From assembly GCA_003194525.1 (NCBI GenBank), contig NBIV01000265.1, forward strand, positions 35,287 through 99,286: a stretch of DNA of 64,000 bases. The letters are read 5' to 3'. The translations under genes were made by a program, and so were the position numbers. The notes beneath the pieces are model-generated. The model saw nothing but the letters and a program-made list of their open reading frames with translations. It was not told the origin of the DNA and made no database searches. Positions 1 through 64,000 of the stretch are shown in pieces (the first letter of the stretch is position 1; every line of letters begins with the position of its first letter). Source of the stretch: Gracilariopsis chorda. Taxonomy: Eukaryota; Rhodophyta; Florideophyceae; Gracilariales; Gracilariaceae.

Positions 1-783
1 TTGCGACGTCCGCAACTTGAACGGAAATACTTTTACAACTTTTAGCATAGGCCGTCTCTTTGGTATAAGTTCTTGTACCACCAGAATTCGGAAATGGTCA
101 TTCTTTCTACCGGAATCAATCCGTACCCCAACGTTCCCCTTTACAAGGATATGGGTACACAGAGAGCTCTAACTAAGTTTAACGACAACATATTATACGT
201 AGAGTGGTTTTTCTCTGGAAGATACCATCAGAGATATATGCGTTAACCCAGAGGCGGAACCAGATGCGAATTAATACGCGGAGGAAAGCTCTAAAACCTC
301 AAAGCATTACTCTACGGAAGATATCACCCTGACAGTTGCCAGCATCCACAAACTTACTGCATAATATAATTCGGGAGTACCCGCCTTTTTGTTTGTTGAA
401 GTCCGTTGAGAAAAGCGTGGAACCGTCGAGAAATTTCGCCGTACTTGACTTCACGATAATGGCAGTGTACGAATCGGAATGGCCGGACATCAGGATAAAA
501 AGTAAAGAAAGCCTTCAACAAGCAGTAGTTTCTACTGTGACTTGGGGCGGTATGAACTTGAACCCAGGGGTGTCGGAGGGAGACATTGATTACCGCAGAA
601 ATTTCTTAGTTTATCTGGCAAAGCTGAGCAGCCCATTAGAGCGCTCAGGGACTCATCGCGGCCTGTTTGTGTTTGCAGCACTCCATACAAGGATTTCCTT
701 GTCGTAATATCGTTTGATGTGCCGTAACATTCCCAGAGATATTCATTTGATCTCCGATTCTCAACGAAATTATCGGCATTCGT
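1..783. other. No gene recognised
   Basis: All frames are closed by frequent stops. A short stop-free stretch at about 46-245 on the plus strand has amino-acid composition like coding DNA but matches no family I know. I see no repeat or RNA gene here. Confidence 0.4.
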
Positions 784-1221
784 ATGCCTTTTGAACTCTT
801 CTTTGAACCATACTGGAAGAATAACCCGGAAGAGTTATCACCGAAATACCTTACTCAATTGCGAAGAACCATAGCCAGAACCTACGCGGAGAGCTTCATT
901 CGTGATGTCAAAGCAGGACATCAATGCTCCTCACAAACCCTCGTTGTTGACTCAACAGACGTTGAGAAGGAAATCGATGCCGAGGTCAAAACATATCTGT
1001 TGTGGGCGGCCAGCAAAACAATGTACGACAAAATTCATCACTTGGCTTGTTCATTAGGTCCCATTTCAATGAAAATCCTGAACGAACTGATGCAGAACGC
1101 GGTTAAGGCTCTCTCCAAAGGTCATATGCTGGTGCCCTCATCTTCAAGCCTTTTCCAACTACTTAACCGTGTCACACCCATCCTTGATGGGCAATATAGA
1201 AGCCAATATGGCCGCCTGTAG
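784..1221 (+). CDS. Unassigned ORF, probably part of a decayed larger gene
   Basis: This ORF encodes a 145-residue, mainly helical and charged protein that I do not recognise; no catalytic motif, signal peptide or membrane segment is visible. Coding-like sequence seems to continue past its stop. Near 1200 the reading moves to the +1 frame for about 40 residues, and near 1320 it returns to the original frame, ending around 1490 with a helical stretch (TLRTLIDQAIEESLRIF). That pattern suggests one ancestral protein of about 230 residues broken by two small indels. Helical character and lack of motifs would fit a retroelement gag-like or structural protein, but this is only inference. Confidence 0.3.
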   Translation: MPFELFFEPYWKNNPEELSPKYLTQLRRTIARTYAESFIRDVKAGHQCSSQTLVVDSTDVEKEIDAEVKTYLLWAASKTMYDKIHHLACSLGPISMKILNELMQNAVKALSKGHMLVPSSSSLFQLLNRVTPILDGQYRSQYGRL

Positions 1222-1533
1222 CCAGTTAAGAACCGAAACATTGGGCTTACAAAGCACCAAAACCGAAAACGAGATTGTATGGAAACAAGTTGAACCAAGA
1301 AACAGAAGCATTCTCAATCTGTGCCTCCCCAAGCACAACTGCCTTTTCCACAAACATCTGAACGCCTACCAACACCCATTTCAGAAGCCAGCACCTCCAT
1401 GACCAATACACAAACTCTTAGGACTCTCATAGATCAGGCCATTGAAGAAAGCCTTAGAATCTTCGATAAACAAGCCCAAATCTTCTTTGCTACTTGCCCA
1501 TTCCCTTTCGTATTCTTTGCAACCTCTTCATAA

Positions 1534-3339
1534 TGACTCCCTTTTCTTCTTCCTTAAAAAAATCTTCCTTGGTATGACAGAGAAGAAGAGCACTCAGAAC
1601 GCGCAATATATGGGACACAGCGATTAATAACTGGACCGAAAGAGCGGAGTTAGGACGATAAGCAGATGGCCGCAACAGCTTTCGCCGATAGGGGAAAGAT
1701 CTGTGTCACTCACGATAAGTCAGTGGGGGTGGCGTCTGGGTCACCGGCGTCGCGCTCAAAACTCACGTGGTATACTAAAGCACGAAAGGAGCGTTCTATC
1801 TTATTGAGACCAGCTTTGGGCGCCTGAAGGTAGGCGTCGCGGCGGAAACGTGACACTTAGGGGAGTGTAGCTTAAGGCGGAGGTGACCTCCGTCGTTTTA
1901 GGCCTTGTATTTGTCCTTTTCCAAGCGCACCTGCAACCTTCCCAACATTTTGTGGGTTTTGAATGTATCGCGCACAATCTCGGCCTCAATAATGGCATGG
2001 CGGATAACGTGGCGGCAGACATGCAGTGACTACGTGCAGTGCGGTGCGCTCCATTGCATGCATTCTATACAATACGACGCGCACGCCCAGCTGGGACGTA
2101 AGCACTGCGGGCAGAGGCGTCGGTGGCGGCGGTGGTGGAATGCATGCAAAGGCATAGGCGAAGACAAAAAAGGGCGCTTCTTTAACCGGCACGGGTGGGT
2201 GCAAGCAAAAGTGCTGTGGCAGAAAGGGCGAGGACAGGCGGCGAAAGATCGTTAGGTTACAAAGGATACGGTTCGGGAGGAACACAGAGAAAAGATCTTT
2301 AAAAAAGCGTTGTTATCAGCAGCAGTTGCGCAATTTTGGCGTGGGCGTCAAGCAGATCGAGATCTACCGGACCAATTACGCAACTTAAGCCAGATACCAC
2401 CCGCAGCTGTAAGTCAGAGACTGCAAGGTTCGTTGAGGAAGAGCACAAAAAGAAGGGAAACAGAAGGTGCCGACGGTGATAACGTTGTGCAGGCTGACAG
2501 AAGAGCGCTTGCTGCGGCGCGAGTGTTGCGGACGCGGTAAGGTGGTCGTGAGCTGTAGGCCCACGACCAGATGTGAGGGCTGCCTGTGGTCATGTTCAAC
2601 GCGAAAAGCGCGGGTGTTTCAAATTTTAATGCGCCGAGTTGTACTTGGTGCTGTCTGGTTGGCTATGGTGTGCACCTTGGGAAGGTGAACTCACGCGTTT
2701 GATCGGCTAATTGAAAATCGGACTTTTGAGGCTCTGGAAGCAGTCCTCTTGGCAGCGCCACTCGCTGAACGAGCATGAACTTCTCACGCTCATTGGGTAA
2801 AGTCCTGCTTTTGTTACTACATGTAGACGCAGCTCTAGCCATGTCGTAAGTGTTTGGCGGTGCGATGTTTTCGTTCCGCCGGGCAGCACTGGTGACGGTT
2901 TGTAATAAGCAAACACGAAGTTAACAGCCTCTTATTAAGCGCCGTTCCGTTTTATGAACGCTAGCCACCCTTACCTTTGTCTCACCAGAAGAGCACCACG
3001 CAACAACCATGACAGTGGGTGTTCAGGACGCGAACGCCTTTTTCCCAAAGATGGCGTCCTTTGTCAGCACCACCCGTTCAGGGGTCAGCGAGGCCACCTA
3101 AATAGAGCAGCGGCGAATTTGGGACTCAAAATTCAACCACAATGGCATCCACGCTTTTCCAAAAATGATACCCTAAGGCGTTCGATTACTGCCAGGGAAA
3201 AAGGCCTATGACCACATGTGATTTTGTTGTCCAAGTGTTCAGTCATATCGCTCGAAAAATTGTCAGTCCCACAACCCCCCCTGGAACAAAAATCTGCCTC
3301 TCCATCTACTTCTCCCCCTCCATCTCACTTGTAGCGGGG
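1534..3339. other. No gene recognised
   Basis: This 1.8-kb stretch has only short overlapping ORFs. One plus-strand stretch (2467-2688) is Cys-rich, with pairs such as RRECCG and RCEGC, and a minus-strand stretch near 1900-1995 is helical. Neither has a family signature. I see no TIR, LTR or RNA gene. Confidence 0.4.
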
Positions 3340-3480
3340 GTATATCTCCCTCCCTGTCCCCCTCCGATCTTGCGGGGATGGCCGATCAGCCGGGTCATTT
3401 ATTTACAGCCTCCATTTGGAACGAGGGGACTGTATTCCACGTTCCAACTGGTGCCCAGCAGGGTTCCATTCAACCCATCC
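3340..3480 (+). repeat. Dispersed repeat, copy 1
   Basis: This segment resembles 40016-40155 in the same orientation. The best-conserved core is the block around 3410-3465, including the string GAACGAGGGGACTG. It ends about 45 bp before the Harbinger left TIR. The two copies lie just outside the two ends of the minus-strand copia complex. Confidence 0.55.
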
Positions 3481-3523
3481 CTCGCGATCAAGTTACTCAG
3501 CGCAGATTGTGACTGTTACGAAT

Positions 3524-3549
3524 AGTGGGTCACTCCTAAAAACACAAAT
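3524..3549 (+). repeat. Harbinger left TIR
   Basis: The core GGGTCACTCCTAAAAACAC is mirrored by the right end with three differences over 26 bp. Confidence 0.8.
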
Positions 3550-3827
3550 CGCAAAATGCGTGTACTCAAATTGATAGGATTTGCACCAAAAGAGTGTGCG
3601 CAAACCGCTCGAAGTGGTTATGCCACCCAATCGTCAGACAGATTGCTCCAATGTAGCAAATATCAAATTTTGGCGCGCAATAAGAGAAAGCGCGCTACGC
3701 ATACTCTGAGCGTTGAGAACGACCTTCTTGAAAGGCGGGCTTACGTACCATTTACCACCAAACACCCGCCCCTCCCTTCCCCCTCCCGCCTCCCTGCGGT
3801 TTCAAGTCCGGAACCGTTGCCCTTCAG

Positions 3828-4865
3828 ATGGCTCCAGCACACATCCCTTTTCACTCCGCTTCACCGACTTCCGGATTTGCTTCAACCACTCCCGTTGAAG
3901 AACCTCTATCTGTCGATTCTTCTCCGCAGCCCCTCACTACCCCGGCGCCATTGCTGGGCGCTTTTCAACCGCCTCCACGCACTGCCGGTGCCGTGCTTTC
4001 GCAGAATGCGCCTTCTGCACGCGCACCTTCTACAGCGGCTTCGCAGTCCCGTTCCCAGGCATATGGACTTAGAAATGGTGGTCATACTCCTACCATTGCT
4101 CATCGCCCGAGACCACGACCTTGTCAGCGAGGCGGCCGCCGTTCTGGTTCTAGTCGAGGTACCGGCTTCACGCAAAAAGAAGTCTAAAGTGAATTAAATT
4201 TAATTGAGAAGTATCTACCTCTTTGTGAAGAGGAGTGGGATATGGTTGCAAAAGAGCACGGCGAGACATTTTTCGTAGAAAACTGCACTGTGGATAGTAT
4301 CAAGCGTAAGTTTGCTACACTCCACCGTCGTAAAATTCCAACCGGCGATCCACGGATGCCGGATGACGTGCGACGAGCTAAGCGTTTACGCTTTCGTATG
4401 TGCGAGAGAGCTGACATAGGCGAAGGGGCAGGTGCAGAAGAGACTATTGGTGGAATTCTACCGAGCAGTGATGACGAAGCTGATGACACAATGGACGCCG
4501 ATGAAAACGAGCTCGCTGCCCCGAACTCGCCAAATGTTGAGCACGTTCCCGCCACCCCGAGCAACACTCTCGCTGATTCTGTTGATAGTCCACGCCCGAC
4601 TATGGGAGTGCGCCCCATCGTCTTCAAGAGGTCCCAAGCTCGTCTCTCACGCACATCAAGGGAAACCGAAGGAGATAATTTTTACCGGCTTTTTCAAATG
4701 TCGCTGTTGCAAGAGCAACAGCGTAGAGAGGAGGATATGAGGTGTTGTCGAGAAGATCGAGAAGAGAACAGAAGGAGAGCTCAAGAAGAGGCTACACGAC
4801 ACCAGCAGCTTATGGAAATTATGACCATGCTTGTAGCTCAAAACGCTCGCGCTAAAGAACTTTAG
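3828..4865 (+). pseudogene. Harbinger-associated Myb/SANT-like DNA-binding protein, one internal stop
   Basis: In Harbinger elements this partner protein binds the element ends and helps bring the transposase to the nucleus. The reading frame is continuous for 346 codons except for one TAA at 4185-4187. N-terminal residues 1-119 are Pro/Ser-rich and end in a basic GGRRSGSSRG-type stretch. After the stop, the frame continues through a helix-turn-helix-like region (LIEKYLPLCEEEWDMVA, then SIKRKFATLHRRKIPTGDP, then VRRAKRLRFR). This resembles the DUF6818/SANT-like domain seen beside such transposases. An acidic linker and a C-terminal coiled coil (about residues 270-340 of the full frame) follow. 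The stop falls inside the DNA-binding domain, so either the gene is dead or translation restarts at Met 4242, losing the first helix. The stop codon overlaps that of the convergent transposase by 4 bp. Confidence 0.7.
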
Positions 4866-6175
4866 ATATGTAGCGATTCGTGCAAGAAAAAGTTAGCTAC
4901 TGCACTAAGATGCGGCATATACGATGATAAGATTTGATTGATACCAACCATACGAGCTCTCAAGTTGAAGAGTAGGACGGTACAGTATAGAATTAGCTTT
5001 CGTTCTCCGTGTTCTTCATAAACGAGTCGATCCTTCATTCTTGGGAATGAGCCTTGAAAAGCCCTCATACCCCACTCCGACGCTTGTCTTGCAGAAGTTG
5101 CTTGTCTCAACAGGACGACTTTGGCCGCACCATCTGCCCTAGTTTCATCTTGAGCGGATTTGATGAGAAACGGATAGTCTCCTTTTGAAAACGCAGAATC
5201 TACCACACATCGGCCCCCGTAAGTCCTGTAGCAATCTTCAAGTTTTTTGTATACTCCGCCCCATTCTGCTATTTGTGAGTCATGCATACATCCAGGTGAA
5301 TTTATTGCGCATGATACGATAGTCCCCGACGGTGCAAAAACAAAGACGTTACCAACGTAGTGGTGATGAATCCAGCCGTTGTAAAACATGTTTTGAATTA
5401 CGAAGTCCCCAGACTGCTCTAAGTACAGCTTGAGGCCATCCGCTACAGCGTACACATTTTGTAGAGACATGTACCTAGTGGAAAAGGCAGTCTTATACTG
5501 TTCCATCTCGTGCTGATCCGGCATCCGTACTTGTGCCCGGCTGTCCCTTGAAAGTACACGAAGTAGAAGCCTTCTACCGAAGCGAATGAAAATTGAACAC
5601 ACAGACGATGTAATGCCAAAGAGCATGCATAACGAAAACATCGATCCGCGTGTTCTGTGCCATGCAAGAACCAACCCCAAACACTGAGTCGCGGACATAC
5701 TTCTCGGCCTCCCCCTTGTGCGATTCGTTAAGGCGATGATTCTGATGACTCCATCTTCCGAGTAGGGAGTAAATCTGCGATATAGTGGAGCAAACTGCTG
5801 TAGTATAGCAACAAACGTGTAATGGTCAAAGCCGGTCACCGTTATCAAAGATTGATCGCACATTGACTGAAGCAGCACCATAAACGGGGAAATGGCAGGA
5901 CTTTGTAAAGCCCGGCGAGTTACTCTGCGGTCTCGACGTCTTCTTCCTGCAATCGTTAATCGATTTCGTAAGCCGATCCGTGGCACCTGGCGCTGACGTT
6001 GCGCCAGCATCGCGAGCAAGAGTGCAGATATAGAAGGCATAGGGACGCTCGTACTCGGTGTCGTACTCGCACACAATTGTGTGCGAGAGTTGCCGAATTG
6101 GTACGGACGTTTCATGCCCATTTCAGTCGTATCAAATCTGTCAATAAGTATTTTGATATTTGAGTGCTGGTACAA
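4862..6175 (-). CDS. PIF/Harbinger transposase (DDE_Tnp_4 type)
   Basis: This 437-residue protein is of normal length for the family and would cut and paste the element. A basic N-terminus (to about residue 95) is followed by a helical region with a helix-turn-helix-like part. The catalytic core has its first Asp in VYAVADGLKL, second Asp in GCMHDSQIAEW and Glu in SEWGMRAFQG, in the order and context expected of a Harbinger DDE nuclease. There are no internal stops or frameshifts, unlike most elements nearby, so it could still encode active enzyme. It starts at Met 6175, only about 26 bp inside the right TIR, so the TIR region probably contains its promoter. The partner DNA-binding gene lies tail to tail on the other strand. 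Confidence 0.9.
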   Translation of the reverse strand: MYQHSNIKILIDRFDTTEMGMKRPYQFGNSRTQLCASTTPSTSVPMPSISALLLAMLAQRQRQVPRIGLRNRLTIAGRRRRDRRVTRRALQSPAISPFMVLLQSMCDQSLITVTGFDHYTFVAILQQFAPLYRRFTPYSEDGVIRIIALTNRTRGRPRSMSATQCLGLVLAWHRTRGSMFSLCMLFGITSSVCSIFIRFGRRLLLRVLSRDSRAQVRMPDQHEMEQYKTAFSTRYMSLQNVYAVADGLKLYLEQSGDFVIQNMFYNGWIHHHYVGNVFVFAPSGTIVSCAINSPGCMHDSQIAEWGGVYKKLEDCYRTYGGRCVVDSAFSKGDYPFLIKSAQDETRADGAAKVVLLRQATSARQASEWGMRAFQGSFPRMKDRLVYEEHGERKLILYCTVLLFNLRARMVGINQILSSYMPHLSAVANFFLHESLHI

Positions 6176-6201
6176 ATTTGTGTTTTTCGGAGCGACCCAG
6201 T
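6176..6201 (-). repeat. Harbinger right TIR
   Basis: The reverse complement reads as the left TIR with three substitutions. The flanking bases to the right are TAACC. Confidence 0.8.
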
Positions 6202-6399
6202 AACCACCGTTAAAAACCTATATCACAGCAAAATCTTACAGAAAAAATCCGTAGTCTACGAAAAGGTATGACACTATTACTACGTACAGTATTTTTCACA
6301 ACGAAACCAATACAGTTTATTTTCTAAACAGAGTTGATAGACGAAAGCAAAGTTAGTTATACATTAATGCATTCAGATAGTAGTTACAAAGTAGTGATG

Positions 6400-7543
6400 A
6401 TATTAAATTAGGCCGGAAAGCAATGTCAGTATTTTGAGCGTGTAAAATACCACAAGCATTATAAATATGTCGACAGCTTGCACTTCAGTCCTTATTGACT
6501 TCACTTCAATTCCCTTGGTCTCCAGTCGCTCTTTTTGTGTTGATATTTTAGAGCAATATGCTATGCTTGGTGCTTTCCGAGACCATTGGATTCTTCCTGA
6601 TTGACATAGCAGTCGAACTGTCTGTTGCTATTGAGATGGGGTACATTTGAAGTTCATCCTCCATGTCTGTGTCGTTGCGTAATTCCCAGTAGATTATACG
6701 CAACCACACAATACGACAGTGAAATGTATTGTGCCTCTCCAAACGAAATGGCAACAAGGGTTTTCTTTTTGGTGGTCTACATCACAGGTGCTTCGTTCAC
6801 CTTTATTAATAATCCATTCGTAGATTTTCTCGTCCTACTACAACCAACTCAATCTGCGTCACAGTACGCCTCCATTGGTGCTGTAGTATTAGGGGAAAGG
6901 GACAAGCAAAGACCTTTGGTACCCTTTAAGTATCTCATTACTCTGTTCGCAAGCTCAAAATGCCTCAACTATGGGTCATGGACCGGACGTGCCGGCATTG
7001 AAGCGGCCAACATAATATGTGGCTCGATGAGACCGCCATGTAGATGAAACTTCCTACCAATTTCTGATAGCGGCCATATACTCCAGCTGGAACATGCCGT
7101 TCGTTCTTTCGAGGTACTGTGATGACACATAGGGACGGTAGTAGAGTCTGTGCAACGTTTTAGTTGGCCATATAATTTTCTAGCTGTGACTTGTCAATGA
7201 ATCTGCTTTGTTGTACCTTTATTTTGGTATTGTCTCTCATTATGTAGAGTCCAACAAAATGTTTGCCCTGCCAGGAACCTTAAGCCTAATGAGCTTTTGC
7301 ATATCTGACATGAAGTCTTCCAGAAGAGATCGGGATATAGAGGATGTCAGTAGGTCATCAACGACCACTACGATGGTTAACGTTTCACTGTTGGACTTGT
7401 ATATATAGAGTCGACTGTCTGTGCTAGACTGTTTGAATCCCAAGTGCAAGAACTCCTTGTGCATCAGGGATCCCTATCTTTTTCTGGCCTGTCTTGCACC
7501 GTATATTCAGTTTAGAAGCAAGCATACCTTGCCCGGGACAAAT
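6400..7543 (-). pseudogene. Copia 1: end of reverse transcriptase and RNase H
   Basis: Read from 7543 leftward, the frame gives KVCLLLN-stop-IYGARQA and HKEFLHLGFKQSSTDSRLYIY, the standard copia RT stretch before the active site. TIVVVVDDLL then carries the catalytic Asp pair. Further on are RYLKGTKGLCLSLSP and EAYCDAD-stop-VGC, the RNase H entry motif with its Trp changed to TGA, and finally ATDSSTAMSIRKNPMVSEST, the copia RNase H asparagine/serine region. Several stops and frame changes show that it is dead. The upstream part of the RT is separated by gypsy 1, which inserted at 7543/7544. Coding sequence fades near 6400; no LTR was recognised before the Harbinger right TIR at 6201. Confidence 0.8.
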
Positions 7544-8445
7544 TGAAGTGCAATCCTCAAGGAGGAAGACTAAATGATGCCCTGTGGACTTGGTGTTTTT
7601 GCCACTTTCGCGTGTTTATGATTATTACCGCTATTAGCGGGTGTCTCAGCCCTCAGCGGATCCGCACTGTGCACCAGGTGCACACCTGTGCATGCGCCGT
7701 GTGCCGCCCAAGGCGTGAGTGGACGTCGTGTGACACGGATAGTCAAGAGGAGGTTGGCACCACAGTGTGGACATTTAGTTAGTTTATATTTCTTATTTAT
7801 AATTTATCTACGCTACAGTAGGGGGATTACTACACTATATGGTGGCTCGGCGACCCCGCCCTGACACTGAGTAAACTTCCTCAGCCAAGGGTTCTTGGCT
7901 CTAAGTCTTTTCCGCTTTCGCGAGTCTTCTACACTCCTCGGAGGTAAAGCCGCGTCACTAACGGTAGACCGATCCACCCTGCGTCACCAGGACTATCACT
8001 GCCTTGGGCGTTTGACACTTAATTCACCACCGCCGTGTTCTCACCCCTGTATAGGGTTCCTTTGTACCTTTTTCCGTGGCCCCATTGGCCAACGCCCCCG
8101 TCGCCCCCAATCGGGCATCCCCCGTATTTCCCTTACCCCACTCTCGTGGTTCCTACCCCTTTATGTGGTTGCTCGTCACCGCTGACGCGTGTCTCTCGTG
8201 CCGGTATCCCGTGACGTCTTCCCCCACTTACGTGAACTCGTACGCCTTGGAAGGGCTGTTTTCCCATTCGTGGTGATCCTAATCCTACCGTTTCAACTCT
8301 CCCCGCTTGGCGTGAGGGTGAGCCTCGGCTTTACAACCCGACTTCGTCGTGCTCATCCGGAGAGGCTCTCTTCGCTGTGTTACCCTCCAGAGGGGAAGAT
8401 CCGAACGTCTTCGTGTGTTGTCCCGCTTGCGCGTATTGCACTACA
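7544..8445 (+). repeat. Gypsy 1 5' LTR
   Basis: It begins TGAAGTGCAAT, ends GCACTACA, and matches the 3' copy over its whole 902 bp. The AT-rich stretch around 7780-7810 (TTATATTTCTTATTTATAA) is a plausible core-promoter region. Confidence 0.92.
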
Positions 8446-8448
8446 AAG

Positions 8449-8466
8449 TGGTCTCCAGACCTAGAA
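8449..8466 (+). promoter_or_regulatory. Gypsy 1 primer-binding site
   Basis: TGGTCTCCAGACC starts three bases after the LTR. It begins with TGG, complementary to a tRNA 3' CCA end. A related string (TCTCGTCTCTTGACC) follows the 5' LTR of gypsy 2. The tRNA cannot be named from this. Confidence 0.55.
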
Positions 8467-8734
8467 TCGGAAACGGTTAGGTTTTGTATTACCTCTCCTC
8501 GGAGATTCACTGTCCAAACTTTTGGTTTCTTATCACTTCGTGGGAGTTCTTGGTCTACACATGCCCCCAACGACCATCCTCCGCCGAACCCGCTGTCACG
8601 CGGAGTCGTTCCGTCAGTGACGTGGAACAGACAGAGATCTCGAAGGTCCCCGCTGGCCACCCTCGACGTGCCACTTTGAAAGGCAATTCGAAGGGCCAAG
8701 ACTCGTCGAGAGCCCAGAAACCCCGCCTAAGGCG

Positions 8735-10419
8735 TTGAAGGACGCTCCCAACTCTGGTGTCGACCCGGCTTCTGTCGATGTAGCTGCACCCCTTAGGGGA
8801 GAACCCGATACCGACGCCCCCCCTAGTGTCCGAGCGCAGCTTGATGAGGTGCGTGAAGCACACAATACCCTCGTGGAGGAGTTTGAAGTCCTGCGTGTCA
8901 GGTTTGATACCTCTTCTATGAAGGATTTGGCTGAGGAAATTCGCCTTTTAAGGGCGGATGTCAACACTGTGTTGGAATGTTCTGGTGGTCCTGCCAACTA
9001 TGTTGAGAATGTGGAAACTCGATTTGATCGTGTCAGTGCCCGTCTGAGGGCATTGGAGCAAACCATCTTGATGGATGACGACGTCTCGGGTGAGGCCGCT
9101 GCTGTCTCGCAAAAAGCGAAGCGCGAGAAGAAAGATTCTACCCGCCGCACTCGTAAGAAGAGGACTCCTCATTGTATCGTACACCCCGCGGTACGGGTAA
9201 GGTGAAGGACTGCATAAAGCGTATGCAGCTTTCGCTTCGTAACTAGTCCTTTTCTGGAGAAGATCCCATATTGGTGTTAGACGTCCTCGGAAGGTTCGTT
9301 TCCGAAGCGGAAATACTTGGTATGAACGAAGGACAGGCGTTTATTGCCCTACCGTATTTTCTACGTGGCCTCGCCAAGGATCAATACAACTCTGTAAGAG
9401 GTTCTTCCCGAGCCTCCGAAGGAGGTGTAACGTGCTGGCCGGAAGTGGTTCAGTACCTCTTGCGATCCTACGCGACGAAAAACGCTATTCAAGCGGCTAT
9501 TATCGCTTTACGCGATACCCGCCAGAAATCTGGAGAGACGGAAACCGAATTCTCGGTAAGCCTTAATAAGGCTTTCCACAGGTGTGGCAATTTTTACTCC
9601 TCTGGAGAGCGCTGCACCATGTACATCAATGGATTGGATCCGGCAATCCGTACGCTGGTGGCCCGATATCGGGAGGATCGTCGTAACACCACCTACTTGG
9701 AGTTGATTCAACACGCGCAAGCGGAAGGTGATGCACTTCGAGCTCGTATCCCTGCATCGAAGTTTCGTTCCGCCAAGGCGTTGATGATGGAAGCCAGTTC
9801 ACCATCTTTATCGCTAGCAGCGAGTGGACGCCCTTCAAGGGACTACGATAACGTGTACCTCACTCAGGCCGGTTCCCAGTCTATTCCGACCACGGAACTG
9901 CCGTCCACGACGGATGCGTCCTACGACACAGCTCAGGAGCATTCCCTGCTGTATTTTGACGGACCCCGTGTTCAAGGACCTCGCATTCCCTATGCGAATG
10001 GTGCCCTCCGGCAGAGTGGTCCCGGATGGAGGGATACCCGCCCAGCAGTGAGACACACGGATGCTCGTTCCGGTCAGCTGCCCCCACGCTCTGGAGTCAT
10101 ATGCCACATATGTTACGAACACGGTCACATTTCACCGGACTGCATCCTCACTTTGAGAGAAGTAACCCGAGTGATCAGTAACTATGAAGCCCTTACTCCA
10201 GCGGAGAAGCGGACCGTTCCGATTGCATCGTACTTACGAGCAAAGACGGACTTCCACCGGAATATCCCGGATACGAACCCGCGACACGCGTTGCTTTCCC
10301 CTGCTGAGCAGGTCACCAACCCCCGTCTTGTTCGACAAGAAACCCCCGCTAGCGCTCCACTGCTAGTGGTTCAGGACTCTGAGACCCCGCCTCAGGCGAA
10401 ACGGGCTCAGGAAAACTGA
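8735..10419 (+). pseudogene. Gypsy 1 gag (coiled-coil N-terminus, capsid, zinc knuckle), frameshifted
   Basis: Gag forms the particle and packages the RNA. The first open part (8735-9205) has an Asp/Pro-rich start, a coiled coil of about 90 residues and a Lys/Arg-rich end. The frame then shifts, and the capsid part reads SFSGEDPILVLDVLGRF and GQAFIALPYFLRGLA, classic retrotransposon gag, to 10419. A CCHC knuckle (CHICYEHGHISPDC) lies near 10102-10143. The two parts are separated by a frame change around 9155-9205 and by a TAG at 9244-9246, so a single gag is not made from this copy. Met 8735 is the first start in the N-terminal frame, 290 bp after the LTR. Confidence 0.85.
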
Positions 10420-10641
10420 TTTCGGGAGTCTCCCCTACGGGAGAGGTGCCCTCAGAGTGGAGGTTGAAGGCGCCCGAGGCGTCGCTGGGAAACAGGCCGT
10501 CTCAGACGTGAACTCTGAACACTTTGGTGTTCTGCGTCGACCGTGGAAACGTGTTCGAAACAACCGGTTCCCGGACAGAGTTTTGGTAATGGCCAAGAGA
10601 AACTACAAGGTATATGCTGACCTTGGCTTTCCACCCAGTTT

Positions 10642-13600
10642 ATGGTGCGAGTTCTCACTGTTTTGGACACAGGTGCAGGCCCGAACTTCATCGTTGAGTC
10701 ACTCCTGCCACCTTCGTTGCAGTCGCAGATACGCCATGGCGTGATACCGGATGTCGCGGATGCACATGATAACCCGTTATCAACGGTTGGGACAATAGAC
10801 CTGGTCGTGCGCCTTGGCTCCTTTCTTGTGAAACTCGACTTTATTGTTTGTCGTAAACTTGCCGCCCCTTTGATCTTGGGATGCGACTTCTGTGACAGAT
10901 TCGTCGATGCCATCAGGCCCCGTCTAAGACGTGTGGAAATGGAAGACGGCTCCTCCGTTCCAATCGTACGTCGTCCTCTACGACGTGCCTCGAAGAAGCA
11001 CGTTCCATTACCTGCTGCGCAGGAACCCCCACCGGCTTCCCGGGACTCTACAAAGCTCCGCGTTGCCGCGTCTGTCCAACTTCCACCGGAATCCCAAGTT
11101 TGGGTACGAGTCACTTCCCGTCAACACGGTTTACGAGTAATTCAACCCCTTTCATCCTTATATGATAGGTATCAACTCGCCGTGGCGAATGGAGTAGCTC
11201 AAATTGAGCCCGATAAACCGTTCAACGTGCTGGTCGCCAATCTAGGCTCTACGCCCCAGTCACTGGTGAAAAACCAAGTCATTGTTTCGGTAATGCCCCA
11301 CCCCACCGCGATGGTTCCCACGAGAATGACCGCCGCCGATGTCCTCGGTCTCGTTCACTCTAAGGAGGAGGAGGACACTGCCCTCCAAATGCCGAAATGC
11401 TCGGATGCTAAGCCCGTTCCAACGAGTTACGACCGAATTGATCCCGTGAAAGAACTTGAGGAACTCGACCTCGTTCATGTGCCGGAATCGCACCGTGAAC
11501 GTCTCCGTGAGATGCTACGGAATTTCACCACGATGTGGGATGGCTCCCTAGGGGAGATTACTACAACGGAGCACCGGATTGACTTGCTACCTGATACCAG
11601 GCTGATCGCTCAGCACCCCTATAGGGCAGGCCCTAAAGCTCGAGAAGAGGAAGAATTCCAAGTGGAAAAGATGCTCCGAGCTGGAGTAATAGAACCGGCT
11701 CAGTCGCCGTTGGCATCCCCAGTGGTACTGGCTCCGAAACCGGATGGATCCTGGCGCTTTTGCATCGACTACCGTCGACTGAACGCCGTAACCATCAAGG
11801 ATGTGTACCCGATCCCACGAATGGATGAGTACTTCGATTCACTCGGAAATGCTACCGTTTTCACGGCTCTAGACGCCAATTGGGGATACTGGCAGGTGCC
11901 CGTCAGGGAACAGGACCACGACAAGACTGCTTTTGTCTGTCACTCCGGACTCTACCGTTTCAAACGGATGCCTTTTGGTTTGACCAATGCTCCCGCTACT
12001 TTCCAGCGTGCTATTGACATACTACTGGCTCGCTTCAAATGGCGTACATGCCTCGTCTACCTGGACGATATCATAGTATTCTCAGATAATCTGGATGACC
12101 ACCTTACACACGTGATAGATATCATGACCACGCTACGTGAGGCTGGAGTTACTCTCAAGTTGAGTAAATCTGAGTTCTTTACAGATACAGTGAAGTATCT
12201 GGGCCACATAATCCGCCCTGGGCGTGTGATGATCGAGGAAGCTCGAGTTAAGTCGCTCCATCAAGCGAAGGAACCCGCCTCTCAAACGGAACTACGCTTC
12301 TTTCTAGGATTATTCAACGTCTATCGACGGTTTATCCCGAGTTGTGCGGACATCGTAGCACCCTTGAACGCGCTCTTGCGGAAAGGCCAACCACCGAAAT
12401 TGGAACCCTTTACGTCCATCGAGACGGAGGCGTTTAACTCCCTCAAGGAGGCTGTAACATCAGCACCGATCTTATCGTTACCGAAACCCGGACTACCGTT
12501 TACCGTAGACACGGATGCTAGTGAGTACCAAGTAGGTTGCGCTCTCTTTCAGACAACTCCCGAAGGAGAACGAACCCCTATTGGGTACTGGTCACGCTCA
12601 CTGAATGTTCACGAGCGGAATTACTCCGTCTCGGAGAAAGAGTGTCTTGCAGTTGTGTGGGCACTCTCCACTCTCCGCCCCTATCTTATGGGTGTGCATT
12701 TCACCGTTTACACGGATCACTCGTCATTACGATGGCTCATGACAGTCTCTGAACCGTCAGACCACTTAATGCGTTGGAGGCTCTGCCTGGCGGAATTCTA
12801 CTTCGAGGTGTTCTACAAGAGGGGCACAAAGAACGCTCAGGCCGACGCGCTGTCGCACTTACGCACGGATGGTGAAACTCTACCCAATGGGGACGAGGAC
12901 ATTCGTTGCTTCGTCGTCGATGGTCGAGAACCGGAGAACCCGGACCGTGAACCCGATAACTCGGATGAAGAACCGGAATCGGATGATGAACTGGACGCAC
13001 TACTCGTCTTGGAAGATGCTCAGAAACCCCCACCGGGTAATTTCGTGCCAATACCCCCAGAGGAGATGGTCAGAGAACAACAAGGTGATCCCTTCTGTAC
13101 GCAGATTCGCACCCGACTTAATGGCGGTGCGCAACTCCCTTTCGAGGTGAATGATGTTGGATACCTCGTCAGGACGGTTCAAACAACCCCACAAGTAGTG
13201 GTACCGCATACTCTAAAATCTAGATTGTTGCACTTGTCGCACTATGCGGAACTTGGTGGACACGCCAGTGGACGGAAACTTTACCTCACGTTGCGACGGA
13301 GTTACTATTGGCCAGCCATGGCTGTGGACTGCTAGGCGACTGTGCGGTCATGCACGGAGTGTGCCAAAAACCGGGTCAAACTCCGGAAGCACTCAACGAA
13401 TTTGAAGTTATTCCCAGCACGGGCCCCTCTCGAGTTTGTCTCTATTGATCTCTTGGGACCGCTGCTCACCACAAAGCGTGGAAATAAGTTTTTACTCGTT
13501 ATCACGGATCGTTTCTCCAAGTTGGTTCGCACCGTACCTTTACGGAATATATCCGCTTTCGCGGTGGCGCAAGCCTTCTTCACCCATTGGGTATTTGTCT

Positions 13601-15018
13601 ACGCACCACCGGGTAACATTCTATCCGATAACGGAAAGAAATTCGCATAGCGATTCTTTGAGGACGTGTGTCGGATTCTCGATATCAAGAATCTGTTCAC
13701 AGCGACCTACCACCCCCAGTGTAATGGGCAAGTCGAGCGGTTTAACCGAACGCTGTTAGCCTCTCTCCGTTCTTACGTTGCTGATCACCCCAAAACATGG
13801 GACCTGTACACGGACGCCTTGACGTTTGCGTATAACACACAGGTACACCGTACAACGGGTTTGACTCCATTTGAATTGGTAATTTCGCATCATCCGCCCG
13901 CCGTAGCATTGGAACCCCAGCCTACGCTGGCAAACTTCCATTCCGTGAAGGATTATCGCCAACGATGGAAAGCGTGGCTCACGAAGTTAATCCCGGTCGC
14001 CCTGAGCTCCATGGCACGAGAACAGGCCGCGTACAAGCGTGATTTTGACTCTCGTGTACGAGGTACAGCACCGCCAATTACGGAGGGTGACTACGTCTTC
14101 GTCCGTAAGGAGCACTGGAACCCTGATAAGGAGAAATGGCATAAGCTCTCACCCGTCGCGGACGGTCCCTACAAGGTCATATCAGTGGATAACGACACCT
14201 TAGCGGTGGAAATGAACGACGCTCATGAGCGGATTTCCCGCGATCGCGTTGTTATGGCACTGCCAACCTCCGTAGAGGTTGCTTACCAAGATGAGAACCA
14301 ACACACCCCAGTGGAACAACCCACATCTGTGGTTAACAGGCCTTCTGTGCTGCCACACCCTTCAAGGGGACTCTCAGGTATACCGTCTTTATCGGACGCA
14401 GGCCCGAATGGCCTTTCTTCTCTAACGCCACCGCGCGGTGTCTATCCCCGCAGTTTGGGCGCTTCTACCACTCCCCATGCCACTCCGTCTAAGGAGGGGG
14501 AGGAGGACCCTAACTCTCGTCGAGAGACTGAAACTGCTTCGTCGCGTCATGACAACCGTGGTGCACGAACCTTCGGACACATCAAAAAGGATAATAGTGG
14601 ACCGGGAGTTCCATCTACTGACGTGCCATCTTCGCATTTGCGCGCTACAGCTACCGCTGAACCCTCTCGAGGAAGTTCTACCGCATCTGCGCCAGATTGC
14701 ACTCCCCACCGGGATTCTAGTCGTCAAAATGCACCACGCAGTGGGAAGTCTCTCGCCAAAGTGAAATCGTCGCAGGAAACTAATTGCGTTCACGATACTG
14801 AACCGGCTGTGCCGTCGAGCGTTGATCTGCATTCCGTGGGTCACGGTTCGTCAACAACAGCTACGCTGGATAATGCAGAGCAGGCCCTCGCAGGATCCTC
14901 TGAACCGACTACACCGGACGTGGTAACTCCTACTGAACGGAGAACACACCGGCCAGGCCGGGCAAGCACACAGTACAGGACAGAAGGAAAACGACCAGCA
15001 AGCTGGATTCTGGTTTAG
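10642..15018 (+). pseudogene. Gypsy 1 pol: protease, RT, RNase H, integrase; two amber stops
   Basis: One frame spans 1,459 codons. Protease has VLDTGAGPNF at residues 8-17. RT has LVYLDDIIVF with catalytic Asp pair near residue 472. RNase H has VDTDASEYQVG and YTDHSSLRWL. The integrase HHCC zinc region runs across the first stop (HYAELGGHASG, then CTECAKNR). The integrase core has Asp in SIDLLGPL, Asp in LSDNGKKF and Glu in GQVERFNR. A GPY-type module (VADGPYKVISVDND) follows, then a long Ser/Thr/Pro-rich tail. TAG stops at 13333-13335 and 13648-13650 cut the integrase; the third TAG ends the ORF at 15016. Protease-RT-RNase H up to 13335 is uninterrupted and could be expressed. The start is not fixed by an ATG: pol is normally made as a fusion or by recoding. 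Confidence 0.92.
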
Positions 15019-15048
15019 GACCATCGCGCTGTCGCAAACTCACTCCGA

Positions 15049-15943
15049 GTGTCTCGGTTGATCCTGACAGTGTCGCCGAAGTCGCACCGGTCACTCCGGA
15101 AGGAAAGCACGTCAGAGACGGAAATACTTCGTCCGCCGAAGCGAGAAAACACACCGGCAGCGCCGTTGCAACCGCCCTCACGTGAGGAGGCGGAACGCAA
15201 CACGGCGCGGACAACCCTCGACCATCCATTGCAAATGGCACGTGACCCCGACACCGTACGGACGGCAAAGGCACCAATCACCACCCGAGGCGAGCCGACG
15301 CGTACTGTACGACGCACCGTGGTGCAACCGACTTCGTCGTCAGGAGCACCCCCATCAAGACGGATATCTACACACAAACCTGTGGTTCGCAACCCAGATG
15401 CTCATCTTCCAGATGCGTTGGAAGCCCATCAAAGGGTGTCGTCAATAAACGACCCTGCAAGAAGTGAAGAACCCGCGAAGCGGGATACTTTTAACCCACA
15501 GTAAGGGTCCCGATACGCACCGTCAAGTGGTCGATGCAACCGGCCGTGCCGAGGACCTGCAGGCCTGCGAAGCGGATGACCCTACCCGGAAACCGGTTAA
15601 TGACCCCTCTCAGGGCATGGAAAGGCAGTACCAAGCCATGCCCCTTCCGGGGAAGACTGTCCAACACCCACCAGTGGTGGTAGAGCCTGCCGTGCAGGAC
15701 GCAATAATGCGAACACGGCGAGGCCGGGAAGTCTACAAACAAGAGTTTGTTGTTGACCACATTGTGGAACATTCTTACCATCCAGATGGTTACATCCAGT
15801 ACCGCGTACGCTGGTACGGTTTCGGGCCCGAATATGATTCGGGTGAGCCGATAGAGCACCTCCCACGTTCGAAAGTGGTGTCATATCATCGCAGAACGCG
15901 AACGCGAATCCCGGCATCGGTGATAAACGCCCAAGTGGGATAA
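15049..15943 (+). pseudogene. Gypsy 1 pol tail and chromodomain, frameshifted
   Basis: After the TAG at 15016 the pol frame stays open to 15504 as an Arg/Pro/Thr-rich linker. An overlapping frame (15464-15943) then carries a C-terminal chromodomain. This module would bind modified histone tails and guide integration into heterochromatin, as in chromoviruses. The domain spans 15743-15895 (EFVVDHIVEHSYHPDG, then QYRVRWYGFGPEYD). One aromatic-cage position that is normally Trp (in the DSWEP context) is Gly here, from a GGG codon at about 15842. The linker between integrase and chromodomain is unusually long, about 450 residues. Both the frame change and the lost Trp suggest this copy is inactive at this step. 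Confidence 0.8.
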
Positions 15944-16093
15944 GTAAGCCATTGCGGTGGAAGAAAGGAAAGGAAAGAAGAAGGAACACAAGTCAACTTG
16001 GATTTTATTCGATACGATCGATGGAACACCGACTAGTCGAAGGACTACACTACGTCACACGGTTGCACCCCCATGGTGAGGGAACAGCCCCCC

Positions 16094-17797
16094 TTACGGA
16101 TTGGAACCGCCCCCACCTTGGTGGTTATTTCCCTGGAGTCGGGCGATCAGAGCATCCCACATCGCGGTGACATCGCCACTGGCCTCGTTACCTCCCAGCC
16201 CCATTTGGCGGAGGAACTGAGAGATCACGGCAGCCTGACCCGCAGGGGCCACGTTCGCCTCACCTGGCGTAGAGGACCCACCAGTGGGAAAACCGACCGA
16301 CGGATCGGACGGCTGACCCGCAGGGGCGACTCCAGGAGCATCCGTACCATATGGTTCTCCCTCCGCCTTGGCGTGACCGGCACCTTCGTTGGGCTCGTTG
16401 TCGAACATCGGATCCTCACCGTCTTAGACGTTGTAGTACTCATCGGCGTCAACAAAACCGGTCGGATGCCCCTTGGGGATATATCTCGGTGCAAACCGGA
16501 GCTCGTTCGCTTCCTCCGCGGAGATCTCATGCCCCTCCCAAGGGTTGAAGTAGATGAAGCCACCCGCGAGCGGAGTTCGACGCCCTGGTGACAGGTCCTG
16601 TATCCTGCTACCGGCAGTACGCCCACTCTGCTCTAGAGGAACCGAAGCCTAGTCAACCTGGTCGATGAAATCGAGGAGCCCCGCTACTTCGTCAGCGTTT
16701 GCCTCACCAATTAGTGGGGTTTGTAAGTCCAGCGCTCGGATGGCGGCACGGACCCGCAACGGGATGACCCACAGTCTGTACAGGTCATAAACCTCCCAGA
16801 GGATGAAAGCAGCTGTGTGAACCGCCCATTCGGTGACCACCACGGACCAGAGCCCGGACTGAGGATCCTCGATGAGGTATGAGCCGTAATACGTGATCAT
16901 GGGAGGCAACTCAATGTAGCAACCTCGGCACGCTTCGAGATGCGACCACCACGGTGGAATCGGAACATACCGACCCCGTCGGTCGACCACGCGGATGCGT
17001 TCGACTTCTTCGTTCTGATACGGAATCAAATACCCGAATCGGGACCGTGCTCGCCGCTCAAAGCGTATCATCGACAAGAAGTTGGCCCTCGCCAAGCGAC
17101 GCATATAGCGGAATTCAGCCCGAATGATCGGTGGTGTCCAGCACACCACGTGTTGGTGCGCCCCGGGGTTGCTTCTCCACGAGAGTGTTTCTAAACCCGC
17201 GAGGCGGTCGAGGTACCCCATTTCTCCTTGGGTGCGATACAATCCGATGTCCAAGCCCATACCATCGGGGATGGGATACTTGAAGGGAGCCCGGCGAAGC
17301 CGTTACTGACCAAGTAAGACCAACGTCACATGCGCGGAAGCTGTTGATTCCCGACCCCGTCGGATTACCGTGTGCACGGGTATCGCTACGCGATTGCGCC
17401 AATTCCACGAAGTGGTCACAATTGCCGGAACGTCACCCGGGAGCATCCCGTTTCCATCGGTGTACATCGCCAGAAGCGCATAATTGAACACCGCAGTCGG
17501 ATGGAACCACGGCACCAGCCGGAGAGTCATCGCATGTCGCGAAGGCTGCAGCCCCACCAGCATTTCGTACGACTGCCACGCTGCCATTGGAAACCATCTC
17601 GCGGGAGCCGCACTCGCATTTGCGCCTGTTTGTTGCGACGGAGTTGAGAGACCGCTCTGCGGTAGAGGCACGGAATGAAATCCGGAGAAGTACTGTAACG
17701 GTGTGTTGTTGCCGGCGTTGCCGTTGTTGTTGCTGTTGTTGTTGTTCATCGTAGATGAAGGAAGCCGAGTAATCGGAGAAGAAGGCCGCGAAAGCAT
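16094..17797 (-). pseudogene. Antisense accessory gene of gypsy 1, unknown protein family
   Basis: One minus-strand frame runs 568 codons from Met 17797 to a stop at 16094, opposite to gag-pol, in the space between the chromodomain and the 3' LTR. Stops at 17303 (TAA), 16649 (TAG) and 16424 (TAA) interrupt it, but coding-like sequence continues on both sides of each. The N-terminus is Asn-rich (MNNNNSNNNGNAGNN). The middle is hydrophobic and aromatic (YVPIPPWW, LPPMITYYGSYL, EWAVHTAAFILWEVYDLYRL). The C-terminus is Gly/Pro-rich and ends with GDVTAMWDALIARLQG. No signal peptide, DDE, RT or env signature is visible. Gypsy 2 has a homologous gene in the same place and orientation (37680-36481). 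Its start lies about 170 bp from the 3' LTR, so an antisense LTR promoter is plausible. The function is not known to me. Confidence 0.75.
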
Positions 17798-17958
17798 GTG
17801 TGTTGTTGGAAGAACCTCGTGAGAGTTGCTCGCAGATTCGCTGTTCGCAGCTATGTGCTCGTTACCCAGAGTGGGATGGAGAACCGGCGAGCCGGACTTA
17901 CATTTAAGGACTTTTCATGGTGCTTCCGCTGCCATCGTGGATGTCGTACTTGCACTTC

Positions 17959-17970
17959 AGGAGGGGGATA
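17959..17970 (+). promoter_or_regulatory. Gypsy 1 polypurine tract
   Basis: AGGAGGGGGATA immediately precedes the 3' LTR and is absent before the 5' LTR, as expected for the plus-strand primer. Confidence 0.75.
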
Positions 17971-18872
17971 TGAAGTGCAATTCTCAAGGAGGAAGACTCA
18001 GCGATGCCCTGTGGACTTGGTGTTTTTGCCGCTTTCGCGTGTTTATGATTATTACCGCTATTAGCGGGTGTCTCAGCTCTCAGAGGATCCGCACTGTGCA
18101 CCAGGTGCACACCTGTGCATGCGCCGTGTGCCGCCCAAGGCGTGAGTGGACGTCGTGTGACACGGATAGTCAAGAGGAGGTTGGCACCACAGTGTGGACA
18201 TTTAGTTAGTTTATATTTCTTATTTATAATTTATCTACGCTACAGTAGGGGGATTACTACACTATATGGTGGCTCGGCGACCCCGCCCTGACACTGAGTA
18301 AACTTCCTCAGCCAAGGGTTCTTGGCTCTAAGTCTTTTCCGCTTTCGCGAGTCTTCTACACTCCTCGGAGGTAAAGCCGCGTCACTAACGGTAGACCGAT
18401 CCACCCTGCGTCACCAGGACTATCACTGCCTTGGGCGTTTGACACTTAATTCACCACCGCCGTGTTCTCACCCCTGTATAGGGTTCCTTTGTACCTTTTT
18501 CCGTGGCCACGTTGGCCAACGCCCCCGTGGCCCTCAATCGGGCATCCCCCGTATTTCCCCTACCCCACTCTCGTGGTTCCTACCCCTTTGTGTGGTTGCT
18601 CGTCACCGCTGACGCGTGTCTCTCGTGCCGGTATCCCGTGACGTCTTCCCCTACTTACTTGGACTCGTACTCCTTGGAAGAGCTGTTTTCCCATTCGTGG
18701 TGATCCTAATCCTACCGTTTCAACTCTCCCCGCTTGGCGTGAGGGTGAGCCTCAGCTTTACAACCCGACTTCGTCGTGCTCACCCGGAGAGGCTCCGTCC
18801 GCTGTGTTACCCTCCAGAGGGGAAGATCCGAACGTCTTCGTGTGTTGTCCCGCTTGCGGGTATTGCACTACA
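17971..18872 (+). repeat. Gypsy 1 3' LTR
   Basis: It is the same 902 bp length as the 5' copy, with matching TG and CA ends. About 30 differences are visible by eye, several of them in 18500-18680. Confidence 0.92.
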
Positions 18873-18877
18873 CATAT

Positions 18878-18918
18878 GATGATCCAGAAGCGTTTGTATG
18901 GCAAAACCCGAAGTTTGG
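18878..18918 (-). pseudogene. Copia 1: short RT piece between two insertions
   Basis: On the minus strand this gives FGFCHTNASGSSYV, which runs into VPGKVCLLLN at 7543 once gypsy 1 is removed, and follows MEQPQN at 19860 once the neighbouring insertion is removed. It is a 41-bp sliver of RT caught between two elements. Confidence 0.65.
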
Positions 18919-19844
18919 GTATCACAATCAAGGTGTTCAGGGCCATGCTCCCTGTGAAGGCAGGCACAGTGACAGAGGCATCTGTATACCTCTAATACGG
19001 GCGTAACGCCGTAGGTATTTCGGATTGAGCACAGAGGTGGATGTAGAAAGGTGAACTGGAGCCAAAAAGACGGTAGAGCCAGAGAGCGTTAAGCCATGCC
19101 ATGTGGCTGTTTAGAATATACCCGGTGAGGGGTGCCTTCCGAGGACGGGGAAAAGCCACCCCGTGGATCGTGCAGAAAGCGGAAACAGACCCGACGGAGG
19201 GTGCATATGCACGGGGTGTAGCGGACAAATTACCCAATACAGAGTCGATACCAGTACAACACGGTAGATATATGTCACACGATAATTATAACACAGAGGA
19301 TCTGTATGCTTACAAAGTGGTTGAATTGAGCAAACTAAATGCGGTGACTCCCCGCGAGGAGTATTACACGGCGCAAGGACGTCTAAGTCCAGAGCCGGAT
19401 ACCTCAGGTCAATCTGAACAGTTATGAATTACCGATGTACCGGGTTGACGTTACTTAGTGCTCGCGACGATGAGGTTGCCCTCACCTAAGCAGTTGCCCT
19501 ACCATAATAAATCATAATAATTAACTACAATAGTACACACCTCCTCACTTCCACGCACGTGGCCACGCCAGTTTCAGGCACTCTGACCGGTAAAACCAAG
19601 TAAAAAATAGCACTACAGCATGGTGCTGTCGCAAACGCACAAACGCGCACACGCGCACACTCCTCCTGCAATCCATTCTAGATTCCTACCTTCCTAAGTG
19701 AAACTTCACATATTAAACCATCCCATTGGCATCACCTCGCACGGTTCAGACTCATACACGGTACAGACGTGACGGTAACCACCTCGCACTTTTATGAGTA
19801 TCATCATCGCGATTTCTACGCTCTCGCGTTGCACCACAGCGTTT
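18919..19844. mobile_element. Unclassified ~930-bp insertion in copia 1
   Basis: Copia RT sequence stops at about 18918 and resumes at about 19845. TTTGGG stands at both edges (with a G before it on the left and an extra T on the right), consistent with a 6-8 bp target duplication. No TIR, LTR TG/CA ends or Helitron ends are evident. The only sizeable ORF inside (19101-19427, plus strand, 108 residues) resembles nothing I know and could be chance. The element class is unknown. Confidence 0.5.
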
Positions 19845-20330
19845 TGGGGTTGTTCCATGATTAAAGGCTCGTTTACATCCCATTACAGGTATGCATTGCT
19901 AATATCCATCTTTTTAAGTGGCAGGCTTTGAGTTCCATGTCCTTTGCCAAAAAAACACGAATGGTTTCAAGTCGGGCACCCCAGGCGTACAAGTTATCAT
20001 CGCCTTTTGAAGAATGCGCGGAGGGTCGGAGCTTAATAATTTTGCTAAGAACCTTCGTAGGAATGGCAAAGGTTTCATGCCGGGTTTTATATCAATCAGA
20101 TTCCAAGTGTCTCTTTCTACCAACGCATCGTATTCCCTATCGATGGCTTCTGCCCATCCTGGCATCACTCTAGCTTCTTTAATGCTCTTGGCAACTCTGC
20201 TATCATCTCCAAGGTTTTTGGATCCTGAGTGTGCGACAAGACCATGAGCAAAAGAAGCATCTAGATGGTCGTTATCATCCTCACCCATGGTTTTCTCGGC
20301 TTTGTATCGTCTGCGAGGCGAGAACTCCAT
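19845..20330 (-). pseudogene. Copia 1: start of reverse transcriptase
   Basis: The minus strand reads SIKEARVMPGWAEAIDRE and DALVERDTWNLIDIKPGMKP, the conserved entry of copia RT. After a frame change come LKKMDISNAYL, a stop, then EPLIMEQPQN, equivalent to the usual MDVKTAFLNG...YMEQP region. It ends at the unclassified insertion. Stops and a frame change show it is inactive. Confidence 0.8.
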
Positions 20331-21449
20331 AATGTCTTGGATTTAAGGAAGGTACTGCTTAGTAACCTTAACGTCTGCCTCTCGGCATTTTATTACTTGC
20401 TCCATGGATGGAATGTATATCCTATACAGTGTGCGTTGGCTATGCATCCCCACGAAGTGTCCAGCAATAGCGCGTGGTAGGAACTTCTTATTCGCGACGG
20501 CTTCAGGCCTGTATATGAATGCGTGGCCGTCTTGTCCGAACTCAGTAAGTTTGTGAAGGTTGGTTTTCGTCCGAACCATAATGTGTGAGAATTCTTAATT
20601 CTCCCTCGACCATTTGAGAGTCAATTCCTCAAGAGTTTTGCGTGACAGATGGCTTCCTCCCATAGTTCATGCAGTAGTTTGGAGGTGAACAGGAGGATTC
20701 AAGCAATCTTCCAAAAGTCTTGGATAACTTTCTATGCTACGCCGTTCGATTGGCGTGCGTACGATGGGGTGAACTCTAGTACTATACCATTCTCTTTCGC
20801 GTATGAGACAAAGTCTTTGGACCTATTCTCATCTGCCCCCTCAAGGCAAACGCGGAACATTACGTTTGGAGGTAGTTCGGTTTCCGCGCGAGCCTTGTAC
20901 CGGCGAACATATTCGAAGAACTGTGTCTTTTTACTTACGAAGTACATTGGCCTTGCCCTCGTGTTTTCATCAATGAAGACTTGCATATACGTCGATCCTT
21001 TTAAAAAGGTCGGGGTACTGGTTCCAGTAAGCTCGGTGTGGGTTAGCTCCAAAGGTCTTTGCACTACGGAGGGAGATTGCCGAAAGGTCGCACGCTTGGT
21101 ACCGGCGTCAGTGCACGGAGTGCATATGACGTTATTGAATTCGTCTGGGAAGAGTTTGGGTAGGCCTTGACACAAATCAATGCATGTCAAAAGGTTATCT
21201 CTGCCAGGATGTCCGAGGTCCTCGTGCCAATCCTTGGCTTTGTTGCCAGGTTCGTGTACTGCGACTCGTCCCTGTGGTGGCGGTACTGGGTTTGGCAGGG
21301 GATAGAGTCCGTCCCTCGGAGTGTAGCGTTGTATTTCTTCGCCCATTGTGCAGTCTCTAATTAAGAAGCCGTTTGAGAATTGCACCTCGACGTACGTCGT
21401 CAGGATGGATAAGGATACCAAATTAGAGTCGAAGTTTGGGGTAGGTTTG
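20331..21449 (-). pseudogene. Copia 1: pre-integrase zinc region and integrase
   Basis: From 21449 leftward, TPNFDSNLVSLSIL ends the protease part. DWHEDLGHPGRDNL and CTPCTDAG form the HHCC pre-integrase motif. The integrase core has THTELTG, where the first catalytic Asp is Glu, and VFIDENTRARPMYF. ENGIVLEFTPSYARQSNGVA is cut by a stop exactly where the catalytic Glu should follow. Beyond the stop, HELWEEAICHA and then AIAGHFVGMHSQRTLYRIY (20343-20579) match the usual integrase C-terminal part. The gene is dead. Confidence 0.85.
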
Positions 21450-21712
21450 TGTTAGTGCTGCACAAGAGCGGCGCCGAGAATATTTATTATTGTCTGCCTG
21501 TGTGTCTCTGTCTTTTTGTGTGCCTTCTTGTTCATTCTGCAACCGAGGGCAATGAAGCAAACCTACTTATATGCTTCTCGGTTGTAACAGAAATAATACA
21601 CGTGGCAAATAGCTGGGGGGTTACTTGCCATGCTACCCAATAAAATGCAGAATAGCAATGACATTGCTAACTTATGTCATTGCTGTCATACACGTGTAGT
21701 ACACGTATCACA
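21450..21712 (+). mobile_element. Solo LTR, 263 bp
   Basis: It begins TGTTAGTGCTGCAC and ends GTATCACA. GTTTG is duplicated at both sides (21445-21449 and 21713-21717). Removing it joins the copia protease frame (LMLAAKPTPNFDS), paralleling RLPAKHTPSFDS in copia element 2. The length, TG...CA ends and 5-bp duplication fit a solo LTR left by recombination of a small LTR element. No internal domain remains. Confidence 0.75.
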
Positions 21713-21717
21713 GTTTG

Positions 21718-21924
21718 GCCGCTAACATAAGGCCGGTTCCAAAGGGTAGATTTATTTATCCACAACGTACGATATATGACATGTGGTCGCAAATATTGAC
21801 GGTGGGCGGTGATGTTTGGTGATATTCACAGAATAACGATTTGTCCTTTGATGAAGACATGACTAGCCCCAGAGTCTAGCCATTTTGGGGTTATTTTGTC
21901 CTGGTAGAGACTGGCATTAGCTAA
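21718..21924 (-). pseudogene. Copia 1: protease
   Basis: WLDSGASHVFIKGQ near 21840-21885 on the minus strand has the Asp-Ser-Gly active site of a retrotransposon aspartic protease. Copia element 2 has WLDCGATHVFVND at the same point. A solo LTR interrupts the frame just downstream. Confidence 0.75.
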
Positions 21925-22353
21925 TACTATGAATCTGCGGTGGTGGTTCCTGTTTCTGTCTCCACGTTTGCGGTTAGCAGTTGCTCATCCTTGGTTTTGG
22001 ACGTTGGTAGAATTGTTAGAGTCCCAAGCTCGATGGTTATTACGTCCTTTCCCTTTGTTATATTTTTCATTTGAGCTTTTATTTTTGGGATGTTGTTCTT
22101 TTCCTTCTTTTTGCGCCGACATTCGGCTCTGATGTGGCAAATGCCTCCACAATTCCAACATACAACTCCCTTCTTGTTCCCTTTTGCACGCTGCTTGCGT
22201 CGGGTTGTAGACTTGTTTTGCAGCGTTGTAATGGTGAATGCCATTTTTCTTGGTCTCTGTGGTCGTCGTTGTAGATAAAGAAGCCCGTTGAATACGTTGG
22301 TCTACTTCGGATAACAAAAGTGAAACGAATTGATCGTATTCCATGTGGGTTGC
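21925..22353 (-). pseudogene. Copia 1: gag C-terminus with zinc knuckle
   Basis: MEYDQFVSLLLSEVDQRI begins at the gypsy 2 junction and parallels MEHDQVASLIRSEMDRR in copia element 2. After a frame change the knuckle CWNCGGICHIRAEC follows (CX2CX4HX4C), then a Lys-rich stretch. The N-terminal part of the same gag lies beyond gypsy 2 at 38243-38765. Confidence 0.85.
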
Positions 22354-22889
22354 TGTAAGGAAGTGAAGACCGCTTATCGGACTGGTGTTCTGGCTGCAGG
22401 AGCCTTTCGTTCTTGGCTCATGTAGTACTCGTAGTGGCATACGTGTTTGTTGGTGGCAGCTAGTGCCCCGCGAACGGTAAGCCATACACGTGTGGCGCTG
22501 CCCGGGAAGATATTTATTCTCCGCTAGGGCGGCCGACGCCCTCACCAGGTAAACTCATGGTGCTTCATACTGGGCTCTTCGTCTTGGTCCCTTGGCACGG
22601 ATCCTAGGTCGTAGTAGGAGACGCAGATCGTCAAAGTCCTATACAGGCTGCGCCGTATCGGATATCTACCGTTACATTGGCTCCCTGCTTAGGCACCTGG
22701 TACCTTTTTGGGCTACGCGTGTCTCCCTACTCGCCCTCACAACAGGGGGCCCTGCGCTACTCTGCACTTTGACAGTACCGCCTTTTCCAACTCTGTAGCC
22801 GCACGGCCTTACAAACCATTGCGCGAGACCCACCGCAACCGTTCCCGGACATTTCACTTGAGTAGGACGTCCGCGCATACTACCTCACA
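22354..22889 (+). repeat. Gypsy 2 5' LTR
   Basis: It begins TGTAAGGAAGTGAAG and ends ACCTCACA. It aligns over its whole length with 37701-38237. Confidence 0.9.
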
Positions 22890-22986
22890 TCTCGTCTCTT
22901 GACCTAGGACGCTTCATTCGTGGGAACAGCAGATTCGCTTTTATCGTACCGGAAGAAGCAGAAGCCTAAACGCTTCATCACTCTTA

Positions 22987-25333
22987 ATGACTTGCAAACC
23001 GTCCCGGCTTGACGAGCTCGTTCGTCCGATATCGGTTTCATCGGCACGCAACCGTGCGTGCCCGGAATCGAATCCTCCTGCAATGTCGTTGCCGCTTCTA
23101 CAGTCCAACAGCACGCGCAGTGAAACCCAAGGGATTATACCACGCGTTGACAACCCGGAGCGTTTGCTCAGCCGCACCGGAGAAGCACAACCAAACATGG
23201 AACTTGGAAGAGAACACTCTGGACCTGCACCCCCCGTGCAGACTCGTGACCCCGAATCGGCAGTCTCTGCCTTACTAGACGCACCAAGCGTCTTGGATTT
23301 TGCCTCCCTACATCCCCACTTGGATAGGTGGTTGTCGGAGGAACTCTCCAATCGAAGGCCTGTTCAGGTTGATAATGTCCTTGAACAGAGAGTCTCGTCC
23401 GGAATAGAAACACAGCTTCCCATCACTGCGGAAAGAGTGTACACTCGTCTTCAGAATTCTTCTGTTGTAACCGACGTGGTAGTCGAAACCGTGGAAATGG
23501 AAGTCGCGAACTAACTCTGCAGGCATCTTTTTTTACCTGCTGGAACTCACCCTCAACCTATCTCTGCAACGGAAGTGTTGCAGCAACGCAGTCACCCCAA
23601 TAGAGAACTCCGCACTGAGCCGTGTAGGGATAAAGTATTGAATGCGTGCAGCCTCCCCGTGAGGGGCAGCTCACGGCGGACACGTCAAACCCCTTATCAG
23701 CTCGGGTGAACCCGAACTCTTCGGCCGTCCCCCATGATCCAGAGATGGTGTGGGGCACGTATAGCGTCGATCCAGATCTGGTACCAGATTCAGATGGAGT
23801 CCTCCGTGATAGGGAGATCGCACAAGGCACGTCCAACGTTAAACCGAAGTCGGAGAGAAAGGAGCGTAACAAAAAGAAGAATCGTAAGAGAAACCGTCGA
23901 GGGTCGCATTATTCTCGTTATGGACATTCAGAATTCGACACCGAGTCGGAACGCTCTGACTCGGATACGAGTCAATCGTCTGATACGGAAAATAAATCTG
24001 GCATCTACCGTATCCAGCAAATCAAACCGAACAATCGGGAATTCACCAAGTTATTGAACTTCAAGCCCTACCGCTCGATGAACAGTTCCGGAAAGTACGA
24101 CGCCCGAGCTGCCCAGAGAGTCACAAAGTCTGCAAAATGGATGGCGCTACAAATTCCCGAGAAGTTCAGTGGGAATGATCCGATCACGGTTCTAAAGTTT
24201 CTTAGCGCGTTGAGACCCGCGTGCAAGCAGAACGGCATTCACAAAATAACCGCTGTCTGGTTCTTTCGGTTCTTCAAATCCGATCCAGCTCTGCAGCTCG
24301 TCAAGATCCGTATCTCAAGCGAGTCTGGTGCCGTAGATTTGGACGCGGATGATGAACTTTTACGATCCTATCCGGATGTCGTCAACCATGTCCTGGAGAT
24401 GTACGCTACTGACGAAAAAATCGCGGAAGCGTACCACGATATCACCACTTATCGGCAGAGTTCCGGTATGACGGAAAGTGAATCTACGGACCGTTTATGG
24501 AAGAAGAATATCCGTTGTGGAAACATATTCACCGATTCTCAACTCAAGGCTTTATTCGTGGAAGGGTTGCTGCCCGTAATCTGCACTTTGGTTCGCAATC
24601 ACTGTCTGACGCAACCAAAGATCGGATTCCGGCAGTCGAGTCTCTTCGCAGAAGGTATAGGAGATATTCACCGTGGTGGAAAGAAAGTTTACTCCACCAT
24701 CGAGAGGGGCTTGCAACGCGCACAAGTCTCGCACCCGAGCCCTCCTTACCGGAATGGAAAGTAGTAGGGAGTCCGAGACAGTAGAAGAGCCAGCAGGAGA
24801 GTGCCTTGCAGTGATGCCCTCGCCCAGCGTCTCCTTCCTGTCGATACCGACTACTGACTCCGCTTCGCCCTCTAATACGAGCCCCAGGGTACGTTATCCT
24901 TGACACCGTACTCGGCCTATCAAACCACACGTAAGTATTTTAACTCGAGCTGGAACCAGCATGTCGCTTATGCTCGTCAACTATTCGCCCATATTGCAAG
25001 TGGATGCCTGCCGACATTCGGAAAAAGTTGCTACAGCAACGCAAGCACAACTACTCCCATCGAGTCGATGAAGGATGTTTCTGCCATCGGATGCCATTTA
25101 CTGGAGGCCAGAGAACTCGCTCTGGTAGTTATGGTAGCCAGGGAAGTCACGCTAACAACACAGCTCCGAACCCAGGAAGGCCTCCTCCTGCAAACAAGAA
25201 CACCTGGCGTTCGGTTCTCGTTTGGGAAGAAAATCATGCCCATCAATATGAAGAGCAGGAAAATTCTCAGCAAGACGCGAAGATGCGCCGCGATGTTACA
25301 AAGATGATAAAATGGATGGAGACCGAGCCGTGA
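22987..25333 (+). pseudogene. Gypsy 2 gag, frame-broken
   Basis: Three coding-like blocks in different frames make up gag. Block 1 (22987-23514) is Ser/Pro-rich with a helical end. Block 2 (23646-24764, 372 residues) has a strongly basic tract (KERNKKKNRKRNRR) and then capsid-like sequence (WMALQIPEKFSGNDPITVL, EAYHDITTYRQSSG). Block 3 (25004-25333) is Gln/Asn/Arg-rich and positioned like a nucleocapsid, but no clean CCHC knuckle is visible. The FSGNDPI motif corresponds to FSGEDPI in gypsy 1. Frame changes between the blocks mean no complete protein is made. Confidence 0.75.
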
Positions 25334-25387
25334 AACCGAACGCCGCTACGGAAGATGGACTCTATTATGAAGTGCTGACTTGTATCT

Positions 25388-28300
25388 TTGACACTTCTGA
25401 ACAAGTGTATTTGTTTCGCGGTCAGAACTAAAGTCCTGACAGGCCTTTTTCACAATCCCCGACTGACATGGATGAATACCGTCCTCCTGGATACTGGTGC
25501 CTCACCGAACCTGATTCACACCCGTGGACTACCACCCGGATTGGAATCGAAGTTACTGCCACTTGATACTACAAAAGTATCGGATGCGTCAAGTCGTTCT
25601 ATGACCATCGTGGGTGTTATTCCCCTCGACCTTCGCCTCGGTGACTTGAAGGTCCGAATTCGGTTCCTTGTTTCATCCAACCTGGCAGTCGACTGTATAC
25701 TGAGTACTTCTTTTATTGACCGCTATGTCAAGGCGACCTACCCAAAGGAACGGAAAATATCGTTCCACAACTCACCGTCGGTGGCTTTTTCCAATGTTCG
25801 AAATGGTTCCCGCAACGATGTAACAATCCCCGCTCGATTTCCCCTTAGTACGGTATCAACGAAGCTTCAAGTCGCTCGTTCAATTGTACTCCTTACTATG
25901 TCCGAAATGGCAGTCCTGGTTCAAACCGATGCATCCGGAATGGTTTACTTACAGAACCATCTCAAAACAACACGTCACAACGTCCAGCTGCTTGCAAATG
26001 GTTTCATGGAAGTCCTTTCAAATCGGCCATTTTACGTATTGGTATCTAACATCAGCGACCGCCACACCCACTCACCTAAGAACACCGTCGTTGGTAATGC
26101 TAACCCAGCACCCGCAGCAATACTCTCCGTCACTGATACGACCTATACTCAAGTCGACGAGTATCTCGACATAACTGAGAAGCGGGGTATGAAATTCGAG
26201 GATAAAGCACCGGACGCGGACTGGATATTGACCATTACCATCGGTGAAGAGTATGAACCGCTACGGAACAAGATCATTCAGATGCTCTCAGAGTACGCTG
26301 ACATGTGGGACGGACATCTGGGTACCTTCACGGCCGTCAAACACCGGATTGACTTGGAACTCCATGCCCGACCGGTCCACCAGGTTTCCTATCGATCCGG
26401 TCAGAAGGCCTGTGAATGGGAGAAAGAGCAAGTCACGAAGATGCTCGAGAAAGGAGTTATTTAACCGTCATCGGCAGAATGGGCAAGCCCAGGAGTCATC
26501 GCCTTGAAAAAGGACGGATCATGGCACTTCTGCTTATAATACAGAAAGCTCAACGCTGTCACGGTTTGCGACTGTTACCAGATACCAAGGATGAATGAGT
26601 GTATCGATTCAATAGGAGACGCAAGGGTGTTCTCCACCATTGACGCCAACTGGGGATATTGGCAAGTGAAAATCGACGAGCCCGACAGAGACAAGATGTC
26701 TTTCACCTCTCACGTGGGTTTTTATTGCTTTATTCGGATGCTGTTCGGTTTGAAGAACGCCTCTGCGACGTTCTATAGAGCAATATATGTCATCCTGAAT
26801 TTAATTAGTTAACAGATTACCATACTTTATCCCGACGATGTCATTATACACTCGACTTCCGCTTTGGATCATTACAAGCTCCTGACGAAGGTACTTTACA
26901 CTCTCCGAGAAGCCAGAATAACGTTGAATCTGAAGAAGGTCTTCTTTATCCAATCGGCTTTTGACTACTTGAAACACGTCATCTCACCCGGGAAGCTTCG
27001 AGTCGCGTCGAAAACTTGCGACGCTGTCACGAGAGCTAAACCACCACGGAGTCAGACCGAGATTCGAGCATTCCTTGGCCTCTGTAACGTTAAAAGGCGC
27101 TTCGTCCCAAAGTTCGCACGCATCACCCATCCGCTAAACCGGAAGTTAGAGAATGAGCAACCGGGGGACCTGGAACCGTTTTCAGAAGAAGATGTGGTGG
27201 CATTCGGAGCACTCAAAGAGAAACTAACCTGCCTCCAATTCTTTCTCTCCCAAGACCCAGTAAGCCTTGTCTGCTAGAAACGAATGCCTGTAACCGTCAA
27301 GTCTAGTCTATGCTGCTCCAAAAGCAAGTGCATGCAAAGGGCTACCATCCCATCGGATATTGGAGCCGTTCACTAACCGTGCCGGATAGGAACTATGGCA
27401 CCTCAGAACGAGAATGCTTGGCCATCGTATGAAGTATGTTGCTCCTGAGGCCTTATCCGGAAGGAAAACGGTTCACCGTTGGGACTGACCCGAATGCCTT
27501 ACGTTGGCTCATCAACAAACTGATGGAACATGAAGACTCGCCAGATGGCGCTTGGGTCTCGCGAAGTTCGACTTCGAATTCCAGTACCGTCCCGGAATCA
27601 AGCATCTGCCCGCGGACGCACTGTCCCGCATGCCGACCAACGGGAACGATATAACACCTCTCGAGGATAAAATACCATGTCTGTTCACGGAGGAAGATGA
27701 ATCCGAGTCGGAATACGTCATCACAGATGTTACCGTGAACGGAGAAGTTTACAAGGATGTACTGGTGAGTTTTCCAATGACTATGGACACAGAAGAACCC
27801 TTGCATGTTATGGCGACCGTACCCGAACAACTTGGCTTCACCCTGATACTGATCAAAAAGTTTATCGACTGCCAGGCGGAGGACCCGTTTTGCAAGGAGA
27901 AAGCTCTATCAGTTGGAGATCCAAAATCCCATTTGCACTACAACCACTCCGGAGTACTATGAAAACTTTCGCCGATTGACGGGGCCATACAACAGGTCGT
28001 ACCGGTGTCCCTACGGTAGAAAGAACTCTACATCTCCCACTATCCACTCCTGCCTGGGCACCTGGGCTCGGTCAAGATATATTAAACCTTGCGAGGGGAC
28101 TTCTACTGGCCCCTTATGTCGCAACATGTGTATGAAGCATTCTCAAAATGCAAACCCTGTCGAGCGGTTTGCGGAACTTACTTGAAGAATCAGAAGTACT
28201 TGAATTTGTTTCCTGCATCGAGACCATTCCAATTCGTGGCTATGGACATCCTTGGCCAACTGCCGAAAACTGGACGCGGAAGCAATTACATACTGGTAGT

Positions 28301-28862
28301 GACGGATCGCTTTACAAAGCTCACTAGAGCCATACCGCTGTCGGATACGAAAGCGACCGACGTTTCCATCGCTTTCTGGGAGAACTGGGTGTACTCCTAC
28401 GAGATTCCTACCTACCTACTTACCGACAACGGCCCGCAGTTCGTGGCCAAGTATTTCGAGTCGCTAACAGCCGATCTCAGAATTACGCATGTACTTACAG
28501 TTGCTAATCAGCCACAGACAAATGGGCAGGCCGAAAGGTTTAAAAAAAGTGTTGATCAACCGCCTGCGGCACTACGTATCCGAACACCAAAAAGACTTAG
28601 AGAAGCTGGTTCAGCCCCTCGTGTACGGGTATAACCTGCAAGTTTACGGATCAACGGGTTTCACTTTTTTTGACCTCTCTTTCACTTAGCAACCTCCAGG
28701 GATCGTAGTGGATGATCCTAAATCCGCACTTCCGCAAACGGCATCTCTCGTCCCGACAACGGACGAAACCAAGCGCGTCATGCGCGCCCAGATTTCAGAA
28801 CTCATCACGCTGGCCTCATACGACTCCCGAATACGATACAAGCCAATCTTTAAAGAGGTTGA
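25388..28862 (+). pseudogene. Gypsy 2 pol, heavily mutated, cut by the Helitron
   Basis: Protease has LLDTGASPNLIH (near 25490). RT begins before a TAA at 26462 and resumes with IPRMNECIDSIGDARVFSTI. The active site reads ILYPDDVII instead of YLDD. RNase H remains include GYWSRSLTVPDRNYGTSE and RPGIKHLPADALSRM. The integrase core (28089-28634) keeps Asp in AMDILGQL, Asp in LTDNGPQF and Glu in NGQAERFK. A frame change follows, and the frame ends at IRYKPIFKEVD where the Helitron starts. Stops occur at 26462, about 26540, 26810 and elsewhere. This copy is a fossil. Confidence 0.88.
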
Positions 28863-28871
28863 CAAGTAGAA

Positions 28872-28886
28872 GCGGCCTTCGGCCGC
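28872..28886 (-). terminator. Helitron 3' terminal hairpin
   Basis: A perfect 6-bp stem GCGGCC/GGCCGC with a TTC loop stands 9 nt from the 3' end. This is the expected transposition-terminator structure of rolling-circle elements. Confidence 0.85.
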
Positions 28887-29010
28887 GGGCGCCACTGCAC
28901 GCCGCGTTGGAAGAGTTGTAAAAAGCGGTGAGAAGAAAAAATGGGTGGGGAAAGCAAAAGCAGAAAAGCAAATAGTTTAATTCAGTGAAAGGACAATGCA
29001 AGAAATATGA

Positions 29011-32000
29011 TTAAGGTTGTGGAGGGATGCAGAACTGAATGGCTTCAGGCAGCACTGAGTTGGCGATTGGAACAGGCATGGGATCAATTGTGTGCGCATT
29101 CACGGGTGTAAACTGCGGGCCATCTAGAAGCAGCACTTGGTCGTTGTTTCGAACGCCCGACAATGTGACATACAACTGACCAGCGCAGAAAAATGTGGAT
29201 CGCACATCAACAAACAAGCCTCCCAACGTCTTTCCCTGTCATTTGTGAACGGTAGCTGCAAACGCGAGACGAATGGGGAACTGCTTTCGAATCATGTGAA
29301 TATCTGCGAAAGAAAACTCGAAGTTCATAAGATGCAGGAGCTGTCGTTCTAGCACCTGTCCGGTCTCGTCGAATCGAGCCACCTGCATCGTAAACTGATC
29401 GACACGCACGACTACGAACAGCTTTCCGTTGACCACAGCACGATGCAGCACGTTCCAAATGACTATAACTGGCACACCAATCTTCAAGTCCAAGTTATGA
29501 GGTGGTACTCCAGTAGGGGCATACTGATATGCAAATTCTGGAACAAAAGTATTGGTAACCTCGGGGTCTGAGTACTGTCCAAAGTTAGGTTTTACCGTCG
29601 TAGCTGACGGAAGAGTTAAGCGTTCACCAGGAAACAGATCCAGCGCTGCCACATTTTGTTCGTCGAGCAACTGGTTTGTGGACGCAATGAGCATTTTGCT
29701 GAGATCCACATCCTCCTTGCGTCGTGTTGTGAGCCACTTCCACAGGAATTGGTAAGTGGTTTGCATGCCACTGGTAGATCTGAGTGGTAGTGGAGCGTTG
29801 TTGAATATTGTGTTGCGTGCAATGGAACGTAACAGCGACGCAAATGCAGGATCATCGGCTTGGCGTATTTGTTCGGGGAGATACAGCACTTGACCCGAGC
29901 ACGCCGTCCACAGATCTCTCTTCCATGGCAATTCGTTGAGAATGTTTGTGTACCCTCGTCTTACATTTCCACTTGGCTCGGCCTCCATGCACACCTGCGG
30001 CACCACTGGAAGCAGCTGGGAGTAGTCGCCGGATGGAACGATGGTCAAGCCCCCAAATAGAGGCGGGTTTTCCATTCCACTGCAGCGAAGATCTTTGAGC
30101 AACGCATCCATAAGTTCAAAGAGCTTTCTTGAGAGCATGGAAGCCTCATCAAAGACGAGCAGTTGTATTTCGCTTATCAGTTCTGCACGTTGAGATCGGG
30201 GACCGTACTTTGACAAAGTGGCTGTAGTACTGCTTGTGCTGTCCCTATCAGCTACATCCAGTCCGAGCAGGCTATGTGAAGTGCGGCCACCTTCGTACAA
30301 AGATGCTGCAATTGTTGTAGCAGTCATTTTGGCGAGCATTCCTTCCGACTCAGCGATATCACGAAGGAGGTTGAGCACGTATGTCTTTCCGGTTCCTGCG
30401 GATCCTTGCACAAAGAACACGTTTCCAGGAGTGCTTGTTCGCTCCTGCAGCGCCTGTCGTTGTTGCAATGCGGCAATGACGGTGTCAATGACTTTTCTTT
30501 GGCGAGGTTTTAAGGTGGCGTACCTTGACTGCAAAGTTGACGAATTTTGCACCACTCGCGTGCCTCAAGTTGTTGTAGCTCGAATCGCCTCAGTCAGTGC
30601 TGCACCATCCTGCTGTAGGTGTTTCGAGAAGAAGCTTTGATCGCGAAGCAGTTGTCCACCGTGTCGGTCTGAGATCTCCACCACACGTCGATACATTTCT
30701 TGCTTTCTTTGCTGCTCATCTCCTGTATGTATGTCGCTACATAGTGCCTCCCAGTTTTTGACGGCCATTTTCTCTGGGTCTGCGCCTTCTTGGTAGAGTG
30801 TGACAACCAGACGTCGTAGCTCGGAGGGCGTGCTGTATATCTGCACTGCTTCTTGAAATGCAATATCAAACTCGGATCCGTCCACGAGCAGTCCGATTGC
30901 AATCGCGGTTTCACGAAGAGTTTCATACTGCTGTTCGTTGAAAGTCCTTGTGTCTTCATAAGAGCTCGAGCCGTGATTCATGAGCACCAAGCGCAAAGCA
31001 AATAGCTCAATTTCCGACGGGGAAACACCTCTGATCCTTGCGACGCACTGCTGGTCTTCGGTGCGCTCTATCACGTACATGGGCGGATCGCAGTCGTCTG
31101 TGGGCACCTGAGTGCTGTCTCCGTCGTATTGGTTAAGCACGCGGGTAGGAAGAGTGCGATTGAATTGCACTTTTTCAAAGTACGCACGGTAGTCGAGGTC
31201 CGCGTATGCTTCGGGCCTTGCAAAGTATCTCTCCAGTGTAGACAGCTGCGATGTGGAATGGATTTAATTTGGACCTCTGGGTAGAAAAATTCGCTCTCCT
31301 TTCAAGTGAATGACCAGTCGTTCTACTTTTGGTAAGATGTGAACATGTCGAAACTCAAATTTTCTCCAAGCTGCGATGACGGCGCCCACCACACGCACTC
31401 GCATGTATGCACGAATGTCGTTCTGCACCTGCGGCTCTTGTTGCTGCTCGTTCTGTGTACCTGTCTCACTAGCACCACTCACATTGAGCACCACGTCCTG
31501 AAATTTGGGCTGTTTGAACGCGTACTTCATCAGATAAGCCACTGCACCCCCTCCTTGCGTGCGTTCTACGTTGATATGAGAGCGGTACTTCTTGGTCAGA
31601 TTTGGGTTGTACGGCACAATCCTGATGTCTTGTTGCCTTCTTCTGCTGTAGATCACGCGATTCGCGCCTTCTTCAATGTATGTTTCGGGCACAATCATGT
31701 TGCTGTCGTATCCAAACTTGCACCGCCCAGAGCGATTCCGGCAATAGGGGGAGTGGCGGTGCCTGTGCATGGACTGAATGAGGCCACGCAACGCGTCGTC
31801 TTCGCCTGGAAGAGGAGGTTCTGCACGAATCAGCTCGTCGATCACATCAACGTCTTCAATCATGCCTTCTTCGACCCAAACGAGCATGTGGTGATGAGGC
31901 ACATTGCGCTCTTGAAATTCGAGCTTTGATGCAAGCCCCAGGCACTTCATTCCAAAGATGTGCTCCGAGTTTTCCTCCAGGTCCTTCATGAAGTCATTTG

Positions 32001-34617
32001 CGTACTGGTTTTACACCCTTGCAATCAGATCCAGTCGGTCAAACGGTCGAGGGTGGTTATTCTGTACCTTACATGTGCCAAGATTAGTGGTGTCCATCCC
32101 AAGTCGCTGGATGTCCTCTCGCCATATGTTCATGGTGATTGTACTGAACAGAGAAGGCGGTCCTCTCTGCGCTACGATCGCCTGTACATCCATGAGCTTG
32201 TTCCTCCATTACGCTGCTGCGTTGCCGAGTCATCGGGCAGAAAGATGCGTCCCATTTGCGCGAAGTGGGATGGTGACACATGACCTGTTTGCTGTTGCGC
32301 TTGTTGGGTCTCTTGCTCTTGTACAATACGTGCCTGTTGTTCTCTCTCCAGGAGACGTAGTCGCATGTACTCAATGGTTTTGTGCGTGCGAAGCATCCAC
32401 ATCTGCATTATCGGTCCACTGTTTAGGAGGATGTTGTCTGAGTACAAACGTCGCTTCGCGTTCTCAGCCCAGGTGAGCTTTTGGAGCTCCCACTCGTTGC
32501 CGCTGAGACCTGAGCTTTGCTGTGTGGAGTTCCTTGCATCCAGAAACAGGTCGATGTCAAACGGTTCGTGCTGATCACCGTGCGGGTAGAGAAGAGGGAA
32601 AGTGCCCTTGTCTGCAAGTTTGGATGCCGGTTTTAGAAGTCGGTACCGCACATGCGCATTGTTTGCAACATTCTCAATCGTCCTGCCCTAGCGGCAGCAG
32701 CACTCGTCACTGCAGTGTGCTCTTCGGTAACGGTTCCTTCTTCCAAGCGCGGTACTTGAGACTCCACCCGGTACAGGCCAGTTGGATCAACCACGAGCGT
32801 TCTCATCATGGTTGGGCCCCCACCAGGAACACCTTCAGGGAGAGGGCCAGCACCTGCATGAGGAGTACTGACTGTAGCACTTCGGGTTCCTTCGTATTCA
32901 CGTACGACTACTCCTTGTTCCGCTGCTTGCACGCTGATATCCACGGCGGTCTCCGCATTTTGTTGTTGTTCTTACTGTTGCGTGTTAAGCATGAATCGGT
33001 AGCGTTCGTGCACCATGGCTGGCTTTGGCTGGATCACCTCGTACAATTTGAGTACGATATCTCTTACGTTGATGTCCTGAATGAACGCGCGCAGATTGGC
33101 ACGCGCATAGTGAGATGGATCCAAGGAGGGCGGACCGGTACCACACAGAAAGCTGTAGCGCATGTTGTTCCGGTTCTGTGTGGGCAGAGCGAGAGCTGCG
33201 TTGCCCTCAAGTCTGAGAAAAGAGGGACCGCCTCCCGTCACATACGACATGTCCATGAACGCTCGCGTCGTCGCGAAGAGCGTATTCAAGTTGAGGAAAT
33301 AGCTGTGAAAGCCTCTCAGGCAATAAACACTGCAAACTAACACGCTGTTATGCCTTCTTCGGAACGTGATGCCCCACCCTGAAATTCTTTTCATTCCACA
33401 GCACACTTCATTGGTCTCTTTGCCAATCAAAATGCATCCGCAGTACTTGCAGCTATGAATTCTCAATGTCCAGTCCGGGTACGTGCAGGAGGAGAGCGTG
33501 TGTGCGTGCTCCCTGCATCTTCCGCATCGCCTTTGACCCGCAGTGGAAAGCGTCTCAAACTCTGGAACGCTTGCACGGATGGCGCGATCATTCCTCTCCT
33601 GAGCTGCCACGGTATACGACGCCTACTACAAGCGATACAGTCCTCGATCCGGACGTCCAGCACACTGCATGATCTTCGTATCAAGCTGCTGAGGTGGGTG
33701 CTACGGCTGCTGCAGCTGCTGCTGTGGCGGGTGTAAGAAAGCAGGAGTGATCTCATCTTCTTCAACTTCTATGGGAACTGGCATCTGCTCTTCTTGTTCT
33801 TCGGGTTGTGGCAGAGCAGGTTGCTGTGGCGGCTGTGAGGGGACGGGAGTGATCTCATCCTCTTCCAATTCTATCGGGATGGGCATCTGTTGTTCTTCTT
33901 CAACTTGCAGCATAGAAGGCTACTGCAGCGGCTGAGAGGGAGCAGGATTGATCACGCCCTCTTCCACTTCCACCGGAACTGGCATCCGTTCTTTTCTTTC
34001 AACTAGCGGCAGAGGACGGGCGTCTGTCTCCACGGTTGTGTTGCCCTCATCATTGACAGCAGGCCCAGGCATTGGTGGGAGGGATGCAGGCATAGAAGAG
34101 GAAGTTGGTCGTGATTTGGGCCAGGAACCACTTGCCCCAGTGACGCACGTGGGTGCAGGAGTAGTTTTGTCCTCTTCCCCGGCCGGAACAATGGGTCTTT
34201 GCACATGCGCTCCGCTCTCATTTACCGGCATCTCATCTGGAGCGGGAGGAACTGGCAATCGTCGAGGTCGTCCAGCTCCTGGCCTTGCGCCGCCTGAGTT
34301 CACTCTGGCACCTCCCAAATTGGCTCTGGCACCATCGGAATTGGCTCTGGCCCCATCTGAACTGGCTCTGGCGACTCCAGAATTGGCTCTGGCACCTCCA
34401 GAATTGTCTCTGGCACCTCCGGCATTGGCTCGAGCACCCCCAGCATTGGCTCTGGCACCTCCAGCATTGGCTCGATCACCCCGGTATTGGCTCGGGCACC
34501 TCCAGAACTGACTCTTGCACCTCCCGAATTGGATCTGGCACCTCCAGATCTCGCTCGAGCACCTCCAGAGTTCGGTCTGGCCCCATCTGAGGTTGGACGT
34601 GGACCTCCTCGCGTCAT
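29011..34617 (-). pseudogene. Helitron Rep-helicase (RepHel), several stops and frameshifts
   Basis: RepHel nicks and unwinds the element for rolling-circle transposition. From Met 34617 an Ala/Gly/Arg-rich repeat tract leads to Pro/Glu repeats and a Cys-rich zinc region (33610-32972, e.g. CGRCREHAH, CKYCGC). Then come a Helitron_like_N part (FPLLYPHG, 32600), Rep with the HUH-type motif PHHHMLVW (about 31895), a two-tyrosine motif AYLMKYAFK (about 31535), and a Pif1-type helicase with Walker A GSAGTGKT (residues 51-58 from Met 30555) and Walker B LLVFDEAS. Stops in the running frame lie at 32972, 32011, 31264, 30565 and 29239. Frame changes occur near 34490, 32650 and 32195. The stop at 29239-29241 falls in helicase motif VI (VHK-stop-QGKTLGG). 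The gene is inactive, though every domain is still recognisable. Confidence 0.9.
34300..34600 (-). repeat. 18-bp minisatellite inside RepHel
   Basis: More than 12 degenerate 18-bp units (core CCTCCAGAATTGGCTCTG) encode repeats of the type GGARANS on the minus strand. A one-base frame change inside the array shifts the repeat into another frame. Confidence 0.8.
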
Positions 34618-35268
34618 TTAAATTACAAAAAACAGAAACAATCAATTCAATTATTTTAAACCGCTAAAAACTCGACAGAGTTCCAAAAAAACTGCAATAT
34701 AATAAAAAGTTGAAAGTGAAGAACTGGTGGCAGTTTGTTGCATTGCACCCATCGGGCCTAGTTGCATGAGCAATTAAAAAATTGCTGCAAGACTTATATT
34801 TACTCGATGCAGTTGTGCGCAGCACAGGGACTCTCGACACACTCCTATTGGATTATGACGGGCGGAGTGTGCCCAGCCAGTTTTCAAGCCGTTTGATGTT
34901 TAACACGCGTCCGGTTGAAAGGATTGGTCTGCTTTTGCTCACACACCAGAGTGTGCTTTCCGGCCCCAAGAGATACGACACAGGGGCCGCCCCGGACCCT
35001 GCAAAGCAAGCTGGTATTAGGTCCGGTAAGCCTTCAGACTTCCTGATCGCCGTTACACGACCACTATACCTCAGAGGAGCACCTGACCTTTCCCAGATCC
35101 GTGGTACTTAGTGGGTTACTCTTGTGGTGACTTGCACACGAGCTCGGCCTTGCATAGGTCCCAGGCCAGCAAACTGTGCCCAAAGTAGCAAAAGGTTACG
35201 ACACTGCGCTATTGTACATGCCTGAAATGGGAGGTGAAAATAGTGGTTAGGTCAGCAATCGAGATGAT

Positions 35269-35332
35269 TTTTGCACTGCGTCAGTGCAGTATATATGCTC
35301 TGTGCATTGTGCTGCACTGGCGCAGTGCAAAA
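35269..35332. repeat. Helitron 5' subterminal inverted repeat A
   Basis: The 21-bp arms 35269-35289 and 35312-35332 have one mismatch; the core is TGCACTG with a GCAGTGCA partner. It could fold into a long hairpin. Confidence 0.75.
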
Positions 35333-35372
35333 AGGCAGCCACGTGTCGTGCAAGCCAGCTAATGCTCCCGAA

Positions 35373-35409
35373 TGGCTGGCACTGCAGTCATTTACTGTAG
35401 TGCCAGCCA
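35373..35409. repeat. Helitron 5' subterminal inverted repeat B
   Basis: The 16-bp arms TGGCTGGCACTGCAGT and ACTGTAGTGCCAGCCA have one mismatch and a 5-nt loop. Confidence 0.75.
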
Positions 35410-35460
35410 CTGAGCAGCAGTGGAAGTGAAAAAACAGCAGCAGCCAATAAGGTTTTAGCT

Positions 35461-35503
35461 TTGCTGCTGCTGCTGCTGATGCTGCTGCTGCTGCTGCTGC
35501 TGG
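35461..35503. repeat. (CTG)n microsatellite
   Basis: About 14 CTG/GCT triplets run with a single GAT interruption, within the Helitron 5' region. Confidence 0.9.
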
Positions 35504-35521
35504 TGAATTCTTCGAATGGAA

Positions 35522-35599
35522 GGGAGGCGTTGCGCCAAAAGAGGTTTTTGCATAAGCCCAAGGGGGCGTGCGAGGGGATTTTCTGGCGCAACGCCTCCC
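35522..35599. repeat. Helitron 5' subterminal inverted repeat C
   Basis: Perfect 16-bp arms (GGGAGGCGTTGCGCCA and its complement at 35584-35599) are separated by 46 bp, 60 bp from the Helitron 5' end. Confidence 0.85.
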
Positions 35600-35659
35600 G
35601 TCAATCAAAAAACCCCCCTCATACATGAGCAAATCATTAAAGAACGGGGGGTGTTGAGA

Positions 35660-36203
35660 TATGGTTTACTTCGACATCCCGCCTCGGAAGAAAGCATCAA
35701 CCGAGTACGAGGACATCGTTAGAAAACTACTTCTGAACTTGGAAGGCCCCTATAAGGTCATCCGTGTTACCGAAAGTACGGTAACCCTCGATGTCGACGG
35801 GCTACACGATATAGTTAGTATTGAGCGGGTGACGGCAGCTGGACCTTCAATTTCCGAGAAGGTCACAACGAACACGGTTGCATCCGAAGAATCGGAGGAA
35901 AGTGAATTGCGAACGGAGCTGTCGATCCCGGAGTCCAGGCACTAACTAATATCGGGTGGCTCTGCAATCACAGAAACACCGTTATCGGTTGATCGTGGCA
36001 TAGTCCTAGACGTGGAGAACCGTCACACCAAGTCTTCTGGTCCAACATCTGCAGAAAAGGAATGAGTGATCGAAAAGATCATCGACGACGGAATTGCCGA
36101 AGATGGAGAAGAACTGGCCCACGTTAAGTGGTACCGCTTCAAGAAGCCCACATGGGAACCAAAGTGGAACACTCAGCACAACTTTGTGGAGCGTTATTTC
36201 TGA
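35660..36203 (+). pseudogene. Gypsy 2 integrase end and chromodomain
   Basis: The frame resumes right after the Helitron with MVYFDIPPRKKAST and GPYKVIRVTESTVTLDV, the GPY module. After stops come VIEKIIDDGIAEDG and LAHVKWYRFKKPTWEPKWN, a chromodomain that retains its Trp (TWEP), ending with a TGA at 36201. The domain order equals that of gypsy 1, so the two are related chromoviruses. The linker between integrase and chromodomain is much shorter here, about 80 residues. Confidence 0.8.
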
Positions 36204-36480
36204 AGAACGGCTGGCCGCGAAGATGCATCGTCCACAGAGAAGAAAGGTGCTAAGCGCCGAACACGAAACTCTTAAAATCCAAGTTGATCTTAGCATCGCA
36301 CCAGAACAAGACCCCGAATCAAGGTTAGTCACGTTCACGTTACACACACCCGATAGAGCGTCACTATCCGGACGCGGCACATAGCAGCAATGACCACTTG
36401 GTTCTACAAAAAGCTCTGAAATGGCGTCAACAATGCCAAATGTTCACTCCTCAAGAAGCTAACTCGGAAAGCATAGACGC

Positions 36481-37680
36481 TTACAGCGTAAAAGGGTTTG
36501 CCACTGCGCACGAAAGAGTATCAAATAATACGCCACGGAATTGTTCAGATGTTTGGAGAGAGTCGGCTTTTGCTGCGCATAATGCGGTTCCGGGGACTAT
36601 ATTTTGGACCCTGAGCCCCTGGATGAAGCGAAACAGCTCACATGGGAGCCCGAACAGCTGTTCAACTGGAGCGTCCAGGTCAGCATCTTGCCTAAGGCGC
36701 CAGTCCGAGAACATCAACTGCATTATTAGTCCGTCATGGGCTGCGTATAGGAACGCGAATAATGGCAGCACTGCCCATTCCCTTTGAAGAACAGTGCGGG
36801 TGATGGATGGCAGGCGCCCTTTGGCGAGCATCAAGCCCGAATAGTATGCCGCAATCAGGGGAGTCAGCACACAAAGATACCTCGAGAAGTCGAACATCCG
36901 CTCTTCCTGCGGAACGGGAAGATATAAGCCCTGCAGCTTCGGACGAAGAAGATCCTGGAACTCCTGGTTGTCCCATCCGAAGAACACCACGTGACAGCTC
37001 TGGATGCGTGCCTCGTGGCTGATGTCATCGCCCCAGCGCTCATGCTCGCCGGTGAGGTAGAATCCGTCTAATGGCGCCTGCCACGCGATTAGAGCAGGGG
37101 GATTGTGGCCTGGTGGTGGGAAGGGTTCTGTGTCGGACTTTGAATCATAGTGATCGCAAAGGCAGCTGAGAATTACGGAAAGTCTGTGTTGATAATCTTG
37201 TTCCTGTGGGCACTGAAGCCACGGCATATCAGCGGATACAGCGAGTTCCGTTCGTGCGGCATTGAGGTGGGGTCGGTCATCGACTCGAATTCAGATGTGC
37301 CCCCATCGGGCTTCCCACGCACCGTCGCGAAGGCGTTTATTCCCTGCCCTATAACCGATGCTCGGATAAACCGGGAGGGCAAAGAAGCGAGAAGCATGGA
37401 GCCACTCAGCGGCGGCAGCAACGTACTCATGGAATGGAGAGGAAAGAACAATCCGACGACGGGAAATTGGTGTGCGTGCCGGAAAGTGGCGGTCGTCGAG
37501 CTCTGTGTCATGGGTGACCCAATTCTCACTGACTTGCGGCATGATGGAGTGTGATCTGGGGTGCGGAACGAAACTAGATAAAGATGAAGGAGAAGGGGAT
37601 TCTGGTAAGGACGGGTCGCGCAGAACCGGTGAAAGATGTCGTATACGGAAATCGAAGATGGCTGTCCGGGGACGGACCAC
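36481..37680 (-). pseudogene. Antisense accessory gene of gypsy 2, homologue of the gypsy 1 gene
   Basis: One minus-strand frame runs from Met 37680 to a stop at 36481 (399 sense codons), broken only by a TGA at 37291. The second part (37227-36481, 248 residues) is intact. Matches to the gypsy 1 product keep spacing: YLPVP against YVPIP, then 26 residues to a YY pair in both (LIAAYYSGLML against MITYYGSYLI), then REWAVLPLFAFL against TEWAVHTAAFIL, then an Asp 15 residues after that Glu in both, and a DL 19-20 residues later. HVV followed by W and EF is also shared further upstream. The start is about 20 bp from the 3' LTR and overlaps the polypurine tract. The function is unknown; there is no signal peptide or enzyme motif. 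Confidence 0.75.
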
Positions 37681-37685
37681 AGTGT

Positions 37686-37698
37686 GAGGAAAGGGGGG
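37686..37698 (+). promoter_or_regulatory. Gypsy 2 polypurine tract
   Basis: GAGGAAAGGGGGG lies two bases before the 3' LTR. Confidence 0.75.
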
Positions 37699-37700
37699 TC

Positions 37701-38237
37701 TGTAAGAAATTGAAGACCGTTTATCGGAGTGGTGTTCTGGCTGTAGGAGCCCCTCCGTTCTCGGCTAGTGTAGTATTTGTAGTAGCACACGTGTATGCTG
37801 GTGGCAGCTAGTGCACCGTGAACGGTAAGCTATACACGTGTGCCACGGCCCAGCTAGATATTTATTCTCTGCTAGCGTGGCCGACGCCCTCACCAAGTAA
37901 AATCAAGGTGTTTCGTACTGGGGTCTTTGTCTTAGTTCCTTGGCACTGATCCTAAGTCGTAGTAGGAGACGCAGTTCGTCAAAGTCCTGTACAGGCTGCG
38001 CCGTATTGGATATCTACCATTAAATAGGCTCCTTGCTTAGGCGGCTGGTACCGCTTTGGGCTACGCGTGTCTCCGTACTCGGCCTCACCACAGCGGGCCT
38101 TGCGCTACTCCGCAACTTCACCGTTCCGCCTTTTCCGACTTGGTAACCACACTGCCTTACACCTCGTTGCGCGATACCCACCGCCTTCGTTCCCAGACAT
38201 TTCACCTGAGTAGAAAGTTCGCGCGAACTAACTTACA
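37701..38237 (+). repeat. Gypsy 2 3' LTR
   Basis: It begins TGTAAGAAATTGAAG and ends AACTTACA. It is followed by GTTGC, the target duplication. Confidence 0.9.
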
Positions 38238-38242
38238 GTTGC

Positions 38243-38765
38243 GTCCTCCAACAGTGTGATTACGGAGTCTGGCAAAGTAGGGAGCAGAATCGCGGTTCGC
38301 TCCTTGTTCTTGAGTGGCTCACCCATTCTAGCTAGTTTTAAGTGAGTTGTCTCCAGCCTGAGCAAAGGTCTCTGTATGTCGTCGTCTTCCATAAATTTCA
38401 AGGTGCTTAGATTTTGGCGGAGGTTCAGTTTGGACTGTATGTTGTCCTTCTTATATGTAAACTACAGTTCAGTCCATACCTCCAAAGCAGAGCAGTGTTC
38501 TCGTTCGAATATTTCTGACACTGTGATGATCTGCCGTTTGTCATGGTTTTGGACGATGGCCAATCTTGCCTTACGATCTGCGTCGTCCCATCTCTTTCGA
38601 GCTGCAGTGAAACCCTCAGTTAGACGATGTTCCCAGTGCAAGAATAATTATTGAAGGGAGTGCATGAGATCCCTAATGCATATTTGCCAGGTGTAGTAAT
38701 CGGCGCTGCCTTTTAGACGGGATATACCTTTATTTTCGTGGTGTGTCTCAGAATCTATCGTGGAG
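38243..38765 (-). pseudogene. Copia 1: gag N-terminus
   Basis: The minus strand reads RLKGSADYYTWQICIRDLM, then RWDDADRKARLAIVQNHD, EREHCSALEVW, TYKKDNIQSKLNLRQNL and LPTLPDSVITLLEDAT. It parallels copia element 2 (RLKGSSDYYTWRIYIRDLM, RWDDADRKARSIIVQNLG and so on) nearly residue by residue. Stops occur after RDLMHSLQ and after EVWTEL. The frame continues at 22353 once gypsy 2 is removed. Confidence 0.85.
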
Positions 38766-39600
38766 TACACTCCACGCGAGACTATGGGAGACTGTCAAAT
38801 GAAATTCTTCACTGGTCCCCTACTGGTCGAGAGATCCTTTTACAACGTTTGCGTAGTAGGTTCTACTGGAAAGCGATGCTACCTACCGTTCTCTAAAGAC
38901 CAGACCTTTGGCTCCATGTAAGACTCTCTCGGTGTGATGTGATTTCAGGGGCCTGTCCTAGTTCTGCGCAATCCAGAAAGAGGGTGCCTGCAACTTACGG
39001 AATCTGCAGGAGAGGTTACTAACAGCGTGTTATGTGTTATTCAGTTAGCCTTTTCTAATTTCTAACGGCTACTTGCACGGCGATCGTTCTCCGTGAAACT
39101 TCCTTGTCTTCACTAAGGTCCGGGCCAAACGACGAGACACCCTGTCAACGTATGAGCAGCTACAATCACCACAGCTGAGCCAGTTATACGGCGCGTGCGC
39201 TACTTGCAGGCTTAGTTCAAGTCCCCAGTCGATTCCCAACATGTATTCGGCTTGCCTACGTTAGCTCAGCCAAGTGCTAACTTCCCTAAAGGGGTACTTA
39301 CGGCGGAGGCCTTATTCAAGACTTACAGAGTAGCTTGTCTTATATTCAACTTCTCTCGCGGGGTAATGAAAACGCAAGGCCTTATTCAGGACTTTACACT
39401 TCCCACTTCACCGTCGTTAATCGTGGTCCAAGCCTGAAGGCGGCTATACGGCGCGTGCAGTAACTGCGAAGGGTCAGCACTAGAATCTTTAGGTGATCGG
39501 TCCAGACCACAAGTCAGAGGCAAGGTTTGTTCATCGACACAGTGGCTTCCAATAAGCTTCTAGTGCGCACGCTTTAACGAAGCGCCAGAGAAGAGGGGGG
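38766..39600. other. Probable 5' leader/LTR zone of copia 1; no gene
   Basis: By position this should hold the copia 1 leader and LTR, but I could not match it to the other end of the element. The string TATACGGCGCGTGC occurs twice (39187 and 39446). No coding sequence is seen. Confidence 0.3.
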
Positions 39601-39639
39601 AGGGTGCGGCCGCAGCGCCGCGACCAAGATCTAGGCTGC

Positions 39640-39960
39640 GGGAGGTGATGGGACCGCCGCGCGGCAACGAAAAAGTATGTGCGGAAGGGAGAGGCGGTGG
39701 CACGGCAACCAAGTTCTGGCCGGGGGGAGGGTGGGACCGCGGCGCAGCTAAACAAGATGTATTTGCGGGGCGGAGGGTGGTGGGACGGCAACCATGTCGT
39801 TGGCGGCAGGAGGGGGAGTGGGACCTCAGTGCGACAGCCGAAGAACCAAGCAAGGTACTCAGGTGGCGGGAGTGGGGGTGTGGCAGCGTGGCAGCCGAGG
39901 AAACAAACAAGGTCCTCAGGGGGGGCGGCGCAGCAGTCGGGGAAGTTGCGCAGCGGCGCA
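39640..39960 (+). repeat. GC-rich degenerate tandem repeat
   Basis: About six irregular units of roughly 50-60 bp alternate G-rich runs (GGCGGAGGGTGG-like) with AAACAAG-containing spacers. Long Pro/Arg-rich ORFs on both strands here are by-products of the composition. Confidence 0.6.
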
Positions 39961-40015
39961 TGCCGGGGGAAGCAAAAAAGGTGTGCATGGATTGGTTTGG
40001 TGGCGATGCTACGAT

Positions 40016-40155
40016 GTAGCTGGGTTGGATTTAACTTTCTGTTCTCCCTCCAACCTTGCATGGAGGACAGATCAGTGAGGTCATGTCTTACTGCCTCCAT
40101 TTCGAACGAGGGGACTGCATTCCACGTTTCAAAAGGTGCCCAGCGTGGATCCATT
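40016..40155 (+). repeat. Dispersed repeat, copy 2
   Basis: It resembles 3340-3480 in the same orientation, with the best block around GAACGAGGGGACTG. Similarity is lost beyond about 140 bp. Confidence 0.55.
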
Positions 40156-40259
40156 CACATCACGCACATTTCCTTTGCCTATGAGCATACAGAATATCTT
40201 GCTGGCTTGCTTGAACTCGTCATGCGTCTGCCACCTTTTGTAACGCACTAATGACAAGT

Positions 40260-43200
40260 ACGCTTCCCCTCCCTCTCACGTGCGCGTGCGTGATACGCTA
40301 CGTGGAAGGCCATGCCAGATCGCACTCGCAAACCAAAACATTTCTGTGAATGTCATGTTGCACGATGTCACAACACGGGACGATGACAGTCCTCTTTGTA
40401 CCCCTCTTGGTCAGATAGTAGATTGAAAATATATTCGTAGCTCCAGAGTACCAGCACTGGCGTGCAATGCCAATATATAGTAGACTGAAAAAGATTATTA
40501 GCAACGTGAGTACTGCGGCGACAGGCGCAAGAAATACCCGGCCTCGACTAAGGCAAGGCGGAAGTAGATGATTATAAAAGAGTACACGGAACAGCGACCC
40601 ACTAGCAGTGGTAGAGACTAACAAATATGCGTCCAAAAAACTTTGCTCTAGCGCAATATGGATACTAACGTGTGCACCGAGCACGTACGACCAAAATATT
40701 ACGTCCAATGCGTGGCTTGGAGCAAACTAATATGCCAGCTGATCTCGTAAGAAACCGAGGCAGCCAAGTCATTCAAAATGTGCAAAACACCGTGCTGCAC
40801 GGTTATGAAGGGAAAGTGGGTTAGAGTAGTGTTAGAGGCAATGACGAGCAGACAGCTCTAAGAGAAGGTGAGGGTCGCCAAACGAAGGAGAAATGGTCTT
40901 CTCCGAGTTGGATTGGAGGCCGCCGACCACAGGCTTTTATAGAAAATTATGCTAGGCGCATAATCAATAGTTATGCCTACTAGGTCTAAGCAACAACTCA
41001 TAAAAACGTGTCATGGGACACATCGTTTTCATGAGAGACCAACGTTTCAAAATAAATTATACCTTTTAGGGTACTTTTTGTCTATATACTATGTCTTGAG
41101 GGCTCCAAACAATTCCAGAAAAATTGCTTGAGCCACCTTACCATATTCAGGCCAGACACAGTTTCCATTATTCGAGAGCTCTCAAACGATTCCAGTTTGT
41201 AGGGCCACTCAGTTAAGTACTGTAATTTAGTAGAATTGGAAGCAGAAGAATAAGATACCATGTCACTGTCATTACGGTGGAACACAAAACGTGCAACCCA
41301 CAAAACTGATGAATAGTGTCAAGGGTTCTGAATTTTCTTCGTCTTTACTCGTCGAACTAGGGGATCTTCTGCGCCGTGTTTCGGAAATTGAGTTGAAGAT
41401 GGAAGACTTTGTTACAATCATGAATGATTTCATATCCCAAGTGCTAAACGTGTTTGTATATAGGATGATGCAAAGCGTGTTCTTTGCCTCAAACGGCCAT
41501 TTTCTGCAAAATTACACTCATATCCATTCTTTTTTCCCTATTATAGATATGCGTCCCGATAGGTAAATAATCCTATTTAGGCTTAACAAGCTTCCCATAC
41601 ATTTGTTTTTTTTTTGTGGCAGGTGCAGTTGGGATACTACTAGCGTTGGGGTGGCTAAGGCGGAAGCGGGGTGGTGCCAGGAGGGCGAAGATCGTTTCTG
41701 TTGCTAGTGAGCCTGGTGCCGGTGTTCGGGCGTGGTGCAGCGGAGGGCGCCGGGGGCGGAAGCGGCGAGAGGGGTTGGTTCTAATTATGAGATCGAATCT
41801 TATATGGAATCCCCCCTCGCCTTTTCCACTTAGGGCAAGAGAGGGGGCTTGACAATTTCAATTTAATGCAAAAGTTTCGCGTTTCTGCATTTGCAACTGT
41901 GCGCTGTGCTTGGCTTGTCTTGTTGCCTGCTTGCTCTGCTTGCCACATGTTGCCCTTCATGAGGGCACGCCATCACCAGTAAGGAAACTCTACTACGCGT
42001 GCCGTGCTTCGTCGACCAAGCCGCAGCTTCCACATGTTTATCACCTTGTGGCTCGCTCTCCCTCCCCTTTGCACATCTTCCCGTTGCAGCAGTTTGCTTC
42101 TGCACGTGACACATTCGTACACTGTACAGCATGCTCCTCATCCAACCTCGCGTCGGCAACAATGTACGAAGGTAACGCCTCCTTGCGTCACCCTGCCAAC
42201 TGCGAGTCGATAGCAGCGCCCAATCTCACATTCAGCGAGGGGCGGACGAAAAAGAGGAACAAAATCACGAACTGCCGCTCCCGCGCAAACGGAAAAAATA
42301 GAAGCAGAACAGCCTAACACAGCAACGTCAAGCACGTGCTATCATTTCAATGCGCGAACATCCCCTTTGCTGAACACTGCACACATGTCCATGCGCGTCT
42401 ATTTATGCGCTCTCGCTACTATTGTATGTACTCAGGAGTACACTTACTGTAGCTCCGAAAGAGTAAAAGGAGATTTATATCCAACAACTTGCTCCTCTGC
42501 ATCCCTTCCAAACATCCTAGCCGCACGGCGAGGTGAGTACTTATGCGGCCCCAAAAACAAAGCACCGATCTTACCTATAGCATCAGCGCCACTAACTCTT
42601 TCCTGCAGTAACAAGTCATCAACGCCTACCCCTGCTAAATATTATTTAACGTTCGTCAGTTAAATCTTATAATGCATACCTAAACGCCCTTCTCCTAGTT
42701 ACATGTAACGTTTTGAGGCCCTTTTTTTCTGGTCCCAGGGGCTATTCTACGACCGTCAAAGGCGTAGAAAAGGATTAACCCTTTACCAACGCTTCGTGGC
42801 TACCCTTTGTAATTTAATCCTTCATCCTCAAATGCCCTGGTAGATGACTTGAGTACTTGCTGGAAACCACAAACGAAATTACATCAAAAGCATCCCTCTC
42901 TTCATTCCTTCCTTTCAAACACAAAACGATAGTTCTAGCTCCATTTGGTGCTTTAGATATGACCCACGCTGTCTGCCTTCCAGATAACGATTCGAGAAAT
43001 CTCAGATTGCCCAATCCAACAGCAGCAACGAGAAGTCAACTACCAAAGGTAAGGTACGCATCTGACCGTCTGCAACAATGTTATCTAGTTAACATGGTAC
43101 AGTGCACGATGCAGAAAGATAAAGCTCAAACAAAGCTGTATTCATATCGATGTATCTGCAATCTCGATACACGACCAAATCAGGGCACGTGTGTGTAGGC

Positions 43201-43511
43201 GGTGGGAAAGTGCTATCAATCACAGAAAAGAAAAGGGTTAGTCCTCATGTCTTCATACCATTCTTGGGCACAGGAATGTGCGTGTCTTCCACCACTCGTG
43301 TCCGTTGCGAAAAAGGGAAGATTCGTAGTGTAATCTGCCTAACTCTACACGAATACAAGTAATATCCAGCTCACAAGCAAAAGACGATTTAAACACACCC
43401 ACTCCTGAGCTAATAAGTCTCTCCCTTGAAAGGTGTGGCGCAAAAGAAATCACTGCATCCCCAGCTTATCTTCTAAGCTCTTTCGTTCTTCTGTGAATCG
43501 TTGCGTCAAAA
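40260..43511. other. No gene recognised
   Basis: Several short ORFs exist, for example 41291-41566 on the plus strand and 42814-43014 on the minus strand, the latter with coding-like composition. None has a motif or neighbour supporting it. A T10 run followed by GTGGCAG at about 41608 resembles a 3' splice site, but no exon can be paired with it. Confidence 0.4.
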
Positions 43512-45107
43512 ATGATTGCCAAAGCCATCCTATGCTCTACATTATTGATTTTCTTGTGTCCACTGAGCTTCAGTTCTTCCGTTGCAGGCCAATCCCAACT
43601 CGTCAATATCAAAAATGTCCTCCACAACGAAGTCTCTCGACAGGGCATGAGTTCATGCTTCACGGATAGTGATTGTGGAGGAGCTCAACAATGTGTTGCA
43701 AAAAAGCAAGCAGAACCGGGACTAGAACCTTGCCCCTCTAAAGACTCCGTCTGCCGGTGCATGCCTCTAATACCTTGTAACTCAACTGCTGACTGCGAGA
43801 GAGAAGAGGTATGTTCTCAGGGGTTGGATACGAAGGTGTGCATACATGAAGAACTCAATACTCTCGCTGTATACGACAGAGGCATAGATGAAACACCTTC
43901 ATTCCTTCAGTCTTCTGTTAGGAAGCTCAACTTTGAGCCCTGCTCGCAAAACGCCGAATGTACTGCCCCACGAATATGTATTCGAACAGAGGATCGCACA
44001 TTGGTTCCTTGCGATGGTAATAATGATTGCCTTTGTTTCAAACGAGATGTCCAGTGCCAGTCCACAGCAGATTGTGATGATGGTGAAATCTGTCGAGGCG
44101 TTGGACAAAGTTTCGTTTGTGTTTCATCTATACTTCCCGGTGTTCAAAACAACTTTGAACGATGTCTTGCCTCCGATGATTGCGCTGGATCACGTGAATG
44201 CTTAACAGTGGTTGGAGGCAGTCTTGTTCGGTGCATCACTGGAGAATTTTGTTTGTGTTTGAAAGAGTCAATTTCTTGCTCCGCGAGCGAGATGTGTGAT
44301 AGAGGCGAAACATGCCAACAGGGCTCTAGTGGTGGTGGTTTATGTGCTTCTACCAACGTAGACGTCGGACCAGAGGTTGAACCAGCAAACACGATGCCCT
44401 CATCATCACCTCGTGCATCGGATGAATTACCTCCGGACCAAGATTCATCAGAAACCCCTGTAACTCCGCCCAGCACAGAAAGTCCATCTCCGACACCGGC
44501 TGATTCACGCCCGAACCCCGATTCACGTCCGGATCCTGATTCAAATCCGGACCTGGTTCCTGCAGGAAACCCGGTAACTCCGCAAACCTCTCAAAGTCCA
44601 CCCGCTTTGCCGACCCCAAATACCGCAACACGGTCTCCGAGTCCGAGTGTGGGTTCCAATATTGGCACAGACCAGTCCTCCGGCGACTGTAGCGACAACG
44701 GCGATTGTAATATCTCCCAAGAATGTCGGGAGGATAGTGTTGGCATTGGGCGATGCGTACGCCGTGAGGAGAATATATGCATATCTGTACATCACCTCTC
44801 TCACCTCCATGGAGACGATCTGAGGTATTCTACACACAGGCTAGCTCGTGTATTGTGTGACAAACATAATAGTTGCGCTACAGCTGGTCACATTGTGATA
44901 TATGAAGCGGTCCCGATGATGATGAGCAGTTATTGTAAGACCGTTCGCTGTGTGCAGAAAATCATGCATGTTAACAGCGTCAGGTATAAACGTAGAAGTG
45001 TGGTGCAATCGAACTCGAAGGGCTTGACTTTCACTGCATTTGCAGCGCGATACAACACCGTACTTGAAGAGAAGTTGCTTGGCATGGCAATTCGCTTAGG
45101 TCTTTAA
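43512..45107 (+). CDS. Secreted Cys-rich modular protein (paralogue A)
   Basis: This is a 531-residue intronless protein with a signal peptide (MIAKAILCSTLLIFLCPLSF, cleavage near residue 26), so it is secreted or cell-surface. Six Cys modules follow in three pairs. Odd modules have the type CSQNAECTAPRIC with a later C-x-C (CLCF). Even modules have the type CQSTADCDDGEIC with one closing Cys. A long Pro/Ser/Thr-rich linker (about residues 285-395) contains DSRPNPDSRPDPDS repeats. One more module (CSDNGDCNISQEC) precedes a 110-residue C-terminal domain starting CISVHHL, which I do not recognise; it contains STHRLARVLCDKHNSCAT and AVPMMMSSYC. That domain is the part best conserved in paralogues B and C. 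Adhesion, defence or matrix roles are conceivable, but the sequence does not show one. Confidence 0.85.
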   Translation: MIAKAILCSTLLIFLCPLSFSSSVAGQSQLVNIKNVLHNEVSRQGMSSCFTDSDCGGAQQCVAKKQAEPGLEPCPSKDSVCRCMPLIPCNSTADCEREEVCSQGLDTKVCIHEELNTLAVYDRGIDETPSFLQSSVRKLNFEPCSQNAECTAPRICIRTEDRTLVPCDGNNDCLCFKRDVQCQSTADCDDGEICRGVGQSFVCVSSILPGVQNNFERCLASDDCAGSRECLTVVGGSLVRCITGEFCLCLKESISCSASEMCDRGETCQQGSSGGGLCASTNVDVGPEVEPANTMPSSSPRASDELPPDQDSSETPVTPPSTESPSPTPADSRPNPDSRPDPDSNPDLVPAGNPVTPQTSQSPPALPTPNTATRSPSPSVGSNIGTDQSSGDCSDNGDCNISQECREDSVGIGRCVRREENICISVHHLSHLHGDDLRYSTHRLARVLCDKHNSCATAGHIVIYEAVPMMMSSYCKTVRCVQKIMHVNSVRYKRRSVVQSNSKGLTFTAFAARYNTVLEEKLLGMAIRLGL

Positions 45108-46838
45108 CCGAGACGAGCCATCAAAATTGGTTCGATGGTGAACACGATGACGCTGTCCCCGCTAGACATGCCAGTCTCAAGGAGAACCGAATTGACGAAC
45201 AGATTTCCGAGATGACCACATATCGTACATTACAAAGGTGGAGTTGTAGAGCCAACTTTGTAAAGAAAGGGTTAGCAGTCCATCCTGTTAATAGTTCGTC
45301 ATTGAATGCGTTCTCATATGAACGCGGTCAATTATCTTCCATGAAATAAGCTTTTCGGATCATAGCGGAGCAGATACTCACATGGAAGCAAACGAAACTA
45401 AAAGAGTCAATGACAGAATCAAATGCTTACGCGATTCCTTGAAACGAGAAAGCAGAATGGACGCAAGCATAAAAGCTCAACGCGAAGACATTGGCATGGA
45501 AAACCTTTGTATGCGGTCATCATCTTGCGAAACCGAGAGCTCTTCGACCGCTTGCCGGCCTTAATGCAATATGGTTGTACAATATGGTTGTCGTCCTGGT
45601 CTCAGCTAATCGATTCTTCAGGGGTGTACTGTAGTACGCGTGCATGTGGTGCAAATAGCTGGGTATGATTTGCATCTCTCTTTCTAAGGGTCTAGTATAT
45701 TTCTGTCATGCGCGAAAATCGAGAGATACTTGTGAGACGACTGGGCTACAAAAGTGTCCGGCCAGACACTAATGCGAGCTTGTCCAGCGATACTTGTAGT
45801 GAGCTTCCACGAGCGTAGGCGGAACCGAGTTTGAATGAACGAATCAGCTTGTAGTGAGCTCCCACACTCCCCGGTCAAACTCGGTGGAGCCGAAGCGAAG
45901 CGTATGTAACGTTTTGACAACGTGTTGTGTAGATGTGTAGATGTGTAGAGGTGTGATTGTAGTGTAGACGTGTAATACTCCCCGGTGATCGGTGTGACTT
46001 TGTGCGACGGAAAGTGCGGAGCAGAGGCAATGGCGAGCAGAGGCAATGGCGACTGGTGAGAATCGAACTGTGTACCACAGCGGAAGCGATGAAGGCCCAT
46101 AACCTGTGAGACGACTGGGCTACAAAAGTGTCCGGCCAGACACTGATGCGAGCTTGTCCAGCGATACTTGTAGTGAGCTCCCACAATACTTGCGCTTCTT
46201 TCCGCGCTCTGCCTGGATTTGTCGGGGGCTCTAGCTAGCACTCCAGATTGTTTTCTAGGAAGCAGCCAAGTTTCACAACTTGAAACGGTCCCTCAAGGAC
46301 ATGAGTAGTTCTTGTGAAGCTAATTGTTGCGCTGAAATATTCCCATGTCCCACCGCGCGTACCATAAAGATTATAACACGTACCATACGCACATTTTGCC
46401 GCGACCCGGTGGGGACAACTCCACGGTCCACAGTTGTTTCACTCAATCGATGGGGTTATCGATATGGGTCGTTCGACTTGCATCTCATTTGTTTATTAAT
46501 TCCACCATGCAGAGAGCAAGAAGGAACATTCTTCTCAGAATACAGCCAAGATGTGGACAGCAATACTGGATTACAGGGTCCATGGAGATTTTTAACTGGG
46601 TGATTATTGAACGTGTATTCTAGAGGAAGGATTAAGCGGACCGCGAAAGTGCTGGCGTTTCTACCCTGCAACAGCTACAAACTTTTGCTGCGCCCAGCTC
46701 CACACTGCTACAAACTCTGCCTCCTTGTGCTGTTATCCAAAGAGACTCTACCTCCATCATGGCGCCCAAAGCAACACATATCGTCCCGATTTCGTAGCCT
46801 CGCTCTTCATTCTTTCGCACAATCAATGCTCCACTGTC
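45108..46838. other. Intergenic region with repeats
   Basis: No supported gene is present. It holds a 75-bp direct repeat (45731-45805 and 46105-46179) and short TGTAGATG repeats near 45935. The small ORF at 45382-45564 is helical but has no other support. Confidence 0.5.
45731..46179 (+). repeat. 75-bp direct repeat pair
   Basis: 45731-45805 and 46105-46179 differ at one base (ACTAATGC against ACTGATGC). They enclose about 300 bp. A shorter echo of the end (TTGTAGTGAGCT) occurs at about 45850. Confidence 0.85.
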
Positions 46839-48835
46839 ATGTTTGCCGAAACTGTTACCTCCGCTACTCTCCTGTTTCTCTTGTGGCCGGTGGCGTATGC
46901 TGTTTCTACTGCTCACAATTCCCGCTTCGCCAATGCCATAGCTGCACTTTCCAACATCGTCTCTCGGCAGGGAGAAGGAACGGGCTTGACTGGAGAAGTC
47001 TGCTCAACGAATAGCGATTGCAGAGGAACTCGACAATGCATTGACGTGCGAGCTGGTGCAAGTCAAAGCAATATAACCTTGTGTCCCTTTGCAGATTCCA
47101 ATTGCATTTGCTTTGCCTTCGTGGTTTGTAATTCGAATGCTGACTGCGAGAAAGGAGAAGTATGCAATGAGGTATCTAACTCTAGACTTTGCACGAGTGG
47201 CAAAGTCCCCATAGTTCACGCAGGTACTCCCACCCCATCCGCACGGCCTTCTGACAAGAAGCTTAATTTTGAGAGGTGTTCAAAATCAAGTGAATGTGCA
47301 GGTAGTCGGAATTGTGTTGTGGCTGAAAACGGTGAACTCATTCAGTGCTCCATAAGTGATACATGCTTCTGCCTAACAGAGAATTTTCGATGTGAGTCCA
47401 CAAAAGATTGTGATGAAGGTGAAACTTGCCGTGGGATTGGACCGAGCCTTCTGTGTGCCATATCTAGCCTTCCTGGTGTTCAACTGAACTTCGAAAAATG
47501 TCTTGCCACAGGTGATTGCAAAGGACCGCGTACATGTGCAGAGCTGAGGGATGGGAAACTTGAGTTGTGCCGCAACGCAAATTCGTGCTTTTGTTTAACT
47601 GAAAAAATCTCTTGCACTTCAAGCGGAATGTGCGATGAAGGCGAAACTTGCCAGCAGATCGAGGACGGAAACGTATGTGCTGCAAGAACGCTGAGCTTGG
47701 GTCCGTTGGTTGACGAACCAACCCCCTGCTCTGAAGGAGGAGAGTCATTGTCTATAAAGGACTTGTTTGGAGGCGAATCACCATGCCGTTCTCGCTCTAC
47801 TCCCACACCCGCTAGTTCAATAGAGTCTCCACCCAAATGCACTGGCGAAAACGAATGTAGCAGTGAAGAAGAATGTCGGATTGACAGTAATGGTGCCCCG
47901 AGGTGCATACGCAAGAAAGAAGTATGCATATCCGTACACCATCTCCTCCATATGAACGAAAGCGAGATGACTTATTCCACGCATCGTCTAGCTCGTGTAC
48001 TGTGCGACGAACATAATAGCTGTGCTACTGCTGGTCACATTGTGGTGTACGAAGCGGTCCCGATGATGATGAGCACTTATTGCAATAGAGTTGGCTGCGT
48101 GCAGAAGATCATGCATGTAAATGGTGTCAGGTATCAACGAGGGAGAATGGTGAGTTCAAACTCGAAGGGCTTGATGTTCTCCACATTTTCTGCAAGGTAC
48201 AACACCGGTATTGAAGAGAAGTTGCTTGGTGTGGCTATTCGAATTGGTCTCTAAGTCCGAAACCCACCGTTCGATATGCTGTACCTTGGAAGGATTTGAC
48301 TCCTCACGCGAGTAGCGGTGCTGCTTCCTTCGACCATTGCCGTACGTCAGCCCAGTATCACTTGCACACGTATGGAACTCAAACAGCCTTTTTCCAGGCT
48401 ATGATATTATTACTTGTGCGTGACTATCGGGTGCGAGTTTCATTGTCGAAGTGAACCCACATTTCTATTGGCCAGTCTTCTGTCTCGAATAGTATGCCTC
48501 CTTATCAAATATTTCCGGATCCTTTTCCGCTCTCCATTGATTCCCTGCTTTGTCAGGGCCGACATGCTATTGCTATTGCAAATGGTAGGCTATGGGTGTG
48601 ATGCACCTCAGGCCTAAAGCTGTACGTAGAAGAGGTGCATTTTGTAATCATGATATTCAATGGTTGCAACTTCAAGATCATAATGAAGTTACCGTTGATA
48701 CCTTCGGCACTTGGAAAACTGGGCTCGTATTCTCGAAGGAATAAATGCTCTTCCAAGAGCATTTTCGTAAGATTGTCAGAGGCAAACTTCAATGGAATGC
48801 GACTTCAGCATGTCTCCGGATCATGCCGATATCCC
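46735..48835 (+). repeat. Segmental duplication, copy 1 (carries paralogue B)
   Basis: It matches 54250-56540 through the gene and about 500 bp of 3' flank. Copy 2 has about 170 extra bp at 56190-56360. The upstream match fades within about 100 bp of the start codon. Confidence 0.85.
46839..48254 (+). CDS. Secreted Cys-rich modular protein (paralogue B)
   Basis: This is a 471-residue paralogue of the neighbouring gene and near-identical to paralogue C. The start at Met 46839 gives a clean signal peptide (MFAETVTSATLLFLLWPVAYA) and equals the only start available in C; an upstream in-frame Met at 46725 is not conserved. Three pairs of Cys modules (such as CSTNSDCRGTRQC with CNSNADCEKGEVC) are followed by a shorter linker than in A, a seventh module (CSSEEEC) and the C-terminal domain CISVHHLLHMNESEMTYSTH through LLGVAIRIGL. 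NIT/NES-type glycosylation sites are present. It is secreted, with unknown function. Differences from C cluster in modules 5-7 and the linker, while the C-terminal 90 residues are almost the same. Confidence 0.88.
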   Translation: MFAETVTSATLLFLLWPVAYAVSTAHNSRFANAIAALSNIVSRQGEGTGLTGEVCSTNSDCRGTRQCIDVRAGASQSNITLCPFADSNCICFAFVVCNSNADCEKGEVCNEVSNSRLCTSGKVPIVHAGTPTPSARPSDKKLNFERCSKSSECAGSRNCVVAENGELIQCSISDTCFCLTENFRCESTKDCDEGETCRGIGPSLLCAISSLPGVQLNFEKCLATGDCKGPRTCAELRDGKLELCRNANSCFCLTEKISCTSSGMCDEGETCQQIEDGNVCAARTLSLGPLVDEPTPCSEGGESLSIKDLFGGESPCRSRSTPTPASSIESPPKCTGENECSSEEECRIDSNGAPRCIRKKEVCISVHHLLHMNESEMTYSTHRLARVLCDEHNSCATAGHIVVYEAVPMMMSTYCNRVGCVQKIMHVNGVRYQRGRMVSSNSKGLMFSTFSARYNTGIEEKLLGVAIRIGL

Positions 48836-48847
48836 TCCGAGCATTTT

Positions 48848-49587
48848 CACCGGCAAGCGCTAAAACGCCAAAACGGTAAAAATCAAATTTACAGCGAGAG
48901 TTATAGCGAGTTCGCGAAATTTTCCTTCTCCAGCGGTGCCTCCCTAACGGATCGACAACAATATACACTTTCGGAACGCTAAAACTCTCGCTGTGCTGAA
49001 AGTCTTAGCCAGGGTTTTATAGGCGCCGCTAAACCGACATGACCAATAAAACACCAGGATGGATTGCATCTTTGCTGCTCAAGCTACACGTAGTCGGAGA
49101 CCGTCGTCATCTGACAGGCTTACAGACTTCTACATGACTGCACCTGATTGTCCCCAGAAACCCTTCGAAAATAGCTCAACGAAACACTCAAATGCCTAAT
49201 TCTGTGGAACTTGCACCCCCGCAAGCGGACCCACCTTCGCTTTCCTACCTCCGACCTCCAAAACGCATCGGAGAAGGCAGCCAAAGTGGCAAAATGTTGA
49301 CACATTGGCCGCAAATATGGCAGTCGTCAGCATCCCGGACCGTTTTTGGTAAAGCATGCAGCAATAGTGGCATAAAGCTGACTTCCAAGCTCAATTTCCA
49401 TGCTCTTAGGCATAGTGATTCATAAAAAAACAGTGAGCATCACCGGAGAATTCGTTATCCGGCTGCCATCACTGTAAATATCTCGTTTCACAGATGTACA
49501 CAAGTTGGTCTTTTCACAGTCACCTAATAATTTTGATACAAGTGTGCAGAAAATTTTGCCGTTTTGCTGTTTTTGCGCTTGCCGGTG
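48848..49587. mobile_element. Non-autonomous TIR element (MITE-like), about 740 bp
   Basis: The ends are inverted repeats of about 38 bp: left begins CACCGGCAAGCGCTAAAAC, right ends with its complement (GTTTTTGCGCTTGCCGGTG) with a few changes. No transposase lies inside. Flanks GAGCATTTT and GAAGCTTTG are only loosely alike, so the target duplication is unproven. It lies just past the end of the segmental duplication and is absent from copy 2. Confidence 0.6.
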
Positions 49588-49655
49588 GAAGCTTTGTAAT
49601 GCCAGCTGGGATATGTATCTCAACACCACCCGTACTATAATGATTTGCTCAAGGA

Positions 49656-49995
49656 CAAGAGAAAGCGATCTTCGGCCGCGGGCGGCAGTGCGTGCCACGG
49701 TAGAGGAAGAACAAAAGCAGTGGGAAGAGAAAACGAACGAGGAAGCAAATTCACAAAAGCAAGTACTTTAATGCAAGCAAAAAAAGCGCATAAAATGTAA
49801 TTAAGCTGGTTATTGGATTCAAAACATAATGAGTTTGAAGAGAATTGCATCTGTGATAATTTAAGGCATAAGGTGCATTGTTTGCGCACTTCTTTTTGTA
49901 GGTTGGGTTCATGGAGCCGCCGAACCTGAAGCTTTTTCAAACGAAAGACATTACGACATACAACTGACCAGCACAGAAAAAGTTGAATCGCTTAT
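49656..49995 (-). mobile_element. Helitron 3' end fragment
   Basis: It aligns with the 3' end of the Helitron at 28863 onward. The terminus CTCTTG|T, the hairpin zone (TTCGGCCGCGGGCG) and the string ACATACAACTGACCAGC (49956) are all shared. The hairpin stem has one mismatch and one wobble pair. Only the last 340 bp of the element remain, including a decayed end of the helicase gene. Confidence 0.75.
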
Positions 49996-50557
49996 TCAAT
50001 CAATGCACTTTGCTAAGAGTGTTTAGAAGAATCAGTATTATAGTTATTCTTGCCAGAATTGTAAGTCGTTTTTGCTACAAAAGCTGTCAAAAAGGGTTGT
50101 ATTTTGGTCGAAATTTAAACAAACCCAACTTCGGTTTTCTAATCGGGTTTAAAAGTATCTGCGCTTCACAAAATCTTCGGATAACTGAGCTCGTAGCAGT
50201 CAAATTACATATATTACGAATAATCTACGATTGTTTCTGAGAAACATTGAAAACTTTCCTTAGTTAACATATCGTAGAATAGAGGTGTTTTGAAAGAAAA
50301 CATCATCAGATAGTAATTTCATTTAATTTTTGGAAGTTCTTTTGACCTCATATGAGGCCAAATTGACCTCCAATGACGTCAACAGGCCGGTTTGATAGAC
50401 ACTTGTCTATTGGACCGGTGTTCTGACCTCATATGAGGTCAGCGCACCGGCACGCGAAATTAAAAAAATTGAAATCTGATCCGCATGGTCCCACATTTCA
50501 AATTTCAAACTTGAAACAGGGCCAACCGGGTGGTCTTTGGACAATAAGTACTTGTAA

Positions 50558-50598
50558 AAGACGACGACTGAGCCATAACAGCAGCTCAGTGGTCGTCA
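50558..50598. repeat. Hairpin near the left end of the piggyBac element
   Basis: Arms GACGACGACTGAGC and GCTCAGTGGTCGTC pair with two mismatches around a 13-nt loop. Confidence 0.55.
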
Positions 50599-50919
50599 GG
50601 TCCCATGCGAGCACAAAATATGAGTTCGAACCTCTCTGAGTTTACTTAAACTCCAAAACTCCTTCGGGAGCTCGAATAACTCTAAATATATTTAAACTCT
50701 CAGATCTTTTATAACACTCACTTGAACAGCAGAAAGAATACGGTGACATCTGTTAAAGGGGCACTTTTGTCATAGAGTTTAAATAATCTAGCAATTCTAA
50801 ATAACGCGTATTGAAATTGTAGAGGGCTTAAGGTGAAATGAACTTATTGTAAGCTTTTGCATTCAAACATAGATTTTTATCATAACAAACGAAGGTTGGA
50901 AAGGCTGTGGACATCTTTA

Positions 50920-53842
50920 TCAGCTTCTGACCTTCATTATACCCTGACACTCTTCAATTTGTTTCATAAAACAATCTCTATTAGTACCAGTGTGACATAA
51001 AAATGTAGTGCAACGCCCTCAGGGAAAGATTCTAGGTACTTGAACGCTTTCCCGATATTATCGGTTGTGTAGTGTGTATATGAACTACGCCCCACTATGG
51101 TGGATATGGACACCTGGGACACGGTTTTGGGCCAATTGGCGGTTGGCCACAGTAGTGGATGTTGCCACGAAATGTGGAGTATTTTAGTTAATATTATTTA
51201 TTATTTTCACACCCATTTCTGGGAAGCCAGTACTTAGTGCGACGGCGCACTGCCGTCGCACCAGTAAACCTTCCCCAACAAGGGACCCCAACCTGGGGAA
51301 TTGGCTCTAGTTGTTGCCGCTTGCGCGCGTACTCTACTCCTCCTTGGAGGGAAACGCCGTGAACCACGGGACATCTAACCCCATTGCAAATCTAAAGAAG
51401 CCCATCACTGGGAGTATAATTGTTCCAATTGCATTGGTGTTTCGCCCTGTGTAGGGAGTCCTGTCCACCGGCATTGCCGTATCTGCTCGTCACTCTCGCG
51501 ACCCACTTCGTCCTTCCTTCTTCCCCTTTCTAGGGTAGCACCTCCCGCTATCCGCGGCCATCGTGTGCGCATCCGCTCACACTTCCCCACTTACGTGGGA
51601 ACATACCTCTACTGAGGATCACACCCCACTCACGCGGATACCGATTCTTCGACTTCACCTCCCTGCGCGAGTCGCGACAGGTGTCCCTGGTCTTACAAAC
51701 CGGCTTCGCCGTGACACCTCTGGGAGGGCTCTACCCAACTGGGTTCACCTCGTGAGAGGAAGATCCCGAACGTCTTTCGGTGTTTTTCCCCTTTGGGGCA
51801 TTGCACCACAAAAAACACTATTTTTTCCTTTCTGAAATAGCACCCAGAACATAAAAACTTGGAATTTGTATTACTTTTGCAGAAATTGCATCGTCCTTGA
51901 TATAAAGCTTTTGTAATCTTGCCATCTTTGGTTTTTCTCCTTCTATTCGTCTGCATTAAATGCAAGCCAGTGCCTGCAAACATTGGCTTCTCATGAACAT
52001 TTTCACATTCTTGCTCATCTCTACTCATCAGACCTATGGTATCCCATGTATGGTCAATTAGTTCATCAGCCAATTTGCAATAGAAGTGATACGGACTATT
52101 CACGTTTCTGGTTCCATCTGCAGCTTTGTACAACTTCCACGAGTCCACAATACAAATCGATAAAAGAGAGCAATTCACTCGAAATGACCACTCTTTCACT
52201 TCAATTTTCTTCTCCAGATTCAGATCATCTTGTCTGCATCTGTTATTGCGATCGACCATTGAACAGTTTTTGTAATACTTTTCACACACTTCGGGAATGG
52301 GGACCTCCAATTCCACTTTCTTAGAAATATTTCCCTCCCGTCTCCACCTTTCTCGAATAATAGGACAGCCAGTACTAACCGTGCCAGAGGTTGATACGAA
52401 ATACCTTCTTTCTCTGTTCATCCACATTACAGCCATTATATCATTATTGATAATGCTTCCTTTCGATAGCATAGATACAAAATCTCCCCTTTCAGATAGA
52501 GTAGTTTCGGAGAGATGTTTCATAAGATATTCAAGAGTAGAGTTTTTGACAACTCCAGTAAACCTTAAACATTTTTCCAGTAATGCTTTCGAGGTATTGA
52601 CAGACGCAAAAAAAGGATCCGCACATACCAAACTTTCTGATCCAAACCATGGTTGCACTAAGCGAAGTAAGACTGCCGTTCCATGGGCGTTATCAGAATC
52701 AAAAACTTGTTCCAGAATATTTGCACCCATATTGACCTCAAGGTTCAGCATTATGCCACTTCGTGCACAACACACGGCCTTCATTTCAAGACCATTTCCG
52801 GCTTTCTATCTAATGCCGTATAGTGTGGAAGCCCGACATCAATCCAATTACAGCCTAATCCGTACCATCGCGACATTTCTTTGTCAACACATAAGGCATG
52901 TGATGGCGTGACAAAAGACCGACGATGGTCATTGATTGCCTTCACAAAGTCTGCTACGAAGGACCAACGCGCGATTCCCTGCTCTTCAGTCACACCATTT
53001 CCGCTGAAGCATATTGAACTTCTAAGCATTTCAAATCTGTTCGGTGACATCGCAAGACCAATATTTGGCTGAGGAATAAACTTAGAAAAAGGCTCGAGGT
53101 TTCAAAGATCCCGCCTGTTAGAGAACTCAACGCGAGTCATGAGGATAAGAATTCCAAAGAATTTGAGCAATTCTCCCCCTGAAGTCCTCCGAACGTCTTT
53201 GCTTTCTAACCAAACATTTGTTTTGTTCACTATGAACTGCAAATGCTTCATAGGGAACATCCAAAGATAGAAATCTAATGCAATCATGTTTGGAGGAACG
53301 TGACGTGGTGAGATAAAATCTCCAGCTAAGCCAATCACTTTTCAGTGATGCATTTGCATACAACCATTCAGAGGACTCAACGTCATACAGGTTTCCCACA
53401 CACGACCATGAATCACAATTGATTTGACAGGTGCATTTTCGCTTAATGAACTTGTTCGCGGCTGTAAAAATTGCATATATGATGGTGTCACAAGAGCATC
53501 TTGCTCTATATTTGGCGTATTAATGGGGTTAACCTCTTTAATACGCTTTTCTGCAGCATTTACGGCTTCGTCAACACCGGTACATAGTTTGACACTAGAT
53601 AGAGGTAGAGCTACTTCTTTTTGTCGGTTCCGTAGACTAAACTTTACAGTCAGAAAAGTCAGATTTCGATTTTTGACCTTTCGAATCTCAACATTGGAGA
53701 ATGAACCTTGTATTGTTGTCGACTTACATAGAGATACATAGTAACGTTTGCATTCAGTTTCATTTGTAACCAGATGAGCACGGCTGTTGACAGTTGTTCT
53801 AACAGTTCTGTGAAGATCTGTAAATGGGGCCATTGTGTACAA
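50920..53842 (-). pseudogene. piggyBac-like transposase, broken by stops and a solo LTR
   Basis: This is a DDE_Tnp_1_7-type transposase. After a poorly conserved N-terminus come GGELLKFFGILILMTRVEF (about 53150), NRFEMLRSSICFSGNG, then catalytic Asp regions ALCVDKEMSRWYG, SLVCADPFFASVNTS and SMVDRNNRCRQ. All three Asp are kept. The C-terminal zinc ribbon has CNFCKSNTNSKFLCSGC. The ribbon is cut by a solo LTR (51004-51810); across it the frame resumes as IVFLCHTGTNRDCFMKQIEE and ends at a TGA at 50920. Further damage: a TGA at 53342, a stop at 53102 and a frame change near 52784. It is inactive. Confidence 0.85.
51004..51810 (+). mobile_element. Solo gypsy LTR in the piggyBac transposase gene
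   Basis: It starts TGTAGTGCAACGCCCTCA and ends GCATTGCACCACA, like the ends of the gypsy 1 LTR (TGAAGTGCAATCCTCA and GTATTGCACTACA). Internal blocks also match, e.g. GAAGATCC-CGAACGTCTT. It is flanked by AAAAA at 50999-51003 and 51811-51815. Overall divergence is high, so it is a related but distinct family or an old member. Confidence 0.85.
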
Positions 53843-54249
53843 ATGTTGTTGAGGATAGTGCTTGATGTGACAGGTACGACTGTTGGTGATGTGTTGTGGA
53901 CATGGTTCAGCGCTGCCGGTGTAGAAAACATGATGAGAAGATCAAAGCGAAAAAGTTTTTGGAAAAGTTTTAAGGTTTTGATAAAGTTCTAGAGTTATTA
54001 AAATTGACCTCATATGAGGTCGCTGGTCAGATAGAAACTAGAGCTACTGCTAAGTTTAGACATGTGCGTGTTCCGTTCCCTGCGTCAAGAGAGTCTGTCA
54101 GCAGTCCTCGCGTTTCTATCCTGGTAGACCTGCAGATAAAGGTTACGGGTTACACTGCTGTACAGAATTCCCTAATGGCAGCGGAAGTGGCCGTTCCAAA
54201 CTCCCAGAGCCGTCGTAGTCTACATAAACCCTTTCTCTGCGGTAAACCA

Positions 54250-56540
54250 AAGAATCTCTACCTTCAAGGTGACACCTCTAACTATTAGAGGGACGAATAT
54301 CCGCCCGCTTTCATAGGCTCGCTCTTCACCCTTTCGCACAATCAATGCTCCACTGTCATGTTTGCCGAAACTGTTACCTCCGCTACTCTCCTGTTTCTCT
54401 TGTGGCCGGTGGCGTATGCTGTTTCTTCTGCTCACAATTCCCGCTTCGCCAATGCCATAGCTGCACTTTCCAACATCGTCTCTCGGCAGGGAGAAGGAAC
54501 GGGCTTGACTGGAGAAGTCTGCTCAACGAATAGCGATTGCAGAGGAACTCGACAATGCATTGACGTGCGAGCTGGTGCAAGTCAAACCAATCTAGCCTTG
54601 TGTCCCTTTGCAGATTCCAATTGCATTTGCTTTGCCTTCGTGGTTTGTAATTCGAATGCTGACTGCGAGAAAGGAGAAGTATGCAATGAGGTATCTAACT
54701 CCAGACTTTGCACGAGTGGCAAAGTCCCCATAGTTCACGCAGATACTCCCACCCCATCCGCACGGCCTTCTGGCAAGCAGCTTAATTTTGAGAGGTGTTC
54801 AAAATCAAGTGAATGTGCAGGTAGTCGGAATTGTGTTGTGGCTGAAAACGGTGAATTCATTCAGTGCTCCGGAAGTGATACATGCTTCTGCCTAACAGAG
54901 AATTCTCGATGTGAGTCCACAAAAAATTGTGATGAAGGTGAAACTTGCCGTGGGATTGGACCGAGCCTTGTGTGTGTTCAATCTAGCCTTCCTGGTGTTC
55001 AACTGAACTTCGAAAAATGTCTTGCCACAGGTGATTGCAAAGGATCGCGTATATGTGTAGGAGTCAGGGATGGGAAACTTGAGTTATGCCAGAGCGCAGA
55101 TTCGTGCGTTTGTCGGACTGAAAAAATCTCTTGCACTTCAAGCGGAATGTGCGATGAAGGCGAAACTTGCCAGCAGTTCGGGAACGCAACCGTATGTGCT
55201 GCAAGAACGCTGAGCTTGGGTCCGCTGGTTGACGAACCAACCCCCTGCTCTGAAGGAGAAGGCTCATTGCCTATAAAGAATTGGTTTGGAGGCGTGTCAC
55301 CATGCACTCCTCTTTCTACTGCCACACCCACTCCTCTAGTGGCGCCTCCATGTGAATGCAATGGTGACAACGAATGTAGCGCTGATGAAGAATGTTTGGT
55401 TGACAGTACTGGTATTTGCAGGTGCATACCAAAACCCAATAGGTGCATATCCGTACATCACCTCCGTCGTTTGAACAAAAGCGATATGACTTATTCCACG
55501 CATCGTCTAGCTCGTGTACTGTGCGACGAACATAATAGCTGTGCTACTGCTCGTCATATTGTGGTGTACGAAGCGGTCCCGATGATGATGAGCACTTATT
55601 GCAATAGAGTTGGCTGCGTGCAGAAGATCATGCATGTAAACGGTGTCAGGTATCAACGAGGGAGAATGGTGAGTTCAAACTCGAAGGGCTTGATGTTCTC
55701 CACATTTTCTGCAAGGTACAACACCGGTATTGAAGAGAAGTTGCTTGGTGTGGCTATTCGAATTGGTCTCTAAGTCCGAAACCCACCGTTCGATATGCTG
55801 TACCTTGGAAGGATTTGACTCCTCACGCGAGTAGCGGTGCTGCTTCCTTCGACCATTGCCGTACGTCAGCCCAGTATCACTTGCACACGTATGGAACTCA
55901 AACAGCCTTTTTCCAGGCTATTATACTATTACATGTGCATGACCATCGGGTGCGATGTGCTTTAGCGAATTGGACCTACATTTCTACGTGTGCATCTTCT
56001 CTCTCGAATGACATGTCTCCTTATCAACTATCTCCGGATCTTTTTAGTTCTCCCCTGATTTCTTGCGTTGTTGGGAGCAACATGCTATTGCTATTGCAAA
56101 TGGTAGGCTATGGATGTGATCCACCTCAGGTCGAGTGCTTCACGTCGAAGAGATGCATTTTGTAATTATGATGTTCAATGATTGTATGCATGTGTGTGCT
56201 CATCGAGCTTTGTATAAGATGTTGGTTCTACAAATCACCAGGAACGTCGTGCTCAAACGCGTGGGTGGAAGATACGTCGGTAGGGTACAGGCAAGCTCTT
56301 TCGTGGGAGAGAACAACTGAATGCTGCATCCGTCAGAATTGATCTAGGTCAGGTCAGAAAACTTTAAGGTCATAGTGAAGTTACTGTACTGTCAATACCT
56401 TCGGTACTTTGAAAACTGGTCCCATATTCTCAAATGAACGAATGCTCTTCCAAGAGCATTTCTTTCAGATTGTGAAAGGTACCCCTCGGTATATTTCATT
56501 AGAAGGCTACTGTACAGCAGTCTGTGTCAGCATCATGCCG
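54250..56540 (+). repeat. Segmental duplication, copy 2 (carries paralogue C)
   Basis: This is the counterpart of 46735-48835, in direct orientation 7.5 kb away. About 170 bp at 56190-56360 has no counterpart in copy 1. Confidence 0.85.
54358..55773 (+). CDS. Secreted Cys-rich modular protein (paralogue C)
   Basis: This is a 471-residue near-twin of paralogue B, the same length to the residue, with the same signal peptide (MFAETVTSATLLFLLWPVAYA). It has six paired Cys modules, a seventh module (CSADEECLVDSTGICRC) and the C-terminal domain CISVHHLRRLNKSDMTYSTH. Changes relative to B are concentrated in modules 5-7 and the linker (for example QSADSCVCRTEKISC against RNANSCFCLTEKISC). The last 90 residues are virtually unchanged apart from TARHIVV for TAGHIVV. 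Both reading frames are intact, so both copies may be expressed. It is secreted, with unknown function. Confidence 0.88.
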   Translation: MFAETVTSATLLFLLWPVAYAVSSAHNSRFANAIAALSNIVSRQGEGTGLTGEVCSTNSDCRGTRQCIDVRAGASQTNLALCPFADSNCICFAFVVCNSNADCEKGEVCNEVSNSRLCTSGKVPIVHADTPTPSARPSGKQLNFERCSKSSECAGSRNCVVAENGEFIQCSGSDTCFCLTENSRCESTKNCDEGETCRGIGPSLVCVQSSLPGVQLNFEKCLATGDCKGSRICVGVRDGKLELCQSADSCVCRTEKISCTSSGMCDEGETCQQFGNATVCAARTLSLGPLVDEPTPCSEGEGSLPIKNWFGGVSPCTPLSTATPTPLVAPPCECNGDNECSADEECLVDSTGICRCIPKPNRCISVHHLRRLNKSDMTYSTHRLARVLCDEHNSCATARHIVVYEAVPMMMSTYCNRVGCVQKIMHVNGVRYQRGRMVSSNSKGLMFSTFSARYNTGIEEKLLGVAIRIGL

Positions 56541-57301
56541 ATGGGTGGAGATGTTCTTATAGGCTAAGAATAGTCTTATCTTTTTCCGCCAGAGCTATTG
56601 TGATTGGTGCCCTGCTCGAGACATCGAGAGGGCAGCCTCCTCGACTCTAATCATCATCAATCCAACTATTATCTTGTTGTAAATTTGTTTCCGTTTTGAT
56701 TGTACTCCCGCTCTACTATTGAAGGATAACATCTGAGCAATGGTAGACATATCTGCAGATCTGCGGGCAGATACCGGCGACAACAGTGAAACATGCTGCG
56801 TGTTGTATTATTGAAGCATACCAAAAATTTCTTCCAACCATCCTGCCAACAATGCCATTGAAGAACCTTGGAGATATACCGGATACCGCAGCGGACAACA
56901 ATGGTGAACTAAGGGGAGTACTGTTGCCTCTGTATGGGATGAAGTAGAACCGCCCTGCTGACAGTCTACTTTCATCTCTCTTTCCATCTTCATGTTGAAA
57001 TAGTGCCTGTTTGCACGGTGTATCTGCATTGTGATCATGTTGTCGCCTATTTTTCACGCTTATTCTATATCTTAGCGTAGGCCGTGATTCTTGTCATCTT
57101 TCGTCTGTAACAAAATGCCGACAAAATGTTTACGGCGAATCATTGTAGAGACACATCAACTCTCTCTAGAGAGAAACAACAGAAGTGTGCACTGCCCTTT
57201 TCTGAACCTGCATAAATATGGATGATCAGACTCATCTCGTAGTGGGGAGAACGATATCGTAACATAATTTGATCAGTCTCCTCGGAATCATCAACCTCAA
57301 A
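56541..57301. other. Upstream region of the Spondin_N gene, no gene
   Basis: Only short shadow ORFs are seen. A TATA-like string (CATAAATATGG) at about 57213, roughly 90 bp before the next start codon, could be its promoter. Confidence 0.4.
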
Positions 57302-57976
57302 ATGAGTTCAATCATCCTTTTTCCCATCCTCGCGATCTATGCTCTCATAGGGCAATCTCAGGCGATGTGTTCCGGTGAAGCTGTGTACCAAGTAATATTC
57401 AACAACATGCTCACCCCTCAAACCTTTGGTTCAAAGATTCCGGAAACTGGTCTCAACTTTTCTCCGCTAGCAGCCGTTTCGCATTCTAATCGTCAATCCT
57501 TCCTGACAGTACGTGGCTTCGCAAGCCCACAAGTGGAACAAATTGCGGAAACCGGTATGAACGGCCGTTTCTTAGCTCTTGCTGAGAACCTAAAAGGCGC
57601 AGAACAAGGCGTTCGCGATGTGGCCGGAGGCATGGGTGCTGGACCTGGGATGAATCAGACTGTAGAGCTTACGGTCAACTGCGAAAATCCATTTATCACT
57701 GCACTAAGCATGATAGCTCCTTCCCCAGATTGGATTGTCCAAGTGAACAACATGAACACCCTCGACATGAATGGTGAGTTCAGGCAAAGACTGGGTGGTA
57801 ACCTTATCGCGTACGATGCAGGTACAGATGACGGCGGGGATTTTACGGCGGCAAGTGATGCAAGCTTCGACATGCCATCTGAACCTCAAAAGAATATTGC
57901 TCCGCTGTTTGAGGATGAAACTGATCCATTTGATGGGCGCATGGTCGGCACGTATGTATTCGTTCGCATCATGTAG
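57302..57976 (+). CDS. Secreted Spondin_N-domain protein
   Basis: This is a 224-residue intronless protein with a signal peptide (MSSIILFPILAIYALIGQSQA). Met 57302 is preferred over Met 57269 because it puts the hydrophobic core directly at the N-terminus and has an A at -3. The mature part matches the Spondin_N fold: YQVIFNNMLTPQTFG, SPLAAVSHSNRQSFL, FASPQVEQIAETGM, the hallmark APSPDWIVQVNNMN and the metal-binding-type AYDAGTDDGGDF. In animals this domain occurs in F-spondin and mediates matrix contacts; stand-alone forms occur in bacteria and algae. Two Cys (MCSG and VNCE) could pair. It is probably extracellular. It is the last gene of the island of secreted-protein genes, all on the plus strand. 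Confidence 0.88.
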   Translation: MSSIILFPILAIYALIGQSQAMCSGEAVYQVIFNNMLTPQTFGSKIPETGLNFSPLAAVSHSNRQSFLTVRGFASPQVEQIAETGMNGRFLALAENLKGAEQGVRDVAGGMGAGPGMNQTVELTVNCENPFITALSMIAPSPDWIVQVNNMNTLDMNGEFRQRLGGNLIAYDAGTDDGGDFTAASDASFDMPSEPQKNIAPLFEDETDPFDGRMVGTYVFVRIM

Positions 57977-60900
57977 TTAGAAAACAAGCATGGAGGCTTT
58001 GTTATTCAATTTGTTCATGCACTGCTTTCGAAATGAATGGGATGCGAATTTCTATATGAAGAGGTTAGAGCTCTTGCTTGTTTTTATTGTTTGTAGGTCG
58101 TGTTCCTAACTCGGAAAGCACGGTAAGCCTTCTCAATCAGGGAAGGCCAGCACTAGCTCCGGCTATTTTTGGATGCCGTCTGGGGAGTCCATCTCGCTGG
58201 GAGGCGGCTACTCAACTCTTCTTGTCGGCGTTCGCAAGCGCCAACGAAGTTGGAAGTGATCGGCGGTCTCTAATAATTTTGACATGCACAGCTCTTGCTT
58301 GATTCCATTCTCCAATAAAGAAGATCAGCGTGCATTCGTAGTAGATTCATCTTATTTCGTAGTTCTTATAGTCGGCTGTACCGTTACGCTTTCTGGTAGG
58401 GGCGATAATGAAGACACATGACCCCCCGAATTGTAACTTTTGGGTGAAGCACGGTCTTCGGGCACATGCAGTTCCACCCGTCAATGTGTGCCGATATTCT
58501 GGAAAGGCTACAAGAGACTCCGAAGTTACGTTGGACGAGGAAGTGAAATGGAATGCGATTGGGTCTATTAGCTACGGGAATGTCGGGTAAAACTTAACCT
58601 TTCAACTTTTGAGAGTTAATATATTTCCCCCGAAATTAGGGGCACTGGCTGTTTGGTTTCTACACCAAAAACTGAAAAAAATCGTGGACAAGTTCGTACC
58701 CACGGCCCATTGGGCAAAAGGCGGACATTTAGACAGTGCAAACGAAGTGTAGAAACGAATTGTCCAAGGATATAGTCACCACCAACTGAGAAGTTGTGGT
58801 AACCACTTCGTCAAAACATCAGGAATATCCATGTGCTACAGTAGCATATTTAACTGCTAGCCCACAATGTAGCGTCGCCCTTGACGTAGTTTTGCGTTGC
58901 ACGCCTAAACAATTACCGTAGATTCTTGCCATTTTCGGACACCAGACATCCAAATGCAGCCATCCAACGCCGCAGAACAAACAAGAAAAGCTTCAAACTT
59001 CGCCAGGCACATACGTCATCCTACTTTCCCACCGCCATTTTTCGCTCATCAACTTAGTACATATGACGCTTATCAAAAGCCCGATGTACCTTCATCAGCA
59101 CAGGGTGTGCACACTGCGTCAAAGTCTTGCAACAGAAAGACGAGGAAGACACTCGGTCTTCGTTTGTAAAATTGCTCCATTGGGTATATGAAACGGAAGA
59201 TTTCATGCAGTACAGTGTGTCGAAGTCTGAATAAACGGATTTTTTGACGTTAAAAAACCAGGAGAGGGTCGGCGGTGACGTTTGAGATTGTCCAAGGCTT
59301 GGGGTTGCTTCATGAGCGACCCCAAGAACGGCGCGCGGCGTCTGTCTCAGGATACAAGCCCCCCGTGTCTAGCGCGCATGCAAAAACGACAAAAAAGGAC
59401 AGCTTTTGCAGACAATGCGACGTTGTCTGTCCAGGTGTAGAAACGGCCTTAAATACACACACTCACCAAAGGAGCTGATGTCTTGATGAAGCTAGCTAGC
59501 AGTGGGTATAAGAAGATGTCTGCGTGCTACTAAATCGACGAGTCGACTATCACAAAGTCCACGAGTAGAGTAGTGATTTCATCCCTCTTCAGCGAGCTAG
59601 AAGGCAGAGGCTCGTCACTGTCTCAGTGTGCTCAAGAAGTACGAGTATGATACCGCCAGGCCCCAAAAAGAATTGGATCATGCGAATGACAACTGATGTG
59701 CATTAGATAGTCACTCTCATAAACGTACAGTGTCTGGCGCCGAGGGCTTTTTATGCCGGCATGAAACGACATAGCAACAAGAAATTCATCTCGTCTTGAA
59801 GGTCAATAGAAACTTGCTGATTCCACTTCTTGCTAGATGTCTTCGTAGAAGAGCGGACGTTGCTTCTTTTGAAGGTACGATGTTGCCATTATGTTGTGTG
59901 ACTTACAGCCTCGTGTCTGACTGACATTACACCGCAACTATGGCCCTTAGGAATAGTAATGCGAAGATGGGCTTTCGAGCGGAGGAGACGAAAGATGTTC
60001 TCAGTGGGATCCGCGTTGTGGGTTCGTAGGTGAGGGGAGAGGAAATAGCATTGTCTGTTTGCCAAACAGAGCTAGTACAATTGTGTTATGGAGGAACGAG
60101 TTACAAGGATCGTTCAACAGAAGCAGTAAAGGTCATGTGTGATGTGTATCTCGAGTGACTTTGGCACTGGTAGCAGCGTTTGCCTTCAGGGTGTGTGCTT
60201 GTGAAGTACAAGAGCATTGTAACTTTCTCCAACTGAGAAGCAAAGTTATCAGGAGTCGAGTGAAAGCGGGCTAGTTTACCATGGATCGCAATGTTTCTTT
60301 TGTACTACACGCAGGGTACATGGATGGCATTTGTGGGTATGCTCAAAGTTGGTTGCCAGATAATGATGAAAATACAAAATAGCGTAGGGGTGGTTGGACA
60401 TCGAATAGAAAGCATGAGGTGGCATTCATTGTACTATGGTAAAACGTTTACGGCAGTGTGGCCATGGCTGCAAGTGTTTTCTGCTGCAAGATAAGTTTTC
60501 AAATGGGGATGGACGGCGGTGGCCAGGACGCCAATACATGTGAAAGTTAATCGTAGAGAAATAATAAAGAAAAAAGCGAGCGTGAATCGAGAAAAGAGTT
60601 TGGTAGTGGGTGCATGAAGATTATGCGGGCATCATGTTGGACAGCGCAATATTCGCGTGCAGTTTCGTCCAAGTCAGTCGCAGACGCCTTGGCACGAAAG
60701 ATGGACAAATTACAAACGCCACTTTCCAAGCCAATACTCCGAAGCGCGCTCGGGGCGCACGAACAAGTTTGAACAACGAAATCGGACTGAATGACATTGC
60801 GGATAAACGCTTGCAATCTGTTGACAATGAGGGTAGCATGGAACAGTGGCGTGACAAACGCAGAGCACGCGGCGGGTGCAGACGGCACGTGCACGCTGCG

Positions 60901-61573
60901 CGCTGATTGGCGGAAGCTGTGGCACAACAAAGCGACTTACGTAAGCCACGTAGCGCGTTCTCCGCGCCGAACGGCGGCCAATGAGCGCTCGTGGCGCGCG
61001 CTGTGCGCGGCGAGCGCAGCGCACGCGTGCTCTGTCCGCGCTTGTGATTCGTCGCACGCAGCGCGTGACGCACGCTGTGGCGCGTGCTGAGTGGCTGCTC
61101 ATGAGCTCGCCGTGACACATGGTCACGCTGCTCCGGCCGCGTTGAGCTCAACTCATGCCCCACACGTGGCGCGCGGGTGTCTATGTACTGTTGTGGATCG
61201 AACGTCTGACATCGTGTCGAGGTTCTATCTTCTTACAACAATGGACGGCACAACTCTGTCGGGAGCTTGCCCTAGCTCCGGAAGATTTGGGGCGCTTATA
61301 TAGGGATACTACGCGACCTTTAGGCTACTGGGCTTCAATGGAATACGTACAGAACACGTATGAATTGTTCTCTTCAGAGTTATACGTGTTCTCTAACTTC
61401 TGCCGTCAACAAGTGGTACGTTATCCCACAACTGTAAAGGCTGGTAACAGGGTTGCACCCGGGAAGCGCATCTGCTCCCTGCTGGGCGCAGCAAAGCTGC
61501 GCCACCTCCGCAACAGCGCCGTTTTGGGGCAACATCTGTGAGGACACGCAATTTGTACGGCTGCACTATCGGC
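57977..61573. other. No gene recognised
   Basis: There are scattered ORFs under 75 codons and, at about 60880-61170, a very GC- and CpG-rich patch (GCGCGCTGTGCGCGGCG-like) that creates long Arg/Ala ORFs on both strands by composition alone. No repeat family or RNA gene is evident. Confidence 0.4.
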
Positions 61574-61594
61574 TGTTGTAATTTAGTGTCAGTT

Positions 61595-61633
61595 GCATTT
61601 GTAATCTTGTCCAACTCTCTTGATTACAAATGC
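61595..61633. repeat. Hairpin in the probable copia 2 LTR
   Basis: Perfect 12-bp arms GCATTTGTAATC and GATTACAAATGC surround a 15-nt loop, upstream of the TATA-like string. Confidence 0.7.
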
Positions 61634-62421
61634 AGACCTCTCCTAATTACGTACATTTTAATTAGAATTGTAGGACTATAAAGAGCGGCCGGCGGCGCTG
61701 ACCCGAGCACCACCGGCCGGAGGGATCAACACCCTCCACAACCTTTCACATGGTAGCACTCGCTCAACCCTCCCCGCCGCCTCTCCCCTCGACAACCGCT
61801 GACCAACCTTCAACCGGCGCTCCGCAACGCTCTGTACCGAACCATTCCTTGGACCCACGGAAGCATCAACATACAACCTTTCTCTTCTCGCTGATAAACG
61901 GCTTTTTTTTTTCATCTTGTATCTTTGTGGTATTTGTTTTTCTTCTTTTTTTCATCTCTTTTCGTCGAACGGATAAAGGCGTGGTAGCTTGCAAGCTGAG
62001 CACCGGTACGGGAATCGATTGGGCACTTGAAGTAATCTGCTAGATTTGACATTCCTTCCGGATAACCGGCTCTGCTGGGGGAGGCTCTGTCTGCTAGTGG
62101 TGACACGGTGTGTCGTCGTTTGGCCCAAGCTACCGCATACGCCGGTGGAGTTTTGTACTATCTCCTTCAACCTATCGCTCCGCAGAACGCCGCGCAGCAT
62201 TCCTGCAAGAGGCCAGAAGGGGTCAACTGGTGAAAACTTATCTTCAGTTAGTAACCTCCCTTGGAAGCTTCGTAAGGATTCAAGGCACTTTGCTTCTTTT
62301 CGCGAGAAGCTTAGCAGGCAGATCAAAGCGACTCACCGGGAGAGTGTGACCCGGTTCCAGGGGTTGAACCCTTAGGGTAGCGGAGGTAGTTTCTCCTGTC
62401 AGTGCGCCCGCTCGAAGGAAG

Positions 62422-62497
62422 ACTAATAAAAGGTACCTCGCTAGCCAGAGGTCAAGCAGACTAACAAAAGGTACCTCGATAACCAGAGGTCAATTCA
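62422..62497 (+). repeat. Two 38-bp tandem units in the copia 2 leader
   Basis: Two units sharing AAAAGGTACCTCG and CCAGAGGTCAA stand back to back 30 bp before the gag start codon. Confidence 0.85.
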
Positions 62498-62524
62498 CTC
62501 TTTCTCTACTCACAAGGCATCAAC

Positions 62525-64000
62525 ATGAGTGAGAACAGAGAAGAAGGCAAGCGCACTATTCCCCGCCTTAAAGGATCCTCGGACTATTACACATGGAGGA
62601 TCTACATAAGGGACTTGATGAATGTTGACCAAGTTCTCTTCGTCTTAACCGAACCCAGACCATTGGAAGGCGAGAGCTCAGCCCAAGCCCGCCGCCGATG
62701 GGATGATGCGGATCGAAAAGCTCGTTCGATTATTGTTCAAAACCTTGGAACACAACCAGTAGTTGCCGTTTCTGAATTACTGGAACGCGAACAATGTTCT
62801 GCGTTGGACGTCTGGAGGAAACTGGAGGGTACGTACAAGAAGGATAACATCCAAACCAAGATGAACCTTCGACAGCGCCTGAACAATCTCGTTTTCAAGG
62901 ACGATGGAAATATCCTTGAACATCTCCACGAAATGGAAACAATCTTTCTAGAACTGGCACGCCTAGGAGATGCTCTCAACGATAAGGAGAGAACTGCTTG
63001 CTTACTCAGAACTCTACCAGACTCTCTTATGGCTATCACACTACTTGCAGACGCCAACGATATGGAACATGACCAAGTTGCTTCTTTGATAAGATCAGAA
63101 ATGGACAGACGCAAACACAGGGACTCGAGAAACCAAACAAGCCCCGCACCTCCACCACCAAATACACAGCACCCCTACATGGCTGCGAGAAAGACATCCT
63201 TAATTTCCTCCGTGAAGAAAAGGAAGTCTAAATCCATTAGATGTTGGCATTGTGGAAAACTAGGTCACATTCGTTCCGAATGCCGGTTGAGAAAAGAAAA
63301 CAACCCCAACCAAAACCATCGCAGGGGTCCCCAAGCCAACAAACACAAACACCAACCATCTAGTACTGGAAACAGGAACTGGGACTCCAACGGAGGATCA
63401 AACAAACCCTCAAGTCACTACAACCGCAACCCCCAGCCCCGAGGTTTCGTAGCTATTGCCGAAGCTAAATATTGTTCAGTGAACAATGGAACTACAACCT
63501 GGCTGGATTGTGGAGCGACTCATGTGTTTGTAAACGACAGAAACCTCTTCTGGGATTATGAGCCTGTGGAAAATGAGTCCGTCCGAACATGCGACAGACA
63601 ATCGGAAATAGTTGGAGCAGGGACAATTATGCTGCCAGTAGGAGACGGAATAAGGTTACCTGCGAAGCACACACCTTCGTTTGACTCAAACCTTATTTCA
63701 TTATACGTCTTATCACAGCACACAAACGTTTCCTTTTCCAACGAAGACTCCTTTCATGGATTTGTCCTAAGTGACGTCAAAAACGGGAAAGAACTTCATC
63801 GCTGCAAAGCTAAAAACGGTTTGTACCCACTACCAAAGCCGATCGCTCCATCGACAGCCCAAACCGCACAAGTCATGCCCGGAAACACAGCAATTGACTG
63901 GCATGAAAAAACTCGGACACCCCGGCAAGGACAGGTTGCTTCGCACAATCCCGCAATCTTCAGGAATTCCTAACCTGCCACCGACGGAAATCGAAAACAT
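62525..64000 (+). CDS. Copia 2 gag-pol: gag, zinc knuckle, protease, start of integrase (partial)
   Basis: Met 62525 opens a 482-codon ORF. The gag part (RLKGSSDYYTWRIYIRDLM through LLRTLPDSLMAITLL) is a UBN2/retrotran_gag-like copia gag. A CCHC knuckle CWHCGKLGHIRSEC lies near residue 240. Protease has WLDCGATHVFVND with Asp-Cys-Gly in place of the usual Asp-Ser-Gly. SFDSNLISLYVLS and NGLYPLPKPIAP lead into the pre-integrase motif DWHEK. Within an A-run at about 63906-63911 one extra base shifts the frame, so the ORF ends at 63973. In the shifted frame the motif goes on as KLGHPGKDRLLRTI to the window edge. This copy is therefore probably broken at the start of integrase, and the rest is out of view. 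Confidence 0.88.

What the first reader, a model, noticed from the sequence alone, without database searches (positions are those of the whole stretch)
16094..17797. A conserved antisense gene in a Ty3/gypsy chromovirus
Between the chromodomain and 3' LTR of gypsy 1, the strand opposite to gag-pol holds one 568-codon frame with three later stops. Its product has homology, with conserved spacing, only to the product of a gene in the same place and orientation in the diverged gypsy 2. Shared landmarks are Y-x-P-x-P, 26 residues to YY, EWAV about 20-22 further, and Asp 15 after that Glu. Antisense ORFs 3' of pol are known in a few plant gypsy lineages such as Grande. I know of none with this sequence in this kind of host. 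It could be a regulator, a silencing suppressor or a structural protein.
Basis: partly seen in the sequence, partly recalled or inferred. Interest (0 to 1): 0.9.

Follow-up and report, generated by a model that had tools for sequence, protein, structure and literature searches.

The report
Antisense gene in seaweed jumping genes
Several families of a retrovirus-like jumping gene in what is very probably a red seaweed carry an extra protein gene written backwards behind the usual genes; natural selection has kept that protein working while the families diverged, so the element appears to need it, yet it resembles no protein family in the reference libraries searched.

Summary
On the minus strand between the chromodomain and the 3' LTR of a Ty3/gypsy chromovirus lies a broken copy of a gene whose intact copies encode about 600-770 residues. 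The host is very probably the red alga Gracilariopsis chorda. The gene is widespread: 150 genomic matches to gypsy 1's version and 150 to gypsy 2's (both lists capped at 150), plus 72 copies in a third group. It starts 36 nt from the 3' LTR, faces pol, and usually ends in its own AATAAA signal, which the sense strand rarely has there. Of 64 RT/antisense-gene pairs within 9 kb, 60 have this one arrangement. The gypsy 1 and gypsy 2 proteins are homologous (98.6% probability). Between families dN/dS is about 0.2-0.33. Inherited changes show constraint (0.39 in gypsy 1, 0.18 in gypsy 2); changes private to one copy show much less. Relatives occur in Agarophyton chilense and in unnamed sequence sets. 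No Pfam or PDB-sequence match was found; PF04195, the domain of plant Retand antisense ORFs, has no match here. Best reading: an accessory protein from an LTR-driven antisense mRNA, most likely a regulator or anti-silencer of its own element (role inferred, about 45%). The architecture is known in plants and fungi; the protein family and host group appear new.

The parts
7544..8445 (+). 5' LTR of gypsy 1
   Evidence: 97.3% identical to 17971-18872 over 902 bp
10102..10143 (+). CCHC zinc knuckle of the sense gag (CHICYEHGHISPDC)
   Evidence: frame translation and motif scan
10642..13335 (+). pol: RT, RNase H, start of integrase
   Evidence: Pfam RVT_1 128 bits, RT_RNaseH 124 bits, Integrase_H2C2 30 bits
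13666..15018 (+). pol: rest of integrase
   Evidence: weak rve_3 and SH3_Tf2-1 matches, both under their cut-offs
15464..15943 (+). chromodomain at the end of pol
   Evidence: Pfam Chromo 28.3 bits, cut-off 25.1
16004..16009 (-). AATAAA on the antisense strand after the antisense stop
   Evidence: AATAAA in this stretch in 25 of 30 gypsy-1 loci (23 at the same place), on the sense strand in 0 of 30
16094..17935 (-). antisense gene, broken copy (4 premature stops); four intact relatives of this family measured at 603-615 aa
17960..17967 (+). polypurine tract-like GGAGGGGG between antisense ATG and 3' LTR
   Evidence: read directly from the sequence; name by inference
17971..18872 (+). 3' LTR of gypsy 1; would have to hold or adjoin the antisense promoter
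   Evidence: LTR beside the antisense gene in 30 of 30 loci of this family
36484..37290 (-). antisense gene remnant of gypsy 2 (269-codon open stretch)
22353..22889 (+). 5' LTR of gypsy 2
   Evidence: 84.2% identical to 37700-38237
37700..38237 (+). 3' LTR of gypsy 2, beside its antisense gene

Best explanation
Shown here: Ty3/gypsy elements of this genome carry an extra protein gene between pol and the 3' LTR, on the strand opposite to gag-pol and convergent with pol, in the seven families named here (gypsy 1 = F1, F2, F2b, F5, and gypsy 2 with its relatives F3 and F4). Its protein is under purifying selection in the lineages that replicate and decays after insertion (shown within F1 and gypsy 2, and between families). 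Inferred: the 3' LTR also fires in the antisense direction; the mRNA starts in or at the edge of the LTR, runs through the single-exon gene and is cleaved at an AATAAA before it reaches pol. Because selection acts on the replicating lineage, the protein should serve its own element. With a predicted helical core, long disordered tails, no strongly hydrophobic segment, no similarity to the sense gag and no known domain, it most likely works as an accessory regulator, tuning LTR transcription or countering host silencing of the element, as proposed for plant Grande/Retand antisense proteins and (recalled) as retroviral HBZ does. The gene and its selection: about 0.95. Antisense LTR-driven, separately polyadenylated mRNA: about 0.8. 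Regulator or anti-silencer role: about 0.45.
For: Position and orientation: LTR beside the antisense start in 30 of 30 F1 loci and 17 of 17 gypsy-2-type loci (in 2 of the 17 about 800 nt farther out); chromodomain on the opposite strand in 29 of 30 F1 and 5 of 6 F2/F2b loci; chromodomain-bearing pol on the opposite strand for one locus each of F3 (L078) and F4 (L076). Linkage from the RT side: 60 of 150 RT rows have an opposite-strand antisense gene 4.2-5.6 kb 3' (start coordinates; antisense lists); 60 of all 64 pairs within 9 kb have that arrangement. Homology across families. Selection: between families dN/dS 0.18-0.20 (F1/F2b), 0.24-0.26 (F2/F2b), 0.33 (F3/F4) at dS 1.4-2.5; F1/F2 pN about 0.33 against pS 0.75. 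Inherited (shared) changes, (non+stop)/syn per site: 0.39 in F1 (98:85) and 0.18 in gypsy 2 (91:163, 370 codons tested), against 0.74 and 0.86 for singletons and 1.18-2.29 for shared changes in the two other frames. Own 3' end: AATAAA within 150 nt of the antisense stop in 5 of 6 family representatives, shuffled chance 0.003-0.06 each; on the sense strand in 2 of 66 loci. F5: 72 copies, 55 without a stop in the match and 45 in 643-codon frames (hand count). Model with helical core and low-confidence tails. Plant precedent: antisense promoter and nuclear product of Grande gene23 (PMC7264820 passages).
Against: No transcript was seen: no RNA data could be reached. No known DNA-binding or regulatory domain was found; for nuclear signals I only scanned for K/R runs, which are short and present in some relatives only. 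pI is 5.0-7.7 for the ten proteins of 450 residues or more, so no basic nucleic-acid binder is suggested. F2b lacks an AATAAA at the expected place, as do 5 of 30 F1 and 6 of 17 gypsy-2-type loci. The non-coding LTR control gives 0.63-0.81 for shared changes; the sense chromodomain gives 0.53 in its own frame but 0.58 in a shifted frame, on few changes, so part of the F1 value is mutational bias and the yardstick is weak. F3 has 2 shared changes and its singletons give 1.32. The F3/F4 comparison has only a mild third-position excess (423 against 332 and 293). Of the 30 gypsy-2-type, F3 and F4 loci, 3 showed a pol match within the short flank. 90 of 150 RT rows had no partner in the lists used, and the one such family examined shows no such gene in the 3 kb read, so not every gypsy family here is shown to carry it. 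A chromodomain was not found for F2b (L077) and not tested for F5.
Confidence: 0.5

Rival explanations
1. The protein is a structural or particle-associated factor (a second Gag-like, packaging or nuclear-entry protein) made from the antisense mRNA rather than a regulator.
For: Element-level selection fits any protein needed for replication; long P/S/G-rich tails resemble scaffold proteins; a helical core is common among capsid-like proteins (recalled); a short C-terminal stretch is conserved in several relatives that reach it.
Against: A sense gag with a CCHC knuckle is present; no profile similarity between the antisense protein and two sense gag candidates (E 0.9 and 0.7); a separate antisense mRNA is a poor way to make large amounts of a particle protein (inference).
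Confidence: 0.25
2. The protein acts outside the element's own cell cycle: cell-to-cell movement or an envelope-like function.
For: Relatives in another alga and in unnamed sequence sets would allow horizontal spread.
Against: No strongly hydrophobic segment: the best 19-residue Kyte-Doolittle mean is 0.95-1.71 over the 11 proteins examined; env-like ORFs of plants are described in sense orientation (PMC7264820 passages); antisense identity falls with pol identity across families, which fits co-inheritance.
Confidence: 0.08
3. What matters is the antisense RNA (sense-antisense duplex, siRNA or transcriptional interference); the protein is incidental.
For: Convergent arrangement with pol and an own poly(A) signal would give overlapping transcripts; antisense RNA control is discussed for plant elements (PMC7264820 passages).
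Against: Selection is on the amino-acid sequence in one frame: third codon positions change most, inherited synonymous changes are in excess in that frame only, and the other frames hold stops.
Confidence: 0.07
4. A captured host gene or insertion that happens to sit in some copies.
For: Retroelements do transduce genes; a non-element homologue could not be ruled out, because search lists stop at 150 matches.
Against: Same place and orientation in families whose RT regions are 43-44% identical; 60 of 64 nearby RT pairs in one arrangement; homologous proteins across families.
Confidence: 0.03

Closest known systems
Plant antisense additional ORFs between pol and 3' LTR (aORF-3R): maize Grande gene23, rice RIRE2, Silene Retand
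   Same: Extra ORF, antisense to gag-pol, between pol and the 3' LTR, conserved across families; for Grande an antisense promoter and a nuclear product are reported (PMC7264820, passages and section 5).
   Different: 97% of the Retand clusters in PMC11963269 encode a TRP28 (PF04195) protein in antisense (passages); that domain has no match in this genome at E up to 1 or in the 10 proteins scanned. Retand is described there as non-chromovirus; the window element is a chromovirus, and its host very probably a red alga.
Antisense ORF of the fungal element Boty (Botrytis, Sclerotinia)
   Same: Antisense ORF between pol and 3' LTR outside plants (named in PMC7264820 section 5).
   Different: Sequence not compared here; I had no Boty protein at hand.
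HTLV antisense gene HBZ
   Same: Antisense gene with a promoter in the 3' LTR (PMC10186651, start of abstract in the search listing; PMC7264820 passages); proposed work-alike.
   Different: HBZ is a bZIP protein (recalled); no bZIP match here. No homology claimed.
Hypothetical protein BWQ96_03215 (Gracilariopsis chorda), P0001
   Same: 48% identical over 87% of an F1 protein and 94% identical to the F2b protein read here; a member of this family.
   Different: The listing gives only 'hypothetical protein' and no link to a retroelement.

Membership tests
Ty3/gypsy chromovirus (the carrier) | RT-RNase H-integrase order with a chromodomain at the integrase C-terminus | tested here: met
   gypsy 1, F3 and F4, F2 by tblastn to the gypsy 1 chromodomain; not found for F2b, not tested for F5
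Ty3/gypsy chromovirus (the carrier) | flanking LTRs and a gag with zinc knuckle | tested here: met
   gypsy 1 in the window
Antisense additional ORF, pol to 3' LTR (aORF-3R) | ORF between pol and 3' LTR, antisense to gag-pol | tested here: met
Antisense additional ORF, pol to 3' LTR (aORF-3R) | present in most copies of the family | tested here: inconclusive
   60 of 150 RT rows paired, a lower bound because match lists were capped and other families are mixed in
Antisense additional ORF, pol to 3' LTR (aORF-3R) | conserved coding sequence under selection | tested here: met
   with controls
Antisense additional ORF, pol to 3' LTR (aORF-3R) | antisense transcript | not testable with these tools
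   no RNA data; only the AATAAA pattern
TRP28 proteins of plant Retand elements | PF04195 domain | tested here: not met
   no match in the 10 members of A3 at E up to 10 nor in the whole genome at E up to 1; no plant genome was among the controls, and profile-profile comparison was not possible
Gag proteins | sequence similarity to the elements' sense gag | tested here: not met
   profile comparison with two gag candidates E 0.9 and 0.7
Env-like ORFs | sense orientation | tested here: not met
   antisense in the families read
Env-like ORFs | transmembrane segments | tested here: not met
   crude hydropathy only; best 19-residue mean 1.71 or less in 11 proteins
HBZ-like retroviral antisense regulators | bZIP domain | tested here: not met
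   no such Pfam match
Any solved fold | structural match | tested here: inconclusive
   model with mean pLDDT 62.9, 50 chains aligned; Foldseek pdb and viral searches never got a place in the queue

The most novel reading that the evidence does not exclude
Red-algal chromoviruses share an ancient, previously unrecognised protein family made from an antisense gene that is an obligate part of their life cycle: a convergent two-transcript retrotransposon with a bidirectional LTR, arising independently of the plant TRP28 antisense genes, whose protein defends the element against a host silencing pathway.
Probability: 0.35. Interest if true: 0.8.

Novelty: new variant of a known kind. Interest (0 to 1): 0.66.

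Why it matters
Antisense genes in LTR retrotransposons have been described mainly in plants and their role is unknown. Finding the same architecture with an apparently unrelated protein in chromoviruses of what is very probably a red alga points to repeated gain of antisense genes, and so to a common need of such elements. The inherited-versus-private change test indicates that the element itself needs the protein. The copy number, near-identical copies and intact frames of family F5 make the question of what an antisense retrotransposon protein does open to direct test in a seaweed. It also gives a carrier to a hypothetical protein already in databases.

Full report
What is there. window:16094-17797 (-) is an open frame of 568 codons with three internal stops. 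The element around it is a chromovirus: LTRs 7544-8445 and 17971-18872 at 97.3% identity, a sense gag with a CCHC knuckle at 10102, RT, RNase H, integrase and a chromodomain on the + strand. The antisense frame ends 150 bases past the end of pol and, judged by intact relatives, begins at 17933-17935, 36 bases from the 3' LTR (and sequence). The window copy also has a stop at 17915-17917, so it carries four premature stops.

Host. A protein search with an intact relative returned a Gracilariopsis chorda protein (BWQ96_03215) on a contig of 445,473 bp, the exact length of contig C30 of the window's own assembly; the assembly is 91.3 Mb. The host is therefore very probably this red alga.

How widespread. 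The central piece of the gypsy 1 protein has 150 listed matches in the genome (cap reached): 63 at 83-100% identity (family F1) and 87 at 61-63% (F2, F2b and kin); 79 of the 150 are stop-free within open frames of 600 or more codons, by hand count. A further family, F5, was found by going the other way: taking one copy of an abundant RT type and reading 5 kb behind it. It holds a 605-codon antisense frame matching the family profile at 100% probability, with 72 copies genome-wide; by hand count 55 of the 72 have no stop inside the match and 45 lie in 643-codon frames (three further rows there are short pieces).

Is it part of the element? Loci found through the antisense gene show the LTR beside its start in 30 of 30 F1 loci and 17 of 17 gypsy-2-type loci (in 2 of these about 800 nt farther out), and the chromodomain on the other strand in 29 of 30 F1 and 5 of 6 F2/F2b loci; of the 30 gypsy-2-type, F3 and F4 loci, 3 showed a pol match in the short flank. 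For F3 and F4, pol with a Chromo match lies on the opposite strand in one locus each (L078, L076); for F2b pol pieces lie on the opposite strand but no Chromo match was found (L077); for another F3 locus (L075) the flank held a different, same-strand gag instead. From the RT side, of 150 RT rows, 60 have an opposite-strand antisense gene 4.2-5.6 kb downstream in the lists, and 4 of 64 nearby pairs are arranged otherwise. The 90 unpaired rows include rows near contig ends and families outside the lists used; one such family, read for 3 kb, showed no such gene, though that stretch may have left the element. So the gene is a regular part of several families but not shown to be in all.

Homology. 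Within the gypsy 1 group, F1, F2, F2b and F5 share 39-60% identity, and the database relatives P0002-P0004 share 35-43% with F1. P0001 is 94% identical to the F2b protein. Gypsy 1 and gypsy 2 groups are homologous by profile comparison (98.6%, E 1.3e-15, 235 columns) and by several pairwise matches. RT regions of F1 and F3/F4 are 43-44% identical and their antisense proteins about 24-32% over the aligned parts: the antisense protein evolves faster than pol but diverges with it. Database relatives are few: G. chorda, Agarophyton chilense (P0006, a partial protein) and four from sources that give no organism; P0005 closely resembles the F4 protein of this genome.

Selection. Between families dN/dS is 0.18-0.20 (F1/F2b), 0.24-0.26 (F2/F2b) and 0.33 (F3/F4), at dS 1.4-2.5, so these are rough; F1 against F2 is saturated (pN about 0.33, pS 0.75). 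Third positions change 1.6-2.3 times as often as first or second between families of the gypsy 1 group, 1.3-1.5 times in F3/F4. Pairs within a family give 0.33-1.32. I then separated changes seen in one copy (mostly after insertion) from changes shared by two or more (mostly inherited through the replicating lineage). Per site, (non+stop)/syn was 0.39 shared against 0.74 single in F1 (30 copies, whole gene), and 0.18 against 0.86 in the gypsy 2 family (17 copies, 370 codons); in the two shifted frames shared values were 1.18-2.29. Controls: the LTR, read in three frames, gave 0.63-0.81 shared; the sense chromodomain gave 0.53 shared and 1.01 single, but 0.58 shared in a shifted frame, so on its few changes it is a weak yardstick. 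The F1 value is thus about half of the non-coding baseline and the gypsy 2 value about a quarter. F3 (10 near-identical copies) had 2 shared changes and is uninformative; its singletons gave 1.32. The pairwise median in F1 cores was 0.485.

Own transcription unit. After the antisense stop an AATAAA stands on the antisense strand in 25 of 30 F1 loci (23 at the same place), 4 of 6 F2/F2b loci, 11 of 17 gypsy-2-type loci (10 of them near the same place), 10 of 10 F3 loci and 2 of 3 others; on the sense strand in the same stretches it occurs in 2 of 66 loci (the stretch scanned was 270 nt for the first 36 loci and longer for the other 30). Among one representative per family for six families, 5 have it within 150 nt of the stop, with shuffled chances of 0.003-0.06 each; F2b lacks it. 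This is what is expected if the antisense mRNA is cleaved before it enters pol and the full-length sense RNA must not be cleaved there. That AATAAA is a poly(A) signal in red algae is assumed from general knowledge.

Protein. Lengths 460-769 for complete-looking relatives, pI 5.0-7.7 in the ten of 450 residues or more, 12-19 tryptophans in those ten, no strongly hydrophobic segment. AlphaFold2 with 8 sequences gave mean pLDDT 62.9, pTM 0.60 for P0003: a largely helical core (about residues 30-400) and a low-confidence C-terminal tail; for P0002, 50.3 with low-confidence tails and two C-terminal helices in blocks of pLDDT 58-75. No sequence relative in PDB and no Pfam family over its cut-off. 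The fold comparison is told under Tried and rejected.

How it most likely works. The LTR acts in both directions: sense from the 5' copy for gag-pol and genomic RNA, antisense from the 3' copy for this gene (inferred). Because selection is seen on the inherited changes, a copy that makes a bad protein leaves fewer daughters; the protein must favour the element that encodes it. A nuclear regulator that raises transcription of, or lifts silencing from, its own family fits this, the helical core with disordered tails, and what is reported for Grande gene23 (nuclear product, antisense promoter; PMC7264820 passages) and proposed for Retand (PMC11963269 passages). Nothing measured here tells this from a particle protein, so I give the role 45%.

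Compared with what is known. In architecture it is an aORF-3R as described for plants and for fungal Boty (PMC7264820 section 5). It shows no TRP28 domain, and the window element is a chromovirus, whereas Retand is described as a non-chromovirus lineage. I saw no description in red algae in the listings of ten searches of the open library (numbers under Tried and rejected); subscription papers and the G. chorda genome paper were not read. Hence: new variant of a known kind, with a protein family that appears undescribed.

Noticed in passing
window 29242-34597: Gypsy 2 is interrupted by a PIF1-helicase region (PIF1 112 bits at 29242-30555, minus strand), Helitron-like by inference, with a 21-bp tandem repeat array at 34284-34597.
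   Followed up: partly
window 43512-45107, 46725-48254, 54358-55773 (+): Three related ORFs of 531, 509 and 471 aa with no Pfam match; the second and third lie in a 1.9-kb repeat at 91% identity.
   Followed up: no
window 57269-57976 (+): ORF with a Spondin_N domain (94 bits) in what is very probably a red-algal genome.
   Followed up: no
window 51693-52784 (-), 4862-6175 (-), 62525-63973 (+): DDE_Tnp_1_7 transposase, DDE_Tnp_4 endonuclease and a copia gag with zinc knuckle: the window is a dense nest of mobile elements.
   Followed up: no
L024 and L025: The F1 antisense genes of C34 and C564 share the same frame ends, start sequence and search score, which suggests an assembly or segmental duplicate.
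   Followed up: no
L075: Behind an F3 antisense gene on C43 lies a same-strand gag-like frame (702 aa, CCHC at 3892) and a protease-like frame instead of an opposite-strand pol: probably a neighbouring element.
   Followed up: partly
P0004 and P0005 (Logan records): Relatives on contigs of 2,252 and 3,849 bp only; whether they come from RNA or DNA runs could not be seen.
   Followed up: no
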